Program-made: the position numbers and the translations under genes
Source: Bacillota bacterium
Lineage (GTDB): Bacteria; Bacillota; Clostridia; Christensenellales; Pumilibacteraceae
Length of the DNA: 33,827 nt
Direction of reading: 5' to 3'
Assembly: GCA_009781235.1 (NCBI GenBank)
Contig: WQYM01000005.1
Coordinates: 1-33,827 of the forward strand
Part shown: in pieces, positions 1-33,827 of the stretch
Layout: the number at the start of each line of letters is the position of its first letter
How positions within the stretch are numbered: position 1 is the first letter of the stretch
The notes under the pieces: generated by a model
What the model was told of the DNA's origin: nothing
Database searches by the model: none
What the model saw: only the letters and a program-made list of their open reading frames with translations

Positions 1-139
1 CGGTTTTTAAATCCTTGGCGCAATCCACTTTAGAAACATTCACAAAACCCGAAACACGCGGATCCTGCAATTTACTTTGAATGGTCAGCGTCAAGCTTTT
101 GAGCATTTCGCTGTTGACTCGTTCGATACGGTGGGACAT
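1..139 (-). CDS. rbfA: 30S ribosome-binding factor A, N-terminal part (cut by window edge)
   Basis: The first 46 codons are present, and the rest lies outside the window. The peptide begins MSHRIERVNSEMLKSLTL and contains LQDPRVSGFVNVSKVDCAKD. This matches the RbfA start, where a basic helix (RxERV) is followed by the KDPRV-(G)F-V-T-V-V pattern. RbfA binds the 30S subunit and helps mature the 5' end of 16S rRNA, notably in the cold. The start is supported by AAGGAG about 8 nt upstream of the ATG. It follows infB on the same strand after a 36-bp gap holding an octamer repeat, the usual Bacillota order infB-rbfA. No ORF call above about 60 residues is possible because of truncation. Confidence 0.88.
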   Translation of the reverse strand, partial: MSHRIERVNSEMLKSLTLTIQSKLQDPRVSGFVNVSKVDCAKDLKT

Positions 140-153
140 TGGAGTACTCCTTT

Positions 154-176
154 AGTGCAGTAGTGCAGTAGTGCAC
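154..176. repeat. Octamer tandem array (AGTGCAGT) at the infB-rbfA junction
   Basis: Almost three copies of AGTGCAGT fill the gap between the infB stop codon and the rbfA Shine-Dalgarno site. The same octamer array occurs at 3661-3682 after nusA. Read on the minus strand the array begins inside or directly after the infB stop. Confidence 0.85.
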
Positions 177-2914
177 TATAGCACTTGCTCGAGACTAAAC
201 GCCTCAATCACATCCAGCTCCTTAACGTCCGAAAAGCCCTCGACGCTGATGCCGCACTCATAGCCCTCTGCAACGTCTTTGACGTCCTCTTTAAAGCGTT
301 TTAAGCCCTTTAAGCTGCCCTCGAAAATGATTTCGCCGAAGCGTAGCACACGGACTTTTTGGTTTCGGTAGATTTTACCGCTCAGCACATACGAGCCGGC
401 GACGATGCCCGAACCCGTAATCTTAAATACATTGCGCACCTCGGCGCGGCCCGTAATAAGCTCGCGGTATTTGGGCGTAAGCATGCCTTTTAAAACGCGT
501 TCGATGTCTTCAATCGCCTCGTAAATCACGCGGTACGTGCGGATTTCAACGCCTGCCATGTCGGCGAGCGACTTATTCTCGGTGTCGGGGCGCACGTTAA
601 ACCCGATAATCAGCGCTTTGGAAGCCTCCGCAAGCAAAATATCTGACTTGGTAACCGCGCCGACTCCCCCGCCGATGACGTTGACTCTCGCTTCCTCGTT
701 TTGCAATTTTGCCAGCGAATTGCGGAGCGCCTCGACCGAGCCCTGCACGTCGGCCTTTATGATGATATTTAGAGCCTTTAGCTGCGCCTCGCCGGTCTTT
801 TTTAACAGCTCGTCCAGCGTGAACTTTTGTCCCGGTGCGATTTGTCCGGCACGCAATTTATCCACGCGCTCGGAAGCCACTTGACGCGCCGTTTTCTCGT
901 CGGCAACCGCCAACACCGCGTCGCCGGCGCCCGGAACCTCGGTAAAGCCTAAAATGGAGACTGCCATCGAGGGGCCCGCTTCCTTTACGGCACATCCCGT
1001 ATCGTCGGTCATGGCGCGCACCTTGGCAACAGACGTGCCCGCGACTAAGTTGTCGCCGACGCGTAAGGTTCCATTTTGAACGATGACGTTGGCGACCGGC
1101 CCGCGGCCCTTATCGACGCGCGCCTCTATCACGGAGCCTCTGGCAAGCCTTGCCGGGTTTGCGCGGTAATTGTTGACCTCGGCAAGTAGCAGTATAGATT
1201 CGAGTAAGTTCTCAATCCCCTCACCCGTTTTGGCGGAAATCGGGACGACCATCGTCTCGCCGCCCCATTCTTCGGCAACCAAACCGTGCTCGGTCAGCAT
1301 TTCGCGCACCTTGGCAACGTTGGCGCCGGGCTTATCAATTTTATTGATGGCAACGATTACGGGCACGGAAGCGGCCTTGGCGTGATTCATCGCCTCAATA
1401 GATTGGGGCATGATGCCGTCGTCGGCCGCCACCACTAAAATCGCGATATCGGTAACCTGGGCGCCGCGCGCGCGCATCTCGGAGAACGCCTCGTGCCCCG
1501 GGGTGTCTAAAAAGGTGATGGTTTCGCCCTTGGCGGTAACCGAATACGCGCCGATGTGCTGCGTAATGCCGCCCGCCTCGCCCAGTGCGACGTTTGTTTT
1601 GCGGATACGGTCAAGCAGCGAGGTTTTGCCGTGGTCTACGTGGCCCATCACGGTGATGACCGGCGGACGCTTAATAAGGTCTGCCTCATCGTCGGCGATG
1701 TCGTGCCCGGCCTCTAAAATTTCTTCCTGGCTCTTGTCGAGCTTTAATTCGAGCTCAACGCCCAGCTCGTTGGCCACCAGCTCCATCGTCGGAAAATCCA
1801 CGACGCCGTTGATGGTGGTCATGATGCCCAGCAGCATGAGCTTTTTGATGATTTCCTGCGCCGTTTTTCCGATTTTTTCGGACAATATCTTAACGGTCAG
1901 GTTTTCGGTGGTGATGATTGCCTTATCGATTCGAACCAAGAGAGGCTTATGCACTTCGGCTTTACGCTTGTTTTTTAGCTTGCGCGACCCGACGCGTTCC
2001 TCGTCAAAGGCGTCGGCAATAAAGCCCTTGCGGATCAGCGTGCGCTTGGTCATGCCCTTTTTGTCGTCGCCGGGCTTTGAATACTCCTTCCTTTTGTCGG
2101 TTTTGCGCGCCGAGGTTGAGGATATCGGGGGGGCGGCCGTGCCGGGTTTTGGAAGCGACGGGACGCCTGGGCGTTGGAGTGTCCCCGGACCGCCGGGGAC
2201 GCCGGGGCGCTGGGGTGCGCCCGGGGCTCCGGGGCGCATCGGAGCGCCGGGACGGGCGGATCCGGGAGCGCCGGGGCGGCTGCCTTGACGCGAGGGAAAC
2301 GCTGTGGCCGCGCTCGCGGCGGCGGGAGACAGCTTTCCGCGAATGTAACTCGGGGTAATATCAAAAGAGCGCGTCCGGATGTTATCGGATTTTTCCGGTT
2401 TTTTGCCTATTCCTTGCAAAGATTTCGCTCCCGATGCGGCAGGCAGAGGCGCCTTTGCGGCAGTCGGTGCTTGATTCGGCCGGGGTTTTGAACCTGCCTC
2501 CGGCGTCGCAGCCGGTTTTTCGGACTTTTCGGGCTTTTCTTGCTTATCGCGCTTTTCGGATTTATCGGACTTTTCGGGCTTTTCTTGCTTATCGCGCTTT
2601 TCGGATTTATCGGATTTTTCGGGCTTTTCAGACTTTTTGTCCACTTTAGCGTCGGTTTCTTCCACCGCATCTTCAGCCACGACCGATGCAGCGGCAAGCT
2701 CCTGCTCCCGCTTTAGTTCCTCGCGACGGATACGTTCTAAATTCTTTAGCCGGTCGCGCTCGCCGGCCAAAACCACGTCCAGCGCTTTGCGCGCGGCGGT
2801 AAGCTTTTGGGCAAGCGTTGCGATGTCGCTGTCCTTTTGATTCAGTACGTTGAGAAGCTTGATGTTTTCAAAGCCTCCGCCGCTTTTCGTAGCTTCGGGT
2901 TCGGGATTGTTCAA
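176..2914 (-). CDS. infB: Translation initiation factor IF-2
   Basis: The 912-aa IF-2 is a GTPase that brings fMet-tRNA to the 30S P site and promotes subunit joining. An IF2_N-like module (around residues 330-400, [18 protein letters not shown]) precedes the G domain. G1 GHVDHGKT is near residue 423, followed by G3 DTPGHEAF, G4 NKID and G5 SAKTGEG. Domains II-IV run to the end ([19 protein letters not shown]). The start is TTG, chosen because GGAGG lies 7 nt upstream. The N-terminal linker is low complexity: a Lys/Glu/Ser/Asp-rich repeat (residues about 93-133) and a Pro/Gly/Arg stretch (about 205-260). Such linkers are common in IF-2 and poorly conserved. The gene lies in the rimP-nusA-ylxR-ylxQ-infB-rbfA operon. 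Confidence 0.97.
2515..2640 (-). repeat. Internal 45-bp tandem repeat in infB coding the Lys/Glu linker
   Basis: A unit of about 45 bp, read as [15 protein letters not shown], is present twice plus partial copies. It encodes the charged linker upstream of the IF2_N module. The repeat is in codon phase and is an ordinary coding repeat, unlike the 7-bp arrays elsewhere. Confidence 0.75.
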
Positions 2915-2932
2915 GAAAAACCTCCGGGGTTT

Positions 2933-2963
2933 GATTCGGGATTCGGGATTCGGGGTTCGGGAT
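2933..2963. repeat. Heptamer array (GATTCGG/GGTTCGG) after ylxQ
   Basis: Four tandem 7-bp units of GATTCGG with one GGTTCGG variant occupy the gap between the ylxQ stop codon and the infB ribosome-binding site. The same unit family (ATTCGGG, GGTTCGG, GCTCGGG, GGTCGGG) recurs inside addA and addB, where it encodes runs such as PNPEPR. Confidence 0.85.
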
Positions 2964-3290
2964 TTACGTATTCTTACTCTTCACAATCGCGGAAGCGATA
3001 TTAACGTCGGTTATCGCGACCGCTTTTACGCCGCCGCGGTGTACGAGCTCACAAAGCGGTTTTGCGGATAATAGCATGGGGATGGAGCATTCCTGCGCGT
3101 AACGCTCTAACTTTTTTTGCGCGTTGTCGGCCAAAGACGCGTCGTACAGGATTAAGTATTTGCAAGCTCTCAAAAAAAGTATGTTGTCGGTTCCGAAAAT
3201 GATTTTACCGGATTTAATTGCAAAACCGAGAAAAGTTGTCAGTTTGCAGTTATCAGTTTGCAGTCGGGTCTGTTTTTTCTGCTCGTTCAT
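2964..3290 (-). CDS. ylxQ: L7Ae/L30e/S12e-type ribosomal protein YlxQ
   Basis: A small RNA-binding protein (108 aa) of the L7Ae/L30e/S12e/Gadd45 fold. YlxQ is encoded between ylxR and infB in most Bacillota and probably binds kink-turn RNA, but its role is not settled. The fold is recognised from FLGFAIKSGKIIFGTDNILF at the start of the domain, YLILYDASLADNAQKKL in the middle and KAVAITDVNIASAIV at the end. The first ~19 residues (QTRLQTDNCKLTT) are not typical and are encoded by a heptamer array (3235-3265), so the repeat has entered the 5' end of the gene. The annotated ATG has only a weak, distant GGAG, so the true start could be inside or after the array. Confidence 0.85.
   Translation of the reverse strand: MNEQKKQTRLQTDNCKLTTFLGFAIKSGKIIFGTDNILFLRACKYLILYDASLADNAQKKLERYAQECSIPMLLSAKPLCELVHRGGVKAVAITDVNIASAIVKSKNT
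3235..3265. repeat. Heptamer array (CAGTTTG/CAGTTAT) inside the 5' end of ylxQ
   Basis: About four 7-bp units (GTTGTCA, GTTTGCA, GTTATCA, GTTTGCA) overlap the predicted N-terminal codons of ylxQ. They are closely related to the AACTGAC array at 3312-3350 just upstream. Confidence 0.75.
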
Positions 3291-3311
3291 CCTATAAAAT
3301 AACTCCTAAAA

Positions 3312-3350
3312 AACTGACAACTGACAACTGACAACTGACAACTGACAACT
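3312..3350. repeat. Heptamer array (AACTGAC) between ylxR and ylxQ
   Basis: More than five exact tandem copies of AACTGAC end at the ylxR stop codon. On the minus strand ylxR ends GCCCGG-TGA and the array starts with the next base. The same unit is found inside addA near 19900-19930. Confidence 0.9.
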
Positions 3351-3638
3351 TCACCGGGCGCCGAGTTCTTCCAAAATGCGGTCATAGACTTCCCTGCCGA
3401 CATCCATCGAAAACGCCTTGTGGATGAGCCTTGATTTGCAGCATTTTTGGATGCATGCCGCATCATTGCAAATATATGCGCCGCGGCCGTTCTTTTTGCC
3501 CGTAAAATCGAGCGAAATTTCGCCCTCCGGGCTTTTTACGATGCGGATAAGCGTCCGCTTATCCTTCATTTGTCGGCACGCAAGGCACATACGCATGGGG
3601 GGGGATTTTGGTTTGGCGGAACCAGGTTTGGGAGGCAT
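3351..3638 (-). CDS. ylxR: YlxR (RnpM-like, DUF448) RNA-binding protein
   Basis: This 95-aa protein of the DUF448/YlxR family sits between nusA and ylxQ as usual. The signature is MRMCLACRQMKDKRTLIRIV followed by GRGAYICNDAACIQKCCKSR, which matches the family (RxCxxCR...GRGAYxC...C). In B. subtilis this protein was reported to act on RNase P RNA (RnpM). The start MPPKPG is chosen because AAGGA lies 8 nt upstream. An upstream ATG in frame would translate only the repeat and the ribosome-binding site. The stop TGA directly touches a heptamer array. Confidence 0.92.
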   Translation of the reverse strand: MPPKPGSAKPKSPPMRMCLACRQMKDKRTLIRIVKSPEGEISLDFTGKKNGRGAYICNDAACIQKCCKSRLIHKAFSMDVGREVYDRILEELGAR

Positions 3639-3660
3639 AATCAATCCTTTTTTATCGCCT

Positions 3661-3682
3661 AGTGCAGTAGTGCAGTAGTGCA
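3661..3682. repeat. Octamer tandem array (AGTGCAGT) after nusA
   Basis: This array has the same octamer, orientation and gene-relative position as at 154-176. On the minus strand it starts at the nusA stop codon and ends just upstream of the ylxR ribosome-binding site. Confidence 0.85.
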
Positions 3683-4828
3683 TTATTCCAGGTCTCCCAG
3701 GTCTTCCTCGAACAAATCGAGGTCGATATCCTCGTCGGCGGCATGGGGATCCGTGGGCGCGGCAGTCGATTCCGCTTCCTCCGTCTCGTCGGCGCGCAGG
3801 GATGAGTACGGCTTTACGTCGATTTTCCAGCCGGTCAATTTGGCGGCGAGGCGCGCGTTTTGCCCGTCCTTGCCGATGGCCAAACTCAGCATATCGTCCA
3901 TAACTACGGCCTTGGCGCAGCGTTCGTCGTCGTTTGCCTGCACCATGATGACCTTAGCGGGACTAAGGGCGCGCGCGATAAACTCTAAGATGTCGTCGCA
4001 CCACGGGATGATGTCGATTTTTTCGCCTTCCAACTCCGAAACGACCGCGTTGACGCGCATACCGCGGTTGCCGACGCACGCGCCTACGGCATCGATTTCC
4101 GGGTCAACGGAGTAAACGGCCATTTTTGTGCGATACCCCGCCTCGCGTACGATGGATTTGATTGTGATGATGCCGCCGTTAATTTCCGGCACTTCCATCT
4201 CGAATAAACGCTTGACAAATCCGGAAACGGTGCGCGAAACGATGATTTGCGGACCCTTTTGACCCGCCTTAATCTTTTTGACGTACACCTTGATGCGGTC
4301 GCCCACGTTAAAGCGGTCATTGGGCATCTGGTCTTGCGGGTTTAGCACCGCCTCAAGCTTGTTGATTTCGACGTACACGTTCTTGTTGTCGATGCGGCGC
4401 ACGACGCACGAAACCAGTTCGTCCTCTTTTTGGGACAGTTCGCTGTACGCCATTTCGCCCTCGACCTCGCGCAGCTTTTGCATGATGACCTGCTTGGCGG
4501 TTTGGGCGGCGATGCGACCGAAATCCTTAGACGAAATTTCTTCCTGTACGCGGTCGCCCACCTTGTACTTTTTGCTGACAAGCCGGGCGTCCTCGAGGCT
4601 GATTTCTTTTTCTTTGTCCTCGACCTCTTCGACGACGTTTTGGAACGCGTAAACCTTAATCGTGTTGCGGTCGGGCAAAAGCCTAACCTCGACGGCCTTG
4701 GGGGTTCCGGTGTGCTTTTTGTACGCGATGACGAGCGCCGTTTCAAGCGCCTCTAAAAACACATCTTTTTTGATGCGCTTCTCGGCTTCTAAATCGTCCA
4801 GCGCCTGAAAAAAATCCTTGTTGATCAT
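3683..4828 (-). CDS. nusA: Transcription termination/antitermination factor NusA
   Basis: NusA (381 aa) binds RNA polymerase and nascent RNA and modulates pausing, termination and antitermination. The order is an N-terminal RNAP-binding domain (MINKDFFQALDDLEAEKRI), an S1 domain (about 130-200, SCVVRRIDNKNVYVEI), then two KH domains with GACVGNRGMRVNAVVSEL and LAIGKDGQNARLAAKLTGW. An acidic C-terminal tail replaces the AR repeats of proteobacterial NusA, as is normal in Bacillota. The ATG before INKDFF is chosen from the family start, with AAGGAAA about 12 nt upstream. A longer in-frame extension runs into the AT-rich repeat E1 and is not real coding. Confidence 0.96.
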   Translation of the reverse strand: MINKDFFQALDDLEAEKRIKKDVFLEALETALVIAYKKHTGTPKAVEVRLLPDRNTIKVYAFQNVVEEVEDKEKEISLEDARLVSKKYKVGDRVQEEISSKDFGRIAAQTAKQVIMQKLREVEGEMAYSELSQKEDELVSCVVRRIDNKNVYVEINKLEAVLNPQDQMPNDRFNVGDRIKVYVKKIKAGQKGPQIIVSRTVSGFVKRLFEMEVPEINGGIITIKSIVREAGYRTKMAVYSVDPEIDAVGACVGNRGMRVNAVVSELEGEKIDIIPWCDDILEFIARALSPAKVIMVQANDDERCAKAVVMDDMLSLAIGKDGQNARLAAKLTGWKIDVKPYSSLRADETEEAESTAAPTDPHAADEDIDLDLFEEDLGDLE

Positions 4829-4880
4829 GAGCGTGCGGTTTCCTTGTGTAACATTTTTTGTATCTCCGGTTTTATTCAAA

Positions 4881-4974
4881 TTATAAATGATAAATGATAA
4901 ATGATAAATTTTGGACATGATGGAAAGTGTAAAAAAATCCACAATTTATCATTTATCATTTATAATTTATCATT
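4881..4974. repeat. Inverted pair of heptamer arrays (TAAATGA / TCATTTA) between rimP and nusA
   Basis: The left arm (4881-4910) is tandem ATGATAA units. The right arm (4943-4974) is the same heptamer in the opposite orientation, and about 32 bp lie between them. The arms match over more than 20 bp, so the RNA could form a long AT-rich hairpin. The right arm abuts the rimP stop codon. This is the simplest example in the window of an element with heptamer arrays as terminal inverted repeats. Confidence 0.85.
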
Positions 4975-5440
4975 ATTCAAAGCTAACGTACGGCCGAACG
5001 TAGACGACCTTACTATCTTCAAACTGTATTCGCTCGTCGACTGCCTTTACGGTTACGGCAACGGTAACGGTGTGCTCCGCTTTTTCGATCAAAACGCCCT
5101 CGTACACTTTCTTGCCGCGATACGGGTCATAAAGCTTTACTTCTACCTTTTTGCCGTAGTTGCGCTCAAAATCGCGCAGGGTTTTAAAGGGCCGATCCAG
5201 GCCGGGGGACGAAACATTTAAGGTGTACGGCGCGCCCTTGGAGGGGTCTAATTCATCCAACACCGGGTCGATGGCGCGGTGTACCCGCTCGCAGTCGTCT
5301 AAAGTAATCCCGGCCTCGTTTGCAATAAAAAACGTCAAATGCGTATCGCCGCGTTTAACTTCGCATTCGACATCAAGGAGCTCGCAGCCCATGCTTTCGA
5401 CCACGGGCGCTATATGGGATTTGATGAGGGTGATATCCAT
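4973..5440 (-). CDS. rimP: Ribosome maturation factor RimP
   Basis: RimP (155 aa) assists 30S assembly, acting around S19 and the 16S 3' domain. The family pattern is present: VVESMGCELLDVECE near residue 14, DDCERVHRAIDPVLDE, YTLNVSSPGLDRPF, then the C-terminal SH3-like domain (KKVEVKLYDPYRGKKVYEGVL). Length is typical. It is the first gene of the nusA operon here. The ATG has no clear Shine-Dalgarno site. A stable hairpin and a likely promoter lie upstream. The stop codon is embedded in the right arm of the heptamer element at 4881-4974. Confidence 0.95.
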   Translation of the reverse strand: MDITLIKSHIAPVVESMGCELLDVECEVKRGDTHLTFFIANEAGITLDDCERVHRAIDPVLDELDPSKGAPYTLNVSSPGLDRPFKTLRDFERNYGKKVEVKLYDPYRGKKVYEGVLIEKAEHTVTVAVTVKAVDERIQFEDSKVVYVRPYVSFE

Positions 5441-5455
5441 AGTTACACAAAAGTT

Positions 5456-5483
5456 AGGAGCGGACCTTTCGGCCCGCTCCTAA
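5456..5483 (-). promoter_or_regulatory. Hairpin with GAAA tetraloop in the rimP leader
   Basis: On the minus strand TAGGAGCGG and CCGCTCCTA-type arms pair around GGCC-GAAA-GGTCC (one mismatch). This gives a compact stem capped by a GNRA loop, about 15 nt before the rimP start codon. No U-run follows, so a terminator is unlikely. It could affect rimP translation, which lacks a Shine-Dalgarno site, or RNA stability. Confidence 0.55.
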
Positions 5484-5501
5484 ATCCTACAATGCTAACT
5501 T

Positions 5502-5531
5502 ATCATAGAGTTTATCACAAAATTTTGAAAA
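5502..5531 (-). promoter_or_regulatory. Probable sigma-A promoter of the rimP-nusA-infB operon
   Basis: The -10 TATGAT (5502-5507) and -35 TTTTCA (5526-5531) are separated by 18 bp in AT-rich DNA. The start site would lie about 55-60 nt upstream of rimP, so the GNRA hairpin would be in the 5' leader. The -35 match is only moderate. Confidence 0.4.
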
Positions 5532-5576
5532 AATCAACCGTTCCACGCATGTTTTTAAAGGTTTTTTAAAAATGTT

Positions 5577-6707
5577 CTACTTTCTGCGGAGGATGATGAA
5601 GAACAACAGCCCTATGACCAGCAGGGCGCCGATGGCAATAAGCAGCCACGCTACGGGAGGCAGGCCGCCCGCGCCGCTGAGGTTTTCGACAATCGTGAGG
5701 CTTGTGGATAGCTTAACGCCGCCGCCAAAGGTGAACTCAACGTCGTAAACGCCCGCGCCGAGGCCCAAAAGGTAGCCGCTAGAGAGCGTGATTTCTGCGT
5801 CGTTCTCGCCGCTTACCGTGTAATCGCCTTCGCCCAAAGCCTCGCCGTTGACCGTGACGCCGGATACCCCGGACGTTACGCCGCTGAACGTGAAGGTGTA
5901 TCCGGCCGCGCTCACGACGCCCGCATCGCCTAAAAGCCCGCCGCCCTTACCAAGCGTTACCGTGCCGGACGCGCCCGTAATAAAGCTGACAGGACCCTGG
6001 GATTTGCCGTTGCCGCCCGGGTTGGGGACGGGCGTAAAGTTGTCTTTAATGTCGTCGGGGTCGATGTTGCCGTTATTCCCGCCGCCCGCAACATAGAGGC
6101 AAATCAGGCACAATAACGCCGTGTTGCCGTTCTGCGAGCCGTCCGGGTTGACCTGGCCGCCCGAGCCCGCCCAAATCAAGTCGTGCGCTTCTTTATCGCT
6201 GACCGCGTCGCAGCCGTAGTTTAAGCACTCGTGCCAGTGGCCGGCCGCATCGGACTTCCAACGGATGTCAAAGTTGTGATCTTCGGTGGTAACGTATACG
6301 CCCGCGGGAGCCGAGGCGTAGTCTACCAGCGTACCGCCGTCGCAAACCTCCGCCACGCGCACCTCAAAATAATGCGTGGAATTCGTTAGTAACCCGTCAA
6401 ACGTAATCACCGGCCGATCCGTGGACTGCATATCGTTTATGTCCGTCAATTCTATTTGGCTTAAAAACTCGTCAAACAGGATTATATCTTGGCAGGCGTA
6501 GTGGTCGAACTTGCCCGAATGCTTGTAATTGCTGACTTTGAACACATCGCCGTATTTATAGCCCAAAACACGGTTGACGAAGGTGGTTTTGCCCGTGCCT
6601 TCCGCGCCGTATATGTAGGTTGTGCGAATGGTGCGCTCGGTATTTTTGAACCTATCTCTTAAAAGGTTTTGCCGCGTCTTTTCAATCTTATCCCCCATAT
6701 TTATCAT
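5577..6707 (-). CDS. Chimeric protein: CRESS-type Rep helicase fragment joined to a wall/membrane-anchored surface protein
   Basis: 376 aa from the ATG that overlaps the upstream stop (ATGA). Residues about 4-93 resemble the superfamily 3 helicase part of CRESS-DNA virus/plasmid Rep proteins: KIEKTRQNLLRDRFKNT, Walker A YGAEGTGKT, VFKVSNYKHSGKFD and Walker B DIILFDEF followed by TDINDM. The similarity then stops abruptly. The rest is a surface protein: a HWHECLNYGC segment with paired Cys, an X2-like Ig domain (VTVNGEALGEGDYTV), one TM helix (VAWLLIAIGALLVIGLLFFI) and a short RRK tail. No LPxTG is seen (only GLPPVAW). Rep strand C, the arginine finger and the HUH nuclease are missing, so replication activity is very unlikely. 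It is either a broken gene or an expressed fusion. Confidence 0.6.
   Translation of the reverse strand: MINMGDKIEKTRQNLLRDRFKNTERTIRTTYIYGAEGTGKTTFVNRVLGYKYGDVFKVSNYKHSGKFDHYACQDIILFDEFLSQIELTDINDMQSTDRPVITFDGLLTNSTHYFEVRVAEVCDGGTLVDYASAPAGVYVTTEDHNFDIRWKSDAAGHWHECLNYGCDAVSDKEAHDLIWAGSGGQVNPDGSQNGNTALLCLICLYVAGGGNNGNIDPDDIKDNFTPVPNPGGNGKSQGPVSFITGASGTVTLGKGGGLLGDAGVVSAAGYTFTFSGVTSGVSGVTVNGEALGEGDYTVSGENDAEITLSSGYLLGLGAGVYDVEFTFGGGVKLSTSLTIVENLSGAGGLPPVAWLLIAIGALLVIGLLFFIILRRK
6431..6707 (-). mobile_element. Remnant of a CRESS-type rolling-circle Rep (helicase N-part)
   Basis: This covers the Rep-like codons only. The Walker A motif lies at about 6585-6608 and the Walker B motif about 100 bp further. 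The flanks on both sides look like parts of one surface protein in different frames. This is what an insertion of about 280 bp of plasmid or virus DNA would produce. Recognition rests on motif memory, not on a search. Confidence 0.55.
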
Positions 6708-7062
6708 TTGATATAGATTTGGTCTTTCGCGACAATCCAAACCTCGTTCACCGTGCCCCACGAGGCTTGGGCGGGGTAAGCGGTCGAGGAGGCGGGAACC
6801 GTAATTGTGCCTGTAAAACAGCTGCCGGGACTCGTAGTCGTAAAATGCCCGGAAACAATGTCCGCCGAACCGGCAATCGCTACGAACACTCCGTAATAAT
6901 CGCCCGAAAGAATGGTCAACGTGCCGCTGCTGACTCCTACCGCAACGCCGCTGGGGCCGGACGCGGAAACCGTCAAGCCGTCCAACGTTACGTCTCCGCC
7001 GAGCACGCCGATAGCGGACGTATGCAAGGTATTAATCACGGCGCCGTTTTTAAGCGTGACGT
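6704..7062 (-). pseudogene. Surface-protein fragment (beta-helix type), 5' end lost to repeats
   Basis: This open stretch of about 120 codons has a repetitive, Gly/Thr/Ser-rich pattern (LKNGAVINTL, GDVTLDGLTV, SGTLTILSGDYYGVF, GSADIVSGHF). Bacterial right-handed beta-helix surface proteins look like this. It ends in VNEVWIVAKDQIYIK-stop, and the TGA overlaps the ATG of the Rep fusion. The 5' side runs without an evident start into the GGGGACGTAG repeats (7060-7180). Together with 5577-6430 it probably made one surface protein, later disrupted upstream by repeats and in the middle by the Rep fragment. Confidence 0.5.
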
Positions 7063-7179
7063 AGTACTTGACGTGCCACGGGGACGTAGTGCCACGGGGA
7101 CGTAGTGCCACGGGGACGTAGTACTTGACAGGTCACGGGGGCGTGAGTTTGACCATGTCACGGGGGCGTGAGTTTGACC
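7060..7179. repeat. Tandem GGGGACGTA and GGGGGCGTGAG repeats
   Basis: Three perfect copies of a 16-bp unit (GTGCCACGGGGACGTA, 7073-7120) are bounded on both sides by GTAGTACTTGAC. Two copies of a 25-bp unit containing GTCACGGGGGCGTGAGTTTG (7130-7179) follow. A single related copy lies in addA near 20036-20062. All share the GGGGACG core with the palindromes that flank the transposase. Confidence 0.85.
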
Positions 7180-7650
7180 ACACCCACCCCCGTAGGGGTC
7201 GCAGTCCTCTGCGACCCGCTGCCGTTGTGCGGGCGAAAAAGCCGTGCCGGGGGGAGGTGTCGGGGGGACGGGGGTGTCGATTTCGGAAAGCAAGTTTCCG
7301 AAACCCCTTCGGGGCACTTCGCGCTGTGCGCTCGTGTCACCACGCCTCGGGCCGCCGTTCGGCGGCCCTCCGTCCCCGAGCCGCCCAAACAAATTGCGCC
7401 CACAACAACAATTCAACGAGGCGGACAGCATTGGAAAGAAGTCGCTTACCGGGGTTGCCGATTCCCCGTAGGGGTCGATGCCCTCATCGACCCGCCGGAT
7501 TCCGATTCCCCCGTAGGGGTCGATCTACAGATCGACCCGCCGGAACAGTCATTTTTAATAAGGTGCGGGACGATGAGGGCATCGTCCCCTACAATAAAAA
7601 ACGCTTGGAACAAAAGAAAGAATCCCTTGAACCCGCTATCACTTATCCCT
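7180..7650. repeat. Interspersed repeat island with four GTAG-type REP hairpins and the GC-rich core
   Basis: No gene is supported here. REP-like units (GTAG followed by an imperfect hairpin ending in CGACCC) lie at 7192-7218, 7468-7493 and 7513-7538, and one in reverse at 7567-7592. Between them (about 7245-7385) is the GC-rich core that also appears in addA and addB. It contains GGGGGGAGGTGTCGGGGGGA, a GGAAAGCAAGTTTCC inverted repeat and CACTTCGCGCTGTGCGCTCG. The long open frames on both strands are consequences of GC-rich repeats. Confidence 0.8.
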
Positions 7651-7690
7651 CGCTTTTTACTTTTAAGTTTTCATTTTTCACTCTTCACTT
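7636..7690. repeat. Degenerate heptamer array plus conserved core at the 3' end of pyrH
   Basis: On the minus strand, units AGTGAAG, AGTGAAA, AATGAAA, ACTTAAA and AGTAAAA start at the pyrH stop. They lead into GCGAGGGATAAGTG and, further on, ATTCTTTCTTTTGTTCC. The same GATAAGTG...TTCTTTTGTTCC core follows other heptamer arrays at 16382-16430 and 29676-29720. Confidence 0.7.
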
Positions 7691-8396
7691 AACTCCCCTC
7701 TCCCCGAATCACCGTGCCGACCTTTTCGCCCATGGCCGCCCTGTACAGGCTGTCGCCCTCCATTAGGCCGAACGCAATAATCGGGATGTTGTTTTCCTTA
7801 CACATGGTTATCGCCGTCATGTCCATGAGCGCCAGCTCCTTATTCATGACCTCCATATAGGTGGCAGACTCGAGCTTTTTGGCGCCGGGATTGCGTTTGG
7901 GGTCGGCGTCATATAAGCCGTCCACATTTTTTGCCATCAAAAGTACGTCCGCCTTAATTTCCGCCGCGCGCAACGCCGCGCCGCTGTCGGTGGAAAAATA
8001 CGGGTTGCCCGTGCCGCACGCAAAAATCACGATGCGGTTTTCTTCAAAGTGGCGCAGGGCTTTGCGCAAAATGTAGGGCTCGGCAACCGCAGGAATCGAT
8101 AATGCCGTCTGCACCCTACTGGGGACGCCTTTTTTTTCAATCGCGTCTTGCAACGCAAGCGCGTTCATGATGGTGGCAAGCATGCCCATGTGGTCCGCCG
8201 TTACGCGGTCCATGTTGATTCCCTGGCGCCCGCGCCAAAAATTGCCCCCGCCCACGACGACCGCGATTTGCACGCCCTTGCCGTGCAGTTTTACAAGCTG
8301 GCTTACGACGTGCTCGACCTTAGCGGGCCCGATGGCGTTTTTGGTCCCGTCCGCCAGCGCCTCTCCGCTGATTTTAAGTACGATCCGTTTGTACAT
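7689..8396 (-). CDS. pyrH: UMP kinase
   Basis: UMP kinase (235 aa) phosphorylates UMP to UDP with ATP in pyrimidine nucleotide synthesis. It is of the bacterial amino-acid-kinase fold. Motifs are YKRIVLKISGEAL at the N-terminus (phosphate-binding Lys), VVGGGNFWRG, DHMGMLATIMNALALQDA (UMP binding), ACGTGNPYFSTDSGAALRA and DVLLMAKNVDGLYDADPK. The start at MYKRIV is preceded by GGAGGTG 6-7 nt upstream, and a longer in-frame start would lie in repeats. It follows tsf as in other Bacillota, but a terminator and about 220 bp of repeats separate the two. Its promoter is therefore unclear. The stop abuts a heptamer array. Confidence 0.97.
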   Translation of the reverse strand: MYKRIVLKISGEALADGTKNAIGPAKVEHVVSQLVKLHGKGVQIAVVVGGGNFWRGRQGINMDRVTADHMGMLATIMNALALQDAIEKKGVPSRVQTALSIPAVAEPYILRKALRHFEENRIVIFACGTGNPYFSTDSGAALRAAEIKADVLLMAKNVDGLYDADPKRNPGAKKLESATYMEVMNKELALMDMTAITMCKENNIPIIAFGLMEGDSLYRAAMGEKVGTVIRGEGS

Positions 8397-8410
8397 GTTA
8401 CACCTCCAAT

Positions 8411-8541
8411 TCGTAGGGGTCGGAGCCTGCACCGACCCAATACAATATGCTTTGACGAAATCCTCGGGTCGGTGCAGGCCCCGACCCCTACGATTGCATC
8501 AAACACACCCAACCGTAGGGGCGGGGACCTGCACCCGCCCG
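8411..8541. repeat. REP-like pair (28-bp inverted repeats) and third half-copy upstream of pyrH
   Basis: Arms 8411-8438 and 8466-8493 are near-perfect inverted repeats beginning TCGTAGGGGTCGG and ending ACCCCTACGA, with 27 bp between them. A third unit (8513-8541, CCGTAGGGGCGGGGACC) follows. Each unit has the REP form, with GTAG at the 5' side of an imperfect palindrome. The array fills the tsf-pyrH gap. Confidence 0.85.
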
Positions 8542-8578
8542 TCTAACGCTTTTTTTCGGGAGGGATTTGTTAGTCCCG

Positions 8579-8609
8579 TAAAAAAAGGAACGGCAAAGCC
8601 TGTTCCTTC
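8579..8609 (-). terminator. Rho-independent terminator of tsf
   Basis: On the minus strand, AAGGAAC(A)GGC-TTT-GCC-GTTCCTT forms a strong stem followed by at least six T. It lies 11 bp after the tsf stop codon and ends the rpsB-tsf unit before the repeats and pyrH. Confidence 0.85.
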
Positions 8610-8619
8610 TTTTTTAAGA

Positions 8620-9549
8620 TTATTTTACTTGCATTTTGGCGACTTCTTCGGCGAGGTTGTCGCTCTTTTTTTCTAAGCCCTCGCCCATAATGAATTTAGA
8701 GAAACGGACAATTTTGATGTCGCAACCGAACTTCTTGGCGTTTTGAGCCACAAAAGCGCCGACCGTCAAGCTCGCGTCTTTAACGTATTCCTGCTCAACC
8801 AAACAGACTTCCTTTATAAACTTTTTAATCTTGCCGCCCGCCATCTTTTCTAAAATAGCCTCGGGCTTACTCTTGTTGGCGGGGTCGTTGGCAAGTTGCG
8901 CCTTGATAATCTCTTTTTCCTTGTCGATTTCGGATTGCGGCACCTCCGACTCATACACATATTTGGGCGAAATCGCGGCGATATGCATCGCGATATCGTG
9001 GCACATCGTAATAAACTCGGAATTTGCATTTAAGCATTGGCTCGTCTCCACCTCGAGTAGGACGCCGATTTTGCCGCCCATGTGGATGTAGGATTCCTCC
9101 CGCCCCAAGGCGATTTGTTGACGGACAAAGCGGCGAAGCGACAGCTTTTCGCCGATGGAGGCCGTGGCCGCCGTAATCAGCTCCGCCACCGTGCCGCCCT
9201 CCGCCGCTGCCGAGAGTAGCGCGTCTAAATCGGCGGGGTCGGCGGAAACAACCGCCGCGGCAACGTCGCCGCAAAGCTTTTGAAACGCCGGCGATTTGCC
9301 CACGAAGTCCGATTCGCAATTGAGCTCACAGAGTGCGCCGATTTTGCCGTTTGCCGACACGGCCGAGGCGACCGCGCCCTCGGAAGCGATGCGCCCCGCC
9401 TTTTTAGCGACGACGCTGATGCCCTGTTCTCTTAAGAACTCGCCCGCCTTTTCCATGTCCCCGTCTGTCGCGGTGAGGGCCTTTTTGCAGTCCATCATGC
9501 CCGCTCCGGTAATCTCGCGTAATTTTGCTACGTCTTGTGCTGTAAACAT
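8620..9549 (-). CDS. tsf: Elongation factor Ts
   Basis: EF-Ts (309 aa) catalyses GDP release from EF-Tu. The N-terminal UBA-like domain (FTAQDVAKLREITGAGMMDCKKAL) and the TDGDMEKAGEFLREQGI segment that contacts EF-Tu are intact, as are two core domains (CELNCESDFVGKS, LLEVETSQCLN). AGGAG about 11 nt upstream supports the ATG. The gene is downstream of rpsB but separated from it by an unusual small membrane-protein gene. A clear terminator follows. Confidence 0.97.
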   Translation of the reverse strand: MFTAQDVAKLREITGAGMMDCKKALTATDGDMEKAGEFLREQGISVVAKKAGRIASEGAVASAVSANGKIGALCELNCESDFVGKSPAFQKLCGDVAAAVVSADPADLDALLSAAAEGGTVAELITAATASIGEKLSLRRFVRQQIALGREESYIHMGGKIGVLLEVETSQCLNANSEFITMCHDIAMHIAAISPKYVYESEVPQSEIDKEKEIIKAQLANDPANKSKPEAILEKMAGGKIKKFIKEVCLVEQEYVKDASLTVGAFVAQNAKKFGCDIKIVRFSKFIMGEGLEKKSDNLAEEVAKMQVK

Positions 9550-9613
9550 TTTGTTTTGATTCTCCTGTTTCTGATTTGATTATTTGTATTTCTTGTTTTA
9601 TTTATTTGAACAA

Positions 9614-10060
9614 TTAACAACAAGGGTTGCACGGCGCGCACGGATTGCACGGCGCGCACGGGGCGCAATCCTTGTCGATTTTAAATATCATACTGCTTAA
9701 AACAACTACAAAAGCAAATGAGATATGAATAAAAATGTTATCGTAGTAGTGTGAATCTATCACTTGAACAAGCCAAGGAAAAAACCAAAACACCGATAAA
9801 AGTAAGACGATGCAGACATATTTAATAATCTTGATGGTGAGGCTGCTCTTTTTAAACGGAGATATACTTAAGGCCGAAAAAATATTCAGCATGATGCACG
9901 GCGCATAAACCGGGGCAAACCAAAGATAATAAGTCCAAACAGGAATATCTGTAATAATGCCCATTAAAACCACATGCGTTACCATGACTGCCGCCATACA
10001 TAATTGCAAAATATTGACACGTTCCGGTTTTCTGTTTGACAAGTTTATCCCCCACCTCAT
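9614..10060 (-). CDS. Hypothetical four-helix membrane protein with Cys-Pro-Cys tail
   Basis: Not recognised. 148 aa with about four TM segments (VNILQLCMAAVMVTHVVLMG, TYYLWFAPVYAPCIMLNIF, IIKYVCIVLLLSVFWFFPWL, IHISFAFVVVLSSMIF). The C-terminal tail DCAPCAPCNPCAPCNPCC has eight cysteines in 18 residues. The tail is encoded by a short tandem DNA repeat (GCACGGCGCGCACGG units, 9625-9665). It could bind metal or an Fe-S cluster, or it could be repeat expansion without function. The gene is inserted between rpsB and tsf, which are normally adjacent. The ATG has no Shine-Dalgarno site. A TTG at 10042, preceded by GAGGTGGGGG, is an alternative start and would remove six residues. Confidence 0.6.
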   Translation of the reverse strand: MRWGINLSNRKPERVNILQLCMAAVMVTHVVLMGIITDIPVWTYYLWFAPVYAPCIMLNIFSALSISPFKKSSLTIKIIKYVCIVLLLSVFWFFPWLVQVIDSHYYDNIFIHISFAFVVVLSSMIFKIDKDCAPCAPCNPCAPCNPCC

Positions 10061-10134
10061 TTCATTGCCGATTCACATTCGAAATTCGAGAAAATGCGTA
10101 CCGCACTGTGAACCATCTAAGGATAATTACCGTA

Positions 10135-11088
10135 TTATTCCTCGTCTTCGGTTTCCAGCGCTTCCGCTACCGAAACGGCTTCCTCTTGTTCGGCGGCCTC
10201 TTGGACTTCGGCCTCGCTAAAGGCCTCTTGGGCGGCCGCGATGATCTCGCCCTCAGCGTCGTTCGAGCCCTCGTCGGCATCTTCGAAGCCGGGTACAAAA
10301 TCGTCCCCGTCTACGGCGTCGGCCATATTTAATGCGGCAGCGGCCGCGGCGGATTCGGCCAAAATCTGCGCCTCGATTTCGCGGCGTTTGGCTAAGCCTT
10401 CCTCACCCTCGCGCGCCTCGATAACCGCGTCCGCCATCGCGCCCGCAATCAATTTGATCGCGCGGATTGCGTCGTCGTTGCCCGGGATTACGTAGTCTAC
10501 CTCGTCGGGGTCGCAGTTGGTGTCCACGATGCCGACAATCGGAATCTTTAATTTGCGCGCCTCGGCGACGGCCAAATGCTCTTTTTTGGGGTCTACCACA
10601 AACAGCGCGCCGGGGAGCACGCGCATTTCCTTAATCCCGCCTAAATTTTCCTCTAAGCCGTCGCGCTCCGCCTTTAATTTCATGACCTCTTTTTTGGGGA
10701 GAAGGCTAAACTCGTTCATTTTCTCCATCATGTTGAGCTTGTTCATGCGCTCGATGCGGGAGCGGATGGTCGTAAAGTTGGTTAAAGTGCCGCCGAGCCA
10801 GCGGGAGCGGACAAAGTACATGCCGCATTTGACGGCTTCGGCCGCGATGGCCTCTTGCGCCTGCTTTTTGGTGCCGACGAATAAAATCGACTTGCCGGAC
10901 GCGGCGACGTCGCGCACAAAGTTGTACGCCTCGTCAATCAGCACTACCGTTTTTTCTAAGTTGATAATGTAGATGTCGTTGCGAGCGGTGTAGATATACT
11001 TTTTCATCTTGGGGTTCCACTTGCGCGTGGGGTGGCCAAAATGCACGCCCGCCTCAAGCAGTTGCTTCATCGAAATGATGTTTGCCAT
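10135..11088 (-). CDS. rpsB: 30S ribosomal protein S2 with long acidic tail
   Basis: S2 (317 aa) is required for 30S assembly and binding of S1-type proteins. The family core is present: [26 protein letters not shown], the coiled-coil region around [20 protein letters not shown], and [25 protein letters not shown], then [14 protein letters not shown]. The normal protein is about 230-260 aa. Here roughly 70-80 extra residues form an Ala/Glu/Asp-rich tail ([13 protein letters not shown] to ETEDEE). The start has CAGGAGA 8 nt upstream. A strong extended -10 promoter lies about 190 bp upstream. Confidence 0.96.
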
Positions 11089-11109
11089 GGTTTAATTTCT
11101 CCTGTTTCT

Positions 11110-11137
11110 CGGGATCGCCCGCTTTGCGGGTACGTCC
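11110..11137 (-). promoter_or_regulatory. Leader hairpin just upstream of the rpsB ribosome-binding site
   Basis: On the minus strand GGGA-cgta-CCCGC-AAA-GCGGG-cga-TCCC folds into a two-part hairpin. It ends about 7 nt before the CAGGAGA of rpsB. Ribosomal protein leaders often carry autoregulatory structures. I did not recognise a named family, so function is inferred from position only. Confidence 0.4.
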
Positions 11138-11280
11138 CTATCCTCCCCGCGCTTATTTGGTATTGCCGCAAAAAAATTTACGGCGAAAACCTGCCTGCCC
11201 TTTACACGTCCGGCATGAAAAATTTACCTGACGCAACAGAAAAGACAGATCCGCAACGGGTGCGAATTTTGAACAACCGA

Positions 11281-11309
11281 ATTATAGCACAGAATTTTTG
11301 AATATGCAA
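11281..11309 (-). promoter_or_regulatory. rpsB promoter (extended -10)
   Basis: -10 TATAAT (11281-11286) has TGC directly upstream (extended -10). The spacer is 17 bp and the -35 TTGCAT (11304-11309). Transcription would start near 11274, giving a leader of about 185 nt. Confidence 0.8.
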
Positions 11310-11342
11310 CCGAATTGCAACGGTATTTTTTTTGTTTTAAAT

Positions 11343-11400
11343 ATTGTCAGGGGGACGGTGGTGTTGACAATATTGTCACTACCACCGTCCCCCTGACAAT
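11343..11400. repeat. 58-bp palindrome at the 3' end of the transposase gene
   Basis: Two 29-bp arms beginning ATTGTCAGGGGGACGGTGGT and ending in the reverse complement, with two mismatches. It overlaps the last base of the transposase stop codon. It is almost identical to the perfect palindrome at 12202-12259 on the other side of the gene. Confidence 0.95.
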
Positions 11401-12152
11401 TATTCTCTAAGCATGTTTCTTAGCTTTTCCCTGCTGACCCCAAGTAACACGGCGATGTCCCTAATGCTTGCGCCGCTTCTGTCTTTCAACTCCTCGACAA
11501 GCTTTCTTACCTGATTGACGTTCATGTTTCTTCCCGGAGTAATCTTGTAATCCTTGTTAAGCTCTAAAAAAACTTTCTCACAGTCTTCGTACTCTTTATC
11601 ATCGTGCTCAAGCCAACTTGTATCGGTTCTCTCCCCCATAATCGCCGTTATATTTTCAGGAGCAATATCATAAAAGATTGCTGCTTCGTCAAAATCGACA
11701 ATTCCCGTCCTTCTTAAATAGTTCGAGTAACTCGAAAACGGATAGTCCTCCGCTTTCTTAACCATTCCGGCTTTCAACGGATTATTCTGTATGTATGCCA
11801 TGCAATAAACCAACTGTCGTTCGCTTCGAATCATCTCACTCTTAAACCTATCTCTAAAAACGTACCCAACTCTGTTATTGATTCTATTGTAGTATCTCGC
11901 ATAATCCGCGTTCACGCGCTTAAAATACAAGGCCAATTCCTGCGCGTCAACAACGCTCAGTAAAATATGCGCGTGGTTTCCCATGACGCAAAACGCAAGT
12001 ATCTTTGCGGGATAATGAATCTTATTCTCTCGCAAGCAAGTCAAATAAAACCCCTTGCAGTGGTCATCGGGAAAAACAAATTCTTTCCCAATCCCCTGCA
12101 CCATCACGTGATAGTATTTTCCGTCTAAATCTTTTCTCGCTATCCTTGGCAT
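11400..12152 (-). CDS. REP-associated tyrosine transposase (RAYT, Y1_Tnp/IS200-like)
   Basis: This 250-aa single-strand transposase carries the HUH motif in GNHAHILL (H60, H62) and a catalytic Tyr in YIQNNPLKAG (Y120). The family N-terminus MPRIARKDLDGKYYHVMVQG and GYVFRDRFKSEMI are also present. Such enzymes nick and join one DNA strand at hairpin ends. Residues about 195-250 form a helix-turn-helix-like end (ASIRDIAVLLGVSREKLRNML). Two 58-bp palindromes bracket the gene, and related palindromes occur elsewhere in the window. This makes it a candidate mobiliser of the local REP-type repeats. The ATG lies 6 nt after a -10 box and has no Shine-Dalgarno site, so the mRNA is probably leaderless. 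Confidence 0.92.
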   Translation of the reverse strand: MPRIARKDLDGKYYHVMVQGIGKEFVFPDDHCKGFYLTCLRENKIHYPAKILAFCVMGNHAHILLSVVDAQELALYFKRVNADYARYYNRINNRVGYVFRDRFKSEMIRSERQLVYCMAYIQNNPLKAGMVKKAEDYPFSSYSNYLRRTGIVDFDEAAIFYDIAPENITAIMGERTDTSWLEHDDKEYEDCEKVFLELNKDYKITPGRNMNVNQVRKLVEELKDRSGASIRDIAVLLGVSREKLRNMLRE

Positions 12153-12158
12153 ATCGAC

Positions 12159-12187
12159 ATAATATCACAATTTATTCGGTCTGTCAA
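12159..12187 (-). promoter_or_regulatory. Transposase promoter, leaderless arrangement
   Basis: -35 TTGACA (12182-12187), 17-bp spacer, -10 TATTAT (12159-12164), then GTCGAT and the ATG. The expected +1 coincides with the A of ATG. No Shine-Dalgarno site is present. Confidence 0.75.
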
Positions 12188-12201
12188 CTATTTTTTGCAA
12201 T

Positions 12202-12259
12202 ATTGTCAGGGGGACGGTGGTAGTGACAATATTGTCACTACCACCGTCCCCCTGACAAT
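12202..12259. repeat. Perfect 58-bp palindrome between the transposase and the BspA-like gene
   Basis: Two exact 29-bp arms starting ATTGTCAGGGGGACGGTGGT. It lies 5 bp after the stop codon of the BspA-like gene (minus strand) and upstream of the transposase promoter. It could form a cruciform or a strong RNA hairpin. No U-tract follows on the minus strand, so a dedicated terminator role is doubtful. Confidence 0.97.
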
Positions 12260-12264
12260 AATTT

Positions 12265-14556
12265 TTACGGCCAGACTGCGGGCAGATCCGTTGCCGGGTC
12301 GTAATGCCAATGCCGGCCGTCCGCGACGGGGGCTTCGGAATAGTAATATACCGTCGCATTTTCAAGTCCCGGATTTTGCGCTTTGGCTATGGCATCCCAA
12401 GCCCCGGCTCCTGTGCCGCCGTAATACACGGCTTGCAGGTCAAAGTTAAACGCATCCAGCCCGATGAGCGTCACGGAAGCCGGTATCACAATGCTTATAA
12501 TGCCCGTGATCAAAAAAGCCCCTTGGCCGATATACTTTAAGCCCTCCGGCAACGTTACGCTCTTTAATTGGGAACAACTTTCAAATGCGTTTATGCCGAT
12601 AAACTCAACGGAATCCGGGAACGTGACGCGCTCTAAAAACCGGCAGCCCATAAAGGCCTCGGGGCAGATACCCCGCGTCGTGTCTTTCAGCGCGGCATGT
12701 AACATGTCCTGATCCGCAGCCGTCGGCCCTACCGCCCAATTGCTTAAATACCGAATACCGGCGACGGTTTCGTATTCCAGCTTAGTGCAGCCCTCAAAAC
12801 TCATGCCGCCGATTTCCGACACGCTGTCGGAAATCGTGATATTGATTAGCGAGCTGCAATTGAAAAACACGCAGTACCCGATGCTTATTGCACCGTTTAT
12901 CGTGATGTCCGTAATGGACGCGCAGCCGTAGAACGCGTAATCGCGGATACTGCCGCCGGTAACGGTTACCGATTTAAGCGACGCCGGAACCGAGGAATTT
13001 TGGTTGTTGTAGTTTGTCTCGCCGAAGATATACCCGAAATTGGTATTGCTTGTCGTCCACTTTGGGCCTGAACCAACAAACGGTAAGATGAGGCCCGTAA
13101 GCCCGTCGCAGCCCATGAATGCACCCAAATTAACGCTTTCAACACCGGAAGGAACCGTAAGGCTTAAAAGAGAACGGCAGCCCCAAAACGCGTACTCCCC
13201 GATGCTTCGCAAGCCGTCCGGCAGCGTAATGCTTTCTAAACTTTCGCAGCCCCAAAACGCAAAATCGCCGATGCTTGTCACGGAGGACGGTATTGTGACG
13301 CTCTTAAGCCGGCCCCAACCGGCAAACTCAAAGTCCCGGATACTTGCCGTGCCGCCCGGGATGACTGCGGTTTCCGGGTCTAGCTGCTGCGAGCTCTTGA
13401 GGCGCCCGAGCTCTCCCAGCACGGTTCCCTTGAGCACCGAACCGCCGGACACGTTGACCGGATAAAATACCCCGTTGCCGCTTTTCGCCATTTCCGCGTA
13501 AACGTCGCTCGCCGCGCTTTTGTCGGCTTCGGCGATACCGGAGTCGAAAACGCCCATGGCGGATAGCGTGACGCCGTCCGCCGCCATCGCCTTAATAGGC
13601 TCTAAAAACGCCCGATCGGCTTCGGCGGGGTACGGCCCCATACAGTTCATAAAAATAATATGTCTCTTGCAGGTCGGGATAATTTCATCCATGAACGTTT
13701 GCGCAGCGGCCGTCGCGGCGCCGTACACGCGGCCTTGCGTGGTGGCGATGCCGTTAATCGCGTCGTTAATCAAGACGGCGGCGCCCACCCTAGTTACCCC
13801 GGTCAATTCAAGCCGCTGCGTCGCGGTGGTGGCAAACGAAATAATCCCGACATAGTGGTTTTCGCCCATAGCGCTGACGGCCGTTTTCACGGCCTCGGCC
13901 TCCGCCCAAAGCCGGCTGCCAATCATAGTCGAGTCATACGGCCTCATGCCTGCCGTGGCATACGGTATGGCAGGCAGGCACATGGTAGTCGACGCGCCGA
14001 GCACAAACAACACCACCGTAGCATCCGCAAGTTTTTTTTCCTCTGCTTCTAATGCCGTCAGCGCTTCGGCGACGCCCGCGATGTTTTTTGCGTCCGCGCT
14101 AAGCCCGTCATAGCTGGAGCGCGCCGCAACGACTTTATCCCGGTACATCGGCATGGGCAAAAATGCATCGGCAGCGGCGGCCAGCGCGATAAACGCTCCC
14201 GCGGCGCTGACAGAGGGCCCTGGCACCCACTTTGCGTAAACGCTTACGGAGTCCGCGCCGTCGGGGATATCGGAAAAGCCGGTAAACGCCCGCCGAAACT
14301 CTACTTCGAAATACCAGCCGTCAAACAAATAACCCTCTTTTTGCGGGTTTTCCGGCATCGCCGTTCCGGGCTTTACCTCTACCGTTTGATAGATTTCGCC
14401 GCCTGAGATAAAGGTTACGGAAATTTGCTTGCCCGGCGGGTTATCCGGCGGTTTGCCCGTCCCGTCTTCCCCACCGCCCTTGATGCACGCCGCAAAACTA
14501 AACGCGCACAGCAACGCCGCCGCTATGATAACCGCGAGTTTGTTTATGCTTTTCAT
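12265..14556 (-). CDS. BspA-like leucine-rich-repeat lipoprotein with InlB B-repeat and degenerate vWA domain
   Basis: 763 aa from MKSINK. A lipoprotein signal peptide ends in AFSFAAC (Cys 24). Next come an InlB B-repeat (VTFISGGEIYQTVEVKPGTA to YAKW, about 45-110) and a von Willebrand A-like domain (about 180-365). At least eight BspA-type LRR_5 repeats (SVTIPSSVTSIGDFAFWGC, SITLPDGLRSIGEYAFWGC) and a C-terminal tail complete it. In the vWA part the MIDAS DxSxS is GASTT and the later Asp is lost (FMNCMG), so metal binding is doubtful. Such proteins are surface adhesins or host-interaction factors; the ligand here is unknown. This start was chosen because the signal peptide begins there and a consensus promoter places +1 at its first base. 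Confidence 0.85.
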   Translation of the reverse strand: MKSINKLAVIIAAALLCAFSFAACIKGGGEDGTGKPPDNPPGKQISVTFISGGEIYQTVEVKPGTAMPENPQKEGYLFDGWYFEVEFRRAFTGFSDIPDGADSVSVYAKWVPGPSVSAAGAFIALAAAADAFLPMPMYRDKVVAARSSYDGLSADAKNIAGVAEALTALEAEEKKLADATVVLFVLGASTTMCLPAIPYATAGMRPYDSTMIGSRLWAEAEAVKTAVSAMGENHYVGIISFATTATQRLELTGVTRVGAAVLINDAINGIATTQGRVYGAATAAAQTFMDEIIPTCKRHIIFMNCMGPYPAEADRAFLEPIKAMAADGVTLSAMGVFDSGIAEADKSAASDVYAEMAKSGNGVFYPVNVSGGSVLKGTVLGELGRLKSSQQLDPETAVIPGGTASIRDFEFAGWGRLKSVTIPSSVTSIGDFAFWGCESLESITLPDGLRSIGEYAFWGCRSLLSLTVPSGVESVNLGAFMGCDGLTGLILPFVGSGPKWTTSNTNFGYIFGETNYNNQNSSVPASLKSVTVTGGSIRDYAFYGCASITDITINGAISIGYCVFFNCSSLINITISDSVSEIGGMSFEGCTKLEYETVAGIRYLSNWAVGPTAADQDMLHAALKDTTRGICPEAFMGCRFLERVTFPDSVEFIGINAFESCSQLKSVTLPEGLKYIGQGAFLITGIISIVIPASVTLIGLDAFNFDLQAVYYGGTGAGAWDAIAKAQNPGLENATVYYYSEAPVADGRHWHYDPATDLPAVWP

Positions 14557-14562
14557 ATACAT

Positions 14563-14591
14563 ATTTTACTACGATTGCGGCCGGCTGTCAA
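14563..14591 (-). promoter_or_regulatory. Promoter of the BspA-like gene, leaderless arrangement
   Basis: -35 TTGACA (14586-14591), spacer 17 bp, -10 TAAAAT (14563-14568). Six bases separate the -10 box from the ATG of MKSINK. An ATG two codons upstream would lie before the transcription start. Confidence 0.75.
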
Positions 14592-14609
14592 CCGAATACG
14601 AGATTTCAT

Positions 14610-14638
14610 TTGCTTTTTATGATATTATTTGCTATACT
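14610..14638 (+). promoter_or_regulatory. Promoter of the MATE gene (extended -10)
   Basis: -35 TTGCTT (14610-14615), spacer 17 bp, TGC extension and -10 TATACT (14633-14638). It is divergent from the BspA-like promoter, and the two -35 boxes are about 19 bp apart. Transcription would start near 14645, which rules out coding starts before this point. Confidence 0.7.
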
Positions 14639-14694
14639 GCAAAAAACGGAGAAATCGTACGAAAGACCCTACACAGCAACAGAATATCGCCGAC

Positions 14695-16377
14695 ATGGTG
14701 ACGGCAAAGCTTAGTTTAGACGAAGAGTTTTACGATGCAAAAAATGCGGGGGGGGCGTCTACGGATGCCTCTCCGTCGCCGCGCGCCTCCACGCCCGGCA
14801 CAGCGCCGAGGGGCGACGATACCCCGCCACACCAAGCCGAAAACTCTCCTACCTGCGCAGACGCCCGCCCCGCCCCCGGCTCCGACGCCGGCTCTCCCGC
14901 TCCCGTAAACCCCTTGCGCGACGCGCCCGTCGGCAAGCTTTTAGTAAAATTGAGCCTGCCGGCCGTGATTGCCATGCTGGCTAACGCGATTTACAATATC
15001 GTAGACCGGGCGTTTATCGGCAACGCGCAGTACTTGGGCGAGGGCGGCGCGGCAGCCGCGATGGCGGCGCTGCAGTACTGCTTCCCGCCGATGATGATAA
15101 CTTTTGGCATCGCGCTGATGTTCGGCATCGGAGGCTCAGTCCTCTACTCGATTGCGCTCGGAAAACGCGACCACGAATCGGCCAAGCGCATCATGCACAC
15201 CGCGCTCGGGCTGACCCTCGCCGTTTCCGCCGTCCTTTTTATCTTAACGGTCGGCTTTACGGAATGGGTGATGAAGCCGTTTTTGCCCTCGCCCGGCAAA
15301 GGCGCATCCGCCCAAGACCTTGCGAGCCACCGCGCCGTGACGAATATGGCCGTCACATACTTCCGCATCACCTCGTGCGCCGTGATTTTTCAGGCGATTA
15401 ACGTGTTCGGCAACAATTTTATCCGCGCAAACGGCCACCCCATAACCAGTATGCTGGCAATTATGCTGGCGGCTCTTTTAAACGTCCTATTAGATTTTAT
15501 CTTTATTTTTGTGCTAAAGCTCGGCGTGACCGGGGCGGCGGTTGCGACGGTCATCGCGCAGGGGTGCTCCACCGCATGGATTCTCTATTACTTTTTCGGC
15601 AAAAAGAACGGCAAATTCTTTAAAACCGCGCGCTTTAGGCTCGAAATTAAAAAAATCCGGATTGAGCCCAAGCTCAGCCGGAGGATTATTGCGACGGGCT
15701 TCCCGATGTTTGTGTTTCAGGCGGCCAGCAGCATTTTGACGATTGTGCTGACATTCACCGTGTACCGCTATGTGCCGACGGAGGGCTTGGACGGAGCCGG
15801 CGTCGCGGCCGCGCGGGACGCCGCCGTCGCCTCGATTGCCGTCATCAATTCCATCCTGACGCTGCTTTTGATGCCGCTGACGGGCATAAATCAAGGCATG
15901 AACCCGATACTCGGATACAATTACGGCGCGCAAAACTACGGGCGCGTTAAAAAAACGCTTGCTTTGGGCACGGTTGCTGCAAGCGTCTTTGCCCTGTTGG
16001 TGTGGGGCGCGACCCGGCTGTTCCCGGACGAGGTCATCGGGTTTTTTACGCCCTACCCGGAGCTCGTCGACAAAATAAAGCCGGTGCTGAATGCGTGGCT
16101 ACTGGCAACGTTCCTTTTAGGCATTACGGTCGTGGGGGGCAATTATTTTCAAGGGACGGGCAAGGCGGGGCGCGCGATGCTGCTCTCGCTTTTACGCCAG
16201 GTTTTGATTGTGGTGCCGCTGGTGCTTGTACTGCCGCTGAGCTTGGGGTACGACGGGATTTTTTACGCCCAGCCGATTTCCGACGCCGCGGTTACGGCGG
16301 TAACGGTCATCCTGCTGGAATGGGAGTTTTTGAGGAACCCGAAGTACAGGGGGAAGAAAATAGTGAATAGTGAATAG
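14695..16377 (+). CDS. MATE-family efflux transporter
   Basis: 560 aa, about twelve TM helices. MATE proteins export drugs or metabolites in exchange for Na+ or H+. Features are PVGKLLVKLSLPAVIAMLANAIYNIVDRAFIGN at the first helix, GGSVLYSIALGKRD, FGNNFIRANGHP, and the pseudo-repeat second half (LLMPLTGINQGMNPILGYNYGA, GGNYFQGTGKAGRA). About 80 residues before the first helix are Pro/Ala/Ser-rich (STDASPSPRAS, TPPHQAENSP) and probably a disordered cytoplasmic tail, unusual for the family. The start is the first ATG after the promoter. It has no Shine-Dalgarno site, so it is uncertain. The last codons (KKIVNSE) are encoded by a heptamer array. Substrate unknown. Confidence 0.9.
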   Translation: MVTAKLSLDEEFYDAKNAGGASTDASPSPRASTPGTAPRGDDTPPHQAENSPTCADARPAPGSDAGSPAPVNPLRDAPVGKLLVKLSLPAVIAMLANAIYNIVDRAFIGNAQYLGEGGAAAAMAALQYCFPPMMITFGIALMFGIGGSVLYSIALGKRDHESAKRIMHTALGLTLAVSAVLFILTVGFTEWVMKPFLPSPGKGASAQDLASHRAVTNMAVTYFRITSCAVIFQAINVFGNNFIRANGHPITSMLAIMLAALLNVLLDFIFIFVLKLGVTGAAVATVIAQGCSTAWILYYFFGKKNGKFFKTARFRLEIKKIRIEPKLSRRIIATGFPMFVFQAASSILTIVLTFTVYRYVPTEGLDGAGVAAARDAAVASIAVINSILTLLLMPLTGINQGMNPILGYNYGAQNYGRVKKTLALGTVAASVFALLVWGATRLFPDEVIGFFTPYPELVDKIKPVLNAWLLATFLLGITVVGGNYFQGTGKAGRAMLLSLLRQVLIVVPLVLVLPLSLGYDGIFYAQPISDAAVTAVTVILLEWEFLRNPKYRGKKIVNSE

Positions 16378-16507
16378 TGAATAGCTGCGGATAAGTGTTT
16401 GTGTGAATAAGGGCAAATTTCTTTTGTTCCTTAGGAAAAAAAAGAACACTCCTACTGTACACAATCGCAATTATCCCTAACTATTCATTATTCACTATTC
16501 ACTATTC
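16361..16507. repeat. Inverted pair of heptamer arrays (GTGAATA / TATTCAC) between convergent genes
   Basis: The left array (16361-16384) supplies the last codons and stop of the MATE gene. The right array (16481-16507), the same heptamer inverted, supplies the stop of the convergent gene. The core starts with GATAAGTGTTTG and includes TTTCTTTTGTTCC, shared with 7605-7650 and 29676-29720. As transcribed RNA the two arrays would pair and could act as a bidirectional 3'-end structure. Confidence 0.85.
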
Positions 16508-17173
16508 GTTCTCCTCCAGCTCCACCGCATGCGTCTTGCCCCCCTCGCTTTCTTCCCCGTCCGAAAAAATACACGCCTCCTCCGCTTCCCCATCCGCCTC
16601 CTCGTTTCCCGCACCTTCCTCCCCCGCGCCTTCTTCCGATGCGGGGGCGTTTTTTTCGTTTGCCGGTAGCGCGTCTGCCCGCAGCATATGCTTTTTGCAC
16701 AATTTTATCGCGCTTTTGTAGTTAAAAATCGTAAATACTCCGGCAGCCGCCGAAAACGCCGCGCCGGCCGACACCGTCAAAATCAGCGCAAAATCATTAA
16801 AAAATGCGAGTGCCGAAAACGCCGCAAACCCAGACACCGCCAGCTCGACAGAAAAAAATTTCGATGGCCGCGTGCACGGTGACCCGGTCACCGTGCACGC
16901 CCTCTTTTCGCGTTTGACATACTTGCCGTGAGGAAAATTATTGTACTTGCGTGATTCTTCGAATACGGGGGGACGGTGGTGTCGACAATTTTTCTTGCGC
17001 TTGCCCGGCGCTGATTTTTCGGGGTTGTCGAGGGGTCTAACCCCTCGACAACCCCTCGTTAAAAGCGATAAAAGTAATCCTGCTATGAACACGGCGGCGA
17101 TGGTTGCCACCAAAACATAAGCCGCAACATTGCCGTCTAAGCCTACAAAAAAGCTCCGTATATTTTGTGCCAT
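16502..17173 (-). CDS. Hypothetical membrane protein with acidic tail, invaded by palindromes
   Basis: Not recognised. 223 aa from MAQNIRSFF. One TM helix lies near residue 15-38 (AAYVLVATIAAVFIAGLLLSLL), and two more near 105-150 (VELAVSGFAAFSALAFF, LILTVSAGAAFSAAAGVFTIF). The C-terminus is a long Glu/Ala/Gly-rich acidic tail. The stretch between the helices (residues about 40-100) is basic and is encoded by repeat DNA: a GGGGGACGGTGGTGTCGACAA fragment related to the transposase palindromes, a 29-bp palindrome (17024-17052) and a 27-bp palindrome (16872-16898). The frame stays open. No Shine-Dalgarno site; TATGAT ends 9 nt before the ATG. The stop falls inside a heptamer array. Confidence 0.55.
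   Translation of the reverse strand: MAQNIRSFFVGLDGNVAAYVLVATIAAVFIAGLLLSLLTRGCRGVRPLDNPEKSAPGKRKKNCRHHRPPVFEESRKYNNFPHGKYVKREKRACTVTGSPCTRPSKFFSVELAVSGFAAFSALAFFNDFALILTVSAGAAFSAAAGVFTIFNYKSAIKLCKKHMLRADALPANEKNAPASEEGAGEEGAGNEEADGEAEEACIFSDGEESEGGKTHAVELEENE
16872..16898. repeat. 27-bp palindrome within the membrane-protein gene
   Basis: Perfect 12-bp arms (GTGCACGGTGAC / GTCACCGTGCAC) flank a 3-nt centre. It lies in frame, encoding TVTGSPCT. Confidence 0.85.
16968..17058. repeat. Fragment of the GGGGGACGGTGGT palindrome plus a second palindrome
   Basis: GGGGGACGGTGGTGTCGACAA at 16969-16990 resembles one arm of the transposase-flanking palindrome. A separate 29-bp palindrome with 13-bp arms GTTGTCGAGGGGT lies at 17024-17052. 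Both are within an open reading frame. Confidence 0.75.
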
Positions 17174-17248
17174 AATACGGGTATCATAGCGCATTTTTGG
17201 CCGCGCACCGTACGGCATCCTGTCGAAAAAAAGTATATCGTGTTATAC

Positions 17249-17277
17249 TTGACTTTGCCGTATGTAAACGCTATAAT
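17249..17277 (+). promoter_or_regulatory. Promoter of the DUF3592-like gene
   Basis: -35 TTGACT (17249-17254), 17-bp spacer and consensus -10 TATAAT (17272-17277). Transcription would start about 25 nt upstream of the GTG start, leaving room for the AAGGAGGAG site. Confidence 0.85.
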
Positions 17278-17309
17278 TGTTCCATGGAAAAAGGAGGAGA
17301 TTCAGAAAA

Positions 17310-17810
17310 GTGAACAAAGTGAACCCCGGCGGAATAGAAGAGATCCACACGAAAATTAAAGGCGGTTCCCATGCCTTATTAACCGGCGTCGTTATGTCGA
17401 TTCTGGTTGTTTTTTGTGCTATTGTTATGCTGATTGTATATAATGCCGACGCGTCTTTTGAGGACCCGCTTGGGAAGTATGTCGTGATGGCTGTCATTTT
17501 CTTTCCTTCACTCGGGTTTTTAATCACCTCCCTTGTGTTTATTTGGCGTGGATTCAAGCACAAAGCGATAGTGCGCCTTCTGTTTGCAAGCGGGTTATTG
17601 ACACGAGGATCCGTTGCGGAAGCGCGAATGAAGCATCTCAATAAGCATTGGTGGCAGCATAAATTAACGTATACCTACATTGACGACAAGGGAAGCGAGT
17701 ATACTGAGAAAATTGTCTTTATTACGCTTGGCCCAAGAGAATACATGCCAAAAGAGCGGATTACGATTGCCTTTTGCAACGGAATTTCCGCAATGGTGGT
17801 TTTAAGATAA
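17310..17810 (+). CDS. Two-helix membrane protein, DUF3592-like
   Basis: 166 aa. Two TM helices (SHALLTGVVMSILVVFCAIVMLIVY and VVMAVIFFPSLGFLITSLVFIW) precede a soluble C-terminal domain. There, EARMKHLNKHW is followed by LTYTYIDDKGSEYTEK and RITIAFCNGISAMVVL, the pattern of DUF3592 domains (variable linker, Y-x-Y-x-D-x-x-G, closing V-x-Y-x-P-like strand). Function is unknown. A GTG start is chosen: AAGGAGGAG lies about 10 nt upstream and the promoter excludes the upstream ATG. It is convergent with addA, with only 12 bp between stop codons and no repeat insertion there. Confidence 0.75.
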   Translation: MNKVNPGGIEEIHTKIKGGSHALLTGVVMSILVVFCAIVMLIVYNADASFEDPLGKYVVMAVIFFPSLGFLITSLVFIWRGFKHKAIVRLLFASGLLTRGSVAEARMKHLNKHWWQHKLTYTYIDDKGSEYTEKIVFITLGPREYMPKERITIAFCNGISAMVVLR

Positions 17811-17822
17811 CATCCGGATGTC

Positions 17823-20800
17823 TTACATTTCAATAAACTCGCCGCCGGAAACGGCGAAAACGCTTTTGCGGGCGACGCGCTTTTTAAGAATCCGTCCGGC
17901 TGCCAAAGCGTAAAGCCCGATTTGCCTACGATAGGAAGCCATGAATTCTTCGGCGAGTTTGCCCGTTTTATAGTCGACAATCTCCACCATACCGTCCGCG
18001 TCCTCTATAAGCAGGTCGATAACGCCTTGCAGCAGTACGCCGTTTTCCATGCAATAGATAAACGGCAGCTCGCGGTAAAATTTCCGCCTACTCACGCGCT
18101 CCGCTATTTTTTCAAGCGCGGTATTGGCGGTGTTTTTTTGCAAAAGCCGCGCAAAATCGGGGTAGTTTTTTGAGAAGCCGTCGAAATTTTCGGGGAACGG
18201 CTTAGAAAAATCGGCGGTTTCTAAGAATTTGTGATAGGCGTCCCCGACATCGGTTCCGTACGCAGGTTCGGGGGGCGGGACTCGGGGCTCGGGGTTCGGG
18301 ATTCGGGGGTCGGGGCTCGGGACTCGGGGCTCGGGATTCGGGATTCGGGGGTCGGGATTCGGGGTTCGGGATATTAACTCGTCTTCTTTTAACTGACCAC
18401 TGAAAACTTCCCACTGACCACTGTCCAGGGGCTCGGGGGTCGGGATGGTTACGTTCATTCCCGTAGGGGTCGATTTACAAATCGACCCGCGGGCTGCACA
18501 CCGTGCAACCCCTACGGCTTGCCGGCTCGCGTCCCCTCCGTCGTTTTCTCGCGTCGCTTCGCTCCCCGCGCCTGTAAAAAACATGCCGCCGGCATATTTT
18601 TGCGGCTTCGCCGCACTCCGCCAGCGCATTTTTCGTTTTTCGTTTTTCGTTTCATTTGTAATTTGTTCCGGGACGCCCGATGGGTCGTTCCCTACGGAAA
18701 ATCCCCCTTCGCGCGCCAGTTGCGTTACCGTCGTCTTTACGGGCAATTGCGGGTGCGGGTACACAAAATCCGTGAACTTTCGGACGCAGGCAACAAAGTT
18801 TTCGCTCCCCTGCTTTTCCGGGGGGAGGTGTCGGGGGGACGGGGGCGTTGATTCAAAAATGCAAGATTTTTGAACCCCTGCGGGGCACTTCGCTACGCTC
18901 GTGTCACCACGCCTCGGGTCGCCGGACGGCGACCCTCCGTCCCCGGGCAGAGCCGCAACCAAGGATTCCTGATTCCCCGTAGGGCGGGGACTTGCTCCCG
19001 CCGTTGGGCTTGCTCCCGCCCCTACGGATTGCCGGCTCGCGTCCCCTCCATCGTTTTTCGTTTTTCGTTTTTCGTTTTTCGTTATATTTACCATCGCCGG
19101 GTACAGCCAGTCAAGCCAGCAGCGCGCGTCTATTCCCTCTTTGGGCTCGTAATCCTTCTTGATGCGGCTAAACAGCGCGAGATGGAATTTAGCACGCGTA
19201 CAAGCGACGTACAAAATCCGCATTTCCTCCTCGCACAGTTTTTTGCGCACCTCCAAGACCGCCCGGCGGTACAGGCTGGTTTTGACGGTTTGCCCGCCAA
19301 AAAGATCAAACCACTTAAGCACCGCGCCGAACTTTACATCCAAAATGCAGTCCCTTTTTACATCGTCGAGGTTGAAATTTTTTGAGAGGTTCGGGAGTAT
19401 TACGAACGGGAACTCGAGCCCCTTGGCGGCGTGCACCGTCATAATCCGCACCGCGTCCGCCTCTCCGCCGCCCGAAAGCTTAACCGCGCCCGCCTCCGCC
19501 GCCAAAAGTGCGGCGGCAAAGTCGCGCCCCGCCGAAAGAGCGGAGAGCCTGTCCAAAAACTTAGACAGCCCGTCCGCGGCGTTATGGGCGTCCGGAAGGC
19601 TGAAGGCATATTTAAAATAGTCGTGCTCGGCGCAAACCTTGCCTGCCAAATCCGCAAAGCTGAGTACCCGGGAAAGGTTTTCATAGCGCGCAAGGTTTGC
19701 AAACAGGGCTTGGAGTTTTTGAGAAAGTTCGGGATTCGGGGGTCGGGGGTCGGGGGTCGGGGCTCGGGGGTCGGAGCTCGGGGGTAAGGTATCAGGGCAC
19801 AAGGCACAAGGCACAGGTAATGGATAACGCATATCACCGATACCTGTGACTTGTGCCCTGATACCTATGCCCTCACTCCCATTCTTTCCGTCTTCTTTCA
19901 ACTGACAACTGACAACTGAAAACTGACAACTGTCTCCGGGATTCGGGACGGTTGCGCACATTCCCGTAGGGGTCGAAAGTCCATCCTGCGACCCGCTGCC
20001 GTTGTACGAGGAAAGTGCCGTGCCGGGGGGAGGGGTTGTCACGGGGACATAGTACTTGACAACCCTAACTTTTCCGGGGGGAGGTGTCGGGGGGACGGGG
20101 ACGTCGATTTCGGAAAGCAAGTTTCCGAAACCCCTTCGGGGCACTTCGCGCTGTGCGCTCGTGTCGCCGTAAACCCGTCCCCGGGCAGAGCCGTAACCAC
20201 CACGTCTCGCGTCGCCGTGCGGCGGCCCTCCGTCCCCGGGCAGAGCCGTGCCTGAGCATTCCCGATTCCCCGTAGGGCGGGGACTTGCCCCCGCCGTAAA
20301 GCACGCCACGTCCCCGGGCAAAGCCGTAACCTCACCATCCGCCCCTACGCCCTGACTCCTAACCAAAAATTCCCTCCGACATTCCTCATTCCTAATTTCT
20401 AATTCCTCACTTTCCTGTCCACTGAAAACTTCCCACTGACCACTGACCCCCGTAGGGGTCGATTTACAAATCGACCCGCCGTCCCCGGGCAGAGCCGTAA
20501 TCAAGGATTCCCAATCCCCCGTAGAGGTCGGGTCGCCGGACGGCGACCCTCCGTCCCCCTGCTGTGCCGTAACCGTACAATATTTTTCACACGCCTCAAA
20601 AAACGGCCAATCGCCGCCATCCGGTTGGGCATCCGCCCACAGGCGAATTTGAGCCAATTCCCCGTCGGAAAAATAGCCGCCCAACGGAGACTTTAACACG
20701 GAGACAAGCGCGATATCGTCGCGGCGGTTGTCGATCAGCCGCAGGTAATTGATCAGCCCCCGGATCGCCGGGTTTTCCGCGCCGTCCGCGCTTTTTTGCA

Positions 20801-23207
20801 TCGTTACGGGAACGCCCGCGCGCCGCAGCTTTTCGCTCAAAACCCCGGCAAACTTCCCCATCGAGCGCAGCAGCACCGCGATGTCGCCGAATTCCGCCGC
20901 CCGTTCCGCGCCGTCCTCGGCGATAAACCGCTTTTTAAGCGACAAAATGTGCGCCGTCACCGCATCGGCCTCGGCAGCTTCGGCGGAGGTGTCCGCATCG
21001 GCATCGGGGAATACGTGGTTTTTTACGCTGTACGGGGCTCGGGGGTCGGGCGTCGGGGTTCGGGGTTCGGGACGAGGGAAATTAGGAATTAGGAATGAGG
21101 AGTGAGGAACGGTGGAGGGATTGGGTGTGTTCATTCCCGTAGGGGGCGATGTCCTCGCTGGCCCGCCGGTTGCCAAGTCCCCCGCCAGCGCTGCAAGGCC
21201 TCTCTGCTCCCCGCCTACCGTTGTGCGGGCGCTCATTGCCGTGCCGGGGGGAGGTGTCAGGGGGACGGGGGTGTTGATGCCGAAAGGCAAGCTTTCGCCC
21301 CCCCTACGGGGCACTTCGCGCTGCGCGCTCGTGTCACCACGCCTCGGGTCGCCGTTCGACGACCCTCCGTCCCCGGGCAGAGCCGCAGCCACGGAGTCCC
21401 TCCGACATTCCTCACTCCTCACTCCTAACTCCTCATTCTTCCGACATTCCTCACTCCTCACTCCTAACTCCTCATTCTTCCGACATTCCTCACTCCTCAC
21501 TCCTAACTCCTCATTTCCCACAAGCCGGCACACCACCGGCTCGACGCCCAGCGCGCCCAAGCCCGTCTCGTTAAAGCAAGCCGTGCCCGCATAATCGACG
21601 CCGCCAAACTCGCGGGTCATCGCATCACTAAACACGCGGTCGCAAAAGCGCAATATCCCGCTGTCGCTGCGAAAATTTGCGTTTAAGCGGATTACGAACT
21701 TTTCGTCCTCATAACCCGCAAATATCCCCGGGTCGGAAAGCCGAAAGCCGTAAATGGACTGCTTGACGTCGCCCACGTAAAACCTTTTTGCCGCAATGCG
21801 GGAAAAAATTGCGTCCTGCAAGGGGTTGACGTCCTGAAACTCGTCCACCATCAGCCACCGGAACCTTGCGCCGATTTCCGCAGCTGCATCGGGGTTGCAC
21901 AAAATGCGGTACGCCGCGCGCTCAATGTCGTTAAAATCGCACCGGCTTTTGCGGCGCTTTTTTGCAGCAAAAATTTTTGCGGCGCTTTTAGCAAGCTCGA
22001 CCAAAAGCGCTGTATGCCCCGCCGCAAGCGCAGGGTCGGCGTACGACAGCGCCTCGTCGCGCTCCGCGCAAAAATCCTTGTACGCGCCCCGCAACTTTTT
22101 ATAGCGCTCGTAAAGCGCGGCCTGCGCATCGGACGCGGGTTTAATGACCGGGAGCCTTTTAAGCTCGCCCGCATCGGCAGCAACCTCGTCGTAAAAAACC
22201 GCGACAGAAGCGGCGCAAGACACAAAGCCTGCGTGCTCGCAAGTCGTTTTTAACTCTGCCGCACGCCGTAAAAACCCCCCAAGCAGGCTTTTATAATTCT
22301 CGGAAAGCGCCGCGATATGCCCGGCATGGCCTTGCGTCGCCGCAGCCGATTTTTCAAACCACGCGTCGGGGTCGGGGTGAATGGCGGAGAATTCGTATAT
22401 CCTTTTTACGATAGCCGCCATCCGTTTGTCGTTTCGGCGCGGCGAAAGGATTTCAAAAAGCTCCAAAAAATCGCCTTGGGTCCGGGGTTCGGAGCTCGGG
22501 GCCCGGGGTTCGGGATTCGGGGTTCGGGATATTAACTCGTCTTCTTTTAACTGTCCACTGTCCACCGTCCACTGTCCACTGTCTTGCGCCGCTTCGGCAA
22601 TCGCCTCGTCTACGGAAAGGTTTAGCAGTGCGTCCGACTCGGCCTCGTCCAACACCTCGAACGCGGGGTCGATGTCGTCGGCATAATAAAAATATTCGCG
22701 CGCGATAGAGGCGCAAAACGCGTCTATCGTGGAAATCTGCGCCGTCGGAAGCTGCCCGATGGCACGGGAAGCCCAAGTGGGGGGGCGGGGGTTGGGGATC
22801 GGGGATCGGGGCTCTGTGGTTGGGTATAAGGTATCAGGGCACAAGGCACAAGGCACAGGTAATTGATTTTGCATATCACCGATACCTGTGCCTTGTGCCT
22901 TGATACCTATGCCTTTTTCGGAAGTCGGGATTCGGGACATAAATCCATCTTCTTTCAATTGTCCACCGCCCACTGTCCACTGTCCACTAAGCTGCTGAAG
23001 CAGCTTAGTGCGCATATCGGCAGCCGCGGCTTTGGTGAACGTGCAGACTACCATGGAAGAAAGCTCCTCCCCTGCCGTCAAAAGCCTGAGGATGCGCTGA
23101 ATCATCACGGTCGTTTTACCGCTGCCGGCAGAGGCGGAAACTAAAATTTCGTCGCAGTCGCTTAAGATGGCCGCACGCTGTGCGGGAGTGAATCGGTCTA
23201 AATCCAT
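17823..23207 (-). CDS. addA: ATP-dependent helicase/nuclease subunit A with in-frame repeat insertions
   Basis: 1794 aa against about 1200-1250 in the family. AddAB is the RecBCD-type enzyme of Bacillota: it unwinds and trims double-strand breaks and makes 3' tails for RecA at Chi-like sites. Intact UvrD-type motifs: Q motif FTPAQRAAI, Walker A SASAGSGKTT (24-33), IDAFC, DEFQD near 455, GDVKQSIYGFR, LNANFRSD, HAAKGLEF near 1258 and YVACTRAK. The C-terminal nuclease has GVIDLLIE and DYKTGK (D1745). Six insertions made of heptamers, REPs and GC-rich cores (22772-22985, 22477-22583, 21034-21516, 19728-20575, 18813-19092, 18257-18655) lie between motifs and stay in frame. Without them the length is near normal. 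It starts 2 bp after addB, with AAAGAGGAC as ribosome-binding site. Confidence 0.93.
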   Translation of the reverse strand: MDLDRFTPAQRAAILSDCDEILVSASAGSGKTTVMIQRILRLLTAGEELSSMVVCTFTKAAAADMRTKLLQQLSGQWTVGGGQLKEDGFMSRIPTSEKGIGIKAQGTGIGDMQNQLPVPCALCPDTLYPTTEPRSPIPNPRPPTWASRAIGQLPTAQISTIDAFCASIAREYFYYADDIDPAFEVLDEAESDALLNLSVDEAIAEAAQDSGQWTVDSGQLKEDELISRTPNPEPRAPSSEPRTQGDFLELFEILSPRRNDKRMAAIVKRIYEFSAIHPDPDAWFEKSAAATQGHAGHIAALSENYKSLLGGFLRRAAELKTTCEHAGFVSCAASVAVFYDEVAADAGELKRLPVIKPASDAQAALYERYKKLRGAYKDFCAERDEALSYADPALAAGHTALLVELAKSAAKIFAAKKRRKSRCDFNDIERAAYRILCNPDAAAEIGARFRWLMVDEFQDVNPLQDAIFSRIAAKRFYVGDVKQSIYGFRLSDPGIFAGYEDEKFVIRLNANFRSDSGILRFCDRVFSDAMTREFGGVDYAGTACFNETGLGALGVEPVVCRLVGNEELGVRSEECRKNEELGVRSEECRKNEELGVRSEECRRDSVAAALPGDGGSSNGDPRRGDTSAQREVPRRGGESLPFGINTPVPLTPPPGTAMSARTTVGGEQRGLAALAGDLATGGPARTSPPTGMNTPNPSTVPHSSFLIPNFPRPEPRTPTPDPRAPYSVKNHVFPDADADTSAEAAEADAVTAHILSLKKRFIAEDGAERAAEFGDIAVLLRSMGKFAGVLSEKLRRAGVPVTMQKSADGAENPAIRGLINYLRLIDNRRDDIALVSVLKSPLGGYFSDGELAQIRLWADAQPDGGDWPFFEACEKYCTVTAQQGDGGSPSGDPTSTGDWESLITALPGDGGSICKSTPTGVSGQWEVFSGQESEELEIRNEECRREFLVRSQGVGADGEVTALPGDVACFTAGASPRPTGNRECSGTALPGDGGPPHGDARRGGYGSARGRVYGDTSAQREVPRRGFGNLLSEIDVPVPPTPPPGKVRVVKYYVPVTTPPPGTALSSYNGSGSQDGLSTPTGMCATVPNPGDSCQFSVVSCQLKEDGKNGSEGIGIRAQVTGIGDMRYPLPVPCALCPDTLPPSSDPRAPTPDPRPPNPELSQKLQALFANLARYENLSRVLSFADLAGKVCAEHDYFKYAFSLPDAHNAADGLSKFLDRLSALSAGRDFAAALLAAEAGAVKLSGGGEADAVRIMTVHAAKGLEFPFVILPNLSKNFNLDDVKRDCILDVKFGAVLKWFDLFGGQTVKTSLYRRAVLEVRKKLCEEEMRILYVACTRAKFHLALFSRIKKDYEPKEGIDARCWLDWLYPAMVNITKNEKRKTKNDGGDASRQSVGAGASPTAGASPRPTGNQESLVAALPGDGGSPSGDPRRGDTSVAKCPAGVQKSCIFESTPPSPRHLPPEKQGSENFVACVRKFTDFVYPHPQLPVKTTVTQLAREGGFSVGNDPSGVPEQITNETKNEKRKMRWRSAAKPQKYAGGMFFTGAGSEATRENDGGDASRQAVGVARCAARGSICKSTPTGMNVTIPTPEPLDSGQWEVFSGQLKEDELISRTPNPDPRIPNPEPRVPSPDPRIPNPEPRVPPPEPAYGTDVGDAYHKFLETADFSKPFPENFDGFSKNYPDFARLLQKNTANTALEKIAERVSRRKFYRELPFIYCMENGVLLQGVIDLLIEDADGMVEIVDYKTGKLAEEFMASYRRQIGLYALAAGRILKKRVARKSVFAVSGGEFIEM
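18257..18655. repeat. addA insertion 6: CTCGGGG/ATTCGGG heptamers, CACTGAC heptamers, REPs, TTTTTCG array
   Basis: GGGGCTC/GGGATTC/GGGGGTC heptamers (about 18265-18375) are read as PNPEPR and PSPDPR repeats. CCACTGAC-type units follow (18395-18425). Then a REP with GTAG (18463-18488) and an inverted REP (18491-18515) occur. A TTTTTCG array ends the block near 18627-18655. It lies just upstream of the nuclease domain of AddA. Short stretches in the middle may be native. Confidence 0.8.
18813..19092. repeat. addA insertion 5: GC-rich core, REP pair, TTTTTCG array
   Basis: The core begins CCGGGGGGAGGTGTCGGGGG and ends GTCCCCGGGCAGAGCCG. A REP pair with GTAGGGCGGGGAC follows (18976-19024). A TTTTTCG heptamer array (19049-19083) abuts native codons for VNI. 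It is read as PSPRHLPPEK, a different frame from the same core in insertion 3. Confidence 0.85.
19728..20575. repeat. addA insertion 4 (about 850 bp, largest)
   Basis: Contains GGGGGTC heptamers (19728-19785), the GGCACAA inverted pair (19788-19866), AACTGAC heptamers (19898-19931), REPs, a GGGGACATAGTACTTGAC unit (20036-20062), the GC-rich core and further REPs (20271, 20449, 20519). About 280 codons are read without a stop. Native AddA sequence (FFEACEKY on one side, LSQKLQALFANLARYENL on the other) continues on both flanks. Confidence 0.85.
19788..19866. repeat. GGCACAA heptamers as inverted pair, copy 1 (in addA)
   Basis: GGTATCAGGGCACAAGGCAC leads to three GGCACAA units. An inverted arm ends in CTTGTGCCCTGATACC. 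A second, nearly identical copy of 79 bp lies at 22829-22907, also in addA. Confidence 0.9.
21034..21516. repeat. addA insertion 3: composite element with 39-bp x3 end
   Basis: On the plus strand: GGGTTCG heptamers, GAATTAG/GAGTGAG heptamers, a REP-like unit (21137), the GC-rich core and three copies of a 39-bp unit (21394-21512) that contains the inverted heptamer. The 39-bp unit is read as NEELGVRSEECRK. The two ends carry the same GAGTGAG heptamer in opposite orientation. Confidence 0.88.
22477..22583. repeat. addA insertion 2: GGGGTTC and ACTGTCC heptamer arrays
   Basis: Roughly 107 bp. GGGGTTC/GGAGCTC/GGGATTC units are followed by a constant linker (ATATTAACTCGTCTTC) and then CCACTGT units. 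The same linker and array order occurs in insertion 6 (18365-18425). Confidence 0.85.
22772..22985. repeat. addA insertion 1 with GGCACAA inverted pair copy 2 and ACTGTCC array
   Basis: About 214 bp between native LLQQL and RAIGQLPTAQ. It includes the GGCACAA inverted pair (22829-22907) and CCACTGT heptamers (22965-22987). Its edge touches a perfect 26-bp inverted repeat (22985-23010). Confidence 0.85.
22985..23010. repeat. 26-bp inverted repeat at the edge of addA insertion 1
   Basis: CACTAAGCTGCT and AGCAGCTTAGTG arms flank GA. It encodes native-looking TKLLQQL. The heptamer array starts at its end. Confidence 0.8.
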
Positions 23208-23209
23208 GA

Positions 23210-26200
23210 TTAGTCCTCTTTAGAAAAAATCTCTTCCCGCCCTACCTTTGCATACTTGCGAACCCTGCCTTCCCCGTCCGCGCCAAAGCCGCACATCGCG
23301 CCAAAGCTACAGTAATCGCACACACCCTCGGCGGGGCTTGGCGCAATGTAACCCCCGCACATCTCCTCTAAAGCCTGCTGCGCCACCCGCACGGCGTATT
23401 CCGTCAGCCCGCCAAGCTCCCCCGTGCCCATGCCATACTCCGACTTTGCCATCGGAATAACGCCGTCCGCACCGGGCTTAACATTGCGCTTCGCCTCGAT
23501 GACCGGGCTCTTATACCCGGGCTCGATCAAGCGGCGGTCTGCGGCCGCCAAAAGCTCCCCGGAGTCATTATACACCCCGCATAGGCTGCGCGGCGGCTCA
23601 CCCGCCTCGATTAGCGGCTTTGAGAGCGGAAAGTAAAACATGCCGGCCCCTTGATAGCCGTTTTCCTCCAGCACCTTGGCGTACAGCGGAAGCTGGAGCG
23701 CGCGCCCGTAGTAGAGCTCTGTAGCCGAAAACTTGGGGAGCTTGCCGGTTTTATAATCGATAACGCGCGCAAACCCCCCAAAGGTATCGACGCGGTCAAT
23801 CTTGCCGCGCAGATAAACCGGGGAGGGGCGGGATTCGGGTCGGGGAGAATTAGGAATTAGGAGTGAGGAGTGAGGAACGGTGGAGAGATTGGGTGTGTTC
23901 ATTCCCGTAGGGGTCGATGTCCTCGCTGGCCCGCCGGTTGCCAAGTCCCCCGTAGGGGGCGCAAGTCCTCTCTGCAGCCCGCTGCCGTTGTGCGGTGGCT
24001 CTTGCCGTGCCGGGGGGAGGTGTCGGGGGGACGGGGACGTTGATTCAAAAAGGCAAGCTTTTTGAACCTCCTGCGGAGGCACTCCGCTGCGCTCCGTGTC
24101 ACCGTACCCGTCCCCGGGCAGAGCCGCAGCCACGGAATCCCTCCGACGTTCCTCACTCCTCACTCCTAACTCCTCATTCTTCCGACATTCCTCACTCCTA
24201 ATTCCTAACTCCTCACTCTTCCGACATTCCTCACTCCTCACTCCTAACTCCTCACTTTCCTGACCCCTAGCCCCTAAAAACGCCACCGTTTTTAGGTCGT
24301 TGCCGCGCGCGTGGCCGAACCGCAGCTCTAGACCCAACGGTTTAAACGCGCCCGCCGTGTACGATTCCGCGATGCGCCCGGCAAGGCGCGCGGCCTCGTC
24401 TACCGCGCGCGCCAAGAGGCGCTTGTTTTTTTCCAGCAGCGCGCCGAATTCTTCTTTAGCAATCGAGCCGGCAATCGCCCTCATGCGGTTTTCGGCGTCC
24501 TTAAAGCCGTCTAAAAAGCAGGCTTCGACAAAACGTTCCGCCGCCCGGTGCAAAAAGCTGCCGATGTCGGTAGGCCTGATTTCGCCCGTGTCGCGCTCTT
24601 TTAGCCGCAGCCCCCCGGCGGCAAAGCACCGGTATGGGCAGGCCAAATATTCCTCGAGCCGCGTGGCCGAAACGGTATTATCGCGAAAATAGAGCAAGGG
24701 AGTCCGGGGCTCGGGGCTCGGGGGTCGGGATTCGGGACGAGGAAAATTAGGAATTAGTAGTGAGGAGTGAGGAATAGCGGAGGGATTGGGCATGTTGTTT
24801 CCCGTAGGGGTCGGAGCCCGGCAGTTCGACCCGCTGCCGTTGTGCGGTAACTCTTGCCTTGCCGGGGGGAGGTGTCGGGGGGACGGGGGTGTTGGTTCAA
24901 AAAGGCAAGCTTTTTGAACCTCCTGCGGAGGCACTTCGCGCTGTGCGCTCGTGTCACCACGCCTCGGGCCGCCGCTTAGCGGCTCTCCGTCCCCGGGCAG
25001 AGCCGTAACCGCAGGACTTCGATTCTCCGCCAACGGCGATGCCCTCATCGCCCCGCCGTCCCCCTGCTGTGACGTAACCAATTTACAAAGCTCCGCCGTC
25101 ATCGGCAAGCCCCTGCCGCCTGCCCGCATGTCCGACAGCGCGCCGAGCAAAAGCTCCGCCGCGTTTGAAAGGGTGGAGATTTCGGCCGCCATTTCATTCA
25201 TTTTGGCCGCGTCGTTATGTTCCACCGCGTTGCGGAACGAAAGCCCGTCCGCTAAGCTCCGCCGCGTTTTTTCGACGGAATTGTGTACGACGCTTTTTGC
25301 GCCGCGCGTAACTGCGGACGCCAAATCCGAAATCCGGCTGTCCCCCGCAAGCGAGTACGCCAAAAAAAGCCGGTCGGCGGACGCTAAAACGCGCACCGCC
25401 TCGCACCGGGCGGCGCGAGCCAGCGCATCCGAATCCGGCCCGGCAGCCTTTCCCGCCGCCGAAAGAACGGCGTTATCCGCGTCGGAAAAAAGCCCCCCGG
25501 CTTCCCGGGCTTCAGGCAGAACGCCCTCGCAAAAATCGACGGCGAACACCTCTTTAAACCTCCCCGCGCGGAACGTTTCCGCGCCGCCCACCACTACCGC
25601 GTCCGCCGTTTCGTTGACGAGCGAAATGCCGGTCGCGCCCACACCCTCGGAGAAGAGGGAGAAGAGGGAATGAGGAGTGAGAAGTGAGGGGTGAGGAACG
25701 GCGGATGGGGAATAGGGGATGGGGGATGGGAATACAAATCCGTCTTCTTTTAACTGATCATTGACCACTGACCCCTGACCACTGACCCCCGCCAGCGCTG
25801 CAAGGCCTCTCTGCAGCCCGCTGCCGTTGTGTGAGAAAACTGCCGTGCCGGGGGGGAGGTGTCGGGGGGACAGGGACGTTGATTCAAAAAGGCAAGCTTT
25901 TTGAACCTCCTGCGGAGACACTTCGCTGCGCTCCGTGTCACCGTACCCGTCCCCGGGCAGAGCCGTAACCTCACCATCCGCCGCTACACCCTGATTCCTA
26001 ACCCAAAAATCCCTCCGACATTCCTCACTCCTCACTCCTAACTCTTCATTCTTCCGACATTCCTCACTCCTAATTCCTAACTCTTCATTCTTCCGACATT
26101 CCTCACTCCTCACTCCTAACTCCTCACTCACCTCCCCCCTAACCCCTGAAAGCTGACCCCTGTCCACTGACTCCTGGCCCCTGAAAACCGAAGTTAAAAA

Positions 26201-27580
26201 CTCCGCGGCCTCCAAGAGCCCGTCGTAAATTTGCCCCAAATCCGCGCCCGCGATTTCCGAGAGTTCCGCCGTTTTCTCTTTTGCACCGCATAAGGTAAAT
26301 ACGCCGCGCAAAAAATCACGGAACGCCTCGCCCGTTTTGGCGGACGCGAAAAGCTTGGCGAATTCGGCCAAGAACCCAACGAGCGAGGCGCGCACATTCT
26401 CGGCGGTTTTGGATTCGGGACTCTGGATTCGGGACTCTGACAAATGTGACAAATGGGGACGGATCCATTTGTCATTTTGACAAATGGATCCGTCCCCATT
26501 TGTCACTGGCCACTGACCACTGTCCCCCGCAAACTCCTCCAAAAACCCCTTGTAATTAACGCCCCGGCTCAATACGTACTCCTCAAAAATATCTGCGGCA
26601 CGCTTGTCGATGCCGGAATAATAGTTTTTTGACAATGCAATCATGTCTTGGCGGCGAAAGCGCCCGGCCGCCGAAACGCAAAGCTCTAAAAACCGGAACA
26701 GCTCGGTATCGCGCAAGTTAAGCTTGCGGTCGATGAAAAACGGGATATCAAATTCGGTTAAAATCCGCTCGATCGGCGCGTAATCGGCGGGGGGCGCCAG
26801 GATGCAAAAATCCCGGAACCGTGCGCCCTCTATCACGCCGCGCCGGATGCGCTTTGCCGTCGCTTTGACGCGGTCAGAAATCTCGGCCGCCTCAAAAAAC
26901 TCCATCTCGCCGAATGCATACGTCAGGCTTTCGACGTCGAAAAAGGTATAGGAGGCGGCTTTATCTTCAAAAATCGCCAAAACGTCGCGCTCTAACGCGG
27001 TAAACCGGTCGAAACCCGCGACATAAAAATGCGTGCACGAGAGGTCGTCGTAGGCAATATCGCGTGCAAGCAGCCGCATCCGCCCGGCCAAATCGACGAA
27101 TTTGTTTTCCGTTTCGGCCAAAAACCGCGTGTAGACGCGTGCGATGTCGGCCAGCTTTAAGCCTGCCGCGCCGCCTTTGCCGACAAAATCGGACGGCGCC
27201 AAGCCCGCGTTTGCCGCGACCGAGATTGTTTCGTACATTTTAGCGGCAAAGCCCGGAAGGCGCGCGCTGCTTTTAAAAACGCGGAAATCCTTTTTTACCT
27301 CGTCTACGATGCCGCGCACCAGCATCACCGCGCCGCCCGCCGATAAAAACCCGGGGTCGCGGCGCACAAATTTTTGAAAAAGCCGGTTAAACGTCAGCAC
27401 CTCGACGTCAAACGCGCCGGTTCCCCTTGTAAACAAAAATCGCTCCATGTAAATGGAGCATTTATCCGGGACGACAACGTAATGTTTCACGGCCAAATCG
27501 ACCGTGCGCGCGCATAAGCAATCGCGCACGGCCAAAAATGACGCGTAAAAGTCAGTAAAGGTTTCGACCCGGATTCCCAC
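23210..27580 (-). CDS. addB: ATP-dependent helicase/nuclease subunit B with in-frame repeat insertions
   Basis: About 1456 aa against roughly 1150-1170 in the family. AddB partners AddA in break resection; it carries a nuclease and an Fe-S cluster. Cluster cysteines are present: C981 (ACPYRC) and C1421-x2-C1424-x5-C1430 (VCDYCSFGAMC). The nuclease motif is RGKIDRV...DYKTGK. The N-terminus lacks the usual GRSGSGKT Walker A (VETFTDFYASFLAVRDCL in its place), while VVVPDKCSIYMERFLF is conserved. Four insertions (26405-26527, 25645-26190, 24695-25078, 23820-24285) stay in frame. I place the start at GTG 27580, because a promoter ends 6 nt upstream of it; an in-frame ATG at 27598 lies inside that promoter. 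Confidence 0.9.
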   Translation of the reverse strand: MGIRVETFTDFYASFLAVRDCLCARTVDLAVKHYVVVPDKCSIYMERFLFTRGTGAFDVEVLTFNRLFQKFVRRDPGFLSAGGAVMLVRGIVDEVKKDFRVFKSSARLPGFAAKMYETISVAANAGLAPSDFVGKGGAAGLKLADIARVYTRFLAETENKFVDLAGRMRLLARDIAYDDLSCTHFYVAGFDRFTALERDVLAIFEDKAASYTFFDVESLTYAFGEMEFFEAAEISDRVKATAKRIRRGVIEGARFRDFCILAPPADYAPIERILTEFDIPFFIDRKLNLRDTELFRFLELCVSAAGRFRRQDMIALSKNYYSGIDKRAADIFEEYVLSRGVNYKGFLEEFAGDSGQWPVTNGDGSICQNDKWIRPHLSHLSESRIQSPESKTAENVRASLVGFLAEFAKLFASAKTGEAFRDFLRGVFTLCGAKEKTAELSEIAGADLGQIYDGLLEAAEFLTSVFRGQESVDRGQLSGVRGEVSEELGVRSEECRKNEELGIRSEECRKNEELGVRSEECRRDFWVRNQGVAADGEVTALPGDGYGDTERSEVSPQEVQKACLFESTSLSPRHLPPGTAVFSHNGSGLQRGLAALAGVSGQGSVVNDQLKEDGFVFPSPIPYSPSAVPHPSLLTPHSLFSLFSEGVGATGISLVNETADAVVVGGAETFRAGRFKEVFAVDFCEGVLPEAREAGGLFSDADNAVLSAAGKAAGPDSDALARAARCEAVRVLASADRLFLAYSLAGDSRISDLASAVTRGAKSVVHNSVEKTRRSLADGLSFRNAVEHNDAAKMNEMAAEISTLSNAAELLLGALSDMRAGGRGLPMTAELCKLVTSQQGDGGAMRASPLAENRSPAVTALPGDGEPLSGGPRRGDTSAQREVPPQEVQKACLFEPTPPSPRHLPPARQELPHNGSGSNCRAPTPTGNNMPNPSAIPHSSLLIPNFPRPESRPPSPEPRTPLLYFRDNTVSATRLEEYLACPYRCFAAGGLRLKERDTGEIRPTDIGSFLHRAAERFVEACFLDGFKDAENRMRAIAGSIAKEEFGALLEKNKRLLARAVDEAARLAGRIAESYTAGAFKPLGLELRFGHARGNDLKTVAFLGARGQESEELGVRSEECRKSEELGIRSEECRKNEELGVRSEERRRDSVAAALPGDGYGDTERSGVPPQEVQKACLFESTSPSPRHLPPARQEPPHNGSGLQRGLAPPTGDLATGGPARTSTPTGMNTPNLSTVPHSSLLIPNSPRPESRPSPVYLRGKIDRVDTFGGFARVIDYKTGKLPKFSATELYYGRALQLPLYAKVLEENGYQGAGMFYFPLSKPLIEAGEPPRSLCGVYNDSGELLAAADRRLIEPGYKSPVIEAKRNVKPGADGVIPMAKSEYGMGTGELGGLTEYAVRVAQQALEEMCGGYIAPSPAEGVCDYCSFGAMCGFGADGEGRVRKYAKVGREEIFSKED
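23820..24285. repeat. addB insertion D: composite element with 39-bp x3 end
   Basis: Same order as addA insertion 3: GATTCGGG heptamers, GAATTAG/GAGTGAG array, GTTCATTCCCGTAGGGG REP, GC-rich core with TTCAAAAAGGCAAGCTTTTT, then three 39-bp units (24141-24255) with the inverted heptamer. It lies between native codons for LKTVAFLGA and VYLRGKIDRV. Confidence 0.88.
24695..25078. repeat. addB insertion C: composite element without 39-bp units
   Basis: GGGGCTC heptamers and the AATTAG/GTGAGGA array are followed by a REP-like unit and the GC-rich core. The right heptamer trimer is missing. Instead the block ends in a GATGCCCTCATCGCCCCGCC REP half and CCGTCCCCCTGCTGTGACG, close to native CKL. Confidence 0.85.
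25645..26190. repeat. addB insertion B: composite element with 39-bp x3 end and CCCCTGA-type heptamers
   Basis: Left end with GAGTGAG/GAAGTGA heptamers, a CACTGACC array (25760-25795), the GC-rich core, three 39-bp units (26008-26125), then CCCCTGA/CACTGACTC units. About 180 codons are open. Native sequence flanks it (SEGVGATGISLVNE and GLLEAAEFLTSVF). Confidence 0.85.
26405..26527. repeat. addB insertion A carrying a perfect 59-bp GGGGACGG palindrome
   Basis: ATTCGGGACTCT heptamer-like units precede the palindrome at 26447-26505 (28-bp arms beginning TGACAAATGGGGACGGATCC, centre TTT). CACTGACC/CACTGTCC heptamers follow. The palindrome has the same design as that at 33313-33371. Confidence 0.9.
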
Positions 27581-27586
27581 ACCGTA

Positions 27587-27615
27587 AGTATACGGCATTT
27601 GAAACGATTTTGCAA
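27587..27615 (-). promoter_or_regulatory. addB promoter, leaderless arrangement with GTG
   Basis: -35 TTGCAA (27610-27615), spacer 17 bp, -10 TATACT (27587-27592), then TACGGT and GTG. The spacing is identical to the transposase, BspA-like and lysA promoters. Confidence 0.65.
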
Positions 27616-28003
27616 ATATAAAATGTAAAATACAAAATATAAATTTCGGATTTTTTTCGCAGTTCGGGGTTCGGGGTTGAAAGAATTAGGAATTAGGAAT
27701 TAGGAGTGAGGAATGATGGATGGGTTGGGGATATCGGAATTTTTATCCGCATTTGTAATTTGTAATTTGTAATTTGTAATTTGCAATTTGTAATTTGTAA
27801 TTTGTAATTAGTTCCCGCCAGCGTCGCACGGTGTGCAGCCCGCCGGAACCGACACGGCATATATGGCGCGGGTCGCACGGTGTGCGACCCCTACGGTTGG
27901 ATTTGCGGACGCTCATGCTTTGCGGCTTCTCAATCCCATCCGACGTTTTTCGTTTTTCGTTTTTCGTTTAAAATCCCGGCCGACGTTTTTCAGTTTTCAG
28001 TTT
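27615..28003. repeat. Repeat-filled gap between scpA and addB
   Basis: No gene. Consecutive arrays: ATATAAA/ATGTAAA units (27615-27645), GGGTTCG then AATTAGG units (27661-27717), TTTGTAA units (27752-27810), a dispersed repeat shared with 29716-29824 (27811-27955) including an inverted REP near 27855-27895, a TTTTTCG array (27945-27970) and a TTTTCAG array (27985-28010). Confidence 0.85.
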
Positions 28004-28855
28004 TCAGTTTTCGTTATCGTCATCCGCCGCCCTGCGGCGGATGATGATTTCCCCGAAAATCTCGTCCTGCGCCGCAAGGCACGCCTGCATTTTTAAGAGC
28101 TCCAAGAGCGCCTGAAAGGTGGTGATGATTTCGCTCTTGGTGTAGTCGGATTCGAAAAGCTCCGTAAAACCCACTTCCTCGCGGATGAGTAATATGTCGC
28201 GGATGTGCCCCATTTTGTCGGCGACGGTAAAGCGGTCAAGCACGATTTTGCGCGGCGGAGCCGAAAACCCGCGCTGCTCCATCTTTAAAAACAGCTTCTG
28301 CATCGCGCCGATCATGCCTTCCATCGTCATGTCGCGCAATATAATCTGCGGGTCGCCCACGGAAGGGTCGGGCGGGCGGAAAAACAAGCCGACCGTCTCT
28401 TGCAGCTTCATCTTCTCCCCCGCTTCCTTAAACAGCTTGTATTCCTCTAAACGGCGGATTAGCTCCCTTTTGGCGTCGTTTTCGTCCGGGATTTCCGCTT
28501 CGGGCTTTGGCAGCAGCGCTTTTGACTTAATTTCGATTAAAATCGCGGCGGTTTCGATAAATTCGCTGGCTTTTTCTAAATCCGTCTCGGCCAAATCCTG
28601 CATCAATGCCAAATATTGCTCCGTAATCTTGGAGACAAAAATGTCCTCGATGTCAATCCGCGCCGCTTTAACCATAAAGAGCAATAAATCCAGCGGGCCG
28701 TCAAAGTCGTCGATTTTAACGTCCAAAGGGCCGTCGAACTCCTCCGCGCGGTCGGTTTTTAGCTTTTCTATGTACGCGCTCGTCCGCTCGTCCAAGCTTA
28801 AAGTGCGCGGCTTTGGGAGCTCGAACTCCGCAATCTTTTTTACTACAACGCCCAT
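28004..28855 (-). CDS. scpA: Segregation and condensation protein A
   Basis: ScpA (283 aa) is the kleisin that links the SMC heads and works with ScpB in chromosome segregation. The family N-terminus FDGPLDLLLFMVKAARIDIEDIFVSKITEQYL is present. So is LEKASEFIETAAILIEIKSKALLPK, and a C-terminal winged helix (TTFQALLELLKMQ). About 60 residues precede FDGPLDLL, longer than usual, and include FDGPLDVKIDD, an apparent partial duplication of the motif. The ATG is chosen from AAAGGTG upstream; it overlaps the protease gene by 13 bp, suggesting coupling. The stop codon is made by the start of a TTTTCAG heptamer array. No scpB is seen next to it. Confidence 0.93.
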   Translation of the reverse strand: MGVVVKKIAEFELPKPRTLSLDERTSAYIEKLKTDRAEEFDGPLDVKIDDFDGPLDLLLFMVKAARIDIEDIFVSKITEQYLALMQDLAETDLEKASEFIETAAILIEIKSKALLPKPEAEIPDENDAKRELIRRLEEYKLFKEAGEKMKLQETVGLFFRPPDPSVGDPQIILRDMTMEGMIGAMQKLFLKMEQRGFSAPPRKIVLDRFTVADKMGHIRDILLIREEVGFTELFESDYTKSEIITTFQALLELLKMQACLAAQDEIFGEIIIRRRAADDDNEN

Positions 28856-29595
28856 GACACCTTTACCCCGAACAAGAGTCGCCAAAAGTTTAAAAAGACG
28901 TTCCGTATCCCGCCGCCCACATAGTTCATCAAAAATCTGAGCGGATCCATCCATTCCGGATACCAATCGACATACCGCGCGGCCATGCCAGCAAGCAAGC
29001 TAAGCCCGATAAGCCCCAACAAAATATACGGCCCGAAGTCGCGCAAAAACTTGGTCGCCTTGTTGAGCGGCTTGGTCGCGGATTCTAAAATGCGATGCCC
29101 GTCGAGCGGCCAAATCGGAAGCAGGTTGAAAATCGTCAGGTTGATGTTGATAAGCATAAACAAATAAAAGAACCACGCCAAAATATATGCGGCCACGTTT
29201 GCGCCGTCGTAGAGGCCCAAAAGATACCCAAAATGCGGAACGCCGTTGACGCGCTCCAGTAGTGCGAGCACTAGGGCGCACACAAACGCCATGATTAGGT
29301 TGAGCGCGACGCCCGCGATTGCTACGAGAAAAAAGCCGAGCCTTTTGCGACGAAAGTTGTAGGGGTTGACCGGGACGGGCTTTGCAAACCCGAACCCCGC
29401 GAACAGCAGCATCATAAAGCCGAACGGGTCAAAATGCTTTATCGGATTCAGGGTAAGACGGCCGGAATCCTTAGCGGTGGTATCGCCGTTCCATTTTGCC
29501 ATATAGCCGTGCGCGCACTCATGCAGGACAATCGCGGTTACGATTGCCAGCACAAATATTAACATTTCTTGCGGGGCAAGGCCGAGTAGAAGCAT
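28843..29595 (-). CDS. M50-family (site-2-type) membrane zinc metalloprotease
   Basis: 250 aa, about six TM helices. It belongs to the peptidase M50B branch (YwhC/Rip3-like) that cleaves membrane-embedded substrates. Zinc ligands: HECAH (H25, E26, H29) in the first helix and [10 protein letters not shown] with the third ligand Asp. Typical [18 protein letters not shown] follows the active site. AAGGAA about 10 nt upstream supports the ATG at MLLLGL. A longer frame upstream would read through the AAAAATG heptamer array. The gene overlaps scpA, and the order lysA-M50-scpA is on one strand. Substrate unknown. Confidence 0.9.
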
Positions 29596-29644
29596 GGGGA
29601 TAGGTTCCTTTAATTCTTTCTCTTTAAAAACGGTGGGTAGTATT

Positions 29645-29858
29645 AACGAAAAATGAAAAATGAAAAATGAAAAACGAGGGATAAGTGTTTGAGGGTTCAA
29701 GATATTCTTTCTTTTGTTCCCGCCAGCGTCGCACGGTGTGCGACCCGCCGGAACCAACACGGCTTATTACGATTGGATTTGCGGACGCTCATGCTTTGCG
29801 GCTTCCCTTTCCCGTCCGACGTTTTTCGTTTTTCGTTTTTCGTTATTCGCTATTCGTT
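29645..29858. repeat. Inverted heptamer element (ATGAAAA/ACGAAAA) between lysA and the protease
   Basis: The left array (29645-29677) has four units of ATGAAAA/ACGAAAA. The right array (29821-29858) has TTTTTCG and TTATTCG units and supplies the lysA stop codon. The core has GATAAGTGTTTGAGGGTTC, then CTTTCTTTTGTTCC, then a REP-like GTCGCACGGTGTGCGAC and the sequence shared with 27811-27955. Confidence 0.85.
29716..29824. repeat. Dispersed repeat copy (pair with 27811-27955)
   Basis: Shared segments are GTTCCCGCCAGCGTCGCACG, CCCGCCGGAACC, and TTGGATTTGCGGACGCTCAT with GCTTTGCGGCTTC. Both copies end in a TTTTTCG array. The 27.8-kb copy has extra REP sequence in the middle. Confidence 0.85.
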
Positions 29859-31387
29859 AAATCCTCGTCGCGTGCGGCAACATCCGCATACCCCTGCGGC
29901 CGCACAATAACCTGCGCTTTGCCGTGCCCGCACAGCACCACCGGCGGGACGGGGTTGCGGTTGTAATTGGACGCCATCGAAAAGTTGTACGCACCGGTGG
30001 AGAGGACGGCCAAGATGTCGCCGGAGGCTACGGACGCGGGGAGAGCGACTTTCTCAATCAGCGTATCGGTTTCGCAGCACTTGCCGGCAACGGTGAAGTT
30101 TTCCGTTGCACTCTCAAGCGCCTTATTCGCTACAATTGCGTCGTACTTTGCGTCGTAAAGGGTGTAGCGCGGGTTTTCGAACAGGCCGCCGTCCACCGCG
30201 ACGTAGTTTTTGAGACCCGGGATTTTCTTGACCGCGCCGACGGTGTAGAGCGTGGTTCCCGCCTCCCCTACCAAAGACCGGCCGGGCTCGATGATGAGCT
30301 TGGGGGCGCCGATTGACTTTTGCGCGATGCACGCGTTTAGCTTATCCGCAATCGCGCCGACGAATTCGGATAAGGGGGGCGGCTCGTCGCCGGGCAGGTA
30401 GCGTATCGCGTAGCCGCCGCCCATGTTGAGCTCGCGGACATCCCCGCCGATTTCCTTGCGGATTACGGCGATTAAATCTGTCATCCGGTCAACCGCCGCC
30501 AAAAACGGCTCGATTTCGAATATTTGAGAGCCGATGTGGCAATGGATGCCTAAAAAATCGAGGCAAGGGTGCGAGAGGATTTCTTTGACGGCGGGGATGA
30601 CGTCCTCCGGCAAAAACCCGAATTTAGAATCTGCGCGCGCGGTTTGAATAAAGTGGTGGGTGTGCGCGTCCACCTCGGGGTTGATGCGGATAAGAACGCC
30701 TTGACGGCGGGGAGAATGACGAATGACGAGTGACGAGTGACGAATTTCGGATGGGATTGCAGCGGAGTTTCCCGTAGGGGGCAACCCATTGGGCACCCCG
30801 CCGATACAAGCATCCGTCGTTTTTTGCGGGGCGCCCAATGGGTCGCCCCCTACGAGTTCGTTATTATCTCCATCCGTATTTGTAATTTGTAATTTATAAT
30901 TTGTAATTTCTTCTGAATCCGCTGACCCCTGACCCCTGACCCCTGACCCCTGACCCCTCGCCACCTCGGCCAGTGTCTTGATTTCATCAAAATGGTCGAT
31001 AACAATCGCGTGCACGCCCGCGTTGGCGCCGGCGGCAAGCTCCGCGCGCGATTTATTGTTGCCGTGAAGGTATAACCGCTGCGGGTCAAAGCCCGCGGCC
31101 AAAGCGGTGTACAGTTCACCGCCCGAGGCGACGTCGGCGCCTAAACCTAAAGGAGCGATGATTTGATATATCGCCTTGCAACCGAAAGCCTTGGACGCAA
31201 AGCACACCAAATTGTCCGGGTATTTTTTATCAAGCGTGCTTTTCATCTCCAAAGCGGCGGATTCGATGCGTCCCCGCTCCATCACATACAGCGGCGTCCC
31301 GAATTCCTTTGCCAAATCTTCCGCATCGCACCCGCCAAGCTCAAGATGCCCGTTTTTATTTATCGTAAGCGTACTTCGTAAGTTCAT
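29843..31387 (-). CDS. lysA: Diaminopimelate decarboxylase with repeat insertion
   Basis: LysA decarboxylates meso-diaminopimelate to L-lysine using PLP. 514 aa against about 420-440. Present are the PLP lysine in CFASKAFG (K66), the HCHIGSQI segment, NMGGGYAIRY, the EPGRSLVGEAG phosphate-binding loop, CCETDTL (substrate Cys at the dimer interface) and GAYNFSMASNYN. An insertion of about 85 residues (30704-30962) lies in the barrel between EIKTLAEVAR and RQGVLIRINPEVD, in frame. The ATG follows a promoter by 6 nt with no Shine-Dalgarno site. The last codons (LTNSE) come from a heptamer array. Confidence 0.95.
   Translation of the reverse strand: MNLRSTLTINKNGHLELGGCDAEDLAKEFGTPLYVMERGRIESAALEMKSTLDKKYPDNLVCFASKAFGCKAIYQIIAPLGLGADVASGGELYTALAAGFDPQRLYLHGNNKSRAELAAGANAGVHAIVIDHFDEIKTLAEVARGQGSGVRGQGSADSEEITNYKLQITNTDGDNNELVGGDPLGAPQKTTDACIGGVPNGLPPTGNSAAIPSEIRHSSLVIRHSPRRQGVLIRINPEVDAHTHHFIQTARADSKFGFLPEDVIPAVKEILSHPCLDFLGIHCHIGSQIFEIEPFLAAVDRMTDLIAVIRKEIGGDVRELNMGGGYAIRYLPGDEPPPLSEFVGAIADKLNACIAQKSIGAPKLIIEPGRSLVGEAGTTLYTVGAVKKIPGLKNYVAVDGGLFENPRYTLYDAKYDAIVANKALESATENFTVAGKCCETDTLIEKVALPASVASGDILAVLSTGAYNFSMASNYNRNPVPPVVLCGHGKAQVIVRPQGYADVAARDEDLTNSE
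30704..30962. repeat. lysA insertion: GACGAGT, REP pair, TTTGTAA and CCCCTGA arrays
   Basis: GACGAAT/GACGAGT heptamers (30715-30750), a GTAGGGGGCAACCCATTGGG REP and its inverse (30773-30855), TTTGTAA units (30880-30910) and five tandem GACCCCT units (30923-30958). Read as GQGSGVRGQGS, TNYKLQITN and SEIRHSSLVIRHS within LysA. Confidence 0.88.
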
Positions 31388-31393
31388 GAGGGT

Positions 31394-31422
31394 AGTATAG
31401 CACGAAATGAAGAAAAGAGCAA
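31394..31422 (-). promoter_or_regulatory. lysA promoter, leaderless arrangement
   Basis: -35 TTGCTC (31417-31422), 17-bp spacer, TGC extension, -10 TATACT (31394-31399), then ACCCTC and ATG. The -35 box lies in the 3' arm of the terminator of the upstream gene. Confidence 0.75.
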
Positions 31423-31442
31423 ATAAATTACTTGCTCTTTTT
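31412..31442 (-). terminator. Rho-independent terminator after the fibronectin/GLUG gene
   Basis: AAAGAGCAA and TTGCTCTTT arms (9 bp) surround an AT-rich loop, with T-runs on both strands. It lies about 26 bp after the stop codon of the upstream lipoprotein gene and overlaps the lysA promoter. Confidence 0.7.
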
Positions 31443-31467
31443 GGGAATTAAGAAATCGAAAAATATT

Positions 31468-33243
31468 TTACCTCAGCGTCGGGTGTTTTCCGGCGGCGAA
31501 GTCGAGGCCGGTTAAATCCCAAACCGCGGCGTCCCAGCCGAGTTTGTCCGTATAGAACGATACGGAATTAAGGTCTTCCAAGGTACATACCAGGGTTGTG
31601 CTTCCGGAATCCGACGGGTTATGGTATTGGCCGGTGGATTCCCGGTAAAATTCCTGTCCTTCGTAACGGTAGGATTGCGCCCTGTGCCCTATCGCGCAAA
31701 GGCCGGCCATCGCCATCAAGCTGCCGATATTGATATCGGTTACCTCGGTGATATTGCCGGTCGCAAAGCAATTGAAAATCTTGCCCTTCGTTCTAGCCGG
31801 ATAATTGTCCGCATTATAACCGGCTAAGCCCCCCGCAGAATTCACGTATTCAATGGTTATATGGACGGACGCATAACAATTCTGCACCGTAGCCTTTTCT
31901 ATATACCCAACTAAACCGCCCGCAAACATAAATAGACTCATCGCCGGATTCGGATGCTTATTATACAAGTTCACGTTGCCGCCGGCCGCGTAACAATTTT
32001 CTACCAAGCCGTCTTCGGCAACAACTCCTACCAAGCCGCCGGCCATACAAGAAATAGCGGAGGAATTGGTTACGTCGATCATAAAGTTCTCCACACCCAA
32101 ATTTCGGATAACTCCGCGGCTTGCGCCGAATAAACCCACGCAATCATAAAAAACCGTAATGTTAAAATTGCTTACCGTATGGCCGCTCCCATTAAAAATG
32201 CCGGAAAAATACACGGTCTCCTTACCGCTTACAAATGCGCCTATCCCGATCGGCATCCACTCCGCACCCTCTAAATCAATATCCGCCGTCAACATGAAAT
32301 ACGTATCGGCAAAATCCATCCCAAGGTTCACCAATACGGATAACGCCCATAAGTCCTCGGCGTCGGCAATCAAAAAGGGGTATGCCTCCGTGCCCCATCC
32401 GCCTTCTTCCACCTCGTATTCGACCGGAAGCGACCAACCGGAATCGGCGTAGTTTTCTCCGTCGCCAGCCGCCAAAACCTTGATGGGATATATCCCGGGC
32501 GCCATCAATGCCGGTATCACTAAGTCGAACTCGGGCGCATCGGCGGTGCCGATTTCCGTGCCGTCGATGCTCACCTTATAGCCGGAAGCGCCCGAAACCG
32601 CGTCCCACGTAAGCGATGCGTCGTTAATCTGCAGGTTCGACGGCACGGCAAGGCTGACGACGGGGCGAATCACTTTATATTCAAAAACCGCAGACCAATC
32701 GGAATCGACGTAGTCTTCCCCGTCGCCGACCGCTTTTACCTTGATTTGATACGCCTTTGCTTCCGTTAAATCCGATAACGGGTAACTTGTAAGCTGCGCG
32801 GCGTATTCCGCGCCGTCGATGCTCACCTTGTAGCCGTTTGCGCCCGAAACCGCATCCCACGTAAGCAACGCGTCGTTAATCTGCAGGTTCGACGGCACGG
32901 CAAGGCTGACGACGGGGCGAATCACTTTATACTCAAAAACATTAGACCAATCGGAATCGACGTAGTTTTTCCCGTCGCCGACCGCTTTCACCTTGATTTG
33001 GTACGCCTTTGCTTCCGCAAAATCCGATAACGGATAACTTGTAAGCTGCGCGGCGTATTCCGCGCCGTCGATGCTCACCTTATAACCGGAAGCGTTGTCT
33101 ACGGGCGTCCATGAAAGAACCGCGCCGTCCGCTTGAAGGTTTTGAGGCGCGGCCAGCGGCCCGGCTTGGCGGCAAGCGGAAAAACATAACGCGGCAATCA
33201 ATGAAACGATCGTAATGCATACGGCTTTTTGCAAATTTTTCAT
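31468..33243 (-). CDS. Lipoprotein with fibronectin type III-like and GLUG repeats
   Basis: 591 aa. The signal peptide ends in ALCFSAC (Cys 24), which predicts a lipid anchor. Three repeats of about 90 residues follow: LSWTPVDNASGYKVSIDGAEY, LTWDAVSGANGYKVSIDG and LTWDAVSGASGYKVSIDG, fibronectin type III-like. Repeats 1 and 2 are very similar in DNA (32640-33080), so the duplication is recent. Residues about 285-590 hold a GLUG-type region (FSGIFNGSGHTVSNFNI, GGLVGYIEKATVQNCYA, AGGLAGYNAD). Such proteins are surface adhesins of unknown ligand. No Shine-Dalgarno site; GATAAT (33252-33257) ends 8 nt before the ATG, so the leader is very short or absent. Confidence 0.82.
   Translation of the reverse strand: MKNLQKAVCITIVSLIAALCFSACRQAGPLAAPQNLQADGAVLSWTPVDNASGYKVSIDGAEYAAQLTSYPLSDFAEAKAYQIKVKAVGDGKNYVDSDWSNVFEYKVIRPVVSLAVPSNLQINDALLTWDAVSGANGYKVSIDGAEYAAQLTSYPLSDLTEAKAYQIKVKAVGDGEDYVDSDWSAVFEYKVIRPVVSLAVPSNLQINDASLTWDAVSGASGYKVSIDGTEIGTADAPEFDLVIPALMAPGIYPIKVLAAGDGENYADSGWSLPVEYEVEEGGWGTEAYPFLIADAEDLWALSVLVNLGMDFADTYFMLTADIDLEGAEWMPIGIGAFVSGKETVYFSGIFNGSGHTVSNFNITVFYDCVGLFGASRGVIRNLGVENFMIDVTNSSAISCMAGGLVGVVAEDGLVENCYAAGGNVNLYNKHPNPAMSLFMFAGGLVGYIEKATVQNCYASVHITIEYVNSAGGLAGYNADNYPARTKGKIFNCFATGNITEVTDINIGSLMAMAGLCAIGHRAQSYRYEGQEFYRESTGQYHNPSDSGSTTLVCTLEDLNSVSFYTDKLGWDAAVWDLTGLDFAAGKHPTLR
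32640..33085 (-). repeat. Tandem duplication of a fibronectin-type module (coding)
   Basis: The DNA around 32640-32850 and 32890-33085 shares long identical runs (for example GACGGGGCGAATCACTTTAT and AAGCTGCGCGGCGTATTC). The two adjacent modules are nearly identical except for a few substitutions. Confidence 0.85.
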
Positions 33244-33312
33244 ACCGTAACATTATCACAAGCCGAATAAAAAAGCAAGCGATTCGCCTACTCTTTTTGA
33301 GAGCGGGCATTT

Positions 33313-33371
33313 TGACAAATGGGGACGGGTCTATTTGCCAAATTGGCAAATAGACCCGTCCCCATTTGTCA
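33313..33371. repeat. Perfect 59-bp GGGGACGG palindrome at the stop of the carboxypeptidase gene
   Basis: 28-bp arms begin TGACAAATGGGGACGGGTCT around a 3-nt centre (AAT). The TGA at its outer end is the stop codon of the carboxypeptidase gene. Same architecture as 26447-26505 in addB. Confidence 0.95.
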
Positions 33372-33827
33372 CCATCCGGCAATCGCATCGCCTACGATGT
33401 CTAAATACGTTTTCTTCTTGACGTCGTTTTCGGCGACGAGGTTTACGCGGCCCGCCTCGACGCCGTCCACTTTTACGACCAGCTCGCCCGCCACCTGATT
33501 CATCGCGACGGGCGCGGTGAGTTTTTGCACCGTCGGCTCGCTCGCCACCTCGCGCTTGCCCTTCTTGCCGAAATAATACAAATCGTCCGCAGGCACTACG
33601 TTCACAAATTCCGCCTTGCCTTTTTCGACGCGCACGGGGTCAACGACCGCCGCGCCCTTTTCGACAAGTCGGCGCGTCTCGTAATTGGCAAAGCCGTAGT
33701 TAAACAGCTTGGCGTTTTGGGCGTTGCGCTCTTTAGAGGTCGCCGCGCCCATCACCACGCTTATGAGCCGGGTTTGCCCGCGCTTAGCGGTGGCGGAGAG
33801 GCAGTACATCGCCTCGGTGGTAAAGCC
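33369..33827 (-). CDS. dacA: D-alanyl-D-alanine carboxypeptidase (PBP5 family), C-terminal part
   Basis: 153 codons; the N-terminal part with the Ser-x-x-Lys active site lies outside the window. The first residues GFTTEAMYCLSATAKR follow the KTG motif of the transpeptidase fold in this family (KTGFTxxAG-CL). RLISVVMGAATSKERNAQ and LFNYGFANYE close the catalytic domain. Then a PBP5_C beta domain (VAMNQVAGELVVKVDGVEAG) ends at AGW with no evident amphipathic membrane anchor. The enzyme trims the terminal D-Ala of peptidoglycan stem peptides. The stop codon is the outer triplet of a 59-bp palindrome. The symbol is given for the family only. Confidence 0.85.
   Translation of the reverse strand, partial: GFTTEAMYCLSATAKRGQTRLISVVMGAATSKERNAQNAKLFNYGFANYETRRLVEKGAAVVDPVRVEKGKAEFVNVVPADDLYYFGKKGKREVASEPTVQKLTAPVAMNQVAGELVVKVDGVEAGRVNLVAENDVKKKTYLDIVGDAIAGW

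Follow-up and report, generated by a model that had tools for sequence, protein, structure and literature searches.

Matched heptamer arms of a rimP-nusA hairpin element in a Clostridia genome, and their occurrence around PF05635 genes

Between rimP and nusA of an uncultured Clostridia, two arrays of one heptamer face each other across a short core, while other elements of the same DNA carry other heptamers at their two ends. What such an element is, and how its two ends come to carry the same unit, was the question raised by this locus. It lies in a stretch of 33,827 nucleotides, referred to as the window, which is contig C5 of a single metagenome-assembled genome (MAG; 2.53 Mb in 247 contigs). 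The features of the locus were as follows.

3683 to 4828, minus strand: nusA (PF08529, PF13184).
4878 to 4909, plus strand: left heptamer arm of the rimP-nusA element, AAATGAT units, purine-rich strand running inward.
4910 to 4943, no strand: core of the element, 34 bp, with GGA...TCC immediately within the arms.
4944 to 4974, minus strand: right heptamer arm, the left arm's inverted copy, with the rimP stop at its outer edge.
4973 to 5440, minus strand: rimP (PF02576, PF17384), the stop of which touches the element.

On the plus strand the units read AAATGAT (4878-4909) and ATTTATC (4944-4974), and the arms match at 29 of 31 nt. The opposed arrays of one heptamer reported in a preliminary description of this DNA were thus found, although the core is 34 bp rather than 32 bp. 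As single-stranded DNA the element has a predicted fold of -21.8 kcal/mol (z -6.9), which was equalled by none of 200 shuffles. A 5-bp TGAAT repeat flanks the element, and carries little weight because no target-site duplication was seen across 66 elements. The other genomes that were inspected have a short gap between rimP and nusA, with no heptamer-armed element in it; the closest named match of the window's NusA is 76% identical.

The possibility was considered that the element is an intervening sequence (IVS) of 23S rRNA, and it does have terminal inverted repeats able to form a long stem. However, it is located between two protein genes and not inside a 23S rRNA gene, and its 34-bp core contains no ORF for PF05635, the four-helix-bundle 23S rRNA intervening-sequence protein (S23). 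The identification as an IVS was rejected because the site is outside rRNA and the ORF is absent. No Rfam family match was found in the whole window. On the preferred reading, the element is a short member, without an ORF, of a dispersed hairpin class that also has PF05635-coding members; it looks like a non-coding relative of these.

The window contains 43 period-7 arrays and at most four of any other period from 2 to 15, the harmonic 14 aside. The further elements to which the text refers are these.

7607 to 7689, minus strand: core motif (7607-7647, minus strand) and a degenerate heptamer arm at 7653-7689.
16359 to 16507, plus strand: AATAGTG-armed element whose core contains GATAAGTG-N21-TTCTTTTGTTCC at 16390-16430.
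19788 to 19866, no strand: GGCACAA-armed palindrome within the addA-like ORF.
22829 to 22907, no strand: second copy of the GGCACAA palindrome.
27683 to 27809, plus strand: mixed-arm element, GAATTAG left and TACAAAT right, with GGA at both junctions; an exception to arm matching.
29645 to 29858, plus strand: element with AATGAAA/AACGAAA arms, a nested repeat and the GATAAGTG-N21-TTCTTTTGTTCC core motif at 29680-29720.
30714 to 30909, plus strand: mixed-arm element, GAATGAC left and TACAAAT right; an exception to arm matching.

The design of the rimP-nusA element had been described at several of these places. It was recovered at 16361-16507 (here 16359-16507) and at 29645-29858, where the arms match at 27 of 31 and 26 of 32 nt, respectively. 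The palindromes at 19788-19866 and 22829-22907 do have GGCACAA arms, but they agree in 79 of 87 alignment columns and thus represent one element in two near-identical copies, not two independent cases. The extension to the composites of addA/addB failed, most array pairs there being unmatched (inverted similarity 3-5 of 7).

The AddA-like ORF (17823-23207, minus strand) has 1794 aa, compared with open frames of 1058-1135 aa in four related genomes; about six stretches that the relatives lack consist of composite repeats, which are in frame and recur in many copies at other places of the genome. The AddB-like ORF (23210-27598, minus strand, 1462 aa) has composite insertions that are also kept in frame. 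G-rich arrays of CGGGATT-type heptamers in the AddA-like ORF (18276-18370, 19728-19781 and 22478-22528) could form G-quadruplexes. Three ORFs of the window terminate within heptamer arms (16359-16384, 16482-16507 and 29820-29858); with a period of 7, a stop-containing unit repeated three times places a stop in each of the three frames.

Arrays were then counted over 807 kb, about a third of the MAG, made up of the window and 40 stretches from C1-C41, and arms were scored with simple ungapped methods. There were 396 period-7 arrays (221 in the first sample, 175 in the replicate). Among minimal-period arrays with periods from 2 to 30, 299 had period 7, 35 had period 8, and no other period exceeded 11. 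Adjacent arrays separated by 0-160 bp formed 148 pairs, 62 of them inverted copies (at least 6 of 7), whereas 2000 shuffles of the right partners gave 11 on average and never more than 22; direct-orientation matches numbered 18. Arm length peaked at 31-32 bp (45/132 paired arms). The purine-rich strand tends to run inward, 165 neighbouring pairs within 220 bp comprising 94 convergent, 7 divergent and 64 codirectional pairs. GGA[TC] stood at the inner edge of 90/132 paired arms and at the outer edge of 2/132, against a genome background of 6%; in unpaired arrays it stood on the purine-inward side in 108/264 and on the other side in 6/264.

It could be argued that such arrays reflect chance, or an assembly artefact of 7-nt simple-sequence slippage, and among long simple repeats, heptamers are indeed the most frequent kind in many bacteria (Mrazek 2007, cited in the part of PMC4679880 consulted). 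However, inverted matching, polarity and junction are far above shuffled or background rates, and the same design occurs in complete plasmids of other phyla, which leaves this account scarcely credible. Three 20-kb stretches of the MAG (L019, L020 and L024) lack any period-7 array and are possibly foreign contigs. In a congener (G001; L138, L139 and L143) a few 31-bp AATGGAR heptamer arrays were observed, one of them beside TTCGGCTAAG and a different repeat body.

The claim that both ends always carry the same unit was examined in the 38 convergent pairs with a GGA junction at both ends. It held for 33, which match at 6 of 7 or better, but not as a rule without exception, since 5 match at only 5 of 7; two of these are the mixed-arm elements of the window (27683-27809 and 30714-30909). 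A set of 66 elements had been chosen by unit similarity of at least 6 and is for this reason unfit to measure how often arms match. This selection bias was avoided by picking elements by a core-end profile, which gave 49 matches at E<=0.01; 38 were flanked by arrays on both sides, and the other 11 did not enter the arm counts. In this core-defined set the arms match at 6 of 7 or better in 34/38 (shuffled mean 12.8, maximum 22). The comparison of similarity within and between elements, which had been proposed as a check, therefore came out in favour of matched ends in each set, with 34/90 and 28/58 inverted matches in the two halves of the sample (shuffled means 6.1 and 5.0) and the 34/38 just given.

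Many element cores are homologous, a relation that the preliminary description had missed, and the core can therefore replace the arms as the basis for sampling elements. A family of 34 elements linked by blastn has 13 different left units, which bears out the statement that units differ between elements. For example, the cores of the window element at 16359 (AATAGTG arms) and of L026:12686 (AGTGATA arms) are 87% identical over 90 bp, and those of L042:8836 (AGCGAAT-type arms) and L031:17548 (AACGAAA arms) are 88% identical over 142 bp. A frequent core end, GATAAGTG followed after about 21 nt by TTCTTTTGTTCC, has 32 exact copies in this genome; it was absent from the 73 other family genomes, from 395 other genomes sampled from the order, and from the viral contigs searched. 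The contrast between this genome and the family and order samples points to a recent, species-level expansion. A blastn search of the element at 16340-16540 against plasmids gave no match.

The AGTGATA arm type also occurs with several unrelated cores. This, and the finding of cores with many arms, would be expected if cores inserted into pre-existing heptamer palindromes, the arms being the target. However, core-less palindromes are rare (3/36 with a gap of less than 10 bp), two of their short loops resemble core-junction remnants, and the GGA junction keeps a near-fixed register with the arm. Insertion into ready-made arms is accordingly very improbable.

Near-identical cores were found at unrelated flanks (100% over 86 bp and 97.5% over 79 bp), and among 80 elements no homologous long outer flanks were found except where neighbours overlap each other. 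Such cores, together with the rimP-nusA gaps that lack the element elsewhere, support dispersal as whole units. No target-site duplication was detected, the direct repeats in the flanks of 66 elements being no longer than permuted ones. No transposase ORF was recognised in 12 long matched-arm intervals, some of which were covered by the family search. The genome has 7 Y1 transposase ORFs; the 6 loci examined all lack the core motif, and at two of them heptamer arrays lie nearby with no matching pair seen around the gene. REP sequences have a GTAG or CGTC tag and a flanking Y1 transposase gene (PMC3733652). Mobilisation of the REP/RAYT kind was rejected, as the junction here is GGA(T) and the Y1 loci examined are without the core. 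Several of the RAYT/IS200-type Y1 transposase ORFs (L195-L200) have palindromes of their own, of other sequence.

The elements are short, non-coding and dispersed and have terminal inverted repeats, as MITEs do. If they were ordinary MITEs, the ends would match by descent from one founder per subfamily, with no copying from end to end. The behaviour of the two arms among core relatives bears on this explanation. In the core-defined set, left-right identity within an element was 0.909, versus 0.793 when the left arm was compared with the nearest core relative's right arm; own arms were closer in 28 elements and less close in 8, with 2 ties (Wilcoxon p=0.0008, n=38). Own arms were also closer in 16/19 elements with cores of at least 60 bp and at least 80% identity (p=0.0044), and in 12/15 with cores of at least 75 bp (p=0.035). 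In 15 disjoint core-related pairs, both arms had changed in 5, neither in 8, the right only in 2 and the left only in none, so that changes fall on both arms together (Fisher p=0.0070 at an identity threshold of 0.80, 0.011 at 0.75 and 0.0037 at 0.90). The claim that the ends evolve in concert therefore stood in 28/36 untied comparisons and in the joint changes, but not in the stricter test, in which own left-right identity was set against the better of the left-left and right-right identities with the nearest relative (10/18, p=0.81, not significant).

Changes that land on both arms together are not what descent from a single founder would predict. It would also need matched-arm founders of many units while cores stayed 80-88% alike, and a transposase that recognises a fixed end sequence would be unlikely to accept the 13 units found within a single core family. 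On the other hand, scattered copies with unrelated flanks are as expected of MITEs, and the fine structure of the AGTGATA elements agrees with a founder. Their arms have a common 31-bp form with one irregular unit, and many of them have this same irregular unit on both sides. Private variants are mostly unshared, being common to both arms in 2/23 cases in 13 untruncated AGTGATA elements (hand count). Descent from MITE founders alone is thus possible, but rather unlikely.

The sharing of variants was evaluated further. AATGATA and AGTGATA arms differ by the same base in each of the five units, in the left arm and the right arm alike; at L031:14719 the irregular unit is retained on both arms. 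When all 20 listed elements were counted, sharing was 19 compared with 6.1 in shuffles, an excess that is due to whole-class differences. Within the AACGAAA class it was 11 compared with 6.1, and 189 of 2000 shuffles were as high. A class-restricted permutation of arms showed a slight within-element excess only (0.952 vs 0.945; 10/500). Arm matching did not clearly rise or fall with distance from the core. The orthologous sites compared were those of other species, so that no single-lineage, single-site arm change is among them. Because private variants are seldom common to both arms, the arms look as if they were homogenised when an element or subfamily was founded and drifted later. These variant patterns do not support a continuous copying from end to end in an element that has already settled. 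Hairpin-templated synthesis, which had been proposed, is a possible source of the matching. Simple hairpin copying would predict that arm identity falls with core length; however, the fall was not significant (rho -0.22, p=0.18).

Matching could also be maintained by selection for a hairpin formed by RNA or DNA, such as a terminator, an mRNA stabiliser or a protein-binding site, with compensatory change. The strong predicted folds are in keeping with this, as is the proximity of many elements to stop codons (33/56 neighbouring stops lie within 10 bp or overlap). However, the orientation of neighbouring genes is as expected: 38 elements lie between tandem, 9 between convergent and 7 between divergent genes, compared with 298, 65 and 65 intergenic gaps. 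A terminator or gene-orientation role was rejected on this absence of bias. Moreover, 8/62 placed elements are inside ORFs (as called by a heuristic), the window has no Rfam family, and private variants are rarely compensated, which makes hairpin selection improbable as the cause. The 8 intragenic elements (e.g. L013:12621 and L036:8112) have other units, of the AATTAGG, GGAGTGA and GTGGTCA types. They have at least one open frame; 47/58 of the other elements have none.

Longer matched-arm intervals were found to contain genes. Two of them, L021:6299-6742 and L043:2810-3328, have one PF05635 ORF each (E about 1e-27). Each of the 9 PF05635 genes in this genome is framed by matched inverted arms, which are heptamers in eight cases and octamers in one, with units that differ. 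The unit classes AATGATA, AACGAAA, AGCGAAT and AACAGAT are common to coding and ORF-less members, and a GGA junction is present at 13/18 ends of the PF05635 elements in this genome (hand count). The octamer TAGTGCAG, which forms arrays at 153-175 and 3660-3682 of the window, also forms the matched arms of a PF05635 remnant at L238. Among solved structures, 2rld is related to PF05635 (E 2e-35), and 2gsc, the Xanthomonas campestris protein XCC0516, is so weakly. PF05635 is not known as a transposase family.

PF05635 was found in 73/398 genomes of the phylum. The best-scoring 29 loci from the matched genomes were taken, which is not a random choice, and one short locus was dropped to leave 28. 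The control for the arm scores was 136 windows from nusA loci, with a maximum of 13. Scores were above this maximum in 20/28 loci and above the 95th percentile in 24/28, the remaining 8/28 not exceeding the maximum. With mismatched phylum loci as the control, 20/28 were above the 95th percentile and just 1/28 above the 99th, the latter because of a few very high control values. Period-7 arrays numbered 26 in the 19.8 kb within the PF05635 genes or 200 bp of them, and 15 in the 61.6 kb more than 400 bp away.

The arms also led to the gene in other phyla. A gene on a cyanobacterial plasmid was spotted by its AATTCAA arms first and then identified as PF05635 (E 7.6e-22), and in 200 kb of cyanobacterial plasmids the same array detection gave inverted matched pairs in 3/3 adjacent pairs. 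A plasmid set of 18 of 25 matching records, hand-picked and not random, and excluding the record that prompted the search (L224), covered Cyanobacteriota, Spirochaetota, Chloroflexota, Bacteroidota and Bacillota. All 18 PF05635 genes scored above the control maximum, and period-7 arrays are present at 16/18, their units including CAATTCG, TAATTCG, CAAGTCG, GAGGTCG, AAAGTAA and TTAGTGA. With mismatched plasmid loci, which share units, as the control, 14/18 were above the 95th percentile. The GGA junction is not general at the plasmid elements. The association of PF05635 with matched heptamer arms is new here; searches of open-licence PMC papers turned up no report of this link, or of one tying heptamer repeats, IVS elements and hairpin change together.

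We hold with moderate confidence that these elements form a dispersed hairpin class, including the PF05635 members, which spreads as units and has arms that are matched at birth by hairpin copying. An end consists of about 31 bp of purine-rich heptamers that run inward, with a GGA(T) junction at their inner edge; the left end recurs inverted as the right one, and coding members have the PF05635 gene between arms of this kind. The anatomy, the matching, the joint change and the association with PF05635 are shown by the results above, whereas mobility, hairpin copying and a dependence of the ORF-less form on the coding form are inferred. Whole elements would spread into intergenic sites and, where the units are free of stops, into genes. 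Arm units would turn over faster than the core, by slippage within one arm and hairpin copying between arms, and for these reasons the ends would be matched at birth and drift later. The copying could occur by template switching in replication or by repair or synthesis on a folded intermediate while the element is copied; since shared private variants are rare, the folded intermediate would be weakly favoured.

Known systems resemble parts of this class; the following comparisons refer to the parts of each source that were consulted. The Coxiella burnetii IVS has a 28-bp terminal stem with the S23 gene between the arms and, before the S23 ORF, tandem GACAGAT heptamers in strain-variable number (PMC4990558). 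It is like the present elements in its terminal inverted repeats, its heptamers and the PF05635 gene between arms. However, it lies in helix 45 of 23S rRNA, whereas the present elements lie between or inside protein genes, are mostly without an ORF, and have a heptamer that varies per element. In the same source the mobility of the IVS is a hypothesis, and the origin and function of 23S rRNA IVSs are described as unclear.

The heptamers GGGAATC of Xanthomonas and GGGGA(T/C)T of Nostoc occur mostly as four units, in convergent inverted pairs, of which 70 and 75 cases are reported in two genomes (PMC4692102). Such convergent pairs are inverted repeats like the present arms, but there is one unit type per genome, and the consulted part of that paper describes no conserved core, no unit change between elements and no PF05635 link. 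In the P6b stem of the Nostoc tRNA-Leu intron both sides belong to the same one of two heptamer classes, and replacement of one class by the other has happened repeatedly (PMC4476775). Common class and class switches are shared with the present elements; P6b, however, is a single site in a group I intron, and the present elements are dispersed. The TAACTGA repeats of Beggiatoaceae, cyanobacteria and Bacteroidetes, with 169 direct sets and one indirect repeat in the source genome, are heptamers scattered between genes like the present arrays, but have one unit and are nearly all direct (PMC4679880). Tandem heptamers between genes, the mark of cyanobacterial (STRR-like) heptamer repeats, are present here as well. 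Template switching is a known process by which the two arms of an inverted repeat become identical in a single step, and the spacer may be inverted by it; the cases described in the consulted text are unrelated short inverted repeats and RNA genes, with no repeat family of changing units (PMC8604942, PMC8794818).

A wider reading is offered tentatively, as possible but open to doubt. PF05635 and matched arms may constitute one widespread mobile class that copies itself via a hairpin of folded RNA or single-stranded DNA. In synthesis on this hairpin one arm would serve as template for the other, so that copies would be born matched and the heptamer could still change freely. The hairpin might be bound or packaged by the four-helix-bundle protein. 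ORF-less palindromes, 23S rRNA IVSs and many heptamer repeats of cyanobacteria and other phyla would then be non-coding, rRNA-landed and decayed forms, respectively. Three separate literatures, on heptamer repeats, on IVS elements and on hairpin-templated change of inverted repeats, are joined by these elements. Orphan PF05635 genes are assigned to a defined element with ends, the joint change of the two ends becomes a directly testable question, and the arms that frame PF05635 in several phyla offer a way into how such elements spread.

The neighbourhoods of a few PF05635 elements were recorded as well. A cas1 gene adjoins the element on three cyanobacterial plasmids (L268, L274 and L283), in two of which the element lies between cas2 and cas1, and at L285 a PF05635 element lies between hsdS-like and hsdR-like genes. 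Finally, the window contains, at 32554-33094, a 252-bp direct repeat of 2.1 copies that are 91% alike.

Follow-up and report, generated by a model that had tools for sequence, protein, structure and literature searches.

A RAYT gene bracketed by two palindromes most probably forms a TIRtron, in which a Y1 RAYT with its cognate ends would move or copy pairs of short half-sites in trans and so disperse them over the genome; we put the probability of this reading at roughly 0.7. The locus was found in the window, that is, the whole analysed stretch of 33,827 nucleotides. A wider proposal, for which we judge the odds to be a little short of even, is that this is a TIR-type RAYT system whose mobile hairpin pairs dozens of proteins have taken up in frame, many housekeeping enzymes among them. 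The elements would then be protein-coding palindromes like those of Rickettsia, except that a plausible dedicated enzyme is encoded in the same genome and that several pairs of enzyme and repeat are diverging in parallel.

The gene, of TIRYT type, lies on the minus strand (11400..12152; ORF and profile matches) and encodes a Y1 HUH transposase of 250 aa. It matches Pfam Y1_Tnp (E 4e-9) and NCBIfam REP_Tyr_transpos (E 3e-21, 75.7 bits, slightly below the cut-off of 80). An earlier note on this DNA had described both catalytic motifs as intact, and the alignment bears this out: N59-H60-A61-H62 (HUH motif, codons 60-62, 11967-11975, minus strand) and Y120-I-Q-N-N-P (Tyr120 at 11793-11795, minus strand) are complete, and H60, H62, Y120, N124 and P125 are invariant across 15 aligned relatives. 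The C-terminus (residues ~216-249) is HTH-like, with weak matches, under the Pfam cut-offs, that recur in several paralogs. TnpAREP (PDB 4er8, E 2.5e-4) was the sole convincing match by sequence to a solved relative. No relative was found in the viral contigs searched. Elsewhere in the window, the gene order rimP-nusA-ylxR-ylxQ-infB is present, which in part underlies the description of the genome as Clostridia-like, and an ORF at 5577-6761 (minus strand), with a weak N-terminal RNA_helicase (PF00910) match and a secreted-looking C-terminal part, is possibly a chimera.

The palindrome 3' of the gene (11343..11400) has arms that are 93% complementary, and its last base is shared with the RAYT stop codon; the one on the 5' side (12201..12260) has perfect 30-bp arms (100% complementary). 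As the same note had stated, the two 58-bp copies are nearly identical, with mismatches at two positions only, and an inverted repeat of 62 nt (95%) encloses the gene. The predicted single-stranded DNA folds reach -28.8 kcal/mol for 11343-11400 and -35.8 kcal/mol for 12201-12260, far beyond chance (z of -10.6 and -15.5 compared to shuffles; equally good shuffles, 0/200). A genome half-site scan resolved each palindrome into two convergent 27-bp half-sites separated by 2 bp: TTGTCAGGGGGACGGTGGTGTTGACAA (11344..11370, plus strand) and TTGTCAGGGGGACGGTGGTAGTGACAA (11373..11399, minus strand) on the 3' side, and TTGTCAGGGGGACGGTGGTAGTGACAA twice (12203..12229, plus strand; 12232..12258, minus strand) on the 5' side. 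The half-site reads TTGTCA-N-GGGGACG-...-TGACAA, that is, a 6-bp stem, TTGTCA...TGACAA, around a 15-nt loop with the GGGGACG core. Taken by itself, the 27-nt half-site gives a weak DNA fold (-2.8 kcal/mol, z -1.3), and ssDNA folding indicates a different favoured fold for the half-site type found at another RAYT of this genome, C129 (see below). Because the 3'-side palindrome is a mosaic of GTGTT and GTAGT variants, the half-site is suggested as a unit of exchange.

Strong hairpins in an intergenic position, as at the window locus, could also be read as host transcription terminators or protein-binding sites. We consider this very improbable: no T-run follows either palindrome, many copies lie within reading frames, where a terminator would harm, and the palindromes are nearly absent from relatives.

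The genome survey combined a pattern search with individually retrieved stretches. The pattern TGTCASGGGGACGGTGGT, allowing at most 2 mismatches, gave 89 matches in the genome, part of which belong to a related repeat family of ~125 bp, and the reversed control gave 0. Across the 73 remaining family genomes examined, the same pattern gave 0 to 4 matches per genome. Half-site neighbours less than 150 bp apart were convergent in 40 cases, in the same direction in 15 and divergent in 1, and the convergent pairs elsewhere in the genome were mostly spaced by 2 to 93 bp. The half-sites thus behave like REPINs, in that they form convergent short-repeat pairs, in many copies, that are tied to a RAYT, and many of these short copies stand without a RAYT gene. 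A binning artefact as their source was ruled out because they sit on dozens of contigs within ordinary genes.

Members of the ~125-bp family start with GGGGACGG on one side and have its inverse on the opposite side. The ends of this family were noted in the window at 7257-7283, 18828-18854, 20084-20104, 21254-21280, 24020-24040, 24872-24903 and 25859-25879, and several copies are in frame in addA and addB, encoding ...LPGDGG...SPRHLPPG.... The REP-like hairpins that had been remarked on near the RAYT gene do exist, but they belong to this separate family, which shares the GGGGACGG core, lies mostly in the addA/addB frames and probably represents a further group of in-gene elements. Low-complexity in-frame inserts (ELGVRSEECRKNEELG, SGVRGQGSG, NYKLQITN and DPRPPNPEPR types) were also seen at 17823-27598 and 29843-31387 of the window; their hosts, in the window and in stretches L037, L085 and L080, are addA, addB, a lysA-like gene, thrC, trmFO and hemW. 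This genome accommodates many repeat insertions in frame.

Four RAYTs of one clade are present in the genome, namely the window RAYT (C5) and those of loci C44, C79 and C129, together with a decayed copy, C26. The other three are 62 to 71% identical to the window RAYT. Three of the four (C5, C44 and C129), and the decayed C26, are bounded by their own half-site variant: the C44 ends are 28-bp TTGTCAGGGGGACGGTGGTATTTGACAA pairs, those of C26 are 29-bp variants, and those of C129 are CTGTCACGGGGTCAGGCTTACTGACAG, with 38 genome matches at no more than 3 mismatches. For C79, GGGGTCAC repeats are present and clear hairpin ends were not found. The inner half-sites are 785 to 811 bp apart around C5, C44, C26 and C129, and the split of the RAYT tree into C5+C44 and C79+C129 parallels that between the cores GGGGACGG and GGGGTCA. 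In C26 (17247-18222) the first ~53 codons are kept, unrelated sequence follows, and half-site pairs stand at both ends. These observations support the palindromes as the putative cognate ends of the window RAYT, and they agree with the earlier note in placing a REP-like system here. That note had also proposed that palindromes occurring genome-wide without relation to RAYT genes would speak against the link; they are indeed genome-wide, but they are essentially confined to the genome that carries these RAYTs, and the flanking variant differs from one RAYT paralog to the next.

It could alternatively be supposed that the palindromes came first, spread by another enzyme or by hairpin-driven replication slippage, and that RAYTs were inserted into them later, as ISPpu9 is in Pseudomonas REPs. 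Half-site pairs are widespread without a RAYT, and cleavage of half-sites by the RAYT is something we infer; nevertheless, every resolved RAYT has pairs of its own variant at both ends with a similar spacing, and a matching geometry is found around related RAYTs in another phylum, which makes this order of events unlikely. We give slightly less credit still to the window unit being an autonomous IS200/IS605-like IS of recent arrival with the palindromes as its ends. A Y1 HUH transposase between near-identical ends, patchy among relatives, would suit such an element, but the paralogs are diverged and have an end variant each, the many short copies lack the gene, and the Tyr motif is Y--NP compared to the Y--Q of TnpAIS200 (PMC6006769). 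A search of the genome for a second near-identical copy of the window RAYT gave none, the closest being 71% identical, and the suggestion that the unit is active or recently mobile is therefore unsupported as regards movement of the RAYT gene.

The patchy distribution just mentioned amounts to 4 of 74 genomes of the family. The nearest counterparts of the window RAYT outside the family, 54 to 56% identical, are in Elusimicrobiota MAGs, and the TIRtron reading draws on their ends, which match those of the window RAYT in geometry and differ in their stems; one Elusimicrobiota genome with such a RAYT had 46 half-site matches. In the tree, the RAYTs of this genome, of another genome of the family (G071) and of Elusimicrobiota formed a clade with support 97/97, and the RAYT from a same-genus genome was placed in a different clade. 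Horizontal transfer of the RAYT appears likely. Stem positions were paired in 97% of cells, compared to 86% after shuffling (0/500), for 12 half-sites from different lineages, a sample that is small, hand-picked and in part related; in this sample both sides had changed at 3 of the 6 pairs. More distant relatives have GGGGTCAGGCTT or GGGGACAC ends, which are of the published TIRYT kind (PMC3733652). At the rpsB loci of two same-genus genomes no RAYT was found upstream, and the sequence there was too divergent for a base-exact empty site.

Inside genes, 36 of 66 elements (~55%) lay within frames open for at least 25 codons on both sides, although antisense or spurious frames may be among them. 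Family models recognised 18 host genes in which homology surrounds the in-frame insert: thrC, mutL, a histidine kinase gene, mnmG, the genes of an ABC ATPase and an ABC-F protein, trhP, ribD, polA, a radical-SAM protein gene, murF, rnr, ylqF, an MBL hydrolase gene, rluD, hemW, a P-type ATPase gene and trmFO. Comparison with solved homologs gave clean insert positions: in MnmG the insert separates the adjacent residues 155 and 156 of 2zxh, in RluD it lies between 126 and 128 of 1v9f, and in RibD the inserts lie between 218 and 221 of 2b3z. For rluD, none of 29 other genomes of the family aligned to the insert (0/29), and the 8 that could be read at the loop were all without it (8/8); empty sites in relatives are thus at the protein level. 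Intragenic pairs of the C129 type had spacings of 0 or 2 modulo 3, never 1, and both leave the frame open. A coarse test of the elements outside genes for a frame-broken gene yielded no clear case. From these spacings and this result, we conclude that the presence of the elements in genes is, judging by sequence, a matter of tolerance and not of targeting. A preference for genes was considered and rejected, the ~55% in open frames being probably less than the coding density.

For comparison, 23 elements were sampled in an Endomicrobia genome; 6 were in any open frame, few of them in recognised genes. By eye, a half-site pair was seen there in frame in a FeoB-like gene (~1499-1554 of stretch L186), and one unpaired half-site within a RibD-like gene (~1018-1044 of L261), ribD being a host in the present genome too.

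By analogy with TnpAREP work (PMC8266576), from which hairpin recognition, nicking by Tyr120 and movement in trans are taken, the following course can be proposed. Each end of the locus is a REPIN-like convergent pair of 27-bp half-sites. Most likely, the RAYT would bind the half-site hairpin in single-stranded DNA, for instance on the lagging-strand template, nick it via Tyr120, and move or copy short pairs of half-sites in trans, in line with what has been put forward for TnpAREP and REPs. Pairs would become scattered over the chromosome, and the RAYT genes would remain single copy and diverge in step with their repeats. Those pairs that land in genes would persist only if the frame is kept and the protein tolerates the position, so that many housekeeping proteins would come to carry a repeat-encoded insert.

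The origin of in-frame palindromes in conserved genes has been in question since the Rickettsia elements were described, and it stayed open because no enzyme was linked to them. The present system offers a candidate enzyme together with its likely ends, matched pairs of paralog and repeat, and empty sites in relatives, and the question therefore becomes testable. The link of this type of enzyme to in-gene palindromes is a useful addition. In addition, a RAYT branch reported without REP-like partners gains a clear hairpin partner, the stem of which covaries across two phyla. What is new is the combination of a TIR-type RAYT, matched variants and in-gene palindromes; the kind of system is already known.

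In-frame palindromes are known in Rickettsia and, with GTAG REPs, in other species. The present elements resemble the Rickettsia palindromic elements as in-frame palindromic repeats in many unrelated conserved genes; the Rickettsia CGTC repeats, however, have no associated transposase gene, whereas the present genome encodes a candidate enzyme and has ends that match it. Canonical REPtrons and REPINs (E. coli, Pseudomonas, Stenotrophomonas) share with the locus a RAYT gene between inverted hairpin repeats, dispersed convergent pairs and one repeat variant per RAYT. The present system differs in its short stem, long G-rich loop and copy numbers of tens to ~100, and membership fails because the half-sites start with TTGTCA or CTGTCA and the GT[AG]G foot is absent. 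Membership in IS200/IS605 fails because of motif and copy number (YIQNNP in a single copy, compared to Y--Q in multiple near-identical copies). By its features, the protein can be likened to TnpAREP subclass 2.1, or Bertels group 1 (Quentin et al. 2018, PMC6006769), with Y--NP, an SS motif that follows the core, a length of ~250 aa, a C-terminal extension of weak HTH similarity and a HUH-Tyr spacing of 60. No REP-like sequences were found next to subclass 2.1 genes in that study, whereas a clear dispersed hairpin family accompanies the window RAYT; in-frame REPs are known inside subclass 2.4 tnpAREP genes (PMC6006769).

The earlier note's statement, which linked RAYTs to REP sequences in proteobacteria, proved too narrow, since the window RAYT is of the TIR-associated branch, for which several phyla are known, and the canonical GTAG foot is absent here. 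In Di Nocera et al. 2013 (PMC3733652), a TIRtron/TIRYT is a RAYT-like gene between non-GTAG terminal inverted repeats with a GGGG-containing motif; dispersed TIR families with singles, dimers and 'double palindromic' TIRs are reported, a GGGGWSAS motif is described for some TIRs only, and intragenic GTAG and CGTC REPs are reported, with intragenic TIRs not mentioned in the parts consulted. Likewise, the window protein is a RAYT-like Y1 HUH protein with HUH and Y--NP, and non-GTAG inverted repeats flank the window RAYT, the C44 RAYT and relatives. The window core GGGGACGG agrees with GGGGWSAS at 7 of 8 positions, and the cores of C129 (GGGGTCAG) and C79 (GGGGTCAC) fit it fully. Differences lie in the several RAYT-specific variants side by side, the stem covariation and the roughly half of elements in frame found here, and none of the TIRtron species described in that source (PMC3733652) is Clostridia-like. 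As far as its sequence indicates, the window locus fits the TIRtron/TIRYT arrangement and is neither a canonical REPtron of the GTAG kind nor an IS.

Follow-up and report, generated by a model that had tools for sequence, protein, structure and literature searches.

Intragenic repeats of the GTAG/CGTC REP type have been reported in other phyla, where many of them lie in uvrABC, recBCD, DNA ligase and tRNA synthetase genes, and Y1 transposase genes located between long terminal repeats have been described as TIR-associated tyrosine transposases (TIRYT; PMC3733652). In addition, the heptamer arrays of cyanobacteria, Beggiatoaceae and Xanthomonas comprise one or few units that form direct arrays (PMC4679880, PMC4692102). 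Beyond PMC3733652, nothing linking AddAB to selfish repeats was found in the literature. Here, we have analyzed a stretch of 33 827 nucleotides (the window, on contig 5 of a draft genome of 2.53 Mb, 247 contigs and 87% completeness) in which a recombination enzyme, AddAB, carries blocks of repeated sequence. As originally predicted, both subunits were invaded, with seven blocks in addA and four in addB, and the only other conserved enzyme gene of the window with an internal block was lysA (Table 1). A repeat flagged at 13142-13354 as a further insertion was rejected, as it belongs to a leucine-rich-repeat protein.

Table 1 Features of the window and examples of heptad-ended elements on sampled contigs
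Feature	Position	Strand	Size	Remarks
addA	17823-23207	minus	1794 aa	Host of seven merged blocks (11 heptad arrays); NCBIfam addA_Gpos
addA blocks (seven)	18265-22984	minus		18265-18536, 18629-18666, 18805-19098, 19724-20575, 21021-21522, 22478-22590, 22777-22984
addB	23210-27598	minus	1462 aa	Host of four in-frame blocks; NCBIfam addB_Gpos, Pfam PDDEXK_1 and ADDB_N, 3u44_B
addB block 1	26402-26527	minus	~30-40 aa	Short heptad arrays either side of a perfect palindrome; loop 343-353, same-genus AddB numbering
Palindrome in addB block 1	26447-26505	none	59 bp	Perfect, read as codons; 28-bp arms, 3-nt centre, extendable by one pair
addB block 2	25650-26185	minus	~164 aa	Nested heptad arrays of several units, hairpin module; loop 433-438, same-genus AddB
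addB block 3	24699-25087	minus	98 inserted residues aligned	Hairpin module, heptad arrays; between residues 632 and 661, same-genus AddB
addB block 4	23830-24290	minus	~144 aa	39-bp units, hairpin module, inverted heptad arrays; loop after residue 795, same-genus AddB
39-bp unit, tandem	21328-21558 (addA); 24069-24299, 25941-26171 (addB)		39 bp (13 codons)	Built of heptamers
lysA internal block	30707-30967	minus		Inside lysA, 29843-31387
Y1-transposase gene with terminal repeats	11339-12263	minus		ORF 11400-12152; PF01797 match 11781-12116; ~62-bp self-complementary repeats carrying GGGGGACGG
Intergenic relative of addB palindrome	33312-33372			
Inverted-pair elements, examples	L039:17881-18026, L026:2756-2908, L093:19418-19622		~150 bp	Sampled contigs

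The addB gene reads as a single uninterrupted frame whose product has ADDB_N at the N-terminus and a PD-(D/E)XK nuclease at the C-terminus, as judged by family models and by 3u44_B. Alignment with 15 AddB sequences of the family revealed four internal insertions that were absent from all aligned sequences and lay at the places first claimed, although the block edges are approximate. In two same-genus species the AddB frames are open, free of inserts and 1009 and 1010 aa long, and compared with the same genus approximately 460 of the 1462 residues were inserted. The nearest addB was only ~45% identical, too distant to define a precise empty site or a target-site duplication. For AddA, the same-genus protein comprises 1068 aa in an open frame, and its first 65 aa had no alignment to the present AddA; with this segment considered, approximately 790 of the 1794 AddA residues appeared to be inserted.

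In spite of this load, the addA and addB frames are fully open across 9.8 kb, and the helicase motifs, nuclease motifs and Fe-S cysteines of AddAB are all intact and all located outside the blocks. The earlier claim that the Fe-S cysteines and the nuclease motif are preserved in addB was confirmed, with all four cysteines (CPYRC at 987 and CDYCSFGAMC at 1427) and the motif (GKIDRVD at 1265 and DYKTGK at 1281) present. We also mapped the insertion sites on a predicted model of a same-genus AddB (mean pLDDT 82.8). Three of the four insertion points corresponded to predicted loops, and the fourth fell in a stretch that includes a very-low-confidence linker. Loops of at least four residues make up 23% of the same-genus AddB chain, and the probability of three loop sites by chance was 0.01, a value that should be read together with the fact that aligners, too, favour gaps within loops. 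It is probable that translation turns the blocks into disordered loops and that AddAB has remained active.

With regard to their composition, the AddAB blocks consist of nested dispersed repeats, namely arrays of 7-bp units, hairpin modules and the ~60-bp palindrome; it is because of this nesting that block 2 of addB holds arrays of several units. Tandem heptamer arrays were dispersed through the genome in the manner of cyanobacterial STRRs, at 33.7 lag-7 arrays per 100 kb, with other lags giving no more than 4.5 except the multiple 14, and a base-shuffled sample contained no array, which places the arrays well above chance. The density of lag-7 arrays in a same-genus genome was 5.0 per 100 kb, and each of the 21 arrays sampled there was intergenic. 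Among neighbouring arrays 15-400 bp apart, there were 78 inverted pairs of the same unit versus ~9 expected, and direct pairs of the same unit were near expectation (14 versus ~9). The paired inverted arrays border elements of ~150 bp with matching units at both ends, the inner junctions often being GGAT...ATCC, and the units differed among elements (30 distinct ones, the same-genus sample included). These heptad-ended elements resemble MITEs in being short and non-coding with inverted ends, and the sample yielded no clear case of an autonomous element between matching heptad arrays. The literature searched contained no precedent for inverted arrays that match at both ends and use many different units. 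Tentatively, the source of the blocks may be a class of fold-back elements ~150 bp long, each ended by inverted arrays of a single heptamer that varies from one element to the next; copying from one arm to the other, or capture during insertion, would keep the ends alike, rather than a fixed transposase site, and the class would invade enzyme genes in frame throughout the genome. How elements with matched but variable heptamer ends copy themselves is a testable question.

The larger blocks also hold a hairpin module (coding-strand sequence CGGCTCTGCCCGGGGACGG), which was present in nine genes in identical orientation. In a named genome collection the module had eight exact matches, each the sole match in an unrelated genome, and these were attributed to chance. 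Duplication of the 39-bp unit, which occurs in tandem in addA and twice in addB, is frame-neutral, and its tag GAATGTCGGA was mostly genic and in sense orientation (11 of 17).

The 59-bp palindrome reported in one addB block proved to be perfect and read as codons when its arms were checked exactly. Thirteen such palindromes, itself included, were found in the sample, and among them are the terminal repeats of the Y1-transposase gene at 11339-12263. With several genomic copies and an in-frame reading in addB, it can be assigned to the intragenic palindromic elements of the RPE/REP type; CGTC was located within the paired arms and does not form an unpaired tag at one end. Some copies carry GGGGACAG, consistent with the GGGGWSAS motif reported previously (PMC3733652). 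The window also contains an element with the features of a TIRYT, that is, a transposase gene between long terminal inverted repeats together with dispersed copies of the repeat. The addB palindrome resembles the terminal repeats of this element in type and is not an identical copy (GACAAATGGGGACGG versus GTCAGGGGGACGG), and the Y1-transposase gene is a candidate relative of whatever moves the palindromes. Seven Y1 matches were observed in the genome.

The load of addAB was compared with that of other genes across 1.0 Mb of sampled sequence (40% of the genome), in which genes were called by a simple codon-based caller, genes at contig ends were counted in part and stretches picked for containing the module were left out of the background. 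The main counts were those of heptad arrays, since dispersed-repeat blocks alone inflate leucine-rich-repeat proteins. There were 2.3 arrays per core kb in addA and 1.7 in addB versus 0.16 in other genes, which places addAB approximately tenfold above the average gene. Non-coding DNA had 1.16 arrays per kb, whereas coding DNA had 0.21, and the number of merged blocks in addAB (11) equalled that expected at the non-coding density (10.3). Per-gene array counts were strongly overdispersed (k = 0.16), and because of this the status of addAB as a Poisson outlier (P ~1e-16) was rejected. Under an overdispersed model the per-gene probabilities were 0.0045 for addA and 0.012 for addB, values that do not survive a genome-wide choice of genes, and among 61 other invaded genes 10 were denser than addA and 14 were denser than addB. 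In the count of insertions per kb proposed earlier, addAB was therefore enriched over the average gene in this 40% sample, but not over other heavily invaded genes: AddAB is among the most heavily loaded genes, yet it is no special target.

A broad set of genes was invaded, including uvrC, ligA, mutL, mfd, pcrA, recD2, dnaX, ileS, valS, leuS, metG and carB, as well as those for formate-THF ligase, thrC, argJ, ribBA, folB-K, trmFO, a metH-like gene and lysA. Loads comparable to that of addAB were observed in mutL, uvrC, ligA, ileS, valS, metG, argJ and folB-K. For example, mutL (contig 9, L204:7354-9693) has eight heptad arrays in 779 aa and is denser than addA, and mutS just upstream has none. 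Blocks were also absent from mutS2, uvrA, recN, recF, smc, priA, gyrA, gyrB, secA and rpoB (mutS, mutS2, rpoB, smc, recN and recF were named by the finding family search and length). Several other loci were noted. The adjoining pcrA and ligA genes on contig 29 (L030:1106-6084) are both invaded, with one and four arrays, respectively. The densest large gene of the sample is an open frame of 943 aa without a family match, which contains nine heptad arrays (contig 107, L067:5939-8767). In a ribosomal-protein operon (contig 7:19000-33705, L206), paired heptad arrays occupy many intergenic gaps and the ribosomal genes are apparently free of them.

On the basis of these distributions, a mechanistic coupling of repeat movement to AddAB, in which repeats prefer the two loci as targets or spread because of altered AddAB activity, appears very improbable. 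It is true that addA and addB are in the top tail of array number, that 8 of the 20 exact genomic copies of one module sit in addAB and that intragenic palindromic repeats have also been described from recBCD and further repair genes in other phyla (PMC3733652). However, tRNA synthetases, mutL, uvrC, ligA, argJ and folB-K showed similar densities, many repair genes were empty, and repair/replication genes picked by family and blinded to blocks were not enriched (3 of 11 invaded versus 37 of 198 genes of at least 1.2 kb, P = 0.35). Together with the overdispersion and the denser genes, this leaves the coupling raised in the original prediction unsupported. A class-wide preference for enzymes of genome maintenance and tRNA charging, for example as slow, low-abundance multidomain enzymes with AddAB as one member, is less remote and still rather unlikely. 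All four tRNA synthetases of family PF00133 were invaded (P = 0.0015), as were addA, addB, mutL, uvrC, ligA, mfd, pcrA and recD2, and the mix matches the uvrABC, recBCD, DNA ligase and tRNA synthetase genes that harbor REP repeats (PMC3733652); yet the repair part reached significance only when genes chosen post hoc were added (6 of 14, P = 0.04), and metabolic enzymes were invaded too (lysA, argJ, thrC, carB, formate-THF ligase, metH-like and folB-K).

The remaining alternatives concern the locus itself. Composite blocks at 21367 in addA and 24108 in addB are mutual best matches (85% over 455 bp), and a third block, at 25947 in addB, is closest to that at 24108, so the high count might reflect one event followed by local duplication within addAB; this reading was already weakened by the fact that most other addAB modules best-match other contigs, at up to 90% identity, and we consider it doubtful. 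Decay, in which the blocks have inactivated addAB and selection is gone, would fit a block density equal to that of non-coding DNA and the large inserted share of each protein, but it is improbable given the open frames and intact motifs of both genes and the presence of blocks in genes for essential-type enzymes (ileS, valS and ligA).

Instead, the addAB blocks are quite probably accounted for by selection-filtered insertion of dispersed elements that persist in the loops of tolerant enzymes. Non-coding elements of three kinds (the ~150-bp elements ending in heptamer arrays, the hairpin modules and the ~60-bp palindromes akin to Y1-transposase terminal repeats) would multiply chiefly in intergenic DNA, land genome-wide, presumably by transposition, and then enlarge via nesting and tandem duplication. 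Gene-breaking copies would be purged by purifying selection, and coding copies would survive only if they had a frame-keeping length, a stop-free orientation and a site where a tolerant enzyme exposes a loop. Being long, tolerant and rich in suitable loops, AddA and AddB would therefore have come to hold many blocks. Selection-filtered insertion is supported by the absence of the inserts from relatives, the intergenic excess, the intact motifs and the invasion of genes for essential-type enzymes (ileS, valS, metG and ligA). It is also favoured by the non-coding-like density of merged blocks in addAB, the uniform orientation of the hairpin module, the loop positions of the AddB inserts, the array pairs between ribosomal-protein genes, the terminal-repeat type of the addB palindrome and the intergenic location of every array in the same-genus sample. 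An open frame was found in 37% of long intergenic blocks and in 100% of genic blocks, the latter being partly a consequence of gene calling. On the other hand, uvrA and recN, for example, encode long proteins and carry no block, and the sample contained no autonomous element ended by heptad arrays. Invaded and uninvaded genes were alike in a codon-usage proxy for expression (P = 0.96), and low expression was rejected as the cause of tolerance; because this proxy fails to separate the gene sets, the basis of tolerance is established only as far as the loops.

The locus represents an extreme natural experiment in the foreign-sequence load of a conserved enzyme, as, judged against the same genus, inserted repeats make up almost half of AddA and one-third of AddB and the motifs are intact. 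Our data also correct a tempting link to break repair, and the earlier, unexplained report that intragenic repeats often occur in repair genes agrees with them (PMC3733652).

Compared with known systems, the present genome shows the gene pattern of PMC3733652 again, produced by different repeats and much larger inserts. As with Rickettsia palindromic elements and intragenic REPs (PMC3733652), short palindromic repeats are found in frame in conserved protein genes; however, REP clusters encode at most 43-82 aa (PMC3733652), whereas single blocks here reach ~290 aa and AddA has gained ~790 aa, heptamer arrays and hairpin modules account for most of the block mass, and the host belongs to a different lineage. 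The Y1-transposase gene of the window is, like a TIRYT, flanked by long self-complementary terminal repeats and accompanied by dispersed related palindromes, one of them in addB, but the latter is a relative of the terminal repeats and its movement here is presumed. The BrickBuilt MITE of Porphyromonas gingivalis (PMC4596501) is likewise a miniature inverted-repeat element with a tandem repeat; its 23-bp unit is internal and it is always intergenic, whereas here 7-bp arrays form the two ends. Finally, like the heptamer repeats of cyanobacteria, Beggiatoaceae and Xanthomonas, the present arrays are dispersed, mostly intergenic and now and then in frame, and some G-rich units resemble the GGGNATC type, but they differ in comprising 30 units, in forming inverted pairs and in having matching units at both ends of an element.
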